A stretch of 40,067 bases of DNA, taken from positions 1 through 40,067 of the forward strand of contig JALRBJ010000006.1 in the NCBI GenBank assembly GCA_023257815.1. Reading direction: 5' to 3'. Under the pieces are notes generated by a model, which was given only the letters and a program-made list of their open reading frames with translations, was not told the DNA's origin and did not search any database. Positions within the stretch are counted from its first letter, which is position 1; each line of letters opens with the position of its first letter. The DNA comes from Candidatus Saccharimonadia bacterium (GTDB taxonomy: Bacteria; Patescibacteriota; Saccharimonadia; Saccharimonadales; Saccharimonadaceae). The position numbers and the translations under genes are program-made. Shown in pieces: positions 1 to 40,067 of this stretch.

Positions 1-1671
1 GATGACACTATGATTAATGTTCCAAAGCAGTTCGGTGGTCTCACCAGCCAAGAGGCTCGCAAACGTGTTCTAGCAGCCCTGCAAGCCGAAGAACTACTCA
101 GAGGCGAAAGTGATATTGAACACGCCGTAGGCCATTGCTACAAGTGTGGTAGCGTCATCCAGCCTCTTATCAAAGATCAGTGGTTTATTAAAATGGAACC
201 CCTTGCCAAGGAAGCTATTAATGCAATCGAGGCAGGGGAGGTACGCTTCATCCCCGAAGCACGGGGTAAGCAGCTGCTCAACTATCTCGCTGGTATTCGT
301 GACTGGAACCTATCTCGCCAAATCCCTTGGGGTATTCCAATTCCAGCCTTCCAGAACGAAGCCGATCCCGATGATTGGATATTCGACGAAAGGGTAGACG
401 AGGAGCACATTACTATCGACGGTAAACGCTACCGCCGTGAAGAAGACACGTTTGACACATGGTTTACCTCTGGTCAATGGCCATTCATCACAACCGACTA
501 CCTTAATGAAGGGAAGTTGGCTCGCTTTTATCCAAACGCAGTTATGGAAACTGGCCACGATATTTTGTATCCTTGGGTATCACGTATGATCATGCTTGGA
601 CTTAAGATCACCGGCAAGGTACCTTTTAAAGATGTTTACCTGCATGGTCTAGTACTCGATGAGCATGGTCAAAAGATGAGCAAAAGCAAGGGCAATGTTA
701 TCAACCCTATTGAAACACTCAGTGAGTACGGATCTGACGCCTTGCGACTTGGGCTTGTAGCAGCCCGCTCCGCCGGTCAAGATCAAGCATTTAGTACTAC
801 CAAGGTAGTAGCAGGGCGTAATTTCTGTAACAAACTATGGAATATCGCTCGTTTTATCGAGGACAAGCTTGGCGATAATTATCAACTGGCGCATCCAGAA
901 CCTCAGACCTTAGCCGATCACTGGATTATTCGCGAACTCACCGGTGCTGCTTCACAAATAGAAGAATTATTGGCAGATTACCGTTTTGCCGAAGCCTCTG
1001 AGGTGGTGTATCACACTATTTGGAGTAGCTTAGCGGACTGGTACATCGAAGCATCGAAGCAGCAAGATAACCCAAACATGCTTGCCTGGGCGCTTGATAC
1101 AAGTCTTAAATTAGCGCATCCGTTCGCTCCATTCGTTACCGAAACCATTTGGCAAACTCTGCCGTGGTACAAAAAAGGAAGTATGCTCATTACCTCACCA
1201 TGGCCAACTAGTGTTGAGTATAATGACATCGCAGCGGCTGAATTTGAACGTATTCAGTCACTTGTTAACGAAATACGATTCGTTACTGCCGAATTACCAG
1301 GTAATAAAAAATATACTGTCAACTATCACAGCGATAGCCTTGTAGCCGATAATGCCGATATTATTAGCAAGCTCGCTCGACTTGAATCAATTGAACAAAC
1401 CGAACAACCCCGTGGCTTACGACTTGCCAACTCTGGCCGTGAAGCATGGCTCGTGATTGATGAAGAAACCCTTTACGAACACCAATCCAACCTTGAGGTA
1501 CGTTTAGCCGAAGCTAAGGCTCGATTAAAAAACCTTGCTGCACGCTTAGCCAACGACCGTTATGTCTTGCAGGCGCCAGCCGAACTAGTTGAAGCCTCGC
1601 GCAAGGAAGCCGAAGAAGCTAAACAGCTGATTGAACGCCTTGAAGCCGAGTTACAAGTTATTAAAGATTAG
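1..1671 (+). CDS. valS: Valine--tRNA ligase, C-terminal part (5' end outside window)
   Basis: This class Ia synthetase charges tRNA-Val in the cytoplasm. The reading frame is open from base 1, so the N-terminal Rossmann half with the HIGH motif lies upstream. The visible part begins in the insert/catalytic region (GHCYKCGSVIQPLIKDQW) and carries the KMSKS loop as KMSKSKGN about 220 codons after the first visible Met. The helical anticodon-binding domain follows (SLADWYIEASKQQ, LAHPFAPFVTETIWQ). The end is a coiled-coil C-terminal arm rich in Ala/Glu/Arg, typical of ValRS. The stop overlaps by 4 bp the 3' end of a convergent small gene. Identification is firm from motif order; only truncation by the window edge is odd. 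Confidence 0.95.
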   Translation, partial: DDTMINVPKQFGGLTSQEARKRVLAALQAEELLRGESDIEHAVGHCYKCGSVIQPLIKDQWFIKMEPLAKEAINAIEAGEVRFIPEARGKQLLNYLAGIRDWNLSRQIPWGIPIPAFQNEADPDDWIFDERVDEEHITIDGKRYRREEDTFDTWFTSGQWPFITTDYLNEGKLARFYPNAVMETGHDILYPWVSRMIMLGLKITGKVPFKDVYLHGLVLDEHGQKMSKSKGNVINPIETLSEYGSDALRLGLVAARSAGQDQAFSTTKVVAGRNFCNKLWNIARFIEDKLGDNYQLAHPEPQTLADHWIIRELTGAASQIEELLADYRFAEASEVVYHTIWSSLADWYIEASKQQDNPNMLAWALDTSLKLAHPFAPFVTETIWQTLPWYKKGSMLITSPWPTSVEYNDIAAAEFERIQSLVNEIRFVTAELPGNKKYTVNYHSDSLVADNADIISKLARLESIEQTEQPRGLRLANSGREAWLVIDEETLYEHQSNLEVRLAEAKARLKNLAARLANDRYVLQAPAELVEASRKEAEEAKQLIERLEAELQVIKD

Positions 1672-1985
1672 ACAAGGGGAAGCACGTACCCATCAAACTG
1701 GTGAGTACCTTTAGGCGCATTCCGCTGCAATAGATACTTCTTTTGCTCTGTTTTAGGCATGATTCGAGGCTGGGACGCCTTAACATCGCTCATGCTCATT
1801 CGTTCAACGTGAGTATGTGGATCACTCGCGATTTTGTTACCAGATTCCGTTACGCTTGCCAATGCTGGTACACCTACAAATGAAGTAGCCAGCTTGTCTA
1901 CCTTGGTATCATGAAGCGCTACACCAGCAAGGGCAGCCAGACTGATCAAGAAAGATATTGGAGTTGATAGGGTAAGGTTAAACAT
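1668..1985 (-). CDS. Small hypothetical protein with N-terminal membrane/signal segment
   Basis: This is a 105-residue protein I do not recognise. Residues 8-24 are hydrophobic (TPISFLISLAALAGVAL), so it is probably exported or anchored with a polar C-terminal tail. It converges on valS with a 4-bp overlap of the 3' ends. A -10-like TATAAA lies 8 bp before the ATG and there is no Shine-Dalgarno sequence, as in several other genes here. The size is small and no family match is recognisable, so coding status is probable, not certain. Confidence 0.5.
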   Translation of the reverse strand: MFNLTLSTPISFLISLAALAGVALHDTKVDKLATSFVGVPALASVTESGNKIASDPHTHVERMSMSDVKASQPRIMPKTEQKKYLLQRNAPKGTHQFDGYVLPLV

Positions 1986-2068
1986 TGTTTATTTTTATAG
2001 GTTTACCGTATCACTGTAGCATAAGCTTGATATTTTGTCAATATACGTTCATTGATACAAAGCTCGTA

Positions 2069-2524
2069 TCAGGAGTGGTGGTACTTGGTACCGCGCGCGA
2101 TCGATTGAGCACGATACAGTTGCTCTGCAAGAATCAGGCGCACTAATTGATGAGGGAAAACCAGCTTTGAAAGTGATATGATTTTATTCGCTCGTGCTTG
2201 TAACTCGTCGTCCACCCCATACGCACCGCCAATTACGATAGCCACGGGTAGTGAACGGCTAAGGCTGGTTTCAAGCTGAGTCGAAAGGGCAGGCGAAGTA
2301 AGCAATTCACCTGTTTCATCAAGCAAGACCACATACATATCATCACGAAGCCTCTTACGTATACGCTCAGACTCTTCCTGACGCGCCGCAATGCCTTCAA
2401 GCGAACTATGTGGTAATAATTCCCACTTTATATCAAACGGAGGCTGTAGACGCATTTCATAACGACTAATGCCCGATTGCACCCAATCCTCGTGTTTTTT
2501 ACCAATCGTATAAATTGTAATCAT
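2069..2524 (-). CDS. rlmH: 23S rRNA (pseudouridine(1915)-N3)-methyltransferase RlmH
   Basis: RlmH is a small SPOUT methyltransferase that N3-methylates pseudouridine 1915 in helix 69 of 23S rRNA using SAM. At 151 residues it has the usual family length. The trefoil-knot SAM-binding region is visible as VAIVIGGAYGV near residues 94-104, after the LLDETGE strand. The family C-terminus LILAEQLYRAQSIARGTKYHH is present almost to the letter. Its ATG overlaps the stop of the upstream HIT gene as ATGA, so the two are translationally coupled. Confidence 0.95.
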   Translation of the reverse strand: MITIYTIGKKHEDWVQSGISRYEMRLQPPFDIKWELLPHSSLEGIAARQEESERIRKRLRDDMYVVLLDETGELLTSPALSTQLETSLSRSLPVAIVIGGAYGVDDELQARANKIISLSKLVFPHQLVRLILAEQLYRAQSIARGTKYHHS

Positions 2525-2916
2525 TCGAAATACAGTTTTTGAGCTAATGCCGCTAATTCCTCGTGGTTTGGCTCGGCATTCTCTTGATTTGCACGATGAA
2601 GATCGCTTGGATCAGTAAAAGGGATAAGATGAACATGCGCATGCGGCACATCCGTACCGATTATCTTTTCACCAATATACTCGACACCGAGCACATTGCG
2701 GAGCCTTAGTGCGACCTTTTGTACAGTCTTCATAAGATTTTGGTAGTCAACTTCTCCAAGATCCCATACGAATTCAACTTGCTTCTTGGGTATTACAAGC
2801 GTATGGCCAGGGACGACTGCATAGATATCTAAAAAAGCCAAGGTACTGTCGTCTTCATACACCTTGTGGCTTGGAATTTCACCATTGATTATTTTGGTAA
2901 AAATACTCGGTTTCAT
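2521..2916 (-). CDS. HIT family (HINT-like) nucleotide hydrolase
   Basis: This 131-residue histidine-triad protein belongs to a family of purine nucleoside phosphoramidase/nucleotidyl hydrolases. The catalytic histidine triad is H92-A-H94-V-H96 in PHAHVHLIPF. The N-terminal half shows the family pattern: FTKIINGEIPSHKVYEDD, then LAFLDIYAVVPGHTLVIPK. It is the first gene of a two-gene operon with rlmH (ATGA overlap). Its TATACT -10 box lies 6 bp upstream of the ATG with no ribosome binding site between, so the transcript should be leaderless. Substrate cannot be told from sequence. Confidence 0.93.
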   Translation of the reverse strand: MKPSIFTKIINGEIPSHKVYEDDSTLAFLDIYAVVPGHTLVIPKKQVEFVWDLGEVDYQNLMKTVQKVALRLRNVLGVEYIGEKIIGTDVPHAHVHLIPFTDPSDLHRANQENAEPNHEELAALAQKLYFE

Positions 2917-2922
2917 ATCGTT

Positions 2923-2928
2923 AGTATA
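2923..2928 (-). promoter_or_regulatory. -10 box TATACT, leaderless promoter of the HIT-rlmH operon
   Basis: TATACT on the minus strand ends 6 bp before the ATG at 2916, leaving no room for a Shine-Dalgarno sequence. Transcription would start at or next to the A of ATG. Confidence 0.6.
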
Positions 2929-3071
2929 CTCTTATTCGTTACGCCAGAAGAGGATATACCTACGGTCATTTTTCTAAAAAATAATAAAACTGCCTTTAAA
3001 TTGCACACAGTGCGTGCTATCGTCATGATATATCCGTTGGCCATTCAACAAGTCGAAAGAGGTGAGTCACG

Positions 3072-3827
3072 GTGAACATTTCAAAGCGGAGTGTGGTAAT
3101 CACAGGAGTAGTCGGGACGTCTGCACTTGTTGCCGTTGGTCTTACCTTCGGCAACGTGAATAGCGCAGTAATGCGCGCAGGCGACGAGCTGCTCAGCAGC
3201 ACAACCGTCAAGCTGAGTGCTATCCTAGCATTCATTGGAGCTGGTTTTTATCTCCTGATCAACAAGGATGGGCTGAAACGGAAGGTGACCGAGTACGGCG
3301 AAGTGAGTTTCGTCGTTTGCAACGGGAAACCTCGCCGATACAAGAGGGGCAGTCGCAAAGGTGAACTTAAGGTTCGCTGGGCCGGACAAGGCAAGAACGT
3401 CATCCCCAAACTTCGCGATCAGGTAACCGTCAGTTGGTTGCCCGATGTCCTGCTCATTCCGAAGGCAGACGGAATGTACAAGGGGCGTCGTATCATGTAC
3501 GACGTCTCCATTGAGTACAGTTTGCCCGAGCCGACTAATCCGGAGGACTACGACACGCTTGAGAACCTACATAACGTCGCGTTCGGATTTCGCGACAGGA
3601 ACCGGTATAACGAGGGAGAGGGAACGTTCGAAGCCCACCTCAAGAACCGCGTTCTCGAAGCAACAGCAAGGAGGCTTCCCTTTTTTGAGGCCGACAATGA
3701 GCTTCCATCCATCGACCCAGACCAGGTTGATTGGCTGCAGCTCGTGAAGCTCAACGGCGTCAACCTTGCCACGCTTCGCGTCAGTCTGCTCAACCTGCAC
3801 TTTCCGTCGCAGGTCGAGTTTCGATAA
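3072..3827 (+). CDS. GC-rich orphan membrane protein, SPFH-like fold possible
   Basis: This 251-residue protein is not recognised. Two hydrophobic segments (about residues 7-27 and 48-64) form an N-terminal hairpin. A basic stretch follows (RRYKRGSRKGELKVRW), then a beta-alpha region with DVSIEYSLPEP and FEAHLKNRVLEATARRL that loosely resembles SPFH/band-7 proteins; that resemblance is weak. The start is GTG, chosen because GAGGTGA lies 6-12 bp upstream. Codon use is clearly more GC-rich at third positions (AAC, GTC, CTC, GGC) than in flanking genes. It stands alone between unrelated genes and ends at its own GC-rich hairpin, suggesting transfer. Confidence 0.75.
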   Translation: MNISKRSVVITGVVGTSALVAVGLTFGNVNSAVMRAGDELLSSTTVKLSAILAFIGAGFYLLINKDGLKRKVTEYGEVSFVVCNGKPRRYKRGSRKGELKVRWAGQGKNVIPKLRDQVTVSWLPDVLLIPKADGMYKGRRIMYDVSIEYSLPEPTNPEDYDTLENLHNVAFGFRDRNRYNEGEGTFEAHLKNRVLEATARRLPFFEADNELPSIDPDQVDWLQLVKLNGVNLATLRVSLLNLHFPSQVEFR

Positions 3828-3840
3828 CTACCCCTGGCTA

Positions 3841-3863
3841 GAGCCCCCGCTCGCCGGGGGTTC
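3841..3863 (+). terminator. GC-rich hairpin after the orphan gene
   Basis: A 9-bp stem GAGCCCCCG/CGGGGGTTC with loop CTCGC starts 13 bp after the stop codon of the GC-rich gene. Only a weak T stretch follows, so it is a probable but not classical intrinsic terminator. Confidence 0.6.
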
Positions 3864-3871
3864 AGTCATAT

Positions 3872-4606
3872 TTAGGCACCTACAACTCTTGTCCAGGCCA
3901 GGTAATGGTCAGCTTTACCTACTTCATATCCGCCATCAACCGCAGTAAGATTGCGTAGATAGATATCGTCAACATTCAGCCAACGGCCAAATACTCGTAC
4001 TGCCCGCCTGTCTTTATTGCTAAGGGAATGCAAAAATTCTGGCGTAGGAACAGTAGCCTTACGCCCTAATGGAATATCCTTAAAGGCACTATGAAATCCT
4101 TCGGCTTCAATCATCTTGCGTGGTGTATGAAACGGCAAACAATTAAAATCTCCCGCAAGAATCGCTTTCTCGTCATCGGCAACCCACTCAAGCAACTCTT
4201 CGGTCTGCTCATTCTGCTCTGACCCACGCGGGAATTGCCTACCGGTTTGCTTGCGAAGATGAAGACCTACAAAGGCCGTATCGCCCAAGTAGACTTTGAC
4301 AGCCGTCTTGTTGTGGCCTAAAGGTTTTGCACTCATATCTGATAGATCACGCCCAATTACACCAATATGCTCACCTAATTTTTTGCGTGAATGAGCCGCC
4401 CAGTAGCCATCCATGCCAAGCTTAGTGGCAATCATATCGCCGTGATGGCTACCACGAAGTGCCATTACCTCTTGTAAAGCCACTGCTGACAATCCATGCT
4501 GGCCATCCAGCTCAACCAGCTTATCTGTAATATCATCAATTCGCTCTGTCTGCGGGAAGGATGAGTTAAGAAAAATATTCCACGTCGCGACGGTCAGTTC
4601 AGCCAT
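3872..4606 (-). CDS. Endonuclease/exonuclease/phosphatase (EEP) family protein
   Basis: This 244-residue protein has the metal-dependent EEP fold shared by exonuclease III, DNase I and sphingomyelinases. Conserved residues are visible in order: N in VATWNIFLN near residue 9, E in ALQEVMALR, AFVGLHLR, the metal-binding GDFNCLP, DDIYLRN, and the terminal DH in KADHYLAW. No signal peptide is seen, so it is probably cytoplasmic; substrate unknown. A TATAAT lies 9 bp before the ATG without a Shine-Dalgarno sequence. It is a monogenic unit convergent with the GC-rich gene at 3072-3827. It is distinct from the secreted EEP domains at 33.8-35.5 kb. Confidence 0.88.
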   Translation of the reverse strand: MAELTVATWNIFLNSSFPQTERIDDITDKLVELDGQHGLSAVALQEVMALRGSHHGDMIATKLGMDGYWAAHSRKKLGEHIGVIGRDLSDMSAKPLGHNKTAVKVYLGDTAFVGLHLRKQTGRQFPRGSEQNEQTEELLEWVADDEKAILAGDFNCLPFHTPRKMIEAEGFHSAFKDIPLGRKATVPTPEFLHSLSNKDRRAVRVFGRWLNVDDIYLRNLTAVDGGYEVGKADHYLAWTRVVGA

Positions 4607-4615
4607 ATTGAAGTA

Positions 4616-4621
4616 ATTATA
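4616..4621 (-). promoter_or_regulatory. -10 box TATAAT, near-leaderless promoter of the EEP gene
   Basis: A consensus TATAAT on the minus strand ends 9 bp before the ATG at 4606, and no purine-rich ribosome binding site intervenes. Confidence 0.6.
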
Positions 4622-4654
4622 CTACTGCATGCCAAGCTAAAAAATAAACAACAC

Positions 4655-5179
4655 TTAGGTGTCTTCTCGAATAAAAAGTCCAGGGTACTCAATAACCAAA
4701 CCTTCGCCATCTACGGTAACCGTACGTCGAAAATCTGAATCGCGTGATTCATACAAATACTCATTTTGACTAATGCGCGTATAGCGCTGGGGGTCGGTTA
4801 CGACATCAAGTTCAGGAATCCGAATGTAGGCCGTCGTAATATCTGCGCTCACACCAACCGCAAGATGAAGCCTACGAATCGGCAAAGTGTTACTAGGCGG
4901 GGATGCGGAGATATCGACTTCATACGCTTCTTGCAGATCAGACCGTAACTGCCCCGAAACTTCCCAAACTTCACCAGTGCGGCGCACTTCAAGTTTACGT
5001 CCATTTGCACGAATCGTAATATCTCTAAACTCCCAGTCGTGAGTCGCATGCAGCGTGTACGTGTACGTTTCTGTCTTGTCTTGAATCACACTCTCAACAA
5101 CGACACCGTGTGATTCGCTCTTGATCTGGCATGACTCTCGGGTTGAAGCCTCCAAGCCTTTCCATATTATCTTTCTCAT
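4655..5179 (-). CDS. Putative glycolipid-binding (DUF1089-like) protein
   Basis: This is 174 residues from the chosen start MRKIIWKGLEAST. The frame stays open further upstream, but that extension reads through tRNA-Ser(CGA) and is rejected. The family signature NTLPIRRLHL is clear near residue 117, followed by PELDVV, QRYTRI and the terminal LVIEYPGLF. These match the PF06475 (putative glycolipid-binding, DUF1089) layout as I know it. The protein is beta-rich with no signal peptide. Biological role in the family is poorly known. The ATG lies 20 bp downstream of the tRNA 3' end, so it may be co-transcribed with the tRNA. Confidence 0.8.
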   Translation of the reverse strand: MRKIIWKGLEASTRESCQIKSESHGVVVESVIQDKTETYTYTLHATHDWEFRDITIRANGRKLEVRRTGEVWEVSGQLRSDLQEAYEVDISASPPSNTLPIRRLHLAVGVSADITTAYIRIPELDVVTDPQRYTRISQNEYLYESRDSDFRRTVTVDGEGLVIEYPGLFIREDT

Positions 5180-5199
5180 TGAATAATTTAGCTCCGTTT

Positions 5200-5292
5200 T
5201 GGCGGAGAGGGAGGGATTCGAACCCTCGAAACGGGAAAACCGTTTACACGATTTCGAGTCGTGCGCCTTCAACCAGGCTCGGCCACCTCTCC
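5200..5292 (-). tRNA. tRNA-Ser(CGA)
   Basis: A type II tRNA with a long variable arm. The acceptor stem is GGAGAGG/CCTCTCC, the anticodon arm is CACGA-CTCGAAA-TCGTG with anticodon CGA, and the T loop is GTTCGAATC. The discriminator is G and CCA is encoded (5200-5202). It reads UCG codons. Confidence 0.95.
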
Positions 5293-5325
5293 AGATATGT
5301 TATTCCATTTTAACAGACATGCGCG

Positions 5326-5331
5326 TACACT
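5326..5331 (+). promoter_or_regulatory. -10 box TACACT, leaderless promoter of the DUF4190 gene
   Basis: TACACT ends 6 bp before the ATG at 5338. The intervening TAGGCG is too close to the ATG to act as a good ribosome binding site, so the message is probably leaderless. Confidence 0.45.
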
Positions 5332-5337
5332 AGGCGT

Positions 5338-5682
5338 ATGACACAAGCACATCCGCAAGCATCAACACCAGCTCATCATTCAAGCTCAAACGGTCTTGGT
5401 ATCGCGTCGCTTGTACTGGGCATCCTTTCAATTACTATGTTCAGTATTTTTACTGGAATTCCAGCCATCGTTACTGGCGTAATGGGGCTTAAGCAACCCG
5501 AAAGCAAGGGCATGAGCATCGCTGGTATCGTTATGGGTGGCTTTTCGGTGCTTGTAGCCTTACTCGCACTGGTCTTCTTTATCTTTATTTTCGTACTTGC
5601 AGCCAATCAAAGTTCTTACGATTCGATGCCGGATTCTTACTACGACGAGCCTTACTCAAGTGGCTATCAACAACGTACATAG
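5338..5682 (+). CDS. DUF4190-type small membrane protein
   Basis: This 114-residue protein has a polar Ala/His/Ser-rich N-terminus. Two hydrophobic segments follow, the first around NGLGIASLVLGILSITM and the second around MSIAGIVMGGFSVLVALLAL, with VTGVMGLKQPESKG between them. That arrangement is the DUF4190 pattern of two membrane helices joined by a conserved G-rich loop. The C-terminus is acidic/Tyr-rich (YDEPYSSGYQ). The function of the family is unknown. It is followed 36 bp later by another small membrane protein on the same strand. Confidence 0.75.
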   Translation: MTQAHPQASTPAHHSSSNGLGIASLVLGILSITMFSIFTGIPAIVTGVMGLKQPESKGMSIAGIVMGGFSVLVALLALVFFIFIFVLAANQSSYDSMPDSYYDEPYSSGYQQRT

Positions 5683-5718
5683 TATCTTCAAGAATCTAGG
5701 CGGGAGCGTTTAAGAGCA

Positions 5719-6114
5719 ATGAATATCCTTATAAATTTTATTCTAGCAAGTATCATAATGGGTATTCTTGATTTTGTGTGGCTAAGATTTGCAGCCAAAA
5801 AAATATACTACAACGAAATAGGCGCGCTTCTTCTTAAAAAGCCATTTATGCCAGCCGCTCTTTTGTTTTATGTTATCTATGTAATCGGTATCGTGGTATT
5901 TGTGATTACCCCTGCTCTAAATAATGATTCGTGGTTTTACGCTACTTATATGGGAGCGTTGTTCGGATTAGTTGCATACGCAACATACGACCTAACAAAT
6001 CTTGCGACTCTTAAAGGATTTTCGGCCAAAATTGTGATTATTGACCTAATTTGGGGCGCCCTGCTTACTTCAATTGTCGCAACAGGGACAGTAGTTGCAG
6101 TTGGCTTGCTCTAA
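5719..6114 (+). CDS. DUF2177 family membrane protein
   Basis: This 131-residue protein has four hydrophobic segments and almost nothing outside the membrane. The DUF2177 hallmarks are visible: an N-terminal helix with MGILDFVWLRF, MGALFGLVAYATYDLTNLATLKGF in the third segment, and a final helix containing DLIWGALLTS. The function is unknown for the family. A GGGAG lies about 14 bp before the ATG, farther than usual. It probably shares transcription with the upstream gene. Confidence 0.85.
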   Translation: MNILINFILASIIMGILDFVWLRFAAKKIYYNEIGALLLKKPFMPAALLFYVIYVIGIVVFVITPALNNDSWFYATYMGALFGLVAYATYDLTNLATLKGFSAKIVIIDLIWGALLTSIVATGTVVAVGLL

Positions 6115-6191
6115 CAAATTTATAAAAACAGAATTCTACAAGTAATAGCTCGTTGAGTTGTAAGCATATTGTGTCTAGTGAAAGAATCATC

Positions 6192-6247
6192 TTGACATAA
6201 CGATATATCGTTAATTATACTTATTTTTAGATAACGATATATCGCTA
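6192..6247 (+). promoter_or_regulatory. PadR operon promoter with two palindromic operators
   Basis: The -35 TTGACA (6192-6197) and -10 TATACT (6216-6221) are separated by 18 bp. A perfect 16-bp palindrome TAACGATATATCGTTA (6198-6213) fills the spacer. A second copy, TAACGATATATCGCTA (6232-6247, one mismatch), lies just past the expected start site, 34 bp centre to centre. A bound dimer would block RNA polymerase directly. By analogy with PadR family members this is autorepression, relieved when the exported compound binds the repressor. AAAGGAG at 6250-6256 is the ribosome binding site. Confidence 0.85.
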
Positions 6248-6265
6248 ACGAAAGGAGCATAGAAT

Positions 6266-6802
6266 ATGTTCGCACACACTCACAGCAGGTCAGGGCCGTT
6301 TGGGAGACGTGGCGGAGGATTTGGATCGCATCATCGTGAAGAAAAGCTGAATGCTTTTCGCGCTGGCCGAGGTATGATGGAGCCAGCAATCCTACAGGCA
6401 CTCGACGAAAAACCAATGCACGGATATGAAATCATTTCAACGATCGAGGAGAGAAGTCATGGTGTATGGCGCCCAAGTGCCGGCTCAATTTACCCAACAT
6501 TACAGCTATTAGAGGAGAAGGATTTTATTACCGCCGAAGATAAAGATGGCAAAAAGACCTACTCACTTACAGCAACAGGCAAGAAAGAAGCTGATGAAGC
6601 TAAAAAACTTCATAACAAGCTATGGGAAGAACGCATTGGCTCGCTACGTGATATGCATGCCTACAGACAAGACTTCGGTGAAATCATGAAGCTAATGCGA
6701 ACAATTTTTCGCGGAGGTACTGACCAACAAAAAGATCAGCTCTCAGAGGCAATTCAAAATTTTAAACATCAACTTGAAGAAATTTCGGAAGGAGATTCCT
6801 GA
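6266..6802 (+). CDS. PadR family transcriptional regulator
   Basis: This 178-residue protein has a Gly/His/Arg-rich N-terminal lead of about 40 residues. The PadR winged helix follows: AILQALDEKPMHGYEIISTIEE, then RPSAGSIYPTLQLLEEKDFI, then the wing KDGKKTYSLTATGKKEA. A C-terminal dimerisation helix region completes it. It is the first gene of an operon with the ABC transporter; its TGA overlaps the next ATG by one base. It very likely represses this operon through the palindromes upstream. Such PadR-DrrAB units usually respond to toxic hydrophobic compounds; the ligand here is unknown. Confidence 0.93.
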   Translation: MFAHTHSRSGPFGRRGGGFGSHHREEKLNAFRAGRGMMEPAILQALDEKPMHGYEIISTIEERSHGVWRPSAGSIYPTLQLLEEKDFITAEDKDGKKTYSLTATGKKEADEAKKLHNKLWEERIGSLRDMHAYRQDFGEIMKLMRTIFRGGTDQQKDQLSEAIQNFKHQLEEISEGDS

Positions 6803-7764
6803 TGACAAAACCAGTGAATGCAATTGAGGTGAAAGGCCTTAAAAAATACTTTGGCGACAACAAAGCCGTCGATGATATTGATCTAACGGTGCCAAGCGGC
6901 GTAATTTACGGGGTACTGGGGCCAAATGGGGCTGGTAAAACTACAACTATAAACATGCTTGCCACGCTTATGAAACCCGACGCAGGAAGTGCAAAAGTGT
7001 TTGGCCACGATGTAGTAAAAGAAGCAAACGCTGTTCGCCAATTAATCGGAGTAACAGGTCAATACGCTTCGGTTGATGAAAAACTGTCGGCCATCGAGAA
7101 TCTGGTTATTTTTGGTCGCCTGCTTGGTCTAAGTCGAAGTGAGTCAAAAGCAAAGGCGACTGAACTACTAGAAGAATTTGGCCTTACCGAAGCCGCCAAG
7201 CGACCTCTTGCAAAGTTTTCCGGTGGCATGCGGCGCCGTCTTGATTTAGCCGCAAGTCTTATCGCCCAACCACCACTTATATTTCTTGACGAACCAACGA
7301 CCGGTCTTGACCCACGCACGCGCAATCGGATGTGGGATACGATCCGACGGCTGGTGAAGAATGGTTCGACGATCCTACTAACAACCCAATATCTTGAAGA
7401 GGCCGACCAGCTAGCTGACCGTATTGCTGTGATTGACCGCGGCAAAGTAGTTGCCGAAGGTACACCAAATGAGCTTAAGAAGTCAATCGGTGCCGCTACA
7501 CTTCAACTACATATCAGTGATGCAAAACGAATTACCGAAGCTGCCCAAACGATCAAAAAAGTACTGGGCGTTGATACCCAAAACCCAGAACCAAAGCTTA
7601 TTACCGCACCCATGCGCGATCCGGATACGGTGACTGATCTTTTGGTAGCATTCAAAGAAGTTGGAATAAAGCTCGATGAAGTCAGCGTACAAAAGCCTTC
7701 ACTGGATGAAGTATTCTTTGCACTAACCGGCAAGACAAACTCTGCCAAGAAAGGGAAAAAATAA
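6802..7764 (+). CDS. ABC transporter ATP-binding protein, DrrA type
   Basis: This 320-residue ATPase of a two-gene exporter energises drug or lipid export at the membrane. Walker A is GPNGAGKTT (residues 40-48), the ABC signature is SGGMRRRLDLA (140-150), and Walker B is LIFLDEP (159-165), followed by TTGLDP. The stretch GVTGQYASVDEKLSA is typical of the daunorubicin-resistance DrrA group. The C-terminal extension (SLDEVFFALTG) is also DrrA-like. The stop overlaps the permease ATG by one base (TAATG). Substrate cannot be assigned. Confidence 0.95.
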   Translation: MTKPVNAIEVKGLKKYFGDNKAVDDIDLTVPSGVIYGVLGPNGAGKTTTINMLATLMKPDAGSAKVFGHDVVKEANAVRQLIGVTGQYASVDEKLSAIENLVIFGRLLGLSRSESKAKATELLEEFGLTEAAKRPLAKFSGGMRRRLDLAASLIAQPPLIFLDEPTTGLDPRTRNRMWDTIRRLVKNGSTILLTTQYLEEADQLADRIAVIDRGKVVAEGTPNELKKSIGAATLQLHISDAKRITEAAQTIKKVLGVDTQNPEPKLITAPMRDPDTVTDLLVAFKEVGIKLDEVSVQKPSLDEVFFALTGKTNSAKKGKK

Positions 7765-8582
7765 TGGCCACATCTACCATGATAATTCCAGGTGAAAAAC
7801 GCGTAGTAAAAAATCACACCAGTCTTAAACAAACGATTCAAAACTCGCTTACTATGGCCGGTCGTGGCCTTATTAAGGTACGTCGAAACCCAGAACAATT
7901 GTTTGATGTAATCATACAACCGATTCTGTTTACCCTAATGTTCACCTACTTATTTGGTGGAGCGATTGCAGGCAATGTGGCAAATTACTTGCCGATTATC
8001 ATTCCGGGTATACTGGCTCAAACAATCGTAACAGCGTCAGTAGTAACAGGCACACAGCTCCGTGAAGACATGGACAAAGGCGTATTTGACCGCTTTAAAA
8101 GTTTACCGATCGCACGTATTGCGCCACTGGCAGGTGCACTGATTGCAGACATCGTACGGTACGTTATCGCCACCGGCCTAACGTTCTGCATGGGATATAT
8201 CATGGGCTTCCGGCCTGAAGGCGGTATCCTCAGCATCTTAGCAGCCAGCCTTCTTGTAATTGCATTCGCCTGGTGTCTTAGTTGGATATTCGCTTTCTTT
8301 GGGGTAATCGCACGATCGGCCTCAAGCGTACAAGGTTTCTCAATGATCATCTTGTTTCCTTTGTCATTCTTGTCAAACGCATTTGTACCAGTCAATACAC
8401 TTCCTGAGTGGCTGCAGTGGTTTGTCAACGTTAATCCGATCTCACATCTAATTACAGCGATCCGAGACCTCGTTAATAATGGGACGATTGGAGTCGACTT
8501 CTGGCTAAGTATCGTTGGCGGTCTGGTTATTTTGGCAATCTTCGTACCACTGACCGTAAGGGCATACATGCGAAAAGCCTAG
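7764..8582 (+). CDS. ABC-2 type transporter permease, DrrB type
   Basis: This 272-residue integral membrane protein has about six hydrophobic segments. The N-terminal region (MAGRGLIKVRRNPEQLFDVIIQPILFTLMF) and the ABC-2 signature region (SSVQGFSMIILFPLSFLSNAFVPVNTLPEWLQWF, followed by NPISHLITAIRDL) place it with DrrB permeases. It is the last gene of the PadR operon and pairs with the preceding ATPase. It converges with the large surface-protein gene after a 16-bp gap with no evident intrinsic terminator. Confidence 0.93.
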   Translation: MATSTMIIPGEKRVVKNHTSLKQTIQNSLTMAGRGLIKVRRNPEQLFDVIIQPILFTLMFTYLFGGAIAGNVANYLPIIIPGILAQTIVTASVVTGTQLREDMDKGVFDRFKSLPIARIAPLAGALIADIVRYVIATGLTFCMGYIMGFRPEGGILSILAASLLVIAFAWCLSWIFAFFGVIARSASSVQGFSMIILFPLSFLSNAFVPVNTLPEWLQWFVNVNPISHLITAIRDLVNNGTIGVDFWLSIVGGLVILAIFVPLTVRAYMRKA

Positions 8583-8598
8583 AACGATTGTCTTTCAC

Positions 8599-10653
8599 TT
8601 AGCGATTTCGTCTGAATCTTCTGAGTAATAAACCGTATACACCAAGTACGGCACCAATGGCTACGATAATGATTACCCCACTCATAAAAGACCATGGTAA
8701 TAGAGCTACACCGGTGTTAGGCGCCTGTGGTGTATTTGGCCCAGAGGGATTAGTGGGATTCCCTGTACCAAAATTAAACACGGTTGATGCTCCGATATTA
8801 AAGATCAGGTATGCTCCACCGAGAAACTGTACAGTACCTGCAGAAACATCAGTACCTGCAGGAAGTACAATCTCAAACATCGTGTCGGTCATCTGCATGC
8901 CTATGCCGTCCGTTGGGCTGAATGTCATGAAGCGATAGCACGGTGCAGTTGTAGAGTAGTACTGACTATCTATGCCACTACTCTCATAAATTGTTGCTTC
9001 ATCTTCAGTGGCACAGAAGGGAAGTGACTGGCCATTGAAAGCAACTAAACGGTTGAAAATACCAAGGTAATACACTAGGTTGGGATCTACATCCCCATAA
9101 AATCCCTGACCGGTAACTTGTAGTATCTTCTGGCCAGCTTCACCATTAATTACCTCAACTTTAGATATTGTTGGATCTTGTACGTCAGTAGCGAACTTTA
9201 CGGCATCAGTCCAAGTTGCTGAGTTACCGTTAGGATTGGTAATTTGAAGATCAACTATATCGCCCAGATTATATTGAGACGTATCAACCAGGAAAGTTAC
9301 ATCCCCAGTCGTAACACAGATGGGCATACTCGGAGAAGGTCGCTCAATAACAATACCTCCAAGCGTTACAATCGCATCTTCACTCACATCAGAACAGTTG
9401 ACGGTAATAGAAGCCATACCACTATTTGCCGTAAGGACCCTCGGTGAAATGTTATTAATCGAAGGTAGTGCTGTATACCCAGGCGTACTAGAAAGTGTCA
9501 AATCGGAGCGCCAGATGGTACCGTCAGACTTGCCAAGATACACATAGTCTCCATGAACACCAATGGCCGTTGAAGAGGTTGGGTTCGAATCAACACCAAG
9601 CTTTGTCCAGGTAGTCAGATCGTTCGTTTTATATATACCACCAAGGTTGGTGATAACATACAGGGTACTCCCATCAATATAGAAATCCTTTAGAGAATCA
9701 GAAACATTCAAGCCATTATACGACTCGGTAAAGTATTTTCTTGTAACGGTTGTTCCGTCAAACATACTAATGCCTGCACCCGCGCCACTGCCACACACGA
9801 TATGCCCAGCAAATACCTCAACGGCGTTTGCAGAGGCATTACAAAGCTTGTCGGGTAGGTTAACAGTGCTCCATGAGGTTCCATCAAATTTTCGCAGTGG
9901 TGCGCCAGAACTTATACCATCAGCCTCCACATAAATTGAGCCGTTCAGGGCTGCTACCCAGTAGTAACGATTAAAGCCATCAGCTGGGGTATCTGCATCG
10001 GTTTGCACAACAGACCATGTCGCTCCACCATCGATGCTATGCCACACCACTGCTTGATCATTAGAGGTAGGTGTTCCGATAGGATCTGTTGATGAGCCAA
10101 CCGCCCATAGATCTGTATCAGTATCGTTACGGGACGTGATATCAAAAAGGTGGATAGAGTTTACAAGCGTTGCCGGCTGAGAATACACCCATGTACCAGT
10201 TCTATTGCTTGCAAAACCACTGGTGCCGTGTGTGGAAGCATCTGTATTGGTGGTATAAAGGTGATTGTTTATTGTACTAAAGTTTGTAATGGCCTCACCA
10301 TTAACAAGTGGTGTCTTTGGCAACCATGAGTTTGCTGCAGTGTCATACGGCTCAATGCCCACGCGCTCGCCTGGCGCGCCAAATGAGTCAGAATTAGTAG
10401 TCCAGTCACCATACCCAGCGATGAGATTATTGCCATCAAACGCTATATCCCAAATACTCTTATTGGCATTTGTAATGCTCGCACTCGGGTGGGTAGTGAG
10501 CTGAGTAAAGGTTACACCACCTGAAAAAACGGCTCTAGCGGAGAACTGTGGACTAAAAAAGTAAAAAACGGATACCGCAAGGAATAGTAGCACGACAAAA
10601 AAGCCAACTCGCTTTTTAGATTGTATGCGCAATCCAGTCATACCCACTTTCAC
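8599..10653 (-). CDS. Large surface protein: beta-propeller-like and TIG-like repeats, sortase-like C-terminus
   Basis: This 684-residue exported protein has a basic N-terminus, then a signal/anchor helix (about residues 16-34, FFVVLLFLAVSVFYFF). A long beta-rich region follows with repeated blades such as DGGATWSVVQTD, KTNDLTTWTKLGVD and YLGKSDGTIWRSD, resembling sialidase/BNR propellers. Two IPT/TIG-like units come next (PSINNISPRVLTANSGMASI; PTISKVEVINGEAGQKILQV). The end is a Pro/Asn linker, APNTG (644-648), a hydrophobic helix and RRFRRNR. This is the sortase layout with APNTG replacing LPXTG. The start is GTG at 10653 or ATG at 10641. Likely surface attachment or adhesion; that is inference. 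Confidence 0.75.
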   Translation of the reverse strand: MKVGMTGLRIQSKKRVGFFVVLLFLAVSVFYFFSPQFSARAVFSGGVTFTQLTTHPSASITNANKSIWDIAFDGNNLIAGYGDWTTNSDSFGAPGERVGIEPYDTAANSWLPKTPLVNGEAITNFSTINNHLYTTNTDASTHGTSGFASNRTGTWVYSQPATLVNSIHLFDITSRNDTDTDLWAVGSSTDPIGTPTSNDQAVVWHSIDGGATWSVVQTDADTPADGFNRYYWVAALNGSIYVEADGISSGAPLRKFDGTSWSTVNLPDKLCNASANAVEVFAGHIVCGSGAGAGISMFDGTTVTRKYFTESYNGLNVSDSLKDFYIDGSTLYVITNLGGIYKTNDLTTWTKLGVDSNPTSSTAIGVHGDYVYLGKSDGTIWRSDLTLSSTPGYTALPSINNISPRVLTANSGMASITVNCSDVSEDAIVTLGGIVIERPSPSMPICVTTGDVTFLVDTSQYNLGDIVDLQITNPNGNSATWTDAVKFATDVQDPTISKVEVINGEAGQKILQVTGQGFYGDVDPNLVYYLGIFNRLVAFNGQSLPFCATEDEATIYESSGIDSQYYSTTAPCYRFMTFSPTDGIGMQMTDTMFEIVLPAGTDVSAGTVQFLGGAYLIFNIGASTVFNFGTGNPTNPSGPNTPQAPNTGVALLPWSFMSGVIIIVAIGAVLGVYGLLLRRFRRNR

Positions 10654-10732
10654 ATTTTTATTTACAAAGTCCTTATGTTTCTAGTTTAACATGGTAGCAA
10701 TCATGTCAGGAATTATGTCTTATGCTGTTATT

Positions 10733-10760
10733 AAAAACAGACTGGCTTAGCCTAGTCTGT
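10733..10760 (-). terminator. Intrinsic terminator (minus strand) after the GC-rich lipoprotein gene
   Basis: The inverted repeat ACAGACT/AGTCTGT (10737-10743 and 10754-10760), with inner GGC/GCC pairing, is followed on the minus strand by TTTTT (10737-10733). Confidence 0.65.
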
Positions 10761-10782
10761 GCGTTATCAAGGTCGTATGTGT

Positions 10783-10822
10783 CTGGGTAGGACGTAGCTG
10801 TTTGCGGCTACGTCCTACCCAG
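10783..10822 (-). terminator. Perfect 16-bp stem hairpin after the lipoprotein gene
   Basis: CTGGGTAGGACGTAGC and its exact complement (10807-10822) enclose an 8-base loop, 9 bp beyond the lipoprotein stop codon. No T tract follows. It may act with the T-rich terminator 22 bp further on, or protect the mRNA 3' end. Confidence 0.65.
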
Positions 10823-10831
10823 TTGGCGATG

Positions 10832-11359
10832 TCAGCGCTTCAGTTCACACTCAGGAGGCTGGGGAGCTGCCTGAGTCTTGGGCTTGTAAAAGCTGGCATC
10901 ATCACCAGGAGCTGGCGTCGTCTTAACAGCCCGCACGCCAGCATCGGCTACCCAGCCAGCACCGCCGTTGGGCAGATCGGGGACGTAGTACCACACCTCG
11001 CCCCTGATGCCTGCTGGGTTGTCCGGGTAAATCAATTCTCCCGTCACAAACCAGCCGGTTGCCTCCAGCTCATCCCCTCCACCCAGACCGGCACTCTCGG
11101 CCTTGGCGTCGAGTGTCCTACGAACCAGGGCGCCGTAGCCACCGTTTGAACCAGTGAACTGGTTCTGGCTGTAGATGGTGAAGCCCTTCTTGCAACCGCC
11201 GGTGTAACCCGGAACGATCTCGGTAGCTGTCTTCGCCGATGTTGACGGCGTTACTGCCTCCTGTTCCTTGTTGTTTCGCTGCTCAGATTCACTTGAGCCC
11301 GAACAGCCTGACATGAAAATAGCCGTGAAGATAACCCCCACGACAACAGATCGGCGCAT
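10832..11359 (-). CDS. GC-rich orphan lipoprotein with SH3-like domain
   Basis: This is 175 residues from the start MRRSVVVGV, chosen because AGAGGAGA lies just upstream of the ATG. The open frame extends upstream but has no signal there. A type II signal peptide is visible: basic MRR, hydrophobic VVVGVIFTAIF, lipobox MSGC. A Ser/Glu/Lys/Thr linker follows, then a globular domain ending GEVWYYVPDLPNGGAGWVAD, which resembles bacterial SH3 (GW-type) repeats. It is probably anchored outside the membrane and may bind cell wall. GC content is higher than in neighbours. It stands alone and is followed by two hairpins; an acquired single-gene unit is likely. Confidence 0.8.
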   Translation of the reverse strand: MRRSVVVGVIFTAIFMSGCSGSSESEQRNNKEQEAVTPSTSAKTATEIVPGYTGGCKKGFTIYSQNQFTGSNGGYGALVRRTLDAKAESAGLGGGDELEATGWFVTGELIYPDNPAGIRGEVWYYVPDLPNGGAGWVADAGVRAVKTTPAPGDDASFYKPKTQAAPQPPECELKR

Positions 11360-11610
11360 TGTTCTCCTCTCATCGCCATGTACTATTATATAACAAGTAA
11401 ACGGACTTAGGGCTTGTTGCGACAGAATATCGCAATACTTCGTTTCGTCAAACCTCACTTGTTTCACAAAAGAACGATTCGGATTTTGGGTAGAGTAGCC
11501 AAAGAAAAAGACCAATATTTGCTAGCTCTTTTCTTTACCACAACGTACTAGAGGAAGTTAAAACTAAAGTGTATACAGAATATTGAAGGCTAACCGCTTA
11601 AGTTTTCATC

Positions 11611-11632
11611 ATCACTAGAATAGTGATATAAC
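11611..11632 (+). promoter_or_regulatory. Palindrome overlapping a possible -10 box upstream of the 11655 gene
   Basis: ATCACTA-GAA-TAGTGAT (11611-11627) is an interrupted palindrome running into TATAAC (11627-11632), about 23 bp before the start codon. It could be an operator at the promoter; the -35 is weak. The rest of the 295-bp divergent spacer (11360-11654) shows nothing else I can name. Confidence 0.35.
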
Positions 11633-11654
11633 AGTAGTAACAGAGGAGTTTGTT

Positions 11655-12122
11655 TTGAGTATAGATACATACCAACCGCAATCATATAAGGATATGTTGG
11701 CATCGAAAGATGGCTTAAAGGTGTACGACCTCGATGTTAAAGAATACTTAACTTGCGTAGAGTGGATGGGGCGAAATATTATTCACGCATTAGCTTTAGC
11801 CGAACTAGCTGAAGAAGGTGCTCCAGATCTTGAGGAGTTTGAAGCTGACGTAAAAGCCGGTCTAGGTACTGTTGGCGCTGACTTACGCTACGGAATAGAG
11901 TGGACTGTAGAGAGAGGCTATGCTGAAATTTTACCTACAATGTCGACAAGTAAAAATCGCTTGCGTCTAGTACCACAATCAGAGCGGTTTAACGGGTTAA
12001 GTCATACCGAGCACAGTCAACAGCTTCATAGACTAGCCCAAGCGATACCCGAAGAACTCCGCTCACCTGAAATGCAAGCATGGGCAGCGATGAGCCAGAC
12101 TCAAGTTGACAAAGAAGACTAA
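11655..12122 (+). CDS. Hypothetical protein, helical, 155 aa
   Basis: I do not recognise a family. The start is TTG at 11655, supported by AGAGGAG 7-8 bp upstream. The protein is soluble, acidic and mostly helical (HALALAELAEEGAPDLEEFEADVKAG, then GADLRYGIEWTVERGYAEI), with no signal or membrane segment. The middle region VEWMGRNIIHALALAELAE could form a helix-helix interaction surface. It has native-like base composition and is transcribed away from the GC-rich lipoprotein gene. No operon partner. Confidence 0.7.
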   Translation: MSIDTYQPQSYKDMLASKDGLKVYDLDVKEYLTCVEWMGRNIIHALALAELAEEGAPDLEEFEADVKAGLGTVGADLRYGIEWTVERGYAEILPTMSTSKNRLRLVPQSERFNGLSHTEHSQQLHRLAQAIPEELRSPEMQAWAAMSQTQVDKED

Positions 12123-12170
12123 TAGTAAAGCTCAACCTTGCTTTCACAGATAGAACGAAAGCTATAAACC

Positions 12171-12198
12171 AAAAACAGACTGAAATGAACTTCAGTCT
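12171..12198 (-). terminator. Possible minus-strand terminator
   Basis: The perfect 8-bp inverted repeat AGACTGAA/TTCAGTCT (12177-12184, 12191-12198) is followed on the minus strand by GTTTTTGG. It would stop transcripts coming from the tRNA-Arg side. Confidence 0.5.
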
Positions 12199-12216
12199 CA
12201 ATCTGTAATTTCAACG

Positions 12217-12338
12217 TGGTACACCCGACAGGATATTGGCAGGCAAGCTGCCTCCTCCGCTTGTTCGCAAAATGAGTAAACTAATTTTGCTGCACTGCGC
12301 TACGCCGAACCTTGACGGTTCGGATTCGCAAGCGAATC
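12217..12338 (-). repeat. tRNA-downstream repeat, copy 1, ending in a duplicate tRNA-Arg 3' end
   Basis: Read on the minus strand from the tRNA outward, this has hairpin GATTCG-CTTG-CGAATC (12338-12323) and hairpin CGAACC/GGTTCG (12322-12306), then GGCGTAGCG and an A/T-rich stretch. It continues with GCGGAGGA (12260-12253), hairpin GGCAG-CTTG-CCTGCC, ATATCC, and an exact 18-bp copy of the tRNA-Arg 3' end (12234-12217, TGGTACACCCGACAGGAT on the plus strand). The same order of parts follows tRNA-Ser(UGA). Confidence 0.7.
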
Positions 12339-12340
12339 TA

Positions 12341-12378
12341 CCAAGAAAAAAGACCCATCCTTGATGAGTCATTTTTCT
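12341..12378 (-). terminator. Terminator of tRNA-Arg
   Basis: On the minus strand GACTCATC-AAG-GATGGGTC is flanked by an A tract before and TTTTTTCTTGG after. It begins directly after the tRNA CCA. The A/T tracts also pair, so the element could work in both directions. Confidence 0.8.
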
Positions 12379-12455
12379 TGGTACACCCGACAGGATTCGA
12401 ACCTATGGCCTTCGGCTCCGCAAGCCGACGCTCTATCCAGCTGAGCTACGGGTGC
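12379..12455 (-). tRNA. tRNA-Arg(GCG)
   Basis: Acceptor GCACCCG/CGGGTGT, D arm GCTCAGCTGGATAGAGC, anticodon stem-loop TCGGC-TTGCGGA-GCCGA giving anticodon GCG, T arm with GGTTCGAATCC, discriminator A, CCA encoded (12379-12381). The GCG anticodon is unusual: most bacteria read CGU/CGC/CGA with ACG (inosine-modified). Confidence 0.93.
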
Positions 12456-12572
12456 ATAGTGGCACGAATTGGTTACGTGCCCCCAGTGTTGTAACTAGAA
12501 GGTACCTCCGCCTAAAAAAGACGAACAGCGTCAATTGTATCATAACAGGGGTAAAAATGGCAACCGCACAAA

Positions 12573-13109
12573 CTAAATGTGGAGTTTACGAATCAGCTTG
12601 TCAAACACATCAAGCCGCAGTTCCTGCATGGGGATTCGGCTACCTAAGGCATCAACGATTGCTTCACCGTACTCAACAGGAAAGTGCACCGTAAGTGCTG
12701 GCCTAAATCGTTTAGTAGGAATAAGAGTTAAACTTGGAACCGACTCGTCCTTAGCCACACCAAAACTACGGAACTCTGCTAAAGCGTGCAGCTTTTCGTT
12801 TATATACAGCCCCTTTGAGCTAAGGACATAGTTTAATTCTCGCGGCGGACGGTGGGAATACAGCATCAGCGCAGCCGCCATTACCGGCACTAAAATTACG
12901 AAAGAAAGTGATTTAATCACAAGCCCAGCCAGAATCATTATTACTACAACGACTATCCAAAAACCAATAAACCACCAGGGTGAGCGTCGTTCCTGCACGT
13001 ACTCTGGCGCTTGCCATTGAATCAGTTCATCTGTCTGTACAAGGGTAGTTACCTCTGTTTCAGAGTTTTCTTGAGACTCAGACTGAACAGGCAATTGTTC
13101 TGGTTGCAT
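12573..13109 (-). CDS. Hypothetical membrane protein with two adjacent helices
   Basis: This 178-residue protein has an acidic/Gln-rich N-terminal tail of about 40 residues. Two close membrane segments follow (about 45-66 WWFIGFWIVVVVIMILAGLVI and 69-85 FVILVPVMAAALMLY), then a C-terminal cytoplasmic beta/alpha domain (HRPPRELNYVLSSKGLYI, then LHALAEFRSFGV). The arrangement resembles bacterial PH-like membrane proteins, but that is only a fold guess. A TATACT lies 6 bp before the ATG with no ribosome binding site. It is a monogenic unit ending 117 bp from tRNA-Arg. Confidence 0.75.
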   Translation of the reverse strand: MQPEQLPVQSESQENSETEVTTLVQTDELIQWQAPEYVQERRSPWWFIGFWIVVVVIMILAGLVIKSLSFVILVPVMAAALMLYSHRPPRELNYVLSSKGLYINEKLHALAEFRSFGVAKDESVPSLTLIPTKRFRPALTVHFPVEYGEAIVDALGSRIPMQELRLDVFDKLIRKLHI

Positions 13110-13115
13110 GAGGTT

Positions 13116-13121
13116 AGTATA
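13116..13121 (-). promoter_or_regulatory. -10 box TATACT, leaderless promoter of the 12573-13109 gene
   Basis: TATACT on the minus strand ends 6 bp before the ATG (spacer AACCTC). The geometry is identical to the HIT gene promoter. Confidence 0.6.
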
Positions 13122-13136
13122 GCATGAGGAGTATGG

Positions 13137-13156
13137 GTGGAGGAGGGAGATATCCT
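13137..13156 (+). repeat. tRNA-downstream repeat, short copy 4
   Basis: GTGGAGGA followed by GGGAG and ATATCCT matches the core of the repeat family (GYGGAGGA, spacer or hairpin, ATATC). There is no tRNA next to this copy. It lies upstream of the GC-rich orphan gene at 13226, on the opposite strand from copy 2, which lies beyond that gene. Confidence 0.4.
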
Positions 13157-13225
13157 ATTGCATTATTTTGATAAATATAGTATGAATATAAATGCTTCTA
13201 GTCGCGCGATTGATTGGAAAGTCAC

Positions 13226-13582
13226 ATGGAAATGAAAACTCGAACCACAGGACCGGTGCGTAAAATGCATCCGCTCCTGATCATGGCGATCGTGATGGCG
13301 CTGATAACGCTACTCACCCTGGTCATGATGTACGACGCAGCAAGGCTGAGGGACGCCCACACGGTCGAAGGGATCGTGGAGCGGGTTGGCCAGCAAGATG
13401 GCAGCTTCCTCCAAGCAGAAGCAAGGTTCATCAAGCTCGAGGATGGAGACACTGTCTACGAGTGCTGGGTGTCGGATCGGCAAGCCTGCTCGACCTTGGA
13501 ACCGGGTGACTACGTGGTGATGAGGGTGGGACGCAACGATCGTGGAGTCAACAACTTCGTTGGTTCCATCGAGCTGAAGTAA
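13226..13582 (+). CDS. GC-rich orphan small membrane-anchored protein
   Basis: This is 118 residues from ATG 13226, chosen because GGAAAG lies 5 bp upstream; a TTG four codons earlier is possible. The basic N-terminus is followed by a membrane helix (HPLLIMAIVMALITLLTLVMMY, about residues 15-36). A beta-rich outer domain follows (HTVEGIVERVGQQDGSF, then DGDTVYECWVSDRQ, then LEPGDYVVMRVGRNDRG) with two cysteines. I do not recognise the family. Third positions are GC-rich (ATC, GTG, CTC, AAC) unlike neighbouring genes. It is a single-gene unit with its own terminator, flanked by inverted copies of a small repeat. Confidence 0.75.
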   Translation: MEMKTRTTGPVRKMHPLLIMAIVMALITLLTLVMMYDAARLRDAHTVEGIVERVGQQDGSFLQAEARFIKLEDGDTVYECWVSDRQACSTLEPGDYVVMRVGRNDRGVNNFVGSIELK

Positions 13583-13650
13583 CCACCCCCTCAGCTTGGT
13601 ATACAAGTTGACTCCCAGTCCAACGGTCTTATACCTAGACGGGTACGTAT

Positions 13651-13695
13651 GCCTGTCGAGATTGAGTTTGCTCTCTCGGCAGGCTCTTTCTTTTG
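13651..13695 (+). terminator. Intrinsic terminator after the GC-rich gene
   Basis: The 11-bp stem GCCTGTCGAGA/TCTCGGCAGGC (one G-T pair) is followed by TCTTTCTTTTG. Confidence 0.85.
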
Positions 13696-13720
13696 AGCAT
13701 GATATTCATGTGTGAAGGAG

Positions 13721-13763
13721 GGAATATAGCGCTTCACTTTGTTTCGCTCCTCCACTCACTCAC
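13721..13763 (-). repeat. tRNA-downstream repeat, copy 2
   Basis: Minus strand, after the tRNA-Ser(GCU) terminator: TGTGAGTGAGTGGAGGA, then GCG-AAACAAAGTGAA-GCGC in the hairpin position, then TATATTCC. It then reads CTCCTTC, a loose match to the tRNA 3' end. The hairpin pair seen in copies 1 and 3 is missing. Confidence 0.55.
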
Positions 13764-13791
13764 AAAAGAAAAAGAAGCCCGCATGGACTTC
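13764..13791 (-). terminator. Terminator of tRNA-Ser(GCU)
   Basis: Minus strand GAAGTCC-ATGC-GGGCTTC followed by TTTTTCTTTTG. Confidence 0.85.
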
Positions 13792-13799
13792 ATTTTTCT

Positions 13800-13892
13800 T
13801 GGCGGAGGAGGGGAGATTCGAACTCCCGCTACAGATCTCTCCGTACTAACGATTTAGCAAACCGTCCCCTTCAGCCACTTGGGTACTCCTCC
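13800..13892 (-). tRNA. tRNA-Ser(GCU)
   Basis: Type II tRNA. Acceptor GGAGGAG/CTCCTCC, anticodon arm ACGGT-TTGCTAA-ATCGT with anticodon GCT, long variable arm, T loop GTTCGAATC, discriminator G, CCA encoded (13800-13802). It reads AGC/AGU. Confidence 0.95.
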
Positions 13893-14017
13893 GTAGTTGA
13901 GTCTGTGGTGTCACGTAGCAGCCACTTGGGCGCTCAACTAACAAATTGTAGCATAGAACAGGGGCGAACGGTAGACTTTTTATGTCTATTTGTTATATTG
14001 GAACCAGAGGAAACAAT

Positions 14018-14428
14018 ATGATAAAAAACGTTATTCGTACACTTATTCCATCAATTCTTGTAAGCGCACTTTCACTAGCAGTCATGGTTACCCCAATGGT
14101 TGGTGCATTTGACGGCAGCATTCAGGGTGGAGCTGATTCAGCGCGTGGTACCGACCAAACTCCAACCTTGTTTGGGCAAGCTGGTATTTTTAAGACGATT
14201 ACCAACGTACTCCTCTTCATTCTTGGGGCTGTTTCAGTCATCATGATCATCATCGGCGGCTTGCGTTATGTAATTTCGGGTGGTAATTCTACCGCAGTTA
14301 CAGCTGCAAAGAATACGATTCTTTACGCAATCGTAGGCGTTATTGTTGCTCTGCTTGCTTACGCAGTAGTTAACTTTGTACTTGCAAGCTTTGCTACTGG
14401 TGGTGCTACCAGCGGCACAAATGTCTAA
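14018..14428 (+). CDS. VirB2/TrbC-like pilin subunit (isolated copy)
   Basis: This is 136 residues from ATG 14018, chosen because AGAGGAAA lies upstream of it; an earlier in-frame ATG at 13982 lacks a site. It has an N-terminal signal peptide (about residues 9-30) and a short polar region. The pilin core follows: FKTITNVLLFILGAVSVIMIIIGG, the RYVISGGNSTAVTAAKN loop, and a second helix TILYAIVGVIVALLAYAVVNF. These two helices joined by a charged loop are the VirB2/TrbC layout. It is close kin to the pilin operon 2 kb downstream but is transcribed the other way. TATATT at about 13995 is a probable -10. Confidence 0.85.
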   Translation: MIKNVIRTLIPSILVSALSLAVMVTPMVGAFDGSIQGGADSARGTDQTPTLFGQAGIFKTITNVLLFILGAVSVIMIIIGGLRYVISGGNSTAVTAAKNTILYAIVGVIVALLAYAVVNFVLASFATGGATSGTNV

Positions 14429-14476
14429 ATATACTTGATTCTTTGCTCCTACCTCTGTTAGAATAAGTCCTTGTAC

Positions 14477-14564
14477 GGAGAGGTGACCGAGTGGTTTAAG
14501 GTACTTGTCTTGAAAACAAGCGTGGGGCAACTCACCGCGAGTTCGAATCTCGCCCTCTCCGCCA
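14477..14564 (+). tRNA. tRNA-Ser(UGA)
   Basis: Type II tRNA. Acceptor GGAGAGG/CCTCTCC, anticodon arm CTTGT-CTTGAAA-ACAAG with anticodon TGA, variable arm, T loop GTTCGAATC, discriminator G, CCA encoded (14562-14564). Confidence 0.95.
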
Positions 14565-14599
14565 AATAAAGATGACCCGAAAGGGTCGTTTTTATTTGG
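14565..14599 (+). terminator. Terminator of tRNA-Ser(UGA)
   Basis: GACCC-GAAA-GGGTC (14574-14587) is followed by GTTTTTATTTGG. The flanking AAATAAA and TTTATTT also pair, so it can act on both strands. Confidence 0.85.
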
Positions 14600-14629
14600 C
14601 GGAACATGGCGGTGATTTGTACTCGCGGG

Positions 14630-14738
14630 CATTGCAAAGCAATGCGAACCGCGAAGTTCGGCGTAGCGAATGAAACAAAAGGAAGCGCGTAGCATTTTCT
14701 TTTGTGAATGAGCGGAGGAAGCTGAAGGCTGATATCTT
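14630..14738 (+). repeat. tRNA-downstream repeat, copy 3
   Basis: Plus strand: hairpin CATTGC-AAA-GCAATG, hairpin CGAAC/GTTCG (14645-14660), GGCGTAGCG, the A-rich GAATGAAACAAAAGG, TTTTGTGAATGAGCGGAGGA (to 14719), short hairpin AGC-TGAA-GGCT, and ATATC (14732-14736). This is the same part order as copy 1 with different hairpin sequences, which argues for conserved structure. Confidence 0.7.
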
Positions 14739-14746
14739 ACCCTAAA

Positions 14747-15430
14747 CTATTTCTTCAACTCCTGCCGCGCCACCACTCCAACCCAAACCGTATCAGCACC
14801 CGCATCTCGCAGCGTTTGCGCGCAATACTTTAGTGTGGCATTTGTAGTAACAATATCATCAACTATAAGGTATGGAGTTTGGTCTAGGTCCTGAAGGCAG
14901 TAGTACGCTGACTCCGCATGACCAAACCGCTGCTGTCTGGTTAACCCGCGCTGGGCTATTTTGTCGCGTCGTAATATAAGCTGTTTAGCTGTTAGGCCGC
15001 GCAGCTTTGCAAGTTGCTTCGCAATAAGAAGCGTATGGTCATATCCGCGCTGTCTAACATGTCTATGAATTGTAGGCACAGGCACAATGACAGTATTAGC
15101 AGGTAGAACTGGCAACCGCTCATTCAATAAAAATGCAAGACTATCAGCAGCACCCCTAACTCGCTCGAATTTATATGCGTCAATTAAACGTTGCAAACTA
15201 TCGATTCTATCGCCTACGCACCAAGCTTTTTGATAGGTCGTTTTATGGTTGCTACAGATTCCGTTCGGAGTTGGCACACGGCATACTAAACAAGCATCAA
15301 TTGCCTCATCGACGATGTCATATTTACAATTTTCACACAAAACATAACCACTTTTTTGACACCCATAACAGTGGTGTGGAGCCACTATTCCAAGCAGTTG
15401 ATCAATCATTGTACTTTTTACGTTTAACAC
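14747..15430 (-). CDS. comF: ComF family phosphoribosyltransferase-like protein
   Basis: This 227-residue protein has an N-terminal zinc ribbon (C21-x2-C24, C32-x2-C35, then C47-x2-C50 and C59). A type I phosphoribosyltransferase domain follows, with PVPTIHRHVRQRGYDH and the PRPP-binding LIVDDIVTTNATL (188-200). ComF proteins are cytoplasmic and are needed for natural transformation in several bacteria, probably acting on incoming single-stranded DNA. Its place between VirB2-like pilin genes is suggestive of DNA handling. The start is GTG at 15430 with GAAGG directly before it; ATG 15409 is an alternative. A TATAAT lies at 15449-15444. Confidence 0.9.
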   Translation of the reverse strand: MLNVKSTMIDQLLGIVAPHHCYGCQKSGYVLCENCKYDIVDEAIDACLVCRVPTPNGICSNHKTTYQKAWCVGDRIDSLQRLIDAYKFERVRGAADSLAFLLNERLPVLPANTVIVPVPTIHRHVRQRGYDHTLLIAKQLAKLRGLTAKQLILRRDKIAQRGLTRQQRFGHAESAYYCLQDLDQTPYLIVDDIVTTNATLKYCAQTLRDAGADTVWVGVVARQELKK

Positions 15431-15440
15431 CCTTCAGGCG

Positions 15441-15469
15441 TTGATTATACAATAAGCATTAGTTATACT
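15441..15469 (+). promoter_or_regulatory. Promoter of hsp20, overlapping the divergent comF -10 box
   Basis: Plus strand TTGATT (15441-15446), 17-bp spacer, TATACT (15464-15469). On the minus strand the comF TATAAT occupies 15449-15444. Polymerases at the two promoters would interfere, so the genes may be expressed in opposition. Confidence 0.65.
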
Positions 15470-15518
15470 GAAGGGGACTATCTGTCAATAGTGCCAGAGG
15501 TAAAAGTGGAGGAAATCA

Positions 15519-15992
15519 ATGGCCCGTAAACAAAATGATGATTTACTTATCGAAGACGAACTCGCTGCGGCATTCTTAAGCGATGACGATCTATCACAAC
15601 CAGCTGATGCTCAGCAGCCAGCTGCTCAAGACAACGACGACAATTGGGATGAAGGGGAAGAAGACTTTCCTGGCCAGCTAGCTGTCGACGTATACGAAAC
15701 AGAAGAAAAGCTCGTAGTTAAAGCTCGTACTGCCGGCGTAAACAAAGAAGACCTTGATGTTAGTATTTCTGACGGAATTCTTACAATTAGTGGCACACTC
15801 TCAAGTGGTGACGACAGCGACGCCACTAACTGGCACATCCAAGAATGCTACTGGGGCGAATTTAGCCGTACGGTCGCTTTGCCTGTTGCAGTGAAAGAAG
15901 ACGAAGTTGATGCAATGCTAAAAGACGGCGTGCTCACAATCAGCTTTGGTAAAGTGAAGCAAGAACAAGCTAAGAAGATTACTATCAACTAG
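15519..15992 (+). CDS. Hsp20/alpha-crystallin small heat-shock protein
   Basis: This 157-residue ATP-independent chaperone has a short acidic N-terminal arm (about 45 residues rich in Asp/Gln). The alpha-crystallin domain runs LAVDVYETEEKLVVKARTAG, VNKEDLDVSISDGILTISG, FSRTVALPVAVKEDEVDAMLKDGVLTISFGK. The C-terminal tail ends AKKITIN, which lacks a clear I-x-I oligomerisation motif beyond ITI. GTGGAGGA is a strong ribosome binding site. It is a monogenic unit ending at a classic terminator. Confidence 0.93.
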   Translation: MARKQNDDLLIEDELAAAFLSDDDLSQPADAQQPAAQDNDDNWDEGEEDFPGQLAVDVYETEEKLVVKARTAGVNKEDLDVSISDGILTISGTLSSGDDSDATNWHIQECYWGEFSRTVALPVAVKEDEVDAMLKDGVLTISFGKVKQEQAKKITIN

Positions 15993-16014
15993 CTCACAGT
16001 AACTTGTTATTAAA

Positions 16015-16041
16015 CCCCGCTCAATTACCAAGCGGGGTTTT
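16015..16041 (+). terminator. Intrinsic terminator of hsp20
   Basis: The stem CCCCGCT/AGCGGGG (16015-16021, 16031-16037) is followed by TTTTAG. Confidence 0.9.
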
Positions 16042-16059
16042 AGTTTGTATGAATACTAA

Positions 16060-16091
16060 AAAACTACCGCGGAAACATCCGCGGTAGTTTT
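16060..16091. terminator. Bidirectional terminator between hsp20 and the pilin operon
   Basis: The perfect 14-bp stem AAAACTACCGCGGA/TCCGCGGTAGTTTT has loop AACA. T tracts on both strands let it end the minus-strand pilin operon, whose last stop is 19 bp away. Confidence 0.9.
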
Positions 16092-16109
16092 ACGTCTTAA
16101 CCAATATCC

Positions 16110-16526
16110 TTAGCTCTGGACGAAGCTTGAAAGTACAAAGTTAACTACTGCATAGGCAAGTAGGGAAACAATGATACCGATAACTGCATAAAGGATGGTG
16201 TTTTTGGCGCTGGTAATTGCCGTGCTATCACCCTGTGAAATTGTGTAGCGAATACCGCCGATGATAAGCATAATCACCGAGACTGCACCTACAAGGAATA
16301 ATAGGACATTGGTAATGGTCTTAAAAATTCCATCACCACCACATTCACCACCACCAAATAGACATGGGCTTTGGCCTTCACCCTTAGCAGAGCCAGCACC
16401 GTCGGTAATTGATTGATCAAACGCCTGAGCTGGCTGAGCAACCGAAACGGTAGCAAGACCAACTGTTAGGCCAAGCACTGGTACAATCAGTAGGCCACGT
16501 AGCGCATTCATAATAGTTTTTTTCAT
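16110..16526 (-). CDS. VirB2/TrbC-like pilin subunit, pilin operon gene 5
   Basis: This 138-residue protein has a signal peptide (MKKTIMNALRG, hydrophobic core, VAQPAQAFD cleavage-like site near residue 36). A short Gly/Cys-rich mature N-terminus follows (SPCLFGGGECGGDG). The pilin core is FKTITNVLLFLVGAVSVIMLIIGG, loop RYTISQGDSTAITSAKN, and TILYAVIGIIVSLLAYAVVNF. The only cysteine pair is in the mature N-terminus and could form a disulfide. AAAGGAA is the ribosome binding site. It is separated by 72 bp from the upstream pilin gene and may also have its own promoter. Last gene before the bidirectional terminator. Confidence 0.85.
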   Translation of the reverse strand: MKKTIMNALRGLLIVPVLGLTVGLATVSVAQPAQAFDQSITDGAGSAKGEGQSPCLFGGGECGGDGIFKTITNVLLFLVGAVSVIMLIIGGIRYTISQGDSTAITSAKNTILYAVIGIIVSLLAYAVVNFVLSSFVQS

Positions 16527-16598
16527 TCTTATATATTCCTTTCTAGGTAATCTTGTTTTCTGTTATATCAGATATAGGGGGGTTTGTTAAGCCCCGAA

Positions 16599-17048
16599 CT
16601 AGTTAGTTGCCGCGCTGTCGCCGGTGCTATCATTCGTAAACGAATCTGTTATGAAATTTACGATCGCATAGGCCAATAGTGCAACAATCAATCCTATCAC
16701 TGAATACAGAATAGTATTCTTGGCACTGGTAATCTGTGAAGAATCACCATTTGATATAACGTAGCGAATACCGCCAATGATGATCATGATGACGGCAACT
16801 GCACCAAGAATAAACAGTAGAACATTACTCACCGTTCGAATCACGCTATTCTCACCACCAACTAAATTGGTCTTTGTGCCTTTGCCCTTGGCACATTTGG
16901 CGCCAGATTTTACTGATATGTTCGTATCGCTACAGGCATCAGAAGTTTCTGCGTGTGCAGCAGTACCGGATAGTACGGTTAAGAAAGCTGCAGCGGCCAG
17001 TGGAAGTACCATCAGCCCCATGATTAATTTCTTTAGTGGTTGTTTCAT
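16599..17048 (-). CDS. VirB2/TrbC-like pilin subunit, pilin operon gene 4
   Basis: This 149-residue protein has a signal peptide up to about residue 33 (TVLSGTAAHAETSD) and a mature N-terminus with two Cys (SDACSD, SGAKCAKG). The pilin core is VIRTVSNVLLFILGAVAVIMII, loop RYVISNGDSSQITSAKN, and TILYSVIGLIVALLAYAIVNF, with a polar C-terminal tail. GGAGAG precedes the ATG. It contains a 38-bp segment identical to the next upstream pilin gene, so these two are recent duplicates or share sequence by gene conversion. Confidence 0.85.
   Translation of the reverse strand: MKQPLKKLIMGLMVLPLAAAAFLTVLSGTAAHAETSDACSDTNISVKSGAKCAKGKGTKTNLVGGENSVIRTVSNVLLFILGAVAVIMIIIGGIRYVISNGDSSQITSAKNTILYSVIGLIVALLAYAIVNFITDSFTNDSTGDSAATN
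16693..16730. repeat. 38-bp direct repeat, copy A (inside pilin gene 4)
   Basis: Identical to 17135-17172 over 38 bp. It encodes the conserved SAKNTILYSVIG segment. Flanking bases differ at once on both sides. Confidence 0.9.
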
Positions 17049-17070
17049 ATTCTCTCCGTTATTCCTATGG

Positions 17071-17451
17071 TTAATTCACAAACTGATTTATTATAAAGTT
17101 CACTAATGCAAACGCTAGCAAAGCTATAATCAAGCCTATCACTGAATACAGAATAGTATTCTTGGCACTGGTGATTCGTGATGAGTCACCATCCGAGGTA
17201 ACATAGCGAATACCGCCGATGATGATCATGACAACAGCAATCGTACCTACCGCAAACAGTAAAATATTAATAACTGTCTGAATCAATGGATTAATAGAAT
17301 CGGACTTAGCCTTACATACCTCGGCATTATTGTTACCCTTACAGGCACCATCAAATACATTAATCGCACCGGCCGAAACAGGCACCATCGTGCTGCTAAC
17401 ACCAAGCAGCAAACCTAGAATAATCGCAAATCTTTTTACTCGCTGTTTCAT
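17071..17451 (-). CDS. VirB2/TrbC-like pilin subunit, pilin operon gene 3
   Basis: This 126-residue protein is the shortest of the set. It has a signal peptide (MKQRVKRFAIILGLLLGVSS, probable cleavage after VSAGA) and a short mature N-terminus with two Cys (GACKGNNNAEVCKAK). The pilin core is PLIQTVINILLFAVGTIAVVMII, loop RYVTSDGDSSRITSAKN, and TILYSVIGLIIALLAFALVNF. It lies 7 bp after the two-unit pilin gene and 22 bp before gene 4, so they are co-transcribed. The charged loop is where VirB2 pilins face the cytoplasm or lumen. Confidence 0.85.
   Translation of the reverse strand: MKQRVKRFAIILGLLLGVSSTMVPVSAGAINVFDGACKGNNNAEVCKAKSDSINPLIQTVINILLFAVGTIAVVMIIIGGIRYVTSDGDSSRITSAKNTILYSVIGLIIALLAFALVNFIINQFVN
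17135..17172. repeat. 38-bp direct repeat, copy B (inside pilin gene 3)
   Basis: Exact match of 16693-16730 in the neighbouring pilin gene. Confidence 0.9.
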
Positions 17452-17458
17452 AGCTATC

Positions 17459-18211
17459 CTAAAACCTTCCTATTATATAATTCGTGATTACGAACGCAAC
17501 CATTACGATGACTAGTCCAACGACGCCGTATAGAATGCCATCTTTGCCTCGCTTGATCTTTGCAGCATCGCCTTGTGATGTCACATAGAACAGAGCACTA
17601 ACGATAATAACAACAACGCCCACCATACCAGCAGCGAAGTAGGCTGTGTTCAGCACCCCGTTCACAACGGTATTTGCATCTGTCTTAGCTATGCCCACAC
17701 AGTCTGGATCAACAAGTGCATCATTACTTGCAGGACAATTGGCGGCAGTGGTTGAATTTAGACCAACGTTACCACTTACAAGGTTCACAATCGCAATTGA
17801 CATAAACGATATAAGTAACCCAACGAGCGCATTAGTAATAATTTTGCGACCAGCCGTCACACGATCAGGCGAGCCAGTGCTAGTTAAGTATTTGAAGCCA
17901 CCGTAAATAATATAGCCCGCAGCTATGTAGGCTATGACTTGCAGCACAATCTCGATAATGTTCAGTGCTATGCGGAATATAAATTTAGCTAAGCCATCAC
18001 CCTTAGGGTCAAGTGTACTTGGCGAGGCAATCTTGCAATCACCGTCAAGCAACCCGTCATACCAAGCAGGGAAGGTAAGAAATGTTGACGTACAGGCCTT
18101 TGGTTTGGGATTAGCTGCTGATACCGATGCGGGAGTAAGTACTGCCAGCACACCAAGGCTACTCACCATTAGGGTAAGTATCATCATCCATCGCTGTAGG
18201 TTACGTATCAT
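17459..18211 (-). CDS. Two-unit VirB2-like pilin protein, pilin operon gene 2
   Basis: This is 250 residues from ATG 18211, chosen because GGAGGAG lies 10 bp upstream and the ATG overlaps the upstream stop as ATGA. After a signal peptide (ending near VSAAN) it contains two pilin-like units in tandem. Unit 1 has IALNIIEIVLQVIAYIAAGYIIYGG, loop KYLTSTGSPDRVTAGRK, and IITNALVGLLISFMSIAIVNL. Unit 2 has VLNTAYFAAGMVGVVVIIVSAL, loop YVTSQGDAAKIKRGKD, and GILYGVVGLVIVMVAFVITNY. A Cys-containing linker joins them. A fused double pilin could cap or initiate the filament; that is inference. Confidence 0.85.
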   Translation of the reverse strand: MIRNLQRWMMILTLMVSSLGVLAVLTPASVSAANPKPKACTSTFLTFPAWYDGLLDGDCKIASPSTLDPKGDGLAKFIFRIALNIIEIVLQVIAYIAAGYIIYGGFKYLTSTGSPDRVTAGRKIITNALVGLLISFMSIAIVNLVSGNVGLNSTTAANCPASNDALVDPDCVGIAKTDANTVVNGVLNTAYFAAGMVGVVVIIVSALFYVTSQGDAAKIKRGKDGILYGVVGLVIVMVAFVITNYIIGRF

Positions 18212-18630
18212 ACTGCGAACACTCCTCCAGGTATTATAAAATTCAAGCCAGCCCACATCAATGCAAAAGTAACCAAGCCAATCACCACGTTTCTAATAAT
18301 ATTGGTAGCCTGCTTCACTTGATCAGCCTTATCTTCAGCAGTTGCATACAAAATAGACGCGTATATAATACCGCCCACACCAGCCACTCCTATACCAGCA
18401 GTCATAATATTAATAGCGATTATTAGAAGTTGCCATATGCCGTTGTCGGTTATTTTACCGGAGTTCTTGGCATCGCATTGTATGATTGCAGTTTTTGCTC
18501 CGCCACATTCACTCTCGGCAGAAACCACGCCGCTTAGCACCGTAGTCGAGCCAAACAAACAAAAAAATCCGATCACCAGTACGGCCAATCGATAGGTGAT
18601 AATTCGGCGATATGTTTGTTTTATTTTCAT
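18208..18630 (-). CDS. Divergent VirB2-like membrane protein, pilin operon gene 1
   Basis: This is 140 residues from ATG 18630. A TTG 13 codons earlier is open but falls inside the predicted -35 box, so the ATG is preferred. It has a signal peptide (RLAVLVIGFFCLFGSTTVLSG). The mature part has two Cys (ECGGAKTAIIQC), then a long helix IWQLLIIAINIMTAGIGVAGVGG, loop YASILYATAEDKADQVKQA, and helix NVVIGLVTFALMWAGLNFI. It has the same topology as the pilins but is the most divergent in sequence. It is the first gene of the operon, with an ATGA overlap to gene 2. Confidence 0.8.
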   Translation of the reverse strand: MKIKQTYRRIITYRLAVLVIGFFCLFGSTTVLSGVVSAESECGGAKTAIIQCDAKNSGKITDNGIWQLLIIAINIMTAGIGVAGVGGIIYASILYATAEDKADQVKQATNIIRNVVIGLVTFALMWAGLNFIIPGGVFAV

Positions 18631-18640
18631 AACTATCAAT

Positions 18641-18669
18641 ACAATACGATATTTAGTTAAATCCTGCAA
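18641..18669 (-). promoter_or_regulatory. Promoter of the pilin operon
   Basis: Minus strand TTGCAG (18669-18664), 17-bp spacer, TATTGT (18646-18641), then 10 bp to ATG 18630. The mRNA would be leaderless or nearly so. Confidence 0.55.
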
Positions 18670-18713
18670 TCAATTTTACTAACTTTACAACCCATTTTCC
18701 AGAGGCAGTACTA

Positions 18714-18742
18714 TTGACTTTTTATCTGTAAAATGATACTAT
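18714..18742 (+). promoter_or_regulatory. Promoter of VirB6-like gene 1
   Basis: TTGACT (18714-18719), 17-bp spacer ending TGA (extended -10), TACTAT (18737-18742), and the ATG only 9 bp later without a Shine-Dalgarno sequence. It is divergent from the pilin promoter, 45 bp away. Confidence 0.65.
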
Positions 18743-18751
18743 TCTAATGTT

Positions 18752-21700
18752 ATGTGGGATGTTCTCGTTAGAACTCCGCGAGGTAGAAATAACCCGCGGA
18801 AATTAAGCATGCTGCTTGCCACTTTTTTGATGGCCTGTTTCGGATATATTTTCCTTGCATCTACCCCTGTAAATGCACTTGATGGCACATGGAAAAAAGA
18901 CGACATCGTTTACGACGGTAATACGTATACACCTGTACCGGCTACCACTAAACTACCAGTAGACGTACCTTCAGAAGCTACCAGTTATCAGTTCAAAGAT
19001 ACTTCAAAAACCCCCAACCTGGTTCATATTATTTATTTCTCTGAGGGCGTCAACGATCCAAAAAGCGCCAAAGAGGCTACTTACATCCGCTATACGCTCA
19101 ATCCACCTAACGAACTCGTCAAACCAACCGACGAAAAGAAGATTACTCTTGTACCATCTAATCCAACGACGCCCGATAAGGGTGATGGTGCGTTAACACA
19201 CGGGTGTACGATTGATGGTATTGGCTGGATAGTATGCCCTCTTATGAACGGTATTTCAGAGGGTATGGATTTTATCTACGAGAAGATTCGTGGCTTCCTT
19301 GAAGTTCAACCTATTTCTACATCAGTTGATAACCCCATATACCGCATATGGATGTATTCGCGAGACCTTGCGAATATCGCATTTATCATCGGTTTTCTTG
19401 TTATCATTTACAGCTACTTGGTAGGTGGCGGATTTTCTGGATACGAGATTAGAAAAATCATTCCACGTCTGGTTGTTGCCGCGGTGCTTATCAATATCTC
19501 ATACATTATTTGTTCAGTTGCCGTAGATATATCCAACATTGCTGGTTATGGTGTAAACGGTTTATTCGAGACCGTGCGCGATCAAACATTGTCTGGCTCT
19601 GACGGTGGCAATTCAGTTAATTGGAAGGATATTACTGGATGGGTACTTGCCGGCGGAACCGGAGCAACCGTTGGAGCGCTTGCTTTGCCAGCGGTGGTTG
19701 GTGGAGCTGCTGGTGGACTCTGGTTTATGCTAGCGCCTTTCCTACTAGGCGGCGCCCTGCTGGTTATGGTGACATTTCTGATTCTAGCGGCCAGGCAAGC
19801 CATTATTATTGTTGCAATCGCCATTGCACCGCTTGCGTTTGCCGCATACATTCTACCCAATACCGAAAAATGGTTTGAACGTTGGCGCGGCCTATTCTTC
19901 ACCATGCTTGTTATGTTCCCAGCCTTTGGTGCTGTATTTGGGGGGGCGCAATTAGCCGGTGACCTTATTATCCGCACAGCGGCGGCTAATGGCAGGGCAG
20001 AACAAATCATTCTAGGACTGGGTGTTATGGTAGCACCGCTTGCCATCACACCGTTATTACTAAAATTGGGTGGCGGAATCCTTAACCGAATTGGTGGTAT
20101 TGTTAACAACCGACAAAAAGGTATTTACGACCGCTACAAGAACTACAATAAGGAGCGCTTGGCCGATCACGTTGCCAAAAACAACAAACGCAATGCCGAA
20201 ATGCTGGCTAATGGTGGATTCAAAAAGCGACAATTCATGCGTAGGCGTGCTGCCTATGACTACGCTAAAAAGAACTACCGCGAAAACCAGCGCAAGTTCG
20301 ACGAAGAAGCTGCACAAAACTCGTGGCATCGTCAAACCGGCCGCTGGGGATATGACAATCACGGCGAACGCGGCGAGCAGCGCTCAAGAATCACCAAACT
20401 CAGCAAAGATGGCTACGGTAACCTTGATACCTACAAACGAGATAACCAGCTGGCTCACAACCAAACTGAAGCTCATCACGAAGAACACTGGCAACAGTTG
20501 CTTCAGTCAGATGCAACTCGCCGTGGTATTCTAACCGACACTCGGCTTTCTGAAGGTCGTAGCAAGGTAGTTGCCGGCGCCATGGAAGCCCAGGATGAGC
20601 GAACGCTTCAAACGGCACTTGATTCTGATGCGCGATATGCTGCGCTCCGCAAAATGAAGGTACAAACGGTCGTTGATAAGGGTGTTGCTGATAATGCAGC
20701 CAAGGCGATTGATGCCGATGGTAGCGCAGCACTTGCTGAAACTATCCTCAATGACAATAGACTGAAGCAACAGGTTATTCGAACCTATGAACAACAAGGC
20801 CGCGCAACGCAAGCAAACGAGTTGGTAGAAGATGCTGCTAAAGCAAACTGGGAAAAACTTACACTTACTGATCGCACTCTCTACAGTCGACAATTTGAAC
20901 GACAGAGCAACGCTAAAGAACTTAAGGCATTACAGAACGAATGGGAGTCGATTCTCGTTGAGGCAGGTGCCGGCAGAACAGACGATTATCAAGCCAAGTT
21001 CGGTCCAATGACGCAGCAGGTTGCAACATCTGTACAGCGGATTCAATCAGCCGACGAAGCAATCGCCGTTGAAGCATTCCGAAAAGCAAGGGCTGAATAT
21101 GTAGATAAAGTCAACCTTAATCAGGCACTCAAACAAAACCCCGAGCTTCTAAGGCGTGCTGCCGGTATTGACGAAGAAGGTAACACCAAGGTACTTGCAG
21201 AGCTGCAGAAAGAGGCTTCAGGCTTATACATGCAAAACGTCGAGGCAGCCAAATCAGTCTTTACCAACGACAAGGCCTATACTAATGCACGACTCAAGCA
21301 AGTATACCGTGATGGCGTGTTAGCAGACGGCTCTACAGCTACCCTAACACAACGCCACGCAGCACTGCAGCGCTTACTTATGGAAACTGGAAACAACTAC
21401 GCCGTTCAAGATATTATTGATTTCTCAAATGAACTAGGCGTTGTCGAAGATCGTGAGCAAGCTGGTGTATTTCGTGACATGTACGGTAATGTCTTGACTG
21501 ATGAAGAAGTAGATAGTCGGCGTGATACGCAGCAAATTATTAACGATGCTTACGCGAAATCAAAGAATAAAGTTGACTGGCACTCGGGCACAGATCGAGG
21601 AAATGCTGAATCTGGTCGACATGTTGTTCGTGATCGTAATGGTCGCATTCGCACTGATTTTGCAGGTAGCGAAGTATCTATTACAAGTGAAATCAATAAG

Positions 21701-22087
21701 GGTAAGGTCGATCGAGACCGAGCACTCAATGCTGATATTGATGTCATCGACAAACAAGCTATGGTGCTAGCAGATGCAAGAGTCAGAAACGAACTCATTG
21801 AACCTGAGGCAGCCAAGCAGTACGCTGATACACTTGAGGAGTTCCTTAAAGATCCGCTCACCGGTATGCGCCTCGAAAAACGCAAACGCGGTTCTTACCA
21901 CGTTCTTCTCAAGGAACTACGCGCCGTTGAATCGGGTACACCAATTGATCTATCGCAAATCGAAGATGAATATGTTGATGTTGAATCAGGCGAGATAAGA
22001 AAAATCCTTGATGAAAATAAAATTAGTAGAAAGGCTCAGACAAGTAGTAGCCAGCGGCCACAAGGTCCGATTCGTCTTAAGCCATAA
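18752..22087 (+). CDS. VirB6/TrbL-like polytopic membrane protein 1
   Basis: This 1111-residue protein has an N-terminal signal/anchor (LLATFLMACFGYIFL) and an extracellular domain of about 150 residues. The motif CTIDGIGWIVCP lies near residue 152, then six to seven membrane helices (about 200-450) including ARQAIIIVAIAIAPLAFAAY and LPNTEKWFERWR. A charged cytoplasmic tail of about 650 residues follows, mostly helical, ending QRPQGPIRLKP. VirB6 proteins form the inner-membrane channel of T4SSs. The 24.3-kb gene is a clear paralogue with the same motif. Divergent from the pilin operon. The tail matches no family I know and may recruit substrate. Confidence 0.85.
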   Translation: MWDVLVRTPRGRNNPRKLSMLLATFLMACFGYIFLASTPVNALDGTWKKDDIVYDGNTYTPVPATTKLPVDVPSEATSYQFKDTSKTPNLVHIIYFSEGVNDPKSAKEATYIRYTLNPPNELVKPTDEKKITLVPSNPTTPDKGDGALTHGCTIDGIGWIVCPLMNGISEGMDFIYEKIRGFLEVQPISTSVDNPIYRIWMYSRDLANIAFIIGFLVIIYSYLVGGGFSGYEIRKIIPRLVVAAVLINISYIICSVAVDISNIAGYGVNGLFETVRDQTLSGSDGGNSVNWKDITGWVLAGGTGATVGALALPAVVGGAAGGLWFMLAPFLLGGALLVMVTFLILAARQAIIIVAIAIAPLAFAAYILPNTEKWFERWRGLFFTMLVMFPAFGAVFGGAQLAGDLIIRTAAANGRAEQIILGLGVMVAPLAITPLLLKLGGGILNRIGGIVNNRQKGIYDRYKNYNKERLADHVAKNNKRNAEMLANGGFKKRQFMRRRAAYDYAKKNYRENQRKFDEEAAQNSWHRQTGRWGYDNHGERGEQRSRITKLSKDGYGNLDTYKRDNQLAHNQTEAHHEEHWQQLLQSDATRRGILTDTRLSEGRSKVVAGAMEAQDERTLQTALDSDARYAALRKMKVQTVVDKGVADNAAKAIDADGSAALAETILNDNRLKQQVIRTYEQQGRATQANELVEDAAKANWEKLTLTDRTLYSRQFERQSNAKELKALQNEWESILVEAGAGRTDDYQAKFGPMTQQVATSVQRIQSADEAIAVEAFRKARAEYVDKVNLNQALKQNPELLRRAAGIDEEGNTKVLAELQKEASGLYMQNVEAAKSVFTNDKAYTNARLKQVYRDGVLADGSTATLTQRHAALQRLLMETGNNYAVQDIIDFSNELGVVEDREQAGVFRDMYGNVLTDEEVDSRRDTQQIINDAYAKSKNKVDWHSGTDRGNAESGRHVVRDRNGRIRTDFAGSEVSITSEINKGKVDRDRALNADIDVIDKQAMVLADARVRNELIEPEAAKQYADTLEEFLKDPLTGMRLEKRKRGSYHVLLKELRAVESGTPIDLSQIEDEYVDVESGEIRKILDENKISRKAQTSSSQRPQGPIRLKP

Positions 22088-22139
22088 ACTACATATAGTT
22101 GGCACTAATATTTCAACCCTTGACGTAAAAACTACCTAC

Positions 22140-22168
22140 TTGCATTTTTTGTATAAATGGTGTATAGT
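22140..22168 (+). promoter_or_regulatory. Promoter of the Ca-binding-repeat protein gene
   Basis: TTGCAT (22140-22145), 17-bp spacer, TATAGT (22163-22168), about 60 bp before the start codon. Unlike its neighbours this gene has a leader and a ribosome binding site (AAGGA). Confidence 0.55.
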
Positions 22169-22229
22169 AAAAGAATAAGCGCATTAATTTGTTAACTAAC
22201 GCGTGTACACCACGCAAGGAACGCATCAA

Positions 22230-22937
22230 ATGAGCAGCACAGAACCTAGGCCAAAAGCACCAGACTCACCCAGAGAAATGGGGCTTACGGATGATGAAAC
22301 CACTAGCGCACGTCAAACGGTAGAAGGTGCACGTCGAAGACGAATCACTGGACGACAAGCAATCGGTGGAGTCGTAGCTGCAACGTTGCTTGCTGGTGGT
22401 GCCTACGGTCTTGGCAAACTCGTTGGTGGTGGCGAAAAAACCGAGCCACGCAGCGAACCGGGTGTGTCGGCTCCAATTAGTGAAAAAGATAGATTCGTTG
22501 AGTTTAAGTTTGATCCAGATTATGATGCCTCAAATCCTCCAGCTGGAATGGATAGAAATAAAGATGGCACACCAGATAATCTTGCCGACACCGATGGCGA
22601 TGGACTCACCGATAGCGACGAGCTATGGGATCAAATTGATAAAAAGTTTGTTGACCCGCGAGAGGGTGACGACGAAGAAGCCCTTAAAAATGCGAGCCCT
22701 GAGGACTTGGCAAGTATTTCAGAAATCGAACAAACTTTCCCAGACTTTGGTGAATCTGTCAATCCACACTGGAGGGCAGACTTCGTGAAGCTTGATCAAA
22801 TAGTAAAAGACAGAGTCATGTATGCTCTGCACCATCCCGAAAGCTATTCAGATGGTGATGGACTCACTGCGGAAGAAGCGTGGAGAGGCGATGTGCTTTA
22901 TCAGATGACCCGCACAGCCGAAGAGATTACTAACTAA
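22230..22937 (+). CDS. Membrane-anchored protein with calcium-binding (TSP3-like) repeats
   Basis: This is 235 residues from ATG 22230, chosen because AAGGA lies 9 bp upstream; a GTG nine codons earlier has no site. The N-terminal cytoplasmic region is basic/polar (about 45 residues), followed by a membrane helix (AIGGVVAATLLAGGAYGLG). The outer domain begins FDPDYDASNPPAGMD and carries Asp-rich loops DRNKDGTPDNLADTDGDGLT and, near the end, SDGDGLTAEEAW. These DxDGDGxxD loops bind calcium in thrombospondin type 3 and dockerin-like repeats. It lies between the two VirB6-like genes and may be an assembly or envelope-contact factor; that is inference. Confidence 0.75.
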   Translation: MSSTEPRPKAPDSPREMGLTDDETTSARQTVEGARRRRITGRQAIGGVVAATLLAGGAYGLGKLVGGGEKTEPRSEPGVSAPISEKDRFVEFKFDPDYDASNPPAGMDRNKDGTPDNLADTDGDGLTDSDELWDQIDKKFVDPREGDDEEALKNASPEDLASISEIEQTFPDFGESVNPHWRADFVKLDQIVKDRVMYALHHPESYSDGDGLTAEEAWRGDVLYQMTRTAEEITN

Positions 22938-23013
22938 TTGGCCAATCCAAGTCTTGAGTATTTAGGGCGATACCACACGGTATCGCTCTCTTCGTATGCA
23001 TAAGCACAAGTGG

Positions 23014-23019
23014 TATAAT
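23014..23019 (+). promoter_or_regulatory. -10 box TATAAT, leaderless promoter of VirB6-like gene 2
   Basis: A consensus TATAAT ends 8 bp before ATG 23028, with no ribosome binding site between. Confidence 0.65.
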
Positions 23020-23027
23020 GCAGCTAT

Positions 23028-26000
23028 ATGAGACGGGCTGCACGACGATCTACGCTTTTACTTTTGGCTGTATTGATTGCCCTATCTACACTACTGAGCA
23101 CTCTTCTGGTATCAAGCAACGCAAATGCCGCCCCCGCTACGATTGAGGATCCGTCCGTTGGTCTTGAGAAAGTCATCAAGCGTTGGTTTTTTTACAGAGG
23201 TATGTGGGGATGTCTTAAAGGCAGCCTGTATCAAAATAATTACTCAAGACAAGATATAATTTCCGGACACTGGGATCCAGAATGGGACAAAAAAGGCTTT
23301 GGTTACTTTGCCACCGATATGGATGGGGGCGATGGCAATGATGGAACGGTTCAGTGTGATGATGGAAGTGTATTTGCACAAGGAGCGGCTGCCTATGATT
23401 ACCCCAAGGCATCAAGCGACGACACTTACGGCGCTTTATCTTTTTGGTGTTCGTTAATAGATACATACAATAATGACACAAAATCAAAGGTAGTGATTGA
23501 AGGCTCAAGCGACTGTAGCAAAGCCACCAAGTTCGACACAGTAGGGACATATGTCGATAGTGGAGACCTTACGGCCACACTGAGTAAAACAGGTAAGCGA
23601 CCTAGCCAACAGCTATCAGACAACCCTAACTGGCAAGCCATGTACTACCTTATTGGCAAACGATCCCTAGAAAACAAGGCCTTTTGTGGAGACGGCGGCA
23701 CACTTACCAGCCATATAAAAGAAAACATCGGTAATGCTGCAGGCGATAAATACGTTGGCGTTAAAATTGTTGACTCAGCTACCGGTAAAATTTTGTACGA
23801 TAACAAAGAAGTTACCTATGAAATTCAAACCGATAGAAAAGACAGCGATAACATTAATGATAGTTTTTATAAGAGTGGCAATAACGGCGATCAGGCCGAT
23901 GATTACGACTGTAGTGATTTTTCTAAGTTCACTAGAGATCAAGCAGGTAACTACTCAAAATATGTAATCAACTACTATAACGATGCCGTTGGTCAGATAT
24001 TTATAGATAACTTTAAGGCGCTTGATGCCGCAGGCAAAGATGCGATTTGCGGCCCGAAGCCAGATGGCTATAGCTCAACATCACGCGACCCAACACATCT
24101 TGCCTATAATAACTGTTTAAACGGCGGCGAACTTATACCCGCAGTTGGAGTGTGTAAAAGAAGTGCAGAGCTTCAAAAAGGCTTGACTGTAAATGACCGT
24201 ACAAATATCATGAAGACTTGCCTAAAAAAGAGTCTGCCCGCAAAATATACTGATTTTGTCGACGCGTTAGCAACACCCAACGTTAAAGCCGACGACAGTG
24301 CGAGCGTATCAGGCGATGACTCAACAGAAACAACCTCCTGCGCCATAGACGGCATTGGTTGGATTATATGTCCAGTCATGAACTTCATGGCGAAGTTAAA
24401 CGATCAGGCATTCGGATTCTTAGAGAAACTTCTTGCCATAAAGCCAGCTTTGATTGGCCATCAGTCAACCATGGATGCGTGGGGAACATTTCGTGATCTA
24501 GCAAACGTTGCCTTTGTTATTGGATTCCTTGTTATTGTATATTCCCAGCTCACAAGCGTAGGTATAAGCAACTACGGTGTTAAGAAGCTGCTGCCCAAAA
24601 TAATAATTGCAGCGATAATGGTTAACATATCATACTTTGTATGTGCACTGCTGGTAGACGTAAGCAATATTGTAGGCAGCAGCGTATATGGACTGCTTTC
24701 AAATCTTGTATCAGTTCCTGGAGGAGGTGACAGTAGTAGCACATGGGAAAATATTATAGGTGGAATCTTGGTAGGAGGAGTCGGCATATTGCTATTCATA
24801 GTGGTGATAGTCTCGCCAATGGTACTACTGGCTCTTGGTGTTGTATTACTCATACTTATTGGACGGCAAGCCTTTGTGATACTACTACTTGTAGTCTCGC
24901 CACTTGCGTTCGTTGCGTACCTATTGCCAAATACTGAGATTTTGTTTAAGAAATGGCGGAAGGCATTTTCGGCGACGCTTATGGTGTACCCGATTGTCGG
25001 AGCAATATTTGGGGCAAGTACACTCGCTTCAAATATCCTTATGAGCGTTGCAAGTAGCGGTGAGAGTGAAGACGACCAGCAACTACTTTCGATCGTAGCA
25101 CTAGCCACACTGGCAATACCGCTGTTCGCAGTACCAGCAATACTACGAGGTTCAATGGCTGCAGCAGGCCAGCTTGGTAGCAGACTTCAGAATTTAGCCG
25201 ATAAAACACAAGGTAAAGCAAACGCAGGTGCCAAAGATAGATTCGGAGGGATGGCAAAAAATCTAGGCAACAGGGCAAGTACTAGAATGCTCAACGCTGA
25301 CGAACAAAATGGAAGAATAAGGCGTGGAATACTAAAAAGTGGGCGATTCGCAACCGGTATTGGTAGACGTACCAAGCGTGAAGATGCCTACAAGCAAAAT
25401 CAGGCTCTACGTGATGCCGCACAGGAAAACTTCCTTAATGATGGTATCTCTGCTGCTACTAATGCGCAGGGTCAAGTAAATACCGCAAACTTATCGAAGA
25501 CCGCTCGCCGCAGAGTAGACGCTGGAGCCGCAACAGCAACAGCAAAGGCAACCAATCAGCTAATAAATAATAGCGGTGTACAAAGCTCAATAGCAGGAAA
25601 CAGTGGACTCTACCAAAAAGTTGCAGCTAGTGATTTAGCAACTCATCACGATCAGGAATATCAAAAAAATCAGGGTGAAAAGGCATTTTTCGACGGCATA
25701 AAAGATAACCCCGCGCAACAAGCCCACTACAACGAGTTAATAAAATCGCGTGAGGACAGAAAAACCGCAGAAGTAGATGTTGATACAGCGGCTAAAGGTG
25801 ACGCTGGCGTTGTTGCCGCAACTGTAAAGCGTAAACAATCAGAAGAGAGCGGTAAGATAGCCGATATAAAGATTGATGAGGCGTACGAAGACCATGAAGA
25901 CACACAAGAGTTAGTTATAAAAAGAGACGCTGCTGAAAAAAGAACCGAGACCGCAGCCGCAAAGAACAAGAAAGCGGCAATCATACAAAACGAAGGAGTC

Positions 26001-27341
26001 CGTGTTAATGCCGCGGCGGCCGCGGCGGACGTAGCAGCTGTTGAGGCTAGAGAAAAGGCTGTTATCGATGAGCTGAAGACTGATGCGGGGGCCGCGGCTA
26101 GTCCACAGTATGCTGCTGCTGCGGCCACACTCAAAGCAGCAGACACTGCTACAAGACTCTCGACAAATCAAGCAACAAGAGCAGCCAAACAAGCAGAGCA
26201 AGCTTTTATTGAAAGTACCGAGGGTCGTAGCTCCGACCTAACCACTAAGGTTGCCGAAGATCAACTGGCAGCCTCAAAGGCAGCAGAAGAAGCGATTGCA
26301 TCAGAATTACGTGCTGGTGGACGCGATGCCGATGGTAACCTAATCAGTGTTGATGGTCTTGCTCCACAAGAAGTAGAAGCCTTGGCAACTGATCTAAGTC
26401 AAGCTGATGTTGATAGTCGGGTTCAAGCTCAAAGATCAGGTGCCGCAAAACGTGTCACAGATGTAAAATATGCAGGAGCTGTCAAAGCAAGCATTAACGA
26501 AGATGGGGAAGCTGTCGCCGGTGGGCTAGCTGAAGTTGCGGGCGGTATAGAAGGCAAGGCCGGCGTGAGTCAGGCTGCCGCTGTCGCACAACAAACCATT
26601 ATAGAGTCATTTAGAAAAGGTGTTGCAGCCGAAAGCACGCTTCTGTCTAGTACTAGTGAATCCGATATACTTTCACCCACAATGCTTGGAAGTCCAGATA
26701 TTCTTGACCAACCTGATGAAAAGATATCCGCTATGGGTTCAGTGATTGCAAAACGCCAGCACATGACGTCGCATATTAAATTGTGGAGACGAATGGGTGA
26801 ACTACAGAACGAGCTTGATGGTCAGCAAAATGACATAAATAAACTTCCAGAAAACAGCGCACAAAGAGTCCAGCAGCAAGCAGAGCTTGATGCCAAGAGA
26901 AGTAAGCTCGTTAACTTGCAACAACAAGTTATGGGCGATAAGTCAAAGAAACCATTCGGAATCGGTGATGCAGACCAAGGCGCAGCAACCGTTGGTAAAT
27001 ATGGCACCAATATTTACGAAGAGACTCGTAAGCGCATACTCACGCACCTTACAGATGGTTCACTATCGTCTATGGATCCTGATGATATGAAGCTCCTATA
27101 CGAAATGGGGCGCGACGGAAAACTTGGACCCGAACATGTTGCCAAAATCCAAGAATCATTTGAAGCATGGGAGAAAAATCCAAATCTCAAACATCTACTC
27201 AAAGATAAGAGCCGTGCCCTACTGGAACCTGTCATCTATCAAGATTACAGCGCCGATCCGGAATCTACCAAACCTGTTGCGGATAGGAAAGTTGAATTTT
27301 CCGGCGTCCACTCCATGACTGATCCAGCATCAGGTTCTTAG
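23028..27341 (+). CDS. VirB6/TrbL-like polytopic membrane protein 2
   Basis: This 1437-residue protein has a signal peptide (LLLLAVLIALSTLLSTLLVS, cleavage near NANA) and an extracellular region of about 400 residues, Cys-rich with aromatic Gly segments. CAIDGIGWIICPVMN lies near residue 438, then membrane helices (about 485-735) including GRQAFVILLLVVSPLAFVAY and LPNTEILFKKWRKAF. A cytoplasmic tail of about 700 residues is very Ala-rich and coiled-coil prone (for example AAAAADVAAVEAREKAV). It is paralogous to the 18.7-kb gene across the membrane core. The large extracellular domain could contact a partner cell. Leaderless promoter; 25 bp before the PrgI gene. Confidence 0.85.
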   Translation: MRRAARRSTLLLLAVLIALSTLLSTLLVSSNANAAPATIEDPSVGLEKVIKRWFFYRGMWGCLKGSLYQNNYSRQDIISGHWDPEWDKKGFGYFATDMDGGDGNDGTVQCDDGSVFAQGAAAYDYPKASSDDTYGALSFWCSLIDTYNNDTKSKVVIEGSSDCSKATKFDTVGTYVDSGDLTATLSKTGKRPSQQLSDNPNWQAMYYLIGKRSLENKAFCGDGGTLTSHIKENIGNAAGDKYVGVKIVDSATGKILYDNKEVTYEIQTDRKDSDNINDSFYKSGNNGDQADDYDCSDFSKFTRDQAGNYSKYVINYYNDAVGQIFIDNFKALDAAGKDAICGPKPDGYSSTSRDPTHLAYNNCLNGGELIPAVGVCKRSAELQKGLTVNDRTNIMKTCLKKSLPAKYTDFVDALATPNVKADDSASVSGDDSTETTSCAIDGIGWIICPVMNFMAKLNDQAFGFLEKLLAIKPALIGHQSTMDAWGTFRDLANVAFVIGFLVIVYSQLTSVGISNYGVKKLLPKIIIAAIMVNISYFVCALLVDVSNIVGSSVYGLLSNLVSVPGGGDSSSTWENIIGGILVGGVGILLFIVVIVSPMVLLALGVVLLILIGRQAFVILLLVVSPLAFVAYLLPNTEILFKKWRKAFSATLMVYPIVGAIFGASTLASNILMSVASSGESEDDQQLLSIVALATLAIPLFAVPAILRGSMAAAGQLGSRLQNLADKTQGKANAGAKDRFGGMAKNLGNRASTRMLNADEQNGRIRRGILKSGRFATGIGRRTKREDAYKQNQALRDAAQENFLNDGISAATNAQGQVNTANLSKTARRRVDAGAATATAKATNQLINNSGVQSSIAGNSGLYQKVAASDLATHHDQEYQKNQGEKAFFDGIKDNPAQQAHYNELIKSREDRKTAEVDVDTAAKGDAGVVAATVKRKQSEESGKIADIKIDEAYEDHEDTQELVIKRDAAEKRTETAAAKNKKAAIIQNEGVRVNAAAAAADVAAVEAREKAVIDELKTDAGAAASPQYAAAAATLKAADTATRLSTNQATRAAKQAEQAFIESTEGRSSDLTTKVAEDQLAASKAAEEAIASELRAGGRDADGNLISVDGLAPQEVEALATDLSQADVDSRVQAQRSGAAKRVTDVKYAGAVKASINEDGEAVAGGLAEVAGGIEGKAGVSQAAAVAQQTIIESFRKGVAAESTLLSSTSESDILSPTMLGSPDILDQPDEKISAMGSVIAKRQHMTSHIKLWRRMGELQNELDGQQNDINKLPENSAQRVQQQAELDAKRSKLVNLQQQVMGDKSKKPFGIGDADQGAATVGKYGTNIYEETRKRILTHLTDGSLSSMDPDDMKLLYEMGRDGKLGPEHVAKIQESFEAWEKNPNLKHLLKDKSRALLEPVIYQDYSADPESTKPVADRKVEFSGVHSMTDPASGS

Positions 27342-27353
27342 GACCAGGTAAGT

Positions 27354-27359
27354 TATAAT
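27354..27359 (+). promoter_or_regulatory. -10 box TATAAT, leaderless promoter of the PrgI gene
   Basis: TATAAT ends 7 bp before ATG 27367. The PrgI-TraC-VirB4 block may thus be transcribed independently of VirB6-like gene 2. Confidence 0.6.
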
Positions 27360-27366
27360 CTTAAGC

Positions 27367-28383
27367 ATGGCAGTCTACAAAGTACCCCAAGACGTTGAAG
27401 CTGACGATAAGCTAATCGGGCCGTTTTCGTTCCGACAGTTTATTTATTTGATTATCGTTGCAGGGTCGGGCTTTATTGGCTGGATGCTTGCACAATTATT
27501 TATACCTTTAGCCATAATTGTGCTGCCAGTCATCGTATTCTTTGGTGCACTGGCATTACCACTGCGTAAAGATCAGCCAATGGAAACCTATATGGCAGCG
27601 ATTGTTTCGTATTATTTAAAACCCCACAAACGCCTATGGAGCCCAGATGGTACCCAGAGTTTAGTTGAAATTACTGCCCCGAAAGTTATTGAAGTACAGC
27701 GAACTAAAGATCTGTCACAAGATGAAGCCGAGCGACGCCTAAGTTACCTAGCTAGCATTGTAGATTCACGCGGTTGGGCTGTGCGAGGTGTACAAGAACA
27801 AATGCCTAGCGCTCCCAGTTCAATGAATAGTGACGCCTATTACGAAGCTCAGACCGCCCCCGATATTCTGGACGATACAGCCGGAATAGGGCAGGTGCTT
27901 GAAACAAGGCTTGATCAGGCTGATGCTAAACGTCATCAGGATATGATTAACCAATTTCGCACTCAAGCCAGTAGCGCTACAAGCGCGCCCGTGGTCGCCG
28001 CAAATACAACACCCCTTCCTGTACAGATGCAAGCAGCGTCACCAACCCAAGAGCCGGCTGCTCAACCTATGGCCCAGCCCCAACAAGCACAAGAAGACAC
28101 TTCCACACAAGCTGTAACATTCAATCCATACCCCACGATGCATCAATCGGTCATTAGCCCAATTGATCCCTCTAGTGCCACAACAAGCACCGCACAGCCA
28201 GATCCAGCAAGTCAACCTCTAATAGTCGAACCCGAAAAGCCTAGCGAAAAGCAGGTGTCGCCTGATATAATTAACCTTGCAAATAATCCCGATTTATCGG
28301 TGGAGACGATTGCCAGGGAGGCTAATCGCATTCACGAAAAAGAGAAACTATCCGAAGATGAGGTAGTTATATCTCTTCGTTAA
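27367..28383 (+). CDS. PrgI family (VirB3-like) membrane protein
   Basis: This 338-residue protein has an N-terminal 100 residues that match the PrgI layout: YKVPQDVEADDKLIGPFSFRQ, two close membrane helices (FIYLIIVAGSGFIGWMLAQLF and LAIIVLPVIVFFGALALPL), then YMAAIVSYYLKPHKRLW. PrgI is the gram-positive counterpart of VirB3 and anchors the VirB4 ATPase. The remaining region is a cytoplasmic Pro/Gln/Ala-rich linker (about 190-290) and a short helical end (NNPDLSVETIAREANRIHEKEKL). The long tail is unlike the short PrgI of conjugative plasmids. It precedes the TraC-like and VirB4 genes. Confidence 0.88.
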   Translation: MAVYKVPQDVEADDKLIGPFSFRQFIYLIIVAGSGFIGWMLAQLFIPLAIIVLPVIVFFGALALPLRKDQPMETYMAAIVSYYLKPHKRLWSPDGTQSLVEITAPKVIEVQRTKDLSQDEAERRLSYLASIVDSRGWAVRGVQEQMPSAPSSMNSDAYYEAQTAPDILDDTAGIGQVLETRLDQADAKRHQDMINQFRTQASSATSAPVVAANTTPLPVQMQAASPTQEPAAQPMAQPQQAQEDTSTQAVTFNPYPTMHQSVISPIDPSSATTSTAQPDPASQPLIVEPEKPSEKQVSPDIINLANNPDLSVETIAREANRIHEKEKLSEDEVVISLR

Positions 28384-28423
28384 GGTAAATTGGCGTAACG
28401 AGTGGGAACGAAACAATCTCTTA

Positions 28424-29368
28424 ATGCCGCCAAACCAACCGAATAACCAACCTCAAGTGCAGCCAATCATGCCACAGAATGGTTCTGTTAGTACTGCACA
28501 AAATTTAGCCACTCCCGCTCAGCAAGCTCCTCAGATGCCTGCTGCACCACAACCCACACTAGGAACTCCTCCGGTAGCTCCGCAAGTAATGCCAGGCCAA
28601 CCACAGCCGGTGGGTAATGCGCCCGCTACGCAACCTACAAAAAAGGCCACCAATCCGAACACTACACAAAATACTTTATTGATTTCTGAAGTTCGCGAAA
28701 ATATGGTCATAATGCGTGACGGTAGCTTTAGAGCAGTTGTGGCCTGTAAGTCGATTAATTTCGACCTTATGAGTAGTCGTGAACGTGAGGGTGTTGAATA
28801 TAGTTACCAAAACTTTCTTAACTCATTGTATTTTCCGGTGCAAATATTCATTCGCTCGCAGCGGGTTGATATTGGCCCCTACATTGACCGCCTAGTAAAC
28901 ATTCGTCGCAATCAAGATAACATGTTACTTGGCGTTTTGATGGAAGATTACATAAACTTCATAGATATACTTAGCCAAGAGGCCAACATTATGGATAAAA
29001 GTTTCTTTATTGTGGTGCCATACTTCCCATCGGGTGATCTTGGCGACTTAAAAGGGCAGGCAAAAGGCTTCTTTGGCAAAATATTTGCTAAGCAGTCGAA
29101 CGATGTTGTTAAGATTGATGAAGCAAGTTATAACAAAGCCCGTGATGAGATTAAAAACCGCGTTGATTCGGTTATGAGCGGTTTGTTCCAAATTGGGGTA
29201 AAGAGCGTGCAGCTGAACACTAAGGAATTGGGTGAGCTGTACTACAACATCTATAATCCCGATACGGCCGTTCGTGAACCACTTGGCGATTTTGATAGCG
29301 TTACCAGCACTTATGTTATGAAGGGTCAGGGCGACGCACCAAAAGTAAATCTGCAAGGGGGCGTGTAG
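28424..29368 (+). CDS. TraC-like domain protein (VirB4 partner)
   Basis: This 314-residue protein has about 85 residues of Pro/Gln/Asn-rich linker. A folded domain follows: TLLISEVRENMVIMRDGSFRAVVACKSINFDL, then FLNSLYFPVQIFIRSQRVD, then SFFIVVPYFPSGD. This resembles the N-terminal domain of TraC/VirB4 ATPases, here as a separate gene. It probably forms part of the ATPase complex at the membrane. Its stop overlaps the GTG of the VirB4 gene by one base (TAGTG), which supports a joint complex. The start ATG has no visible ribosome binding site. Confidence 0.78.
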   Translation: MPPNQPNNQPQVQPIMPQNGSVSTAQNLATPAQQAPQMPAAPQPTLGTPPVAPQVMPGQPQPVGNAPATQPTKKATNPNTTQNTLLISEVRENMVIMRDGSFRAVVACKSINFDLMSSREREGVEYSYQNFLNSLYFPVQIFIRSQRVDIGPYIDRLVNIRRNQDNMLLGVLMEDYINFIDILSQEANIMDKSFFIVVPYFPSGDLGDLKGQAKGFFGKIFAKQSNDVVKIDEASYNKARDEIKNRVDSVMSGLFQIGVKSVQLNTKELGELYYNIYNPDTAVREPLGDFDSVTSTYVMKGQGDAPKVNLQGGV

Positions 29369-31272
29369 TGGCGAAAAAACTCGATCCCGTAGATATTGCC
29401 GCCCAACAGCGTGCCCGCGAACAAGCCGAGGTAGAACAGGCGTTCTTAAAAGGTGTTACGACACTCCGTGACCTAATTGCACCGAGCAGCATTGAAATTC
29501 ATTCCAGCCACTTTAGACTTGGCACAAAATATGGTCGAACGCTTTATGTATATGGCTATCCACGCCAGATTTATACCGGCTGGCTATCAAGCATCATCAA
29601 CATCGACGAGGTTCTTGATATATCAATGTTTATTTATCCAGTTGAAAGCCAGGTAGTGCTTAATAACCTGCGCAAAAAAGTTACCCAAATGGAAGCAAGT
29701 ATTGCCATTAACAGCGAAAAAGGACGTACACGCGACCCTGGACTTGAAGCAGCTATTCAGGATGCCGAGGAGCTGCGTGATCAACTACAGGTTGGAGCTG
29801 AGCGTTTTTTCCGCTACGGGCTGTACTTAACACTTTATGCAGATAGCTTAGATGAGCTTGGATTCGTGCAACATAAAATCGAAACCATTTTTGGTCAGCA
29901 GCTAGTATTTAGCAAGGTTGCAAGTAGCCAGCAAGAGCAGGGGATGAACAGTACGATTCCCCAAATGATGGATCAGTTGCAGATTAGGCGCAACATGAAC
30001 ACTGGAGCTATTTCTACCAGTTTCCCATTCACAAGTGCCGACCTTACTGACAGCAAGGGAATCCTGTACGGAATTAACATGCACAACAATGGGCTGGTTA
30101 TATTTGATCGGTTTAGCCTGGAAAATGCCAATATGGTAGTATTTGCGAAATCTGGTGCAGGAAAGTCATTCACTGTAAAGCTAGAGGCTATTCGCAGCAT
30201 GATGACCGGATCTGATATAGTTATCATCGACCCCGAAAATGAATACCAAAAACTATCCGACGCAGTGGGTGGCAGCTACATCCGGCTTAGCCTAAGTTCT
30301 GATACTCGCATAAACCCATTTGACTTACCTAAAGTAATCGACACCGAAGAGGCGGACGACGCATTACGGGCAAACCTGGTAACCTTACATGGATTGTTCA
30401 GGCTCATGCTTGGCGGCAGTCAAACAACTGCCAACGGGCAGATCCTTGCTGGACTCACTCCCGCAGAGGAGGCCGACCTAGACCAAGGGCTTATTGATAC
30501 TTATGCTCGCGCCGGTATTACCTCCGACCCGCTAACGCATCACTCAACCCCTCCAACCATTGCAGACTTATACGACACATTACTGCATATGGGTGGTACT
30601 GGACCACAACTAGCTCAACGATTACGCAAGTACACCAGCGGAACATTCGCTGGCATATTTAGCCAGCAGTCAAACATCGACATTAACAACAATATGGTGG
30701 TGTTTAATATTCGTGATCTTGAAGATGAACTCCGACCAGTTGCGATGTACATTGTACTAAGCCACATTTGGAACATTACCCGTACCGATCAACGCAAACG
30801 AATGCTAATCGTTGACGAAGCTTGGCAGCTTATGAAATACGATGATTCTGCCAATTTCCTATTTAGCCTTGCTAAGCGGGCTCGTAAGTATCAGCTTGGA
30901 CTTACCACGATTACTCAAGACGTGGAAGATTTTATGGGTAGCAAGATGGGGCGAGCAATTGTAGCCAACAGCTCCATGCAGCTGCTACTCAAGCAGTCAT
31001 CGAGTGCCGTTGACGTGCTTGCCGATGTATTCAAACTTACAGAAGAAGAGCGCAAGCGACTAGCAAACTTCCCAGTCGGGCAGGGGCTATTCTTTGCTGG
31101 TCAAAACCACGTACATATTCAGATTGTTTCAAGCGAAACCGAACAGCAGCTTGTTACGACAGGAAGGGGTGCTTCTGGAACGCCAGCACAGGCCGCGCCA
31201 TCCGCTCAGACTCAGCCAACAGAACCAAGCGTCAGCCCAGGTTATATGAACCCTGGTGAATCCGGTATATAA
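29368..31272 (+). CDS. VirB4-like ATPase
   Basis: This 634-residue cytoplasmic motor assembles and powers a T4SS. Residues 40-220 form the VirB4 N-terminal domain (GRTLYVYGYPRQIYTGWLSS). Walker A is KSGAGKSFT (about 255-264), Walker B is MLIVDEAW (about 480-487), followed by LAKRARKYQLGLTTITQDVEDF, a hallmark of VirB4/TraC. The C-terminal tail is Ala/Pro/Gln-rich and ends NPGESGI. The start is GTG with AAGGGGG upstream, overlapping the TraC-like gene. All catalytic motifs are intact, so the machine is probably active. Confidence 0.93.
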   Translation: MAKKLDPVDIAAQQRAREQAEVEQAFLKGVTTLRDLIAPSSIEIHSSHFRLGTKYGRTLYVYGYPRQIYTGWLSSIINIDEVLDISMFIYPVESQVVLNNLRKKVTQMEASIAINSEKGRTRDPGLEAAIQDAEELRDQLQVGAERFFRYGLYLTLYADSLDELGFVQHKIETIFGQQLVFSKVASSQQEQGMNSTIPQMMDQLQIRRNMNTGAISTSFPFTSADLTDSKGILYGINMHNNGLVIFDRFSLENANMVVFAKSGAGKSFTVKLEAIRSMMTGSDIVIIDPENEYQKLSDAVGGSYIRLSLSSDTRINPFDLPKVIDTEEADDALRANLVTLHGLFRLMLGGSQTTANGQILAGLTPAEEADLDQGLIDTYARAGITSDPLTHHSTPPTIADLYDTLLHMGGTGPQLAQRLRKYTSGTFAGIFSQQSNIDINNNMVVFNIRDLEDELRPVAMYIVLSHIWNITRTDQRKRMLIVDEAWQLMKYDDSANFLFSLAKRARKYQLGLTTITQDVEDFMGSKMGRAIVANSSMQLLLKQSSSAVDVLADVFKLTEEERKRLANFPVGQGLFFAGQNHVHIQIVSSETEQQLVTTGRGASGTPAQAAPSAQTQPTEPSVSPGYMNPGESGI

Positions 31273-31295
31273 TGAGGTCAGATACGAGGTAGTAT

Positions 31296-34200
31296 ATGCC
31301 GAAACTTGACGACTACAACGACCCTGATGAAATATACAACCCTGCTAATAAACTCGCCAAAAAGGAGCAGGCAGCAGGAGGTGAAGATTTTAGGGAGCCA
31401 GGCGGAACTTCAAACTCATCACAAAACTCAAGAACAAGCTCAACACAGAATGTACAAAATCGTGAAAATGGATTCTATGAACCCGATGATAACGAACCAG
31501 ACCGAGGCGCCAGCAAAACCGTCAGCTTAAGGACAATATACAGAAAACGCGGAGCAACCGCAGCGCTCATTACCCTGATGCTCGGCCTACCTACGATTAT
31601 AGCTATTTTTCTATCGCCAGCGCTCGTGATTCAGCAATTTACCGAAGCACTGACGGGTGAATTTAACGACCAGCTTGGTGCTTTAGATGTTCGCTCAACG
31701 CTTCTTCTGAAGAAAAAATACAATTCCGTCTTTACAAAAAATGTGTGTGGAACAGTCGTATCTATAGGCTGTAAATACAAGACAATCCGTTTAAAATCAG
31801 GGCTTGCTAAGCGTCTAGAAAATGCAGGCGTCACAATTAAGGGTGACGAGAGTCTTATACCTGGTCGGGTAAAGCCAACTCACTTTGTGTTTGAAGGCAA
31901 GGAGATTCCCGCCAAAGATTTACTAAAGGAGGCGAGGAACAATGTATCACTCCAAAAAGCTTTGCGCAAAGGCTACGACCCCCTATATGCGGCTTTTTCG
32001 GATAGAAAAGCGGCAGATATACGCACACGACTTGGCTTAAAAAGAAGTAGCGACGTTAAGGCCTCGACCGATGAAAAACAGATGAATGAAGATCTTAAGG
32101 AGACAGCCGCCGGCGAGAATAACATTCCAGAGAGCGGCGAGAAGCTTACTGCACAAAAAGATGAAAACGGCAACGTAACCGGTTACGTGGACGCCGATGG
32201 TACTGTTATAGATAAACTTGAGGGTGAACGAATTAATAGCCTTATTGATGAATCCATTGGTCAGGGCAAATTAGCCGAGAAAGTTGGAAAAGCAGCCACA
32301 AAAGGTTCGCTCAAGAGCGTATTAACATCCACGGCCTTTGGTGCCGGTGCAATCGATAGCGCATGTACGGCATGGACACTCATTCGTGTTGCAGGGTATG
32401 CGGCAAAGATATACCAAAAACGACAGTTGGCACGATACTACTACGAGTTTGCAAAGTTTGCTCATAAACAACGGTATGGGGATTCCACGGCAGAAGAAAC
32501 CGAATTCTTCGCGAACAAACTGACCAGCGTGAATAGTGAGGGCAAGAACGCACTCGATTCAGACGGCTATAGGTTTGCTGCCTACGGCGACAGTTTTAAC
32601 CCGGGTAATTTTGACGCAGAAACGGCTAACCTGAAAAAGGGTGAGGTTACAGATGAAGATATTAACAGAATAATGGTTCAAAACGAAACCAGCCGCTACA
32701 TAAATGGTCAGCTTATAAGCACCAGCTTGATGGCGAAGATCGCAACAGCCATAACAGCTGGTAACTCTAGTGCAGTAGACGCAGCCGATAAGACTTGTGG
32801 GTTTGTAAAAAGCTGGAAAGGCCAAGCGTTAGTATTCGGACTTGCAGCAGCCGGTGCCGTAGTAGCCTTCTTTACCGGTAGCGCATCGGTCAGCGTAGGA
32901 GCGATCGCTCAAGGCGCCGTGAGCGTGGCAGTGTCTGTTGTATTTGCACTGCTTCAACCAAAGCTTATTGATATGGCTAAAGGGGAGGTAATTAAAGGCG
33001 ACGAGAATGGTAACGAAACCGGTAACGGAGGTACTTCTGGGGCGGGTGGTTACAATGGCGAAATGAGTCAAGGTACGGGCATGGGCGTTGCAACTCAAAA
33101 AACATACCAAGACTACAATAAACTCTCAACAGAAGTTGCCGCCAAGTACGCAGAAATCGACAGAAGTGAAAGAAGCCCGCTTGACCCAACAAGTAAGAAT
33201 ACGTTCCTAGGTAGCATCGTAGCGACCATTTTGCCATACACCACAAAGATGCAAACAGTTGGCTCAACCAGCCTAGCTCTTTCGTCATTCGTAACGGCCA
33301 GTATTTCATCGCTTGGCATGGTAAAAACCGCCAAAGCAGATAGCGATGATAAATACAATCAATGCGACGATCCTGAATACAAAAGCAGAGACTTAGCAGC
33401 CGACCCGTTCTGTAATCTACGATACGCCATTCCCGTAGAAGACCTAAATATCGACCCAGACAAGGTATTAGACTACATGATCACGGGGGGTTACATATCG
33501 GAAGAAGATGAAACACCGCAGGGTGATTACGCGGACTACGTAGCAAAGTGTTTTGACAGAAAAACATCAATTGGTGACAGTGTTACCGATTACACCGATG
33601 GTGAAGGCGAGAGTGGTGGTGACGCTGGTGACGAGTGCATTATTGGCAAAGGCGGCAGCAGTGAAGAACGAAACAAAATGTTCCGACTCTTCTATATCGA
33701 CACTCGTATAAGTGATGGTATGGAAGAAGATTTCGATACAGCAGCGCCCGAAGTAGTCGGCGGAATTGATCTGAATATTGCATCATTCAATGTTCGCGGT
33801 GCAAGCCACGACGGCGAGAATGGCACTATATCCTACCAAACCCGCATGAAGAAAACAGTCGAAACAGTTCAAAAGGAAAACTTCGACGTTATCGGATTCC
33901 AAGAATTCGAAACCAAGCAACGTACAGAATTTAATGCTGCCCTAAGTAGTACATACACCTTATCGAGCAATGATGGCGGTAGCGATAACGGCAACGGTAT
34001 TGCTTGGAATTCAGCAAAGTATGACTTAGTCAGTAAGGGCACCCAACCAAGCCTTAAATACTTTAATAACGGCAAATTAAAAGCTCCTTGGGTAAAGCTT
34101 AAAGATAAATCAACCAACCAGATGTTCTATTTCCTTAATACACACGATCCGGCCAATGTGGGTGGTGACTATTCTGCCGAACGAACCGCGAATGCCGTAC

Positions 34201-36002
34201 AACACGTAGCCTTCATGAAGGAGAAGGCAGCCGAAGGTATACCTGTATTCATATCGGGTGACTTTAACTCCTCATTCAAGAAAAGAACATCCCCAGGAGG
34301 TGGTGATACTAACGTAACAGCTAATAATATTAAAGAAACACTGCCGTACTGCGTTATGACTTCAGGAGATACTATTAAGAATGCTTTCGACGTGTATAAG
34401 AATCGAGATGCCAGATGTCCAAACGAAGATATCAACTGGGATAAAGAAGATCCGGGCAAGGGTTGCTCAACTCAAATTGATCACTTGTATATACTTACGG
34501 GCAGTCAAGCGGCTACTGTTAACGGATTTGGATGTGTCCGCAAAGGTGATAAAGCAGGCACAGTTGACGCAGGAAACGGTTCAGATCATGACACCGTAAA
34601 GTTTAGTGTGTCAATCGCCGGCGTAAACCAAAGTAGCGGGGCAGGCAGTAGTTTCGTTATAGGTTCCTATAACCAAAAAAGAGCTCTGCCCGCATCCAGT
34701 CACACAGCTGCAGTTAACAATATAGTCAATAGTAATATGGACGTGGTTGGAACTCAGGAAACTTCAGATCCAAAATTCACCAGGTATAGAGATCAATTAA
34801 AAAATGCCGGCTACGGATCGTATCCTTTGGCAGCAGGACCAAACCAGACCTGCAGCAATGCCCAGGCAATATTCTTTAAGTTATCAAAATTTAGTCTACT
34901 AAAGGGCGAGTACTTTGAAATACCACGCTACCCTGATCCAGCAGTTAACTGTGGTAATGGAGAAAAAACAGTAGCCAGCCATAAAGATGCAGTAGCGGAC
35001 GGGTATCCAGCAACTTGGACACATATTCCGGTAGTCTGGTTGCAAGATGTGGCAACCAAGCAGACGGTGATAGTCATTAATACTCATAACGTGGCAAATG
35101 TGAAGGGTGCTGCAGGCACGAATCCCGCAAAGAGTCGTTGGAGATCGGCGCAAATATATATTGAACAGATACAACGCCTGAAGTCACAAAACCCAGGAAC
35201 GCCAATATTCATGACTGGTGACTTCAATGAGGGAACAGATGTACGAAATGACGGCAATACGACATACCAAGGCAAGCAAGAAAATCTATTCTTTTGCATG
35301 GTTGCAAACACAGGCCTACTAAAGAGTGTTGATGGTCCAGTTATGAAATGTGATCCAAAATATAGTGTAGGTGGAGTTGATTATATATATGCATCACCAG
35401 AAGTAACCGTTGATTGGACAAAAACTATCGCTAGCGGAGGAGGAGATAGTGGTCCACCATCCTACACAGACCACCCTGTGCTTTACGCAAAGGTAACCGT
35501 TCCAGGTAGTGGCGCAGCCAGTCCGACTACTTCGCTACCGTCAAAAGATGGATGGGTATGGCCAGTGCCAGATGTTAAGTCAATGGGAACTCTTCCCTAT
35601 GGAGCAAAGGGCTCAAAGGGAATTCACAAGGGAATAGATATCGGTATATCTGGTGGTGCAGCACTTGGCAAAACAGTGGTTGCCGCGCACGATGGCACCG
35701 TAAACAGAGTATGGGGCAAAGACAGCGCCTGCGGTACCTACATATCGATAGCAGCGTCTGACACAAAATACTACGCCGCCTACCAGCACGTAGCTGGAGA
35801 CAGCGTGCTTGTAAAAGCTGGAGACAAGGTTAAGGCTGGTCAACCAATTGCAAAAATTGGTCGGCAAGGAGGGTCAAGCTGCGGATCGGCTGGATTCTTC
35901 CACCTTCACTTCAGCATTGAAACTCGTCCTGGTACGGTGAGTGAATATGCAGACAAATTCCCCAACGGAACTATAGATCCTCTAAAGGTGTTGCCAAAAT
36001 GA
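31296..36002 (+). CDS. Giant secreted fusion: two EEP nuclease-like domains plus M23 peptidase
   Basis: This 1568-residue protein has an Asn/Gln-rich cytoplasmic start, then a membrane helix (about 92-115, LITLMLGLPTIIAIFLSPAL) and a long helical region with further hydrophobic stretches near 520-560 and 660-685. EEP domain 1 spans about 824-1106: SFNVRG, FQEFE, LNTHDP, SGDFNSS, QIDHLY, GSDHD. EEP domain 2 spans about 1119-1401: SYNQKR, TQETS, INTHN, TGDFNEG, VDYIYA, YTDHP. The M23 metallopeptidase spans about 1417-1568: HKGIDIG, YQHV, HLHFSI. All catalytic residues look present. It probably cuts peptidoglycan and nucleic acid or phospholipid outside the cell. The ATGA overlap couples it to the lysozyme gene. 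Confidence 0.85.
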   Translation: MPKLDDYNDPDEIYNPANKLAKKEQAAGGEDFREPGGTSNSSQNSRTSSTQNVQNRENGFYEPDDNEPDRGASKTVSLRTIYRKRGATAALITLMLGLPTIIAIFLSPALVIQQFTEALTGEFNDQLGALDVRSTLLLKKKYNSVFTKNVCGTVVSIGCKYKTIRLKSGLAKRLENAGVTIKGDESLIPGRVKPTHFVFEGKEIPAKDLLKEARNNVSLQKALRKGYDPLYAAFSDRKAADIRTRLGLKRSSDVKASTDEKQMNEDLKETAAGENNIPESGEKLTAQKDENGNVTGYVDADGTVIDKLEGERINSLIDESIGQGKLAEKVGKAATKGSLKSVLTSTAFGAGAIDSACTAWTLIRVAGYAAKIYQKRQLARYYYEFAKFAHKQRYGDSTAEETEFFANKLTSVNSEGKNALDSDGYRFAAYGDSFNPGNFDAETANLKKGEVTDEDINRIMVQNETSRYINGQLISTSLMAKIATAITAGNSSAVDAADKTCGFVKSWKGQALVFGLAAAGAVVAFFTGSASVSVGAIAQGAVSVAVSVVFALLQPKLIDMAKGEVIKGDENGNETGNGGTSGAGGYNGEMSQGTGMGVATQKTYQDYNKLSTEVAAKYAEIDRSERSPLDPTSKNTFLGSIVATILPYTTKMQTVGSTSLALSSFVTASISSLGMVKTAKADSDDKYNQCDDPEYKSRDLAADPFCNLRYAIPVEDLNIDPDKVLDYMITGGYISEEDETPQGDYADYVAKCFDRKTSIGDSVTDYTDGEGESGGDAGDECIIGKGGSSEERNKMFRLFYIDTRISDGMEEDFDTAAPEVVGGIDLNIASFNVRGASHDGENGTISYQTRMKKTVETVQKENFDVIGFQEFETKQRTEFNAALSSTYTLSSNDGGSDNGNGIAWNSAKYDLVSKGTQPSLKYFNNGKLKAPWVKLKDKSTNQMFYFLNTHDPANVGGDYSAERTANAVQHVAFMKEKAAEGIPVFISGDFNSSFKKRTSPGGGDTNVTANNIKETLPYCVMTSGDTIKNAFDVYKNRDARCPNEDINWDKEDPGKGCSTQIDHLYILTGSQAATVNGFGCVRKGDKAGTVDAGNGSDHDTVKFSVSIAGVNQSSGAGSSFVIGSYNQKRALPASSHTAAVNNIVNSNMDVVGTQETSDPKFTRYRDQLKNAGYGSYPLAAGPNQTCSNAQAIFFKLSKFSLLKGEYFEIPRYPDPAVNCGNGEKTVASHKDAVADGYPATWTHIPVVWLQDVATKQTVIVINTHNVANVKGAAGTNPAKSRWRSAQIYIEQIQRLKSQNPGTPIFMTGDFNEGTDVRNDGNTTYQGKQENLFFCMVANTGLLKSVDGPVMKCDPKYSVGGVDYIYASPEVTVDWTKTIASGGGDSGPPSYTDHPVLYAKVTVPGSGAASPTTSLPSKDGWVWPVPDVKSMGTLPYGAKGSKGIHKGIDIGISGGAALGKTVVAAHDGTVNRVWGKDSACGTYISIAASDTKYYAAYQHVAGDSVLVKAGDKVKAGQPIAKIGRQGGSSCGSAGFFHLHFSIETRPGTVSEYADKFPNGTIDPLKVLPK

Positions 36003-37384
36003 TACTCAAATACCTACACAAGGCTAGGTTTGCGTTGCTCATATTACTCTCGTGCATAGTAGCCCTTGAACCAATTAACGTTTTAGCAAAAAACGATGGC
36101 AAGTTATCTGATGAGCAAAGTCGTATTGGTAATAAAATCTTTTACTATAACCCTAATGATACCTGTAATGGCGGTTCAACCACTCCAACTATTACTCCAG
36201 TGGCAAACTCAGGTGGTGGCGATCCTGAGCCAATTTTACAGTTTTTTGTTGGCAAGGGACTTACACTTGCTGCAGCCGCTGGTTTTGCCGGCAATATGCA
36301 AGTTGAATCGGGTATGAATCCGAAGAATGTAGAAAACGCGTCTCAAGATGGAGAACTAAACAAAAAAGTAAATGGTGGAGGTGACGCTAAACCTGCCGCA
36401 GAAAATGGTGGAAAAATGTATACTCCAATTGATGGTGTTGGATTTGGTCTGGTTCAGTGGACATTTGGAGGATATAAAGCCGGACGTGAAGATCCATCTA
36501 AATTCACGTCACGACAGGGTGGCCTGTATCATTTTGCAAAAGAGCAAAATAAAGATATCACCGATATTAATTTGCAGCTTGAATATGTATGGAAAGAGTT
36601 AACTACAGGATACAAAAAAAGTACTCTCGATAAACTTTCAAACATAGCCAACCCCGTCGAAGCAGCAATCATCGTACACGATAACTATGAAATATCAGCC
36701 GATAGCGATTCAAAAGTACGCAGTGTTCGCGGCGGCAACGCAAAAACATATTATGATAATTTTAAAGATAAAATATCCGATGGTGCAGGCGCTGTCACAC
36801 CAACCGTTCAGCCTAACCCTGTAAGCGGAGGTGGTGCGTGTGGAGATAAAACTGCAGATACTAATGCGAGCGGTGGAGTAGGTGAGGCCGGTGGCCTGAC
36901 CTTTCCTTTAAAGACAACCAAGGCGATAATTAAAAAGGGCAGTGATGGCATGGTATGGTGCTTTGAGAGTCAAAGCAATTGCCACCACGACTACAATGCG
37001 GCAGATATTTTTGCACCCACAGGTACGCCGATCATTGCCGCAAAGCCAGGCAAAGTAGTAAGCAAGACAACCGGTTCATGTGAGTACTCTGGCTGTAACG
37101 TATCAGTAAAAGGCGACGACGGATTACTTTACTACTACACTCACATGAGTAAGCAGGCAATAGTGAATGTTGGTAAAAAAGTTACCGCAGGTGAGCAACT
37201 TGGCTCAGTTGGAACCAACGCAACCGCAATGAATACACCCCGTCACCTTCATTTCGATATTACAAGAGGTTCTTTTAGGCCATCTTGTTCTGGGTCAAGC
37301 TGTAATGATAGTGATTTTATAAACGTACAACCTGTATTAATACCAGCTTTTAACGCGTTGCCAGAAGGAGCCACCAGTGTATAA
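35999..37384 (+). CDS. Secreted wall hydrolase: phage-tail lysozyme plus M23 peptidase
   Basis: This 461-residue protein has a signal peptide (KARFALLILLSCIVALEPINVLA). Residues 75-250 resemble the phage tail-tip lysozyme domain (PILQFFVGKGLTLAAAAGFA, GNMQVESGMNPKNVEN, GFGLVQWTFGGYKAG), with E as the likely catalytic acid. Residues 300-450 are an M23 endopeptidase: HHDYNAADIFAPTGTPIIAA, YYTHMSK, RHLHFDI. It takes the VirB1 role of opening the wall for the secretion channel, and may also act on a partner cell. The start overlaps the previous stop (ATGA) and the end overlaps the next gene by 8 bp. Confidence 0.88.
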   Translation: MILKYLHKARFALLILLSCIVALEPINVLAKNDGKLSDEQSRIGNKIFYYNPNDTCNGGSTTPTITPVANSGGGDPEPILQFFVGKGLTLAAAAGFAGNMQVESGMNPKNVENASQDGELNKKVNGGGDAKPAAENGGKMYTPIDGVGFGLVQWTFGGYKAGREDPSKFTSRQGGLYHFAKEQNKDITDINLQLEYVWKELTTGYKKSTLDKLSNIANPVEAAIIVHDNYEISADSDSKVRSVRGGNAKTYYDNFKDKISDGAGAVTPTVQPNPVSGGGACGDKTADTNASGGVGEAGGLTFPLKTTKAIIKKGSDGMVWCFESQSNCHHDYNAADIFAPTGTPIIAAKPGKVVSKTTGSCEYSGCNVSVKGDDGLLYYYTHMSKQAIVNVGKKVTAGEQLGSVGTNATAMNTPRHLHFDITRGSFRPSCSGSSCNDSDFINVQPVLIPAFNALPEGATSV

Positions 37385-38882
37385 CGATAACCAACGATTA
37401 AGTATAAACCGGCGCACTGTGGTTGTAATTGGTTGCATATTAATTGCTGCAATTGTATTTATTTTTGTTGCACTACACGGTTTTTTGAACATTAAAGGGT
37501 TTAATAACAAATCTTTTACGTACAGTAGTCTTACGGATGATTTAGTAACCTCGTCTACCAACAAAGCAAGTGGTTCGTTTAATTTATTAGCGTCAGGAAA
37601 ACATACGGTTCAATTAACAAAAGATGACACTGGCATTGAGACACACTACGTAAATATCCCTTATTTCTTTGGAACGAGCACTATTAAAAGAAATAATAGC
37701 AGTTCAAAAATACAGGTAGTTGGAAGGGGTGTACAAGCACAACTTGCTATGACACCAACTGGGCTTATAGGCTGGAATAGTGCCGGTCTTATTCAACAAA
37801 TCAACCAATCAAGTATAGATAATTCAGACTCACCATCAAGCACTAATGTTTTCTTCCCTAATTTTGATGCTACATATCAAGTAAACTCTCATTATATTGG
37901 GGGAGTTGTAAAAGCCGATGATCAATATATCCCTATGTACTACGATACAATTACTGGTGATAATTTTTCTTACGATGCAATCCAAGCAAACAATTTATCT
38001 TCAAAGCAAGAGTCAACGGGATTTAGTGTATATAGCAATAAAAAAATTCAGCTTTACACACCAAATAATTCTAAGCCGAAGATCGTTACTACTAACGAAA
38101 CAATTTCAAACTACAACAATAATCCGCTCTATTCACTTACCTCAAAGACTTCTGTGATCGTTACCGGGGGCAACTTGTCTTCAATAAACGAGAATGAAGA
38201 TGTAAAGACTCCTGAAGCAAACTTAAAGCTATCAGTTATAGATAATACATTAGGAAAGACTGTTCGTACTAAACAGTTTGGAAGTACACAAGTCCAAGAT
38301 ATACTTCTTTCGCCAGATGGTAAGTTGATATTTATAAAAACGAATCAGTCAATGGCCATATACACTACAGGTTCTTTCGAAATTGTGTACATGGCACCAT
38401 TCACAATCAGTCAATTTATGTGGATAGATTCTGATAAATTTACTTTTGCCACTACAGACAAGGGTCTATTTATAGGCACGGCATCAAAGAAAGAAGCCTC
38501 CACGATTGTGTCTTATTCACTCGTAAGACCCACTCAATTATCGTTTATAGATAATGATTGGATTTACTTTACGGGTTATCCGGGCGATGATGAGGGTAGT
38601 CAAAACTCTGATGCATATCGAGCCTCAACAAAGGATACTCAAACAGGGTTTGATAATAAGGTGTTAGAAAAGTTTCCATATCAGGGCGATGGATATTACG
38701 TAGACTATATAAATAATAGGTTTATTGTTCAGCTTACAAAATACATCTCTTCATCTGGCGAAAATGTTAGTGAGGAAGACAAACAGAAAGCAAACGACTA
38801 TATATTTAACACAGTAGGTAGTTCAGTACCATCAACTGACATCATCTACACATACGTAGTAACCGACCTTCGTAGTTTTTAA
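37377..38882 (+). CDS. Membrane-anchored beta-rich protein, end of the T4SS-like operon
   Basis: This 501-residue protein is not recognised as a family. The start is GTG 37377 with AGAAGGAG 6 bp upstream, overlapping the preceding gene by 8 bp, so it is co-translated. An N-terminal helix (TVVVIGCILIAAIVFIFVALHGFL, about 14-37) is followed by an exported domain with repeated beta strands such as VQDILLSPDGKLIFIKTNQS and FEIVYMAPFTISQFMWIDSD, suggesting a beta-propeller. It is rich in Asn/Ser/Thr, with AT-rich codon use. Its operon position points to a role in the secretion machine, perhaps as a surface scaffold. It converges with dnaN after 3 bp. Confidence 0.75.
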   Translation: MYNDNQRLSINRRTVVVIGCILIAAIVFIFVALHGFLNIKGFNNKSFTYSSLTDDLVTSSTNKASGSFNLLASGKHTVQLTKDDTGIETHYVNIPYFFGTSTIKRNNSSSKIQVVGRGVQAQLAMTPTGLIGWNSAGLIQQINQSSIDNSDSPSSTNVFFPNFDATYQVNSHYIGGVVKADDQYIPMYYDTITGDNFSYDAIQANNLSSKQESTGFSVYSNKKIQLYTPNNSKPKIVTTNETISNYNNNPLYSLTSKTSVIVTGGNLSSINENEDVKTPEANLKLSVIDNTLGKTVRTKQFGSTQVQDILLSPDGKLIFIKTNQSMAIYTTGSFEIVYMAPFTISQFMWIDSDKFTFATTDKGLFIGTASKKEASTIVSYSLVRPTQLSFIDNDWIYFTGYPGDDEGSQNSDAYRASTKDTQTGFDNKVLEKFPYQGDGYYVDYINNRFIVQLTKYISSSGENVSEEDKQKANDYIFNTVGSSVPSTDIIYTYVVTDLRSF

Positions 38883-38885
38883 TGA

Positions 38886-39956
38886 TCAGCTTTTAAGTGG
38901 CATTATGATGTGTTTGTAGTTCTGATCTTTGGTGGATTCTGTTAAGACACAGGGAGCTAATTTACCAGAAAAACTAAAGGTAATTTGTTCTGCAGATACA
39001 GCCCCGAGCGCATCAATAAGATAGCGAGAGTTTAAGCTAACCTTACTGCTCTCTCCCGTGGCTTCAACTGTTATTTCGGATGAATTTTCACCAACCTCCG
39101 ACGCAATTGAGTGGATGATTGTTACTTTTTTGTCGGTATCTAGAGCAAGAGTAATACCCCCGCCAGATTCTCTAGCAAACAGACTAGCGATTTTTATTGT
39201 TCGAATTAATTCAACACGAGAAAGGGTGAGTGATGATTCTGATTTTGCTGGAATAAGTTGACGATAATCAGGAAAGTTACCATCGATTAATCGGCTTGTA
39301 ATTTCAACTTCTCCTAATCTAAAAGTAACCTGAGTGTCGTCAAATAAAACTTCTATTTCAATTGTATCGTCACGCAAGGTTCGCAAGACTTCTTGTAAAG
39401 TTGAGGTGGGTATAACAGCCGCGACATCACTTGCAGTGGTAGTAATCTTTCGTTCAGCTAGTCTATATCCATCAGTCGCTGCTAAATATAATCCTTTTTC
39501 AAATGAATGCCAAAAAACACCAGTTAGAATTGGCCGCGTTGAGTCATTACTTGCTGCAATAATTGTTTGAGCAACGGAGTTCTTAAAGTCATCAGATAAA
39601 AGTGAGTAACTTACGGCATTTTTATTGTTGATTGTGGGTAGTTCTGGAAACTCATCATCAGTAAGTCCGTTAATGGTTGATGATGAGTTTTTTGCGTTGA
39701 TATGAAGCTTATTGTTAGAAACAGTAAGTGTAATTTGTTCTTTCGGGAGGTTTTGTATGAACTCACTTAGTAGTTTCGCTGGTATTGTTATGGATCCTGG
39801 CTTTACTATTTTTGCACCAATCCTGTGTGATGCTGCAACTTCTACTCGGACGTGACAAGACTGGGTGAATGCAAAATGGAAAACGGAGTCGTTAAGACTG
39901 GAGAGGATGCGAGTGCCGTGATGGACTTGGCGATCAAACTCTGCGGCATCTTCCAC
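38886..39956 (-). CDS. dnaN: DNA polymerase III beta clamp, N-terminal part missing/replaced
   Basis: The sliding clamp encircles DNA and tethers replicative polymerase. From about residue 45 the match to DnaN is clear: RIGAKIVKPGSITIPAKLLSEFIQNLP, DEFPELPTI, SRPILTGVFWH, ATDGYRLA, IDGNFPDYRQLIP, and the terminal IIMPLKS. The family's first 60 or so residues are absent. The frame upstream (EDAAEFDRQVHHGTRILSSL) is unrelated to DnaN and lies in GC-rich sequence. The junction is near 39845. A clamp lacking this part of domain 1 should not close normally. Either the gene is disrupted by insertion, or the sequence is joined wrongly here. ATG 39956 is nominal. Confidence 0.8.
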   Translation of the reverse strand: MEDAAEFDRQVHHGTRILSSLNDSVFHFAFTQSCHVRVEVAASHRIGAKIVKPGSITIPAKLLSEFIQNLPKEQITLTVSNNKLHINAKNSSSTINGLTDDEFPELPTINNKNAVSYSLLSDDFKNSVAQTIIAASNDSTRPILTGVFWHSFEKGLYLAATDGYRLAERKITTTASDVAAVIPTSTLQEVLRTLRDDTIEIEVLFDDTQVTFRLGEVEITSRLIDGNFPDYRQLIPAKSESSLTLSRVELIRTIKIASLFARESGGGITLALDTDKKVTIIHSIASEVGENSSEITVEATGESSKVSLNSRYLIDALGAVSAEQITFSFSGKLAPCVLTESTKDQNYKHIIMPLKS

Positions 39957-40067
39957 ATCATTGAATGGATCCGCACCACCATGCTCCTCTGTGTTGTGCT
40001 GATCGGCTCGCCCCTACTCGGCCTGTGGTACGTGTTGGGAGTCTCCTTCCTCTACGGCATCGTTGTT
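39876..40067 (+). CDS. GC-rich small membrane protein, 3' end outside window
   Basis: An open frame runs to the window end (64 codons from ATG 39876). It has a polar start (MENGVVKTGEDASAVMDLAI), then a hydrophobic region MLLCVVLIGSPLLGLWYVLG and SFLYGIVV, so at least one or two membrane helices. GGGTGA lies 7 bp before the ATG. Codon choice (CTC, ATC, TAC, GGC, GTG) matches the other GC-rich orphan genes and differs strongly from dnaN. The frame is antisense to the nominal dnaN 5' end, and the two cannot both be normal. No family recognised. Confidence 0.6.
   Translation, partial: MENGVVKTGEDASAVMDLAIKLCGIFHIIEWIRTTMLLCVVLIGSPLLGLWYVLGVSFLYGIVV

Follow-up and report, generated by a model that had tools for sequence, protein, structure and literature searches.

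Hairpin modules repeated behind tRNA genes in Saccharibacteria suggest an undescribed miniature mobile element

We analysed a stretch of 40,067 nucleotides (the window) from contig JALRBJ010000006.1 of a Candidatus Saccharimonadia bacterium. The copies found behind different tRNA genes repeat the end of the tRNA and carry one core, which suggests an undescribed miniature mobile element. With moderate confidence, we read the Saccharibacteria copies as a family of non-autonomous miniature mobile elements that inserts at tRNA T-loops. This reading rests on the architecture of the modules, their linkage to tRNAs, the direct repeat, covariation, empty sites and cores common to different tRNAs. No published description was found in the open-access literature, which does not prove that there is none.

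Module 1 lies on the minus strand behind tRNA-Arg(GCG) (12379..12455, -). The tRNA is followed by a terminator-like palindrome that begins at its CCA and ends in TGG (12339..12383, -; inverted repeat I10, 90%), a small hairpin with a CGAACC/GGTTCG hairpin (12306..12338, -), a core running from GCGTAGCG to GCCAAT (12235..12305, -) and a second copy of the tRNA-Arg(GCG) 3' end, ATCCTGTCGGGTGTACCA (12217..12234, -); the hairpins and the second copy were assigned from sequence and family statistics. The two copies of the tRNA end (12217-12234 and 12379-12396, the latter being the last 18 nt of the tRNA itself) form an exact 18-bp direct repeat, which the preliminary description had overlooked. The CGAAC/GTTCG hairpin that it reported is present, and is more exactly formed by the local tRNA's T-arm strand and an inverted copy of that strand facing it. 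The interval 12306..12338 (-) holds a remnant of R, the inverted tRNA copy, followed by F2', the T-arm 5' strand in forward sense, with TTCG at its end.

Module 3 follows tRNA-Ser(TGA) (14477..14564, +) and has a terminator palindrome (14558..14603, +; inverted repeat I11, 90%), an R that is a degenerate reverse complement of the tRNA 3' half (14597..14628, +; from sequence and the family statistic), a hairpin H of GCATTGC AAA GCAATGC (14629..14645, +; from the fold) and F2', GAACCGCGAAGTTCG (14646..14660, +; from the family statistic). Its core, GCGTAGCG to GGCTGAT (14661..14733, +), is defined by the profile match and hairpin covariation, and the second tRNA-Ser 3' end that follows is decayed, ATCTTACCC... 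(14734..14751, +), but stands where the family has it. As the preliminary description had stated, both modules follow their tRNA in the orientation of the tRNA and 3' of the terminator hairpin (sequence and ARAGORN, which located all three host tRNAs). Compared with shuffles that preserve dinucleotides, both also fold far better (z -5.7 and -4.7).

That description had counted four copies, of which three stand. Module 2 (13711..13799, -), behind tRNA-Ser(GCT) (13800..13892, -), is truncated and decayed, and was recognised by the profile and by its identity to module 3, with which it has 25 nt in common at 92% identity (repeat I5). In it a terminator runs directly into the right half of a core, after which comes a tRNA-end copy that is itself decayed (ATATTCCCTCC). 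The supposed fourth copy at 13137 (13136..13155, +) scored 6.4 bits (E 3.4), which is not significant; its sequence, GGTGGAGGAGGGAGAT, resembles the tRNA-Ser(GCT) 3' end in inverted orientation.

The profile, R1, was built from seven copies including modules 1 and 3. It matched module 1 at 12231-12311 (-) with 72.6 bits (E 1.9e-15), module 3 at 14655-14737 (+) with 52.4 bits (E 8.6e-11) and module 2 at 13726-13795 (-) with 18 bits (E 0.007). Because modules 1 and 3 were training sequences, the independent support comes from R1 matches in other genomes. These were found in 64 of 197 Saccharimonadales genomes, with up to 11 per genome. Outside that order, a phylum-wide draw of 332 genomes gave only five matches in a second order of Saccharimonadia and a single weak one elsewhere. 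The element is essentially confined to the class Saccharimonadia within the phylum. Copies occur in single-contig genomes, so an assembly artefact is excluded. A DNA search of the module's own genome with the whole segment mainly matched other tRNAs, and short-motif matches in other genomes were mostly inside genes and were attributed to chance.

Among the 126 R1 matches with context, 96 lay downstream of a same-strand tRNA, covering 15 amino-acid types. Nearly all adjacent matches were 62-106 nt from the tRNA, and most of the remaining ones had the matching tRNA 0.7-15 kb upstream with inserted genes between. The order of parts was tRNA 3' half, terminator, R, hairpin, forward T-arm strand to TTCG, hairpin core of about 65-85 nt (GCGTAGCG...GAGCGGAGGA...GCGAT), and then the 18-nt direct tRNA repeat from the T-loop to CCA, giving a module of ~130-190 bp. 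In 34 of the 96 matches the end of the element carried the host tRNA's final 17 nt at 16-17/17, compared with 1.3 expected and at most 5 for shuffled tRNAs. For both arms, too, the agreement with the host tRNA exceeded that in every shuffle, F2' at 6.12 vs 4.75 and R at 24.5 vs 16.2. Covariation of the core hairpins, which the preliminary description had proposed, was borne out at 0.519 vs 0.208 for shuffled data, with 152 double changes vs 45.7. The core apical loops on the tRNA-sense strand are mostly CTTG or TTTA, and CUUG is a classic RNA tetraloop.

At tRNA-Arg(TCG) sites within one genus, comparison of empty and filled sites made an insertion of ~150 bp directly visible. Cores at different tRNAs of one genome (Ser/Arg, Ser/Leu) were 91-96% identical, with arms that matched the local tRNA, and in the closest core pair both flanks were at background identity. 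Orthologous tRNAs within the genus held several different core types, so ordinary local decay and remodelling also contribute. Together with the tRNA linkage and the 18-nt repeats, the empty sites and shared cores support well the mobile palindromic element targeting tRNA ends, one of three readings in the preliminary description, beside a recombination site and a structured readthrough RNA, which as a set are partly supported; the further genome matches, tRNA link and compensatory changes by which it was to be judged were all found.

For such an element, the travelling part would be the core of roughly 65-85 nt and the target the T-loop of the tRNA 3' end, between TTCG and ATC. The last 18 nt of the tRNA exist twice, so the tRNA is left intact after insertion; copy one of the repeat would complete the tRNA and copy two would stand after the core. 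Since both tRNA-derived arms match the local tRNA, the target probably served as their template, either while the element inserted or later. Mobilisation may act in trans on a recognised folded strand, and the inverted copy may be made by snap-back copying. Two observations count against the explanation that we prefer: an element with fixed ends would not be expected to have arms fitted to every local tRNA, and orthologous tRNAs hold several core types. A bolder form, which we consider improbable, is target-templated insertion, in which the sole mobile part would be a folded strand of ~70 nt, possibly RNA, and the flanks would be re-made from the target tRNA, inverted and forward. If true, this would be a mechanism new to bacteria.

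A doubtful alternative derives the modules from large serine recombinase (LSR) islands at tRNA ends, either as minimal att remnants or as cis-mobilizable satellites, the island being mostly lost and the ends mobile in trans. The ssrA islands of Dehalococcoides offer a precedent (PMC3146451), LSR genes converge on tRNA 3' ends in module-bounded islands and elsewhere in the order, and LSRs were commoner in genomes with the element (44/64 vs 70/133, p 0.045). However, LSRs were absent from 20 of the 64 element genomes, including the element-rich G180 and G193. The LSR islands are situated between tRNA and module and have just ~7-9 acceptor nt in common with the tRNA, and in ten LSR regions no 18-nt or 12-nt tRNA repeat was seen downstream within the stretch examined, which weakens the LSR as mover. 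The REP-type (RAYT) transposase co-occurs with the element (28/64 vs 22/133 genomes, p 9e-5), but the examined genes are flanked by other palindromes, so neither enzyme is convincing as the mover. The tyrosine recombinase was rejected since it is almost always a single Xer-like gene, even in copy-rich genomes, and serine recombinases and Y1 transposases were not found at the threshold used in some copy-rich genomes such as G180. A phage vehicle was also set aside: a 15-mer occurred in 40 viral contigs, about chance by estimate, and R1 matches there were weak and partial.

An origin without any transposase also seems unlikely to us. Repeated replication template switching at quasi-palindromic tRNA 3' ends and their terminators could yield direct-inverted-direct triplications, re-templated from the adjacent tRNA, with the core as an old passenger. 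This would fit tRNA 3' halves that run forward-inverted-forward with a hairpin at every junction, an inverted copy that agrees with its own tRNA at up to 34/35 nt, and congeners that retain the inverted copy alone. It does not fit a common core consensus at more than 100 loci in one class only, one core at different tRNAs of a genome with unrelated flanks, or the compensatory changes in the core.

The strong folding, the covariation and the apical loops would also fit a functional structured RNA or tRNA 3' trailer that arises when the tRNA transcript reads through or is processed. This is very improbable given the terminator between tRNA and element, the loss or decay of the module behind the corresponding tRNA of closely related genomes, and an Rfam search in which tRNAs alone passed threshold and no known RNA family was matched. 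Likeness to IMES-2 reached 21-23 bits of the 54.7 needed, and that to sX4 was also under the Rfam threshold.

In ultra-small episymbionts, for which few mobile elements are known, a mobile element of this kind would bring insertions, arrays and cargo to tRNA genes across the whole clade, by a route that had not been described before. It marks insertion hot spots for restriction-modification and metal-related genes, and exact, testable site sequences are provided here. The tRNA-matched arms pose the mechanistic question of how target sequence is acquired, inverted and forward, which is testable in close strains.

Compared with known systems, the element showed by eye no terminal inverted repeats of the MITE type. 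Like integron attC sites and cassettes, it has a hairpin site at the unit end and forms arrays behind one attachment point; by eye its consensus GTTCGGC does not agree with the attC core GTTRRRY / RYYYAAC, and no expansion of integron-type integrases was seen. Like REP/REPIN with RAYT, whose genes occur in these genomes, it is small, palindromic, non-coding and presumably moved in trans, but REP/REPIN are not tRNA-targeted, lack the 18-nt repeat and have their own palindrome flanking the transposase gene, whereas the palindromes at the RAYT genes examined here are not those of the module. T-loop-type tyrosine-integrase islands restore the tRNA and leave the displaced 3' fragment at the far end (Islander, PMC4383910; phage Ms6, PMC1762012). 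The module shares with them the tRNA 3' repeat at the far boundary; it differs in its size, which leaves no room for an integrase gene, in using many tRNA types per genome, and in the usually single Xer-like tyrosine recombinase. The Dehalococcoides ssrA islands have one target gene, kilobase cargo and an encoded integrase overlapping the tmRNA gene, and no inverted tRNA copy, hairpin core or tRNA-matched arms have been reported for them. A CcrB-like LSR overlapping attL is found in the neighbouring cargo islands and not in the modules. Nevertheless, the ssrA islands (DsiB, a CcrB-like serine recombinase) resemble the modules in T-loop insertion, a ~20-bp repeat of the RNA-gene 3' end (18 nt in the modules), tandem arrays and accreted, integrase-less cis-mobilizable units.

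In the window, which holds four tRNA genes, the part order that the preliminary description had given for the repeats behind tRNA-Arg(GCG) and tRNA-Ser(TGA) was confirmed on the tRNA strand and after the terminator palindrome, and both full modules folded far better than shuffled sequences. A covariance model of the element (R1) was built from seven copies, two of them window modules and the other five taken from related loci, which means that the window modules' own scores are not independent. The copy described after tRNA-Ser(GCT) was present but truncated, with 25 nt at 92% identity with the tRNA-Ser(TGA) copy and 18 bits by R1, while a short fourth copy proposed at 13137 was not significant (6.4 bits, E 3.4, R1 E-values being rough); the sequence there reads as an inverted end of tRNA-Ser(GCT). 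The small ORF between this remnant and tRNA-Ser(GCT) (13226-13582) is GC-rich (about 0.55-0.59, surroundings about 0.40-0.50) and likely of foreign origin. No module was found at the fourth tRNA, Ser(CGA) (5200-5292), and the tRNAs were all that Rfam recognised. Similarity to the IMES-2 RNA motif at 14562-14678 was weak (21.4 bits, threshold 54.7) and probably due to chance, and the inverted, diverged repeats at 14182-14391 and 16116-17285 (64-76%) look like a small family of paralogous membrane-protein genes.

What the preliminary description had missed is that the 18 nt of tRNA-Arg that run from the T-loop to the 3' CCA (12379-12396) recur exactly at the end of module 1 (12217-12234). Across the family, the 3' half of the tRNA recurs in reverse complement between the terminator and the hairpin (local score 24.5 vs 16.2 shuffled, maximum 17.3), with 34 of 35 nt matching in the best case, and the T-arm 5' strand before TTCG|GCGTAGCG also resembles the host tRNA (6.12 of 10 vs 4.75 shuffled, maximum 5.13). 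The hairpin of the core showed 152 double changes compared with 45.7 in shuffles and a covariation score of 0.519 (0.208 shuffled, at most 0.206 in slid controls), with CTTG or TTTA in most apical loops. Together with the direct repeat, these statistics give the order tRNA 3' half, terminator, inverted copy, hairpin, forward T-arm strand, core and T-loop-to-CCA copy.

R1 found the element in 64 of the 197 genomes of the order Saccharimonadales, with up to 11 copies per genome, and its presence in single-contig genomes means that it is no assembly effect. Outside the order, a phylum-wide draw of 332 genomes gave one genome with five copies, from another order of the same class, in which all three loci checked were behind tRNAs, plus one weak match without a tRNA. 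Named genomes, scanned separately, yielded six matches: all five in Candidatus Saccharibacteria were confirmed by R1, and the sixth, on a short contig labelled Actinomycetes, was not. Same-strand tRNAs of 15 amino acids precede 96 of the 126 matches with context (fewer than one expected by chance, by our estimate), and the spacing of adjacent ones was 62-106 nt in nearly all. For most of the other matches, a tRNA with a 3' end that fits the repeat lies 0.7-15 kb upstream, beyond intervening genes.

The 18-nt tRNA-end repeat was also seen at the tRNA-Gln(TTG) and tRNA-Arg(TCG) copies elsewhere in the same genome, and at tRNA-Arg(TCG) of a more distant one. In seven congeners (G001, G002, G003, G006, G008, G011 and G013) tRNA-Arg(TCG) is followed directly by a gene, without insertion; in G000 and G004 roughly 150 bp follow, then a second copy of the last 18 nt of the tRNA (25 nt in G000), then the same gene, and G007, G009 and G012 retain the left part alone. 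At the window's three module tRNAs, what congeners carry ranges from modules with different core types through remnants to nothing at all. Other species of the genus have a second core type, AGAAGCCTGTCAAATC...TTTAGCYGATGG, outside the coverage of R1, at the same tRNA-Ser positions (L312, L320, L324 and L325). Of the 96 matches behind a tRNA, 34 repeated that tRNA's end at 16-17 of 17 nt, while shuffled tRNAs gave a mean of 1.3 and a maximum of 5 (200 shuffles); in this and the other controls with shuffled tRNAs, shared ancestry among matches remains.

Core similarity was 0.66 between different tRNAs of one genome, 0.58 between different genomes at the same tRNA, and 0.57 for background. The closest pair (Ser and Arg tRNAs of G069) had 96% identical cores with flanks at background (0.51 and 0.50 vs 0.52 and 0.51), and the 18 closest pairs averaged 0.80 in the core, 0.58 upstream and 0.52 downstream, which points to the core as the part that would travel, with arms presumably taken from the target tRNA.

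Cargo was found between elements. An array at tRNA-Met (L107 1240-10200, G180:C15) has three elements, each followed by a tRNA-Met end; of the units between them, one of 3 kb encodes a Bax inhibitor-1-like membrane protein and one of 5.4 kb contains type I restriction-modification genes. Another array has metal-related genes. In L130 (1530-4741, G123:C23), two elements enclose genes for a CsoR-like regulator and for DUF4396, DUF3105, DUF305 and cytochrome b5-like proteins, and the tRNA-Arg(GCG) that they match lies about 8 kb away. An island at tRNA-Ser(CGA) (L216 1-4000, G185:C1) has inverted copies of the terminator segment at its bounds, as if palindromes had recombined.

Tyrosine recombinases were nearly always represented by a single Xer-like gene. 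Genomes with the element more often have Y1/RAYT transposase genes (p 9e-5, ignoring phylogeny), but these genes bear palindromes of their own; RAYT-like Y1 genes between short perfect palindromes such as TCCAAGACCTGGTCTTGGA (L267, L272, L276 and L277) are a separate REP-like system. Large serine recombinase (LSR) genes occur in 114 of the 197 genomes, and several cargo islands start with one running into the tRNA. The right ends of LSR islands have only 7-9 nt in common with the tRNA, beside a conserved AGTTCTAACTTCATCC-like motif, the islands lie between tRNA and module, and no tRNA-end repeat was found within the stretch examined of ten other LSR regions, so we took the islands to use the same sites separately from the element. 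Saccharibacterial LSRs whose genes are convergent with tRNAs and overlap their 3' ends (L212 13389-14993, L215 6682-8280, L217 3975-5612 and L219 7900-9465) apparently belong to a widespread tRNA-targeting integrase group.

The nearest precedent is the ssrA islands of Dehalococcoides, with T-loop insertion, a 20-bp repeat, a serine recombinase overlapping attL and cis-mobilizable units (PMC3146451). A restored tRNA is shared with T-loop phage integration (PMC1762012) and Islander-type islands (PMC4383910), but an inverted copy of the tRNA, a hairpin core and arms matched to the tRNA have been reported for none of the three systems. We therefore read the element as a distinct form of miniature tRNA-targeted mobile element, and there is a real chance that its mechanism is new.

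What the first reader, a model, noticed from the sequence alone, without database searches (positions are those of the whole stretch)
31296..36002. Two EEP hydrolase domains fused to an M23 peptidase on one membrane-anchored protein
One 1568-residue protein appears to carry two complete DNase I-like catalytic sites and a wall endopeptidase, inside a T4SS-like operon in the position of VirB1. I know of no characterised secretion system with this head. It could cut the wall and extracellular DNA of a partner cell to feed nucleotides to a nucleotide-auxotrophic epibiont, or it could be a phosphodiesterase toxin.
Basis: partly seen in the sequence, partly recalled or inferred. Interest (0 to 1): 0.8.

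Follow-up and report, generated by a model that had tools for sequence, protein, structure and literature searches.

The report
Phosphodiesterase-armed wall-cutter beside epibiont T4SS
A tiny parasitic bacterium (Saccharibacteria) carries, next to its type IV secretion motor, a membrane-anchored wall-cutting protein with two extra DNase I-fold phosphodiesterase domains; relatives swap these for other envelope enzymes, so they more likely help cut through a bacterial wall than digest DNA.

Summary
ORF 31296-36002 (1568 aa) has a membrane-anchored stem, two EEP domains with complete catalytic sets, and an intact M23 site. AlphaFold models of both EEPs are confident and match EEP structures. The gene directly follows a split VirB4 in a Saccharibacteria MPF_FATA-type T4SS operon.

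The interpretation needs changing. Across the family the stem protein is standard and usually ends in one peptidoglycan hydrolase (M23, VanY, CHAP, NlpC). EEPs are patchy cargo: one to three in the stem protein, sometimes in the next gene's lysozyme protein, where other lineages have GH43, GH3 or GDPD domains instead. Almost every recognised head domain is an envelope hydrolase; no nuclease family other than EEP appears. The nearest solved structure with a named function is a mannosyl-6-phosphatase, not DNase I, CdtB or sphingomyelinase. Plasmids of Nocardioidaceae and Paenarthrobacter encode two-EEP proteins with M23 or SLT-CHAP in their T4SS clusters; a DNase would be odd there. VirB4 is 82-92% identical across these genomes while head modules are 22-68% or unalignable.

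Best reading: an exchangeable wall-penetration head whose EEPs cut phosphoesters of wall glycopolymers. EEP substrate is unproven. Novelty: new variant of VirB1-like wall hydrolases.

The parts
31296..36002 (+). 1568-aa stem-EEP-EEP-M23 protein (P0001)
31575..31631 (+). N-terminal transmembrane segment, residues 94-112; residues 1-93 predicted cytoplasmic
   Evidence: hydropathy; position conserved in relatives
31632..33725 (+). conserved stem to residue 810, with 8 cysteines invariant in 37 relatives and a hydrophobic hairpin at residues 511-552 (32826-32951)
   Evidence: no PDB relative
33771..34622 (+). EEP domain 1 (residues 826-1109), catalytic set intact
34644..35510 (+). EEP domain 2 (residues 1117-1405), catalytic set intact
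35619..35918 (+). M23 (LytM-type) peptidase domain, residues 1442-1541, HxxxD and HxH present
35999..37384 (+). next gene, ATGA overlap: N-terminal segment, Phage_lysozyme2 (36227-36763), M23 (36986-37267); the second wall hydrolase of the cluster
29368..31272 (+). VirB4 ATPase, C-terminal part (CD1110 family, above its curated cut-off)
28424..29368 (+). VirB4 N-terminal part, separate gene
   Evidence: same split in relatives
27367..28383 (+). PrgI / VirB3-like protein
23028..27341 (+). 1437-aa protein with a weak match to the MMCAP2_0566 conjugal transfer family; conserved upstream of PrgI
18752..22087 (+). 1111-aa protein with a sub-threshold TrbL/VirB6 match
37377..38882 (+). 501-aa protein downstream, no family match

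Best explanation
The protein is the VirB1-like wall-penetration subunit of the Saccharibacteria T4SS. Shown from sequence: it is encoded directly after VirB4, carries a predicted membrane anchor, and has two intact EEP sites and an intact M23 site. Inferred: N-terminus inside, cysteine-rich stem and head outside, because 8 stem cysteines are invariant on both sides of the hairpin. Inferred: the M23 domain cuts peptidoglycan cross-links. Inferred: the EEP domains hydrolyse phosphoester bonds of wall glycopolymers (for example teichoic-acid-type chains or their phosphodiester link to MurNAc) that would block the peptidase, in the host wall and possibly in the epibiont's own. The head is exchanged by recombination to match different walls, while the motor stays constant.
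For: Domains, catalytic residues and folds. Slot logic: 80 stem heads give M23 41, VanY 12, EEP 11, CHAP 2, NlpC 1; 69 downstream proteins give Phage_lysozyme2 54, C39 9, CHAP 9, GDSL 8, M23 5, Amidase_3 5, SLT_2 4, Glucosaminidase 3, EEP 3, GH43 1, GH3 1, GDPD 1. In the downstream protein EEP, GH43, GH3 and GDPD occupy the same place between the N-terminal segment and the lysozyme/CHAP part. Nearest solved structures to the EEP profile are 3g6s, 3mpr and 4c1r mannosyl-6-phosphatase; at E <= 1e-5 no DNase I, CdtB, SMase or ExoIII is reached. Actinobacterial plasmids carry EEP proteins with M23 or SLT-CHAP in T4SS clusters upstream of the coupling protein. Mosaic evolution: VirB4C 82-92%, stem 22-62%, EEP2 63% to a genome whose stem is only 26%. 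Analogy: GDPD accompanies endopeptidases in enterococcal phage tail modules (PMC10194240). Actinomyces oris has LCP phosphotransferases and a TagF homologue (PMC6381275). S. epibionticum's peptidase and lysozyme genes after virB4 are reported essential (PMC12102498).
Against: No EEP enzyme with shown activity on wall glycopolymers was found in the library searched. 4c1r is named a phosphatase (monoester), and its name is taken from the PDB title only. TDP2, CCR4 and nocturnin, which act on nucleic acids or nucleotides, are the next structural neighbours. Slot and plasmid arguments are guilt by association. The host of this genome is unknown. A VirB1 protein may act only on the donor's own wall.
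Confidence: 0.52

Rival explanations
1. The EEP domains are surface nucleases that cut extracellular or host-released DNA or RNA, clearing the biofilm matrix or supplying nucleotides to an auxotroph.
For: The fold and catalytic set allow it; TDP2, CCR4 and nocturnin are structural neighbours. Saccharibacteria generally lack nucleotide synthesis (PMC10633639).
Against: No other nuclease family occurs in 149 head proteins, while envelope hydrolases fill the slots. DNase I, ExoIII and CdtB are remote in profile search. Same arrangement in DNA-transferring plasmids. EEP domains are near neutral in net charge. ComEC is dispensable in S. epibionticum (PMC10633639), which weakens the need for DNA as food.
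Confidence: 0.25
2. The EEP domains attack host membrane phospholipids or phosphoinositides (phospholipase C or inositol-phosphatase type), opening the host membrane after the wall is cut.
For: EEP includes sphingomyelinases and inositol phosphatases; one sphingomyelin phosphodiesterase is reached by the wider profile at 4e-10. A hydrophobic hairpin is conserved in the stem.
Against: Sphingomyelinases are much more distant than 3g6s/4c1r. The GH43/GH3/GDPD substitutions point to the wall. The hairpin is also present in EEP-less relatives.
Confidence: 0.1
3. The protein only remodels the epibiont's own wall for T4SS assembly, as for canonical VirB1; the EEPs trim its own glycopolymers and the host is not touched.
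For: This is the accepted role of VirB1 in Gram-positive conjugation (PMC12857230). Plasmid donors and recipients often share a wall type.
Against: Head modules differ strongly between relatives whose VirB4 is 86-92% identical, which fits adaptation to varying partners better than to a shared own wall. Not decisive.
Confidence: 0.1

Closest known systems
Gram-positive VirB1-like T4SS wall hydrolases (PrgK of pCF10, TraG of pIP501, Orf14 of Tn916)
   Same: Membrane-anchored, one or more extracellular wall-hydrolase domains, encoded in the T4SS cluster; PrgK also has a LytM/M23 domain (PMC12857230).
   Different: A ~700-residue cysteine-rich stem with a hydrophobic hairpin, two EEP phosphoesterase domains, no SLT or CHAP domain on this protein (lysozyme is on the next gene).
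Saccharibacteria/Patescibacteria T4SS (S. epibionticum SEML1_0006-0019)
   Same: MPF_FATA-type, PrgI and VirB4, peptidase and lysozyme genes immediately downstream of virB4, near the replication origin genes, no relaxase (PMC10633639, PMC12102498).
   Different: No nuclease or EEP domain is mentioned for it in the text of PMC12102498; exchangeability of the head was not described in the passages read.
EEP-bearing T4SS hydrolases of actinobacterial plasmids (pA-N39, pCHL, pTC1, pNOCA01)
   Same: Two EEP domains with M23 or SLT-CHAP on one protein in a T4SS cluster; next to a VirB4-like ATPase gene in pCHL and pNOCA01.
   Different: Different, short anchor without the Saccharibacteria stem; a transglycosylase-type domain is usually present as well; annotated only as peptidase, transglycosylase or EEP protein.
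EEP group of 3g6s/3mpr/4c1r (mannosyl-6-phosphatase Bt3783)
   Same: Closest solved structures in sequence profile and fold.
   Different: Stand-alone proteins; about 16-22% identity; glycan phosphatase activity known here only from the PDB title.
Phage tail-associated lysins with GDPD plus endopeptidase
   Same: A phosphodiesterase predicted to act on teichoic acid accompanies a peptidase at the tip of a penetration machine (PMC10194240).
   Different: GDPD is a different fold from EEP; phage tail rather than T4SS.

Membership tests
EEP superfamily | EEP sandwich fold | tested here: met
   AlphaFold and Foldseek for both domains
EEP superfamily | complete catalytic residue set (N, E, H, D-x-N, D, D-H) | tested here: met
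   both domains; invariant or nearly invariant across A4 and A5
DNase I / ExoIII / CdtB nucleases | closest affinity to these subfamilies | tested here: not met
   3g6s/3mpr/4c1r far ahead; DNase I and CdtB only at about 5e-4 with the wider profile
DNase I / ExoIII / CdtB nucleases | nuclease activity | not testable with these tools
   needs an enzyme assay
M23 (LytM) peptidase | HxxxD and HxH zinc motif | tested here: met
   H1444, D1448, H1536, H1538; Pfam above cut-off
Gram-positive VirB1-like T4SS hydrolase | encoded in the T4SS cluster next to VirB4 | tested here: met
Gram-positive VirB1-like T4SS hydrolase | membrane anchor with extracellular enzymatic domains | tested here: met
   by prediction only: hydropathy and invariant cysteines
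Gram-positive VirB1-like T4SS hydrolase | SLT/muramidase and/or CHAP domain on the same protein | tested here: not met
   M23 and EEP only; lysozyme is on the next gene. So it is said to work like a VirB1, not to be a member by these domains
T4SS-delivered effector or toxin | free, translocated protein with immunity partner | tested here: inconclusive
   anchored protein; the next genes are a wall hydrolase and an unassigned 501-aa protein; an immunity role for the latter was not tested

The most novel reading that the evidence does not exclude
Saccharibacteria T4SSs carry a hypervariable, exchangeable wall-breaching head, a functional analogue of phage tail lysins, whose EEP domains are a previously unrecognised class of wall-glycopolymer phosphodiesterase. 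One EEP lineage is shared with conjugative plasmids of Actinobacteria, the phylum of their known hosts, and the head contributes to which host wall an epibiont can breach.
Probability: 0.38. Interest if true: 0.82.

Novelty: new variant of a known kind. Interest (0 to 1): 0.64.

Why it matters
How Saccharibacteria breach and feed on their hosts is unknown, although their T4SS is reported essential. This points to a concrete, testable piece: next to a VirB4 that stays about 90% identical, the outward-facing hydrolase head diverges and is reshuffled module by module. It makes a prediction about enzymatic substrate (wall phosphoesters rather than DNA), links epibiont heads to heads on actinobacterial conjugative plasmids, and offers a place to look for determinants of host range.

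Tried and rejected
Full-length scan of genome contigs with P0001 found nothing; an EEP profile worked. No phage record encodes the EEP used as query at E <= 1e-5. The stem has no PDB relative, so a VirB8- or VirB6-type stem could not be tested; a stem fold was not attempted because few sequences allowed for folding were on hand. A recent tandem duplication of the two EEPs was rejected: EEP1 and EEP2 fall in different clades that both span other genomes. Assembly artefact rejected: same architecture in several assemblies. One label error of mine: L199 is a Saccharibacteria MAG although shown under Nocardioidaceae_chr. The A4 profile includes Bacteroidota rows and so favours 3g6s/4c1r; the Saccharibacteria-only profile A3 is the fair test. 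Literature searches for EEP in T4SS or Saccharibacteria found no report, in an open-access library only, so absence of prior description is not shown.

Full report
CHECK OF THE OBSERVATION. The ORF at 31296-36002 is real, 1568 aa, with an ATG start, and overlaps the next gene by ATGA. Pfam places two Exo_endo_phos stretches and one Peptidase_M23 on it, above curated cut-offs. Both EEP domains keep the eight catalytic residues (N832, E870, H950, D989, N991, D1062, D1097, H1098 in EEP1; equivalents in EEP2), and M23 keeps H1444, D1448, H1536/H1538. AlphaFold models with 42-43-row alignments reach pLDDT 88.8 and 86.2, and both match EEP structures in Foldseek at probability 1.00. Hydropathy gives one TM at 94-112 and a hydrophobic hairpin at 511-552.

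CONTEXT. The operon reads 1437-aa MMCAP2_0566-like protein, PrgI, VirB4 N-part, VirB4 C-part (CD1110 family), this protein, a Phage_lysozyme2-M23 protein, a 501-aa protein of no family; then dnaN on the other strand. This order is conserved in relatives. Named relatives on contigs of matching length are Candidatus Saccharibacteria MAGs UBA1050, UBA2018, UBA2951, UBA2952 and UBA6572. The operon matches the T4SS described as MPF_FATA-derived, mostly relaxase-less and often near the replication origin (PMC12102498), and essential for epibiotic growth in S. epibionticum (PMC10633639). PMC12102498 states that peptidase and lysozyme homologues immediately downstream of virB4 are essential there.

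THE STEM IS STANDARD, THE EEPS ARE CARGO. With the whole protein as query, 319 of 394 genomes of the family have a match. In most members the stem (~800 aa) is followed directly by a ~160-aa hydrolase domain. Pfam over 80 heads: M23 41, VanY 12, EEP 11, M15_4 4, CHAP 2, NlpC/P60 1, plus a few isolated minor matches. EEPs occur in large T4SS-slot proteins in 11 of 14 genomes of the window's genus (a twelfth, G494, weakly) and patchily in other genera (G312, G414, G417, G418, G439, G466, G405), as one, two or three copies. They also occur in the lysozyme protein of G467, G502, G414, G439 and G405. In that protein other lineages have GH43 (G486), GH3 (G385) or GDPD (G417) at the same place between the N-terminal segment and the lysozyme or CHAP domain. 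Pfam over 69 downstream proteins lists lysozyme, C39, CHAP, GDSL, amidase, SLT, glucosaminidase, M23, NlpC, VanY and endolysin-type domains, with isolated oddities (one beta-lactamase-type, one TrbL), and no nuclease family other than EEP.

MOSAIC DIVERGENCE. Against the window, VirB4C is 82-92% identical in the genomes compared, whereas the stem is 22-62%, EEP1 26-37%, EEP2 25-63%, and M23 from no alignment to 68%. The modules do not agree with each other: G486 is nearest by stem (62%) but its M23 gives no BLAST alignment; G303 has a 26% stem but a 63% EEP2; G417 and G529 have 67-68% M23 with an unalignable or 26% stem. This indicates exchange of modules next to a nearly constant motor. The EEP tree puts window EEP1 and EEP2 in separate clades, each with counterparts in other genomes, so the pair is not a recent tandem duplication. 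A third EEP type (lysozyme slot of G502 and G467, third EEP of G418) groups with EEPs of actinobacterial plasmids (SH-aLRT 100, 8 rows; one of them, from G467, has a long branch).

PLASMID PRECEDENT. tblastn of plasmids found Pimelobacter simplex pA-N39, Nocardioides sp. QY071 pCHL, Nocardioides sp. JS614 pNOCA01 and Paenarthrobacter aurescens pTC1. Their proteins read EEP / transglycosylase-like / EEP / M23 (pA-N39, pCHL; the transglycosylase-like part is my reading of the sequence, Pfam gave only EEP and M23) or EEP-EEP-SLT-CHAP (pTC1, pNOCA01). In pCHL and pNOCA01 the gene directly follows an ATP-binding VirB4-like gene and lies upstream of a TraM-recognition coupling protein. In pTC1 the ATPase and the EEP gene are separated by a segment with an integrase gene; in pA-N39 an integrase and metal-resistance genes lie upstream and no T4SS ATPase is annotated in the 14 kb read, but the coupling protein follows downstream in both. 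pTC1 and pNOCA01 are typed as conjugative with MOBF relaxases. A DNase at the outlet of a DNA-transfer machine would be counter-productive, so a wall role is more economical; this is inference. Some Saccharibacteria genomes also hold a second EEP-M23 locus beside a divergent VirB4-like gene, with segments similar to the plasmid protein.

WHICH EEP BRANCH. A profile of Saccharibacteria EEPs alone hits 3g6s (1.5e-26), 3mpr (2e-22) and 4c1r, named mannosyl-6-phosphatase (8e-22), then CCR4 and nocturnin; no DNase I, CdtB, SMase or ExoIII at 1e-5. Foldseek agrees, with TDP2, CCR4 and nocturnin next. Net charges are near zero. This does not settle the substrate: a glycan phosphoester is favoured, nucleic acid remains possible.

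MECHANISM. Shown by sequence: location, domains, intact sites, exchangeability, divergence. Inferred: outside topology (odd number of TMs; 8 cysteines invariant in 37 stems, on both sides of the hairpin); peptidoglycan cutting by M23; wall-glycopolymer phosphoester cutting by EEP; a role of the head in matching the host wall. Actinomyces oris, of a known host genus, has LCP phosphotransferases and a TagF homologue, i.e. phosphodiester chemistry in its envelope (PMC6381275). Enterococcal phage tail modules pair GDPD with endopeptidases (PMC10194240), a functional precedent for phosphodiesterase plus peptidase at a penetration tip.

VERDICT. Real, conserved as a slot, variable as cargo, and not an isolated curiosity. 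It works like a Gram-positive VirB1, but lacks the usual SLT/CHAP domains on this protein and adds EEPs, so it is filed as a new variant.

Noticed in passing
L100:6279-8510 (-), L106:5161-7536 (-), L098:5689-7629 (+): The T4SS lysozyme-slot protein of relatives carries GH43, GH3 or GDPD domains in the place where others have an EEP.
   Followed up: partly
L089:8061-10322, L091:7503-10664, L093:7791-10247 (all -): A second locus in G303, G312 and G467 encodes an EEP-M23 protein beside a divergent VirB4-like gene, with segments similar to the actinobacterial plasmid protein.
   Followed up: partly
window 32826-32951 and relatives in A6: The stem of the whole family has a conserved hydrophobic hairpin flanked by invariant cysteines; no solved relative. 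It might enter a membrane, own or host.
   Followed up: partly
L155, L165, L169 (G442, G469, G458): One genus has two stem-type genes in the same locus, most with their own hydrolase neighbour.
   Followed up: no
window 28424-31272: VirB4 is split into two adjacent genes, N-terminal part and ATPase part, in all relatives looked at.
   Followed up: partly
L266:7471-10587, L265:12459-15602: The plasmid EEP-M23 genes are under-annotated in the distributed gene table: the listed gene covers only the M23 end on pCHL and a C-terminal part on pA-N39, although the open frame spans two EEP domains as well.
   Followed up: yes
window 12379-14564: Three tRNA genes (Arg-gcg, Ser-gct, Ser-tga) lie within 2.2 kb, with a fourth (Ser-cga) at 5200.
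   Followed up: no
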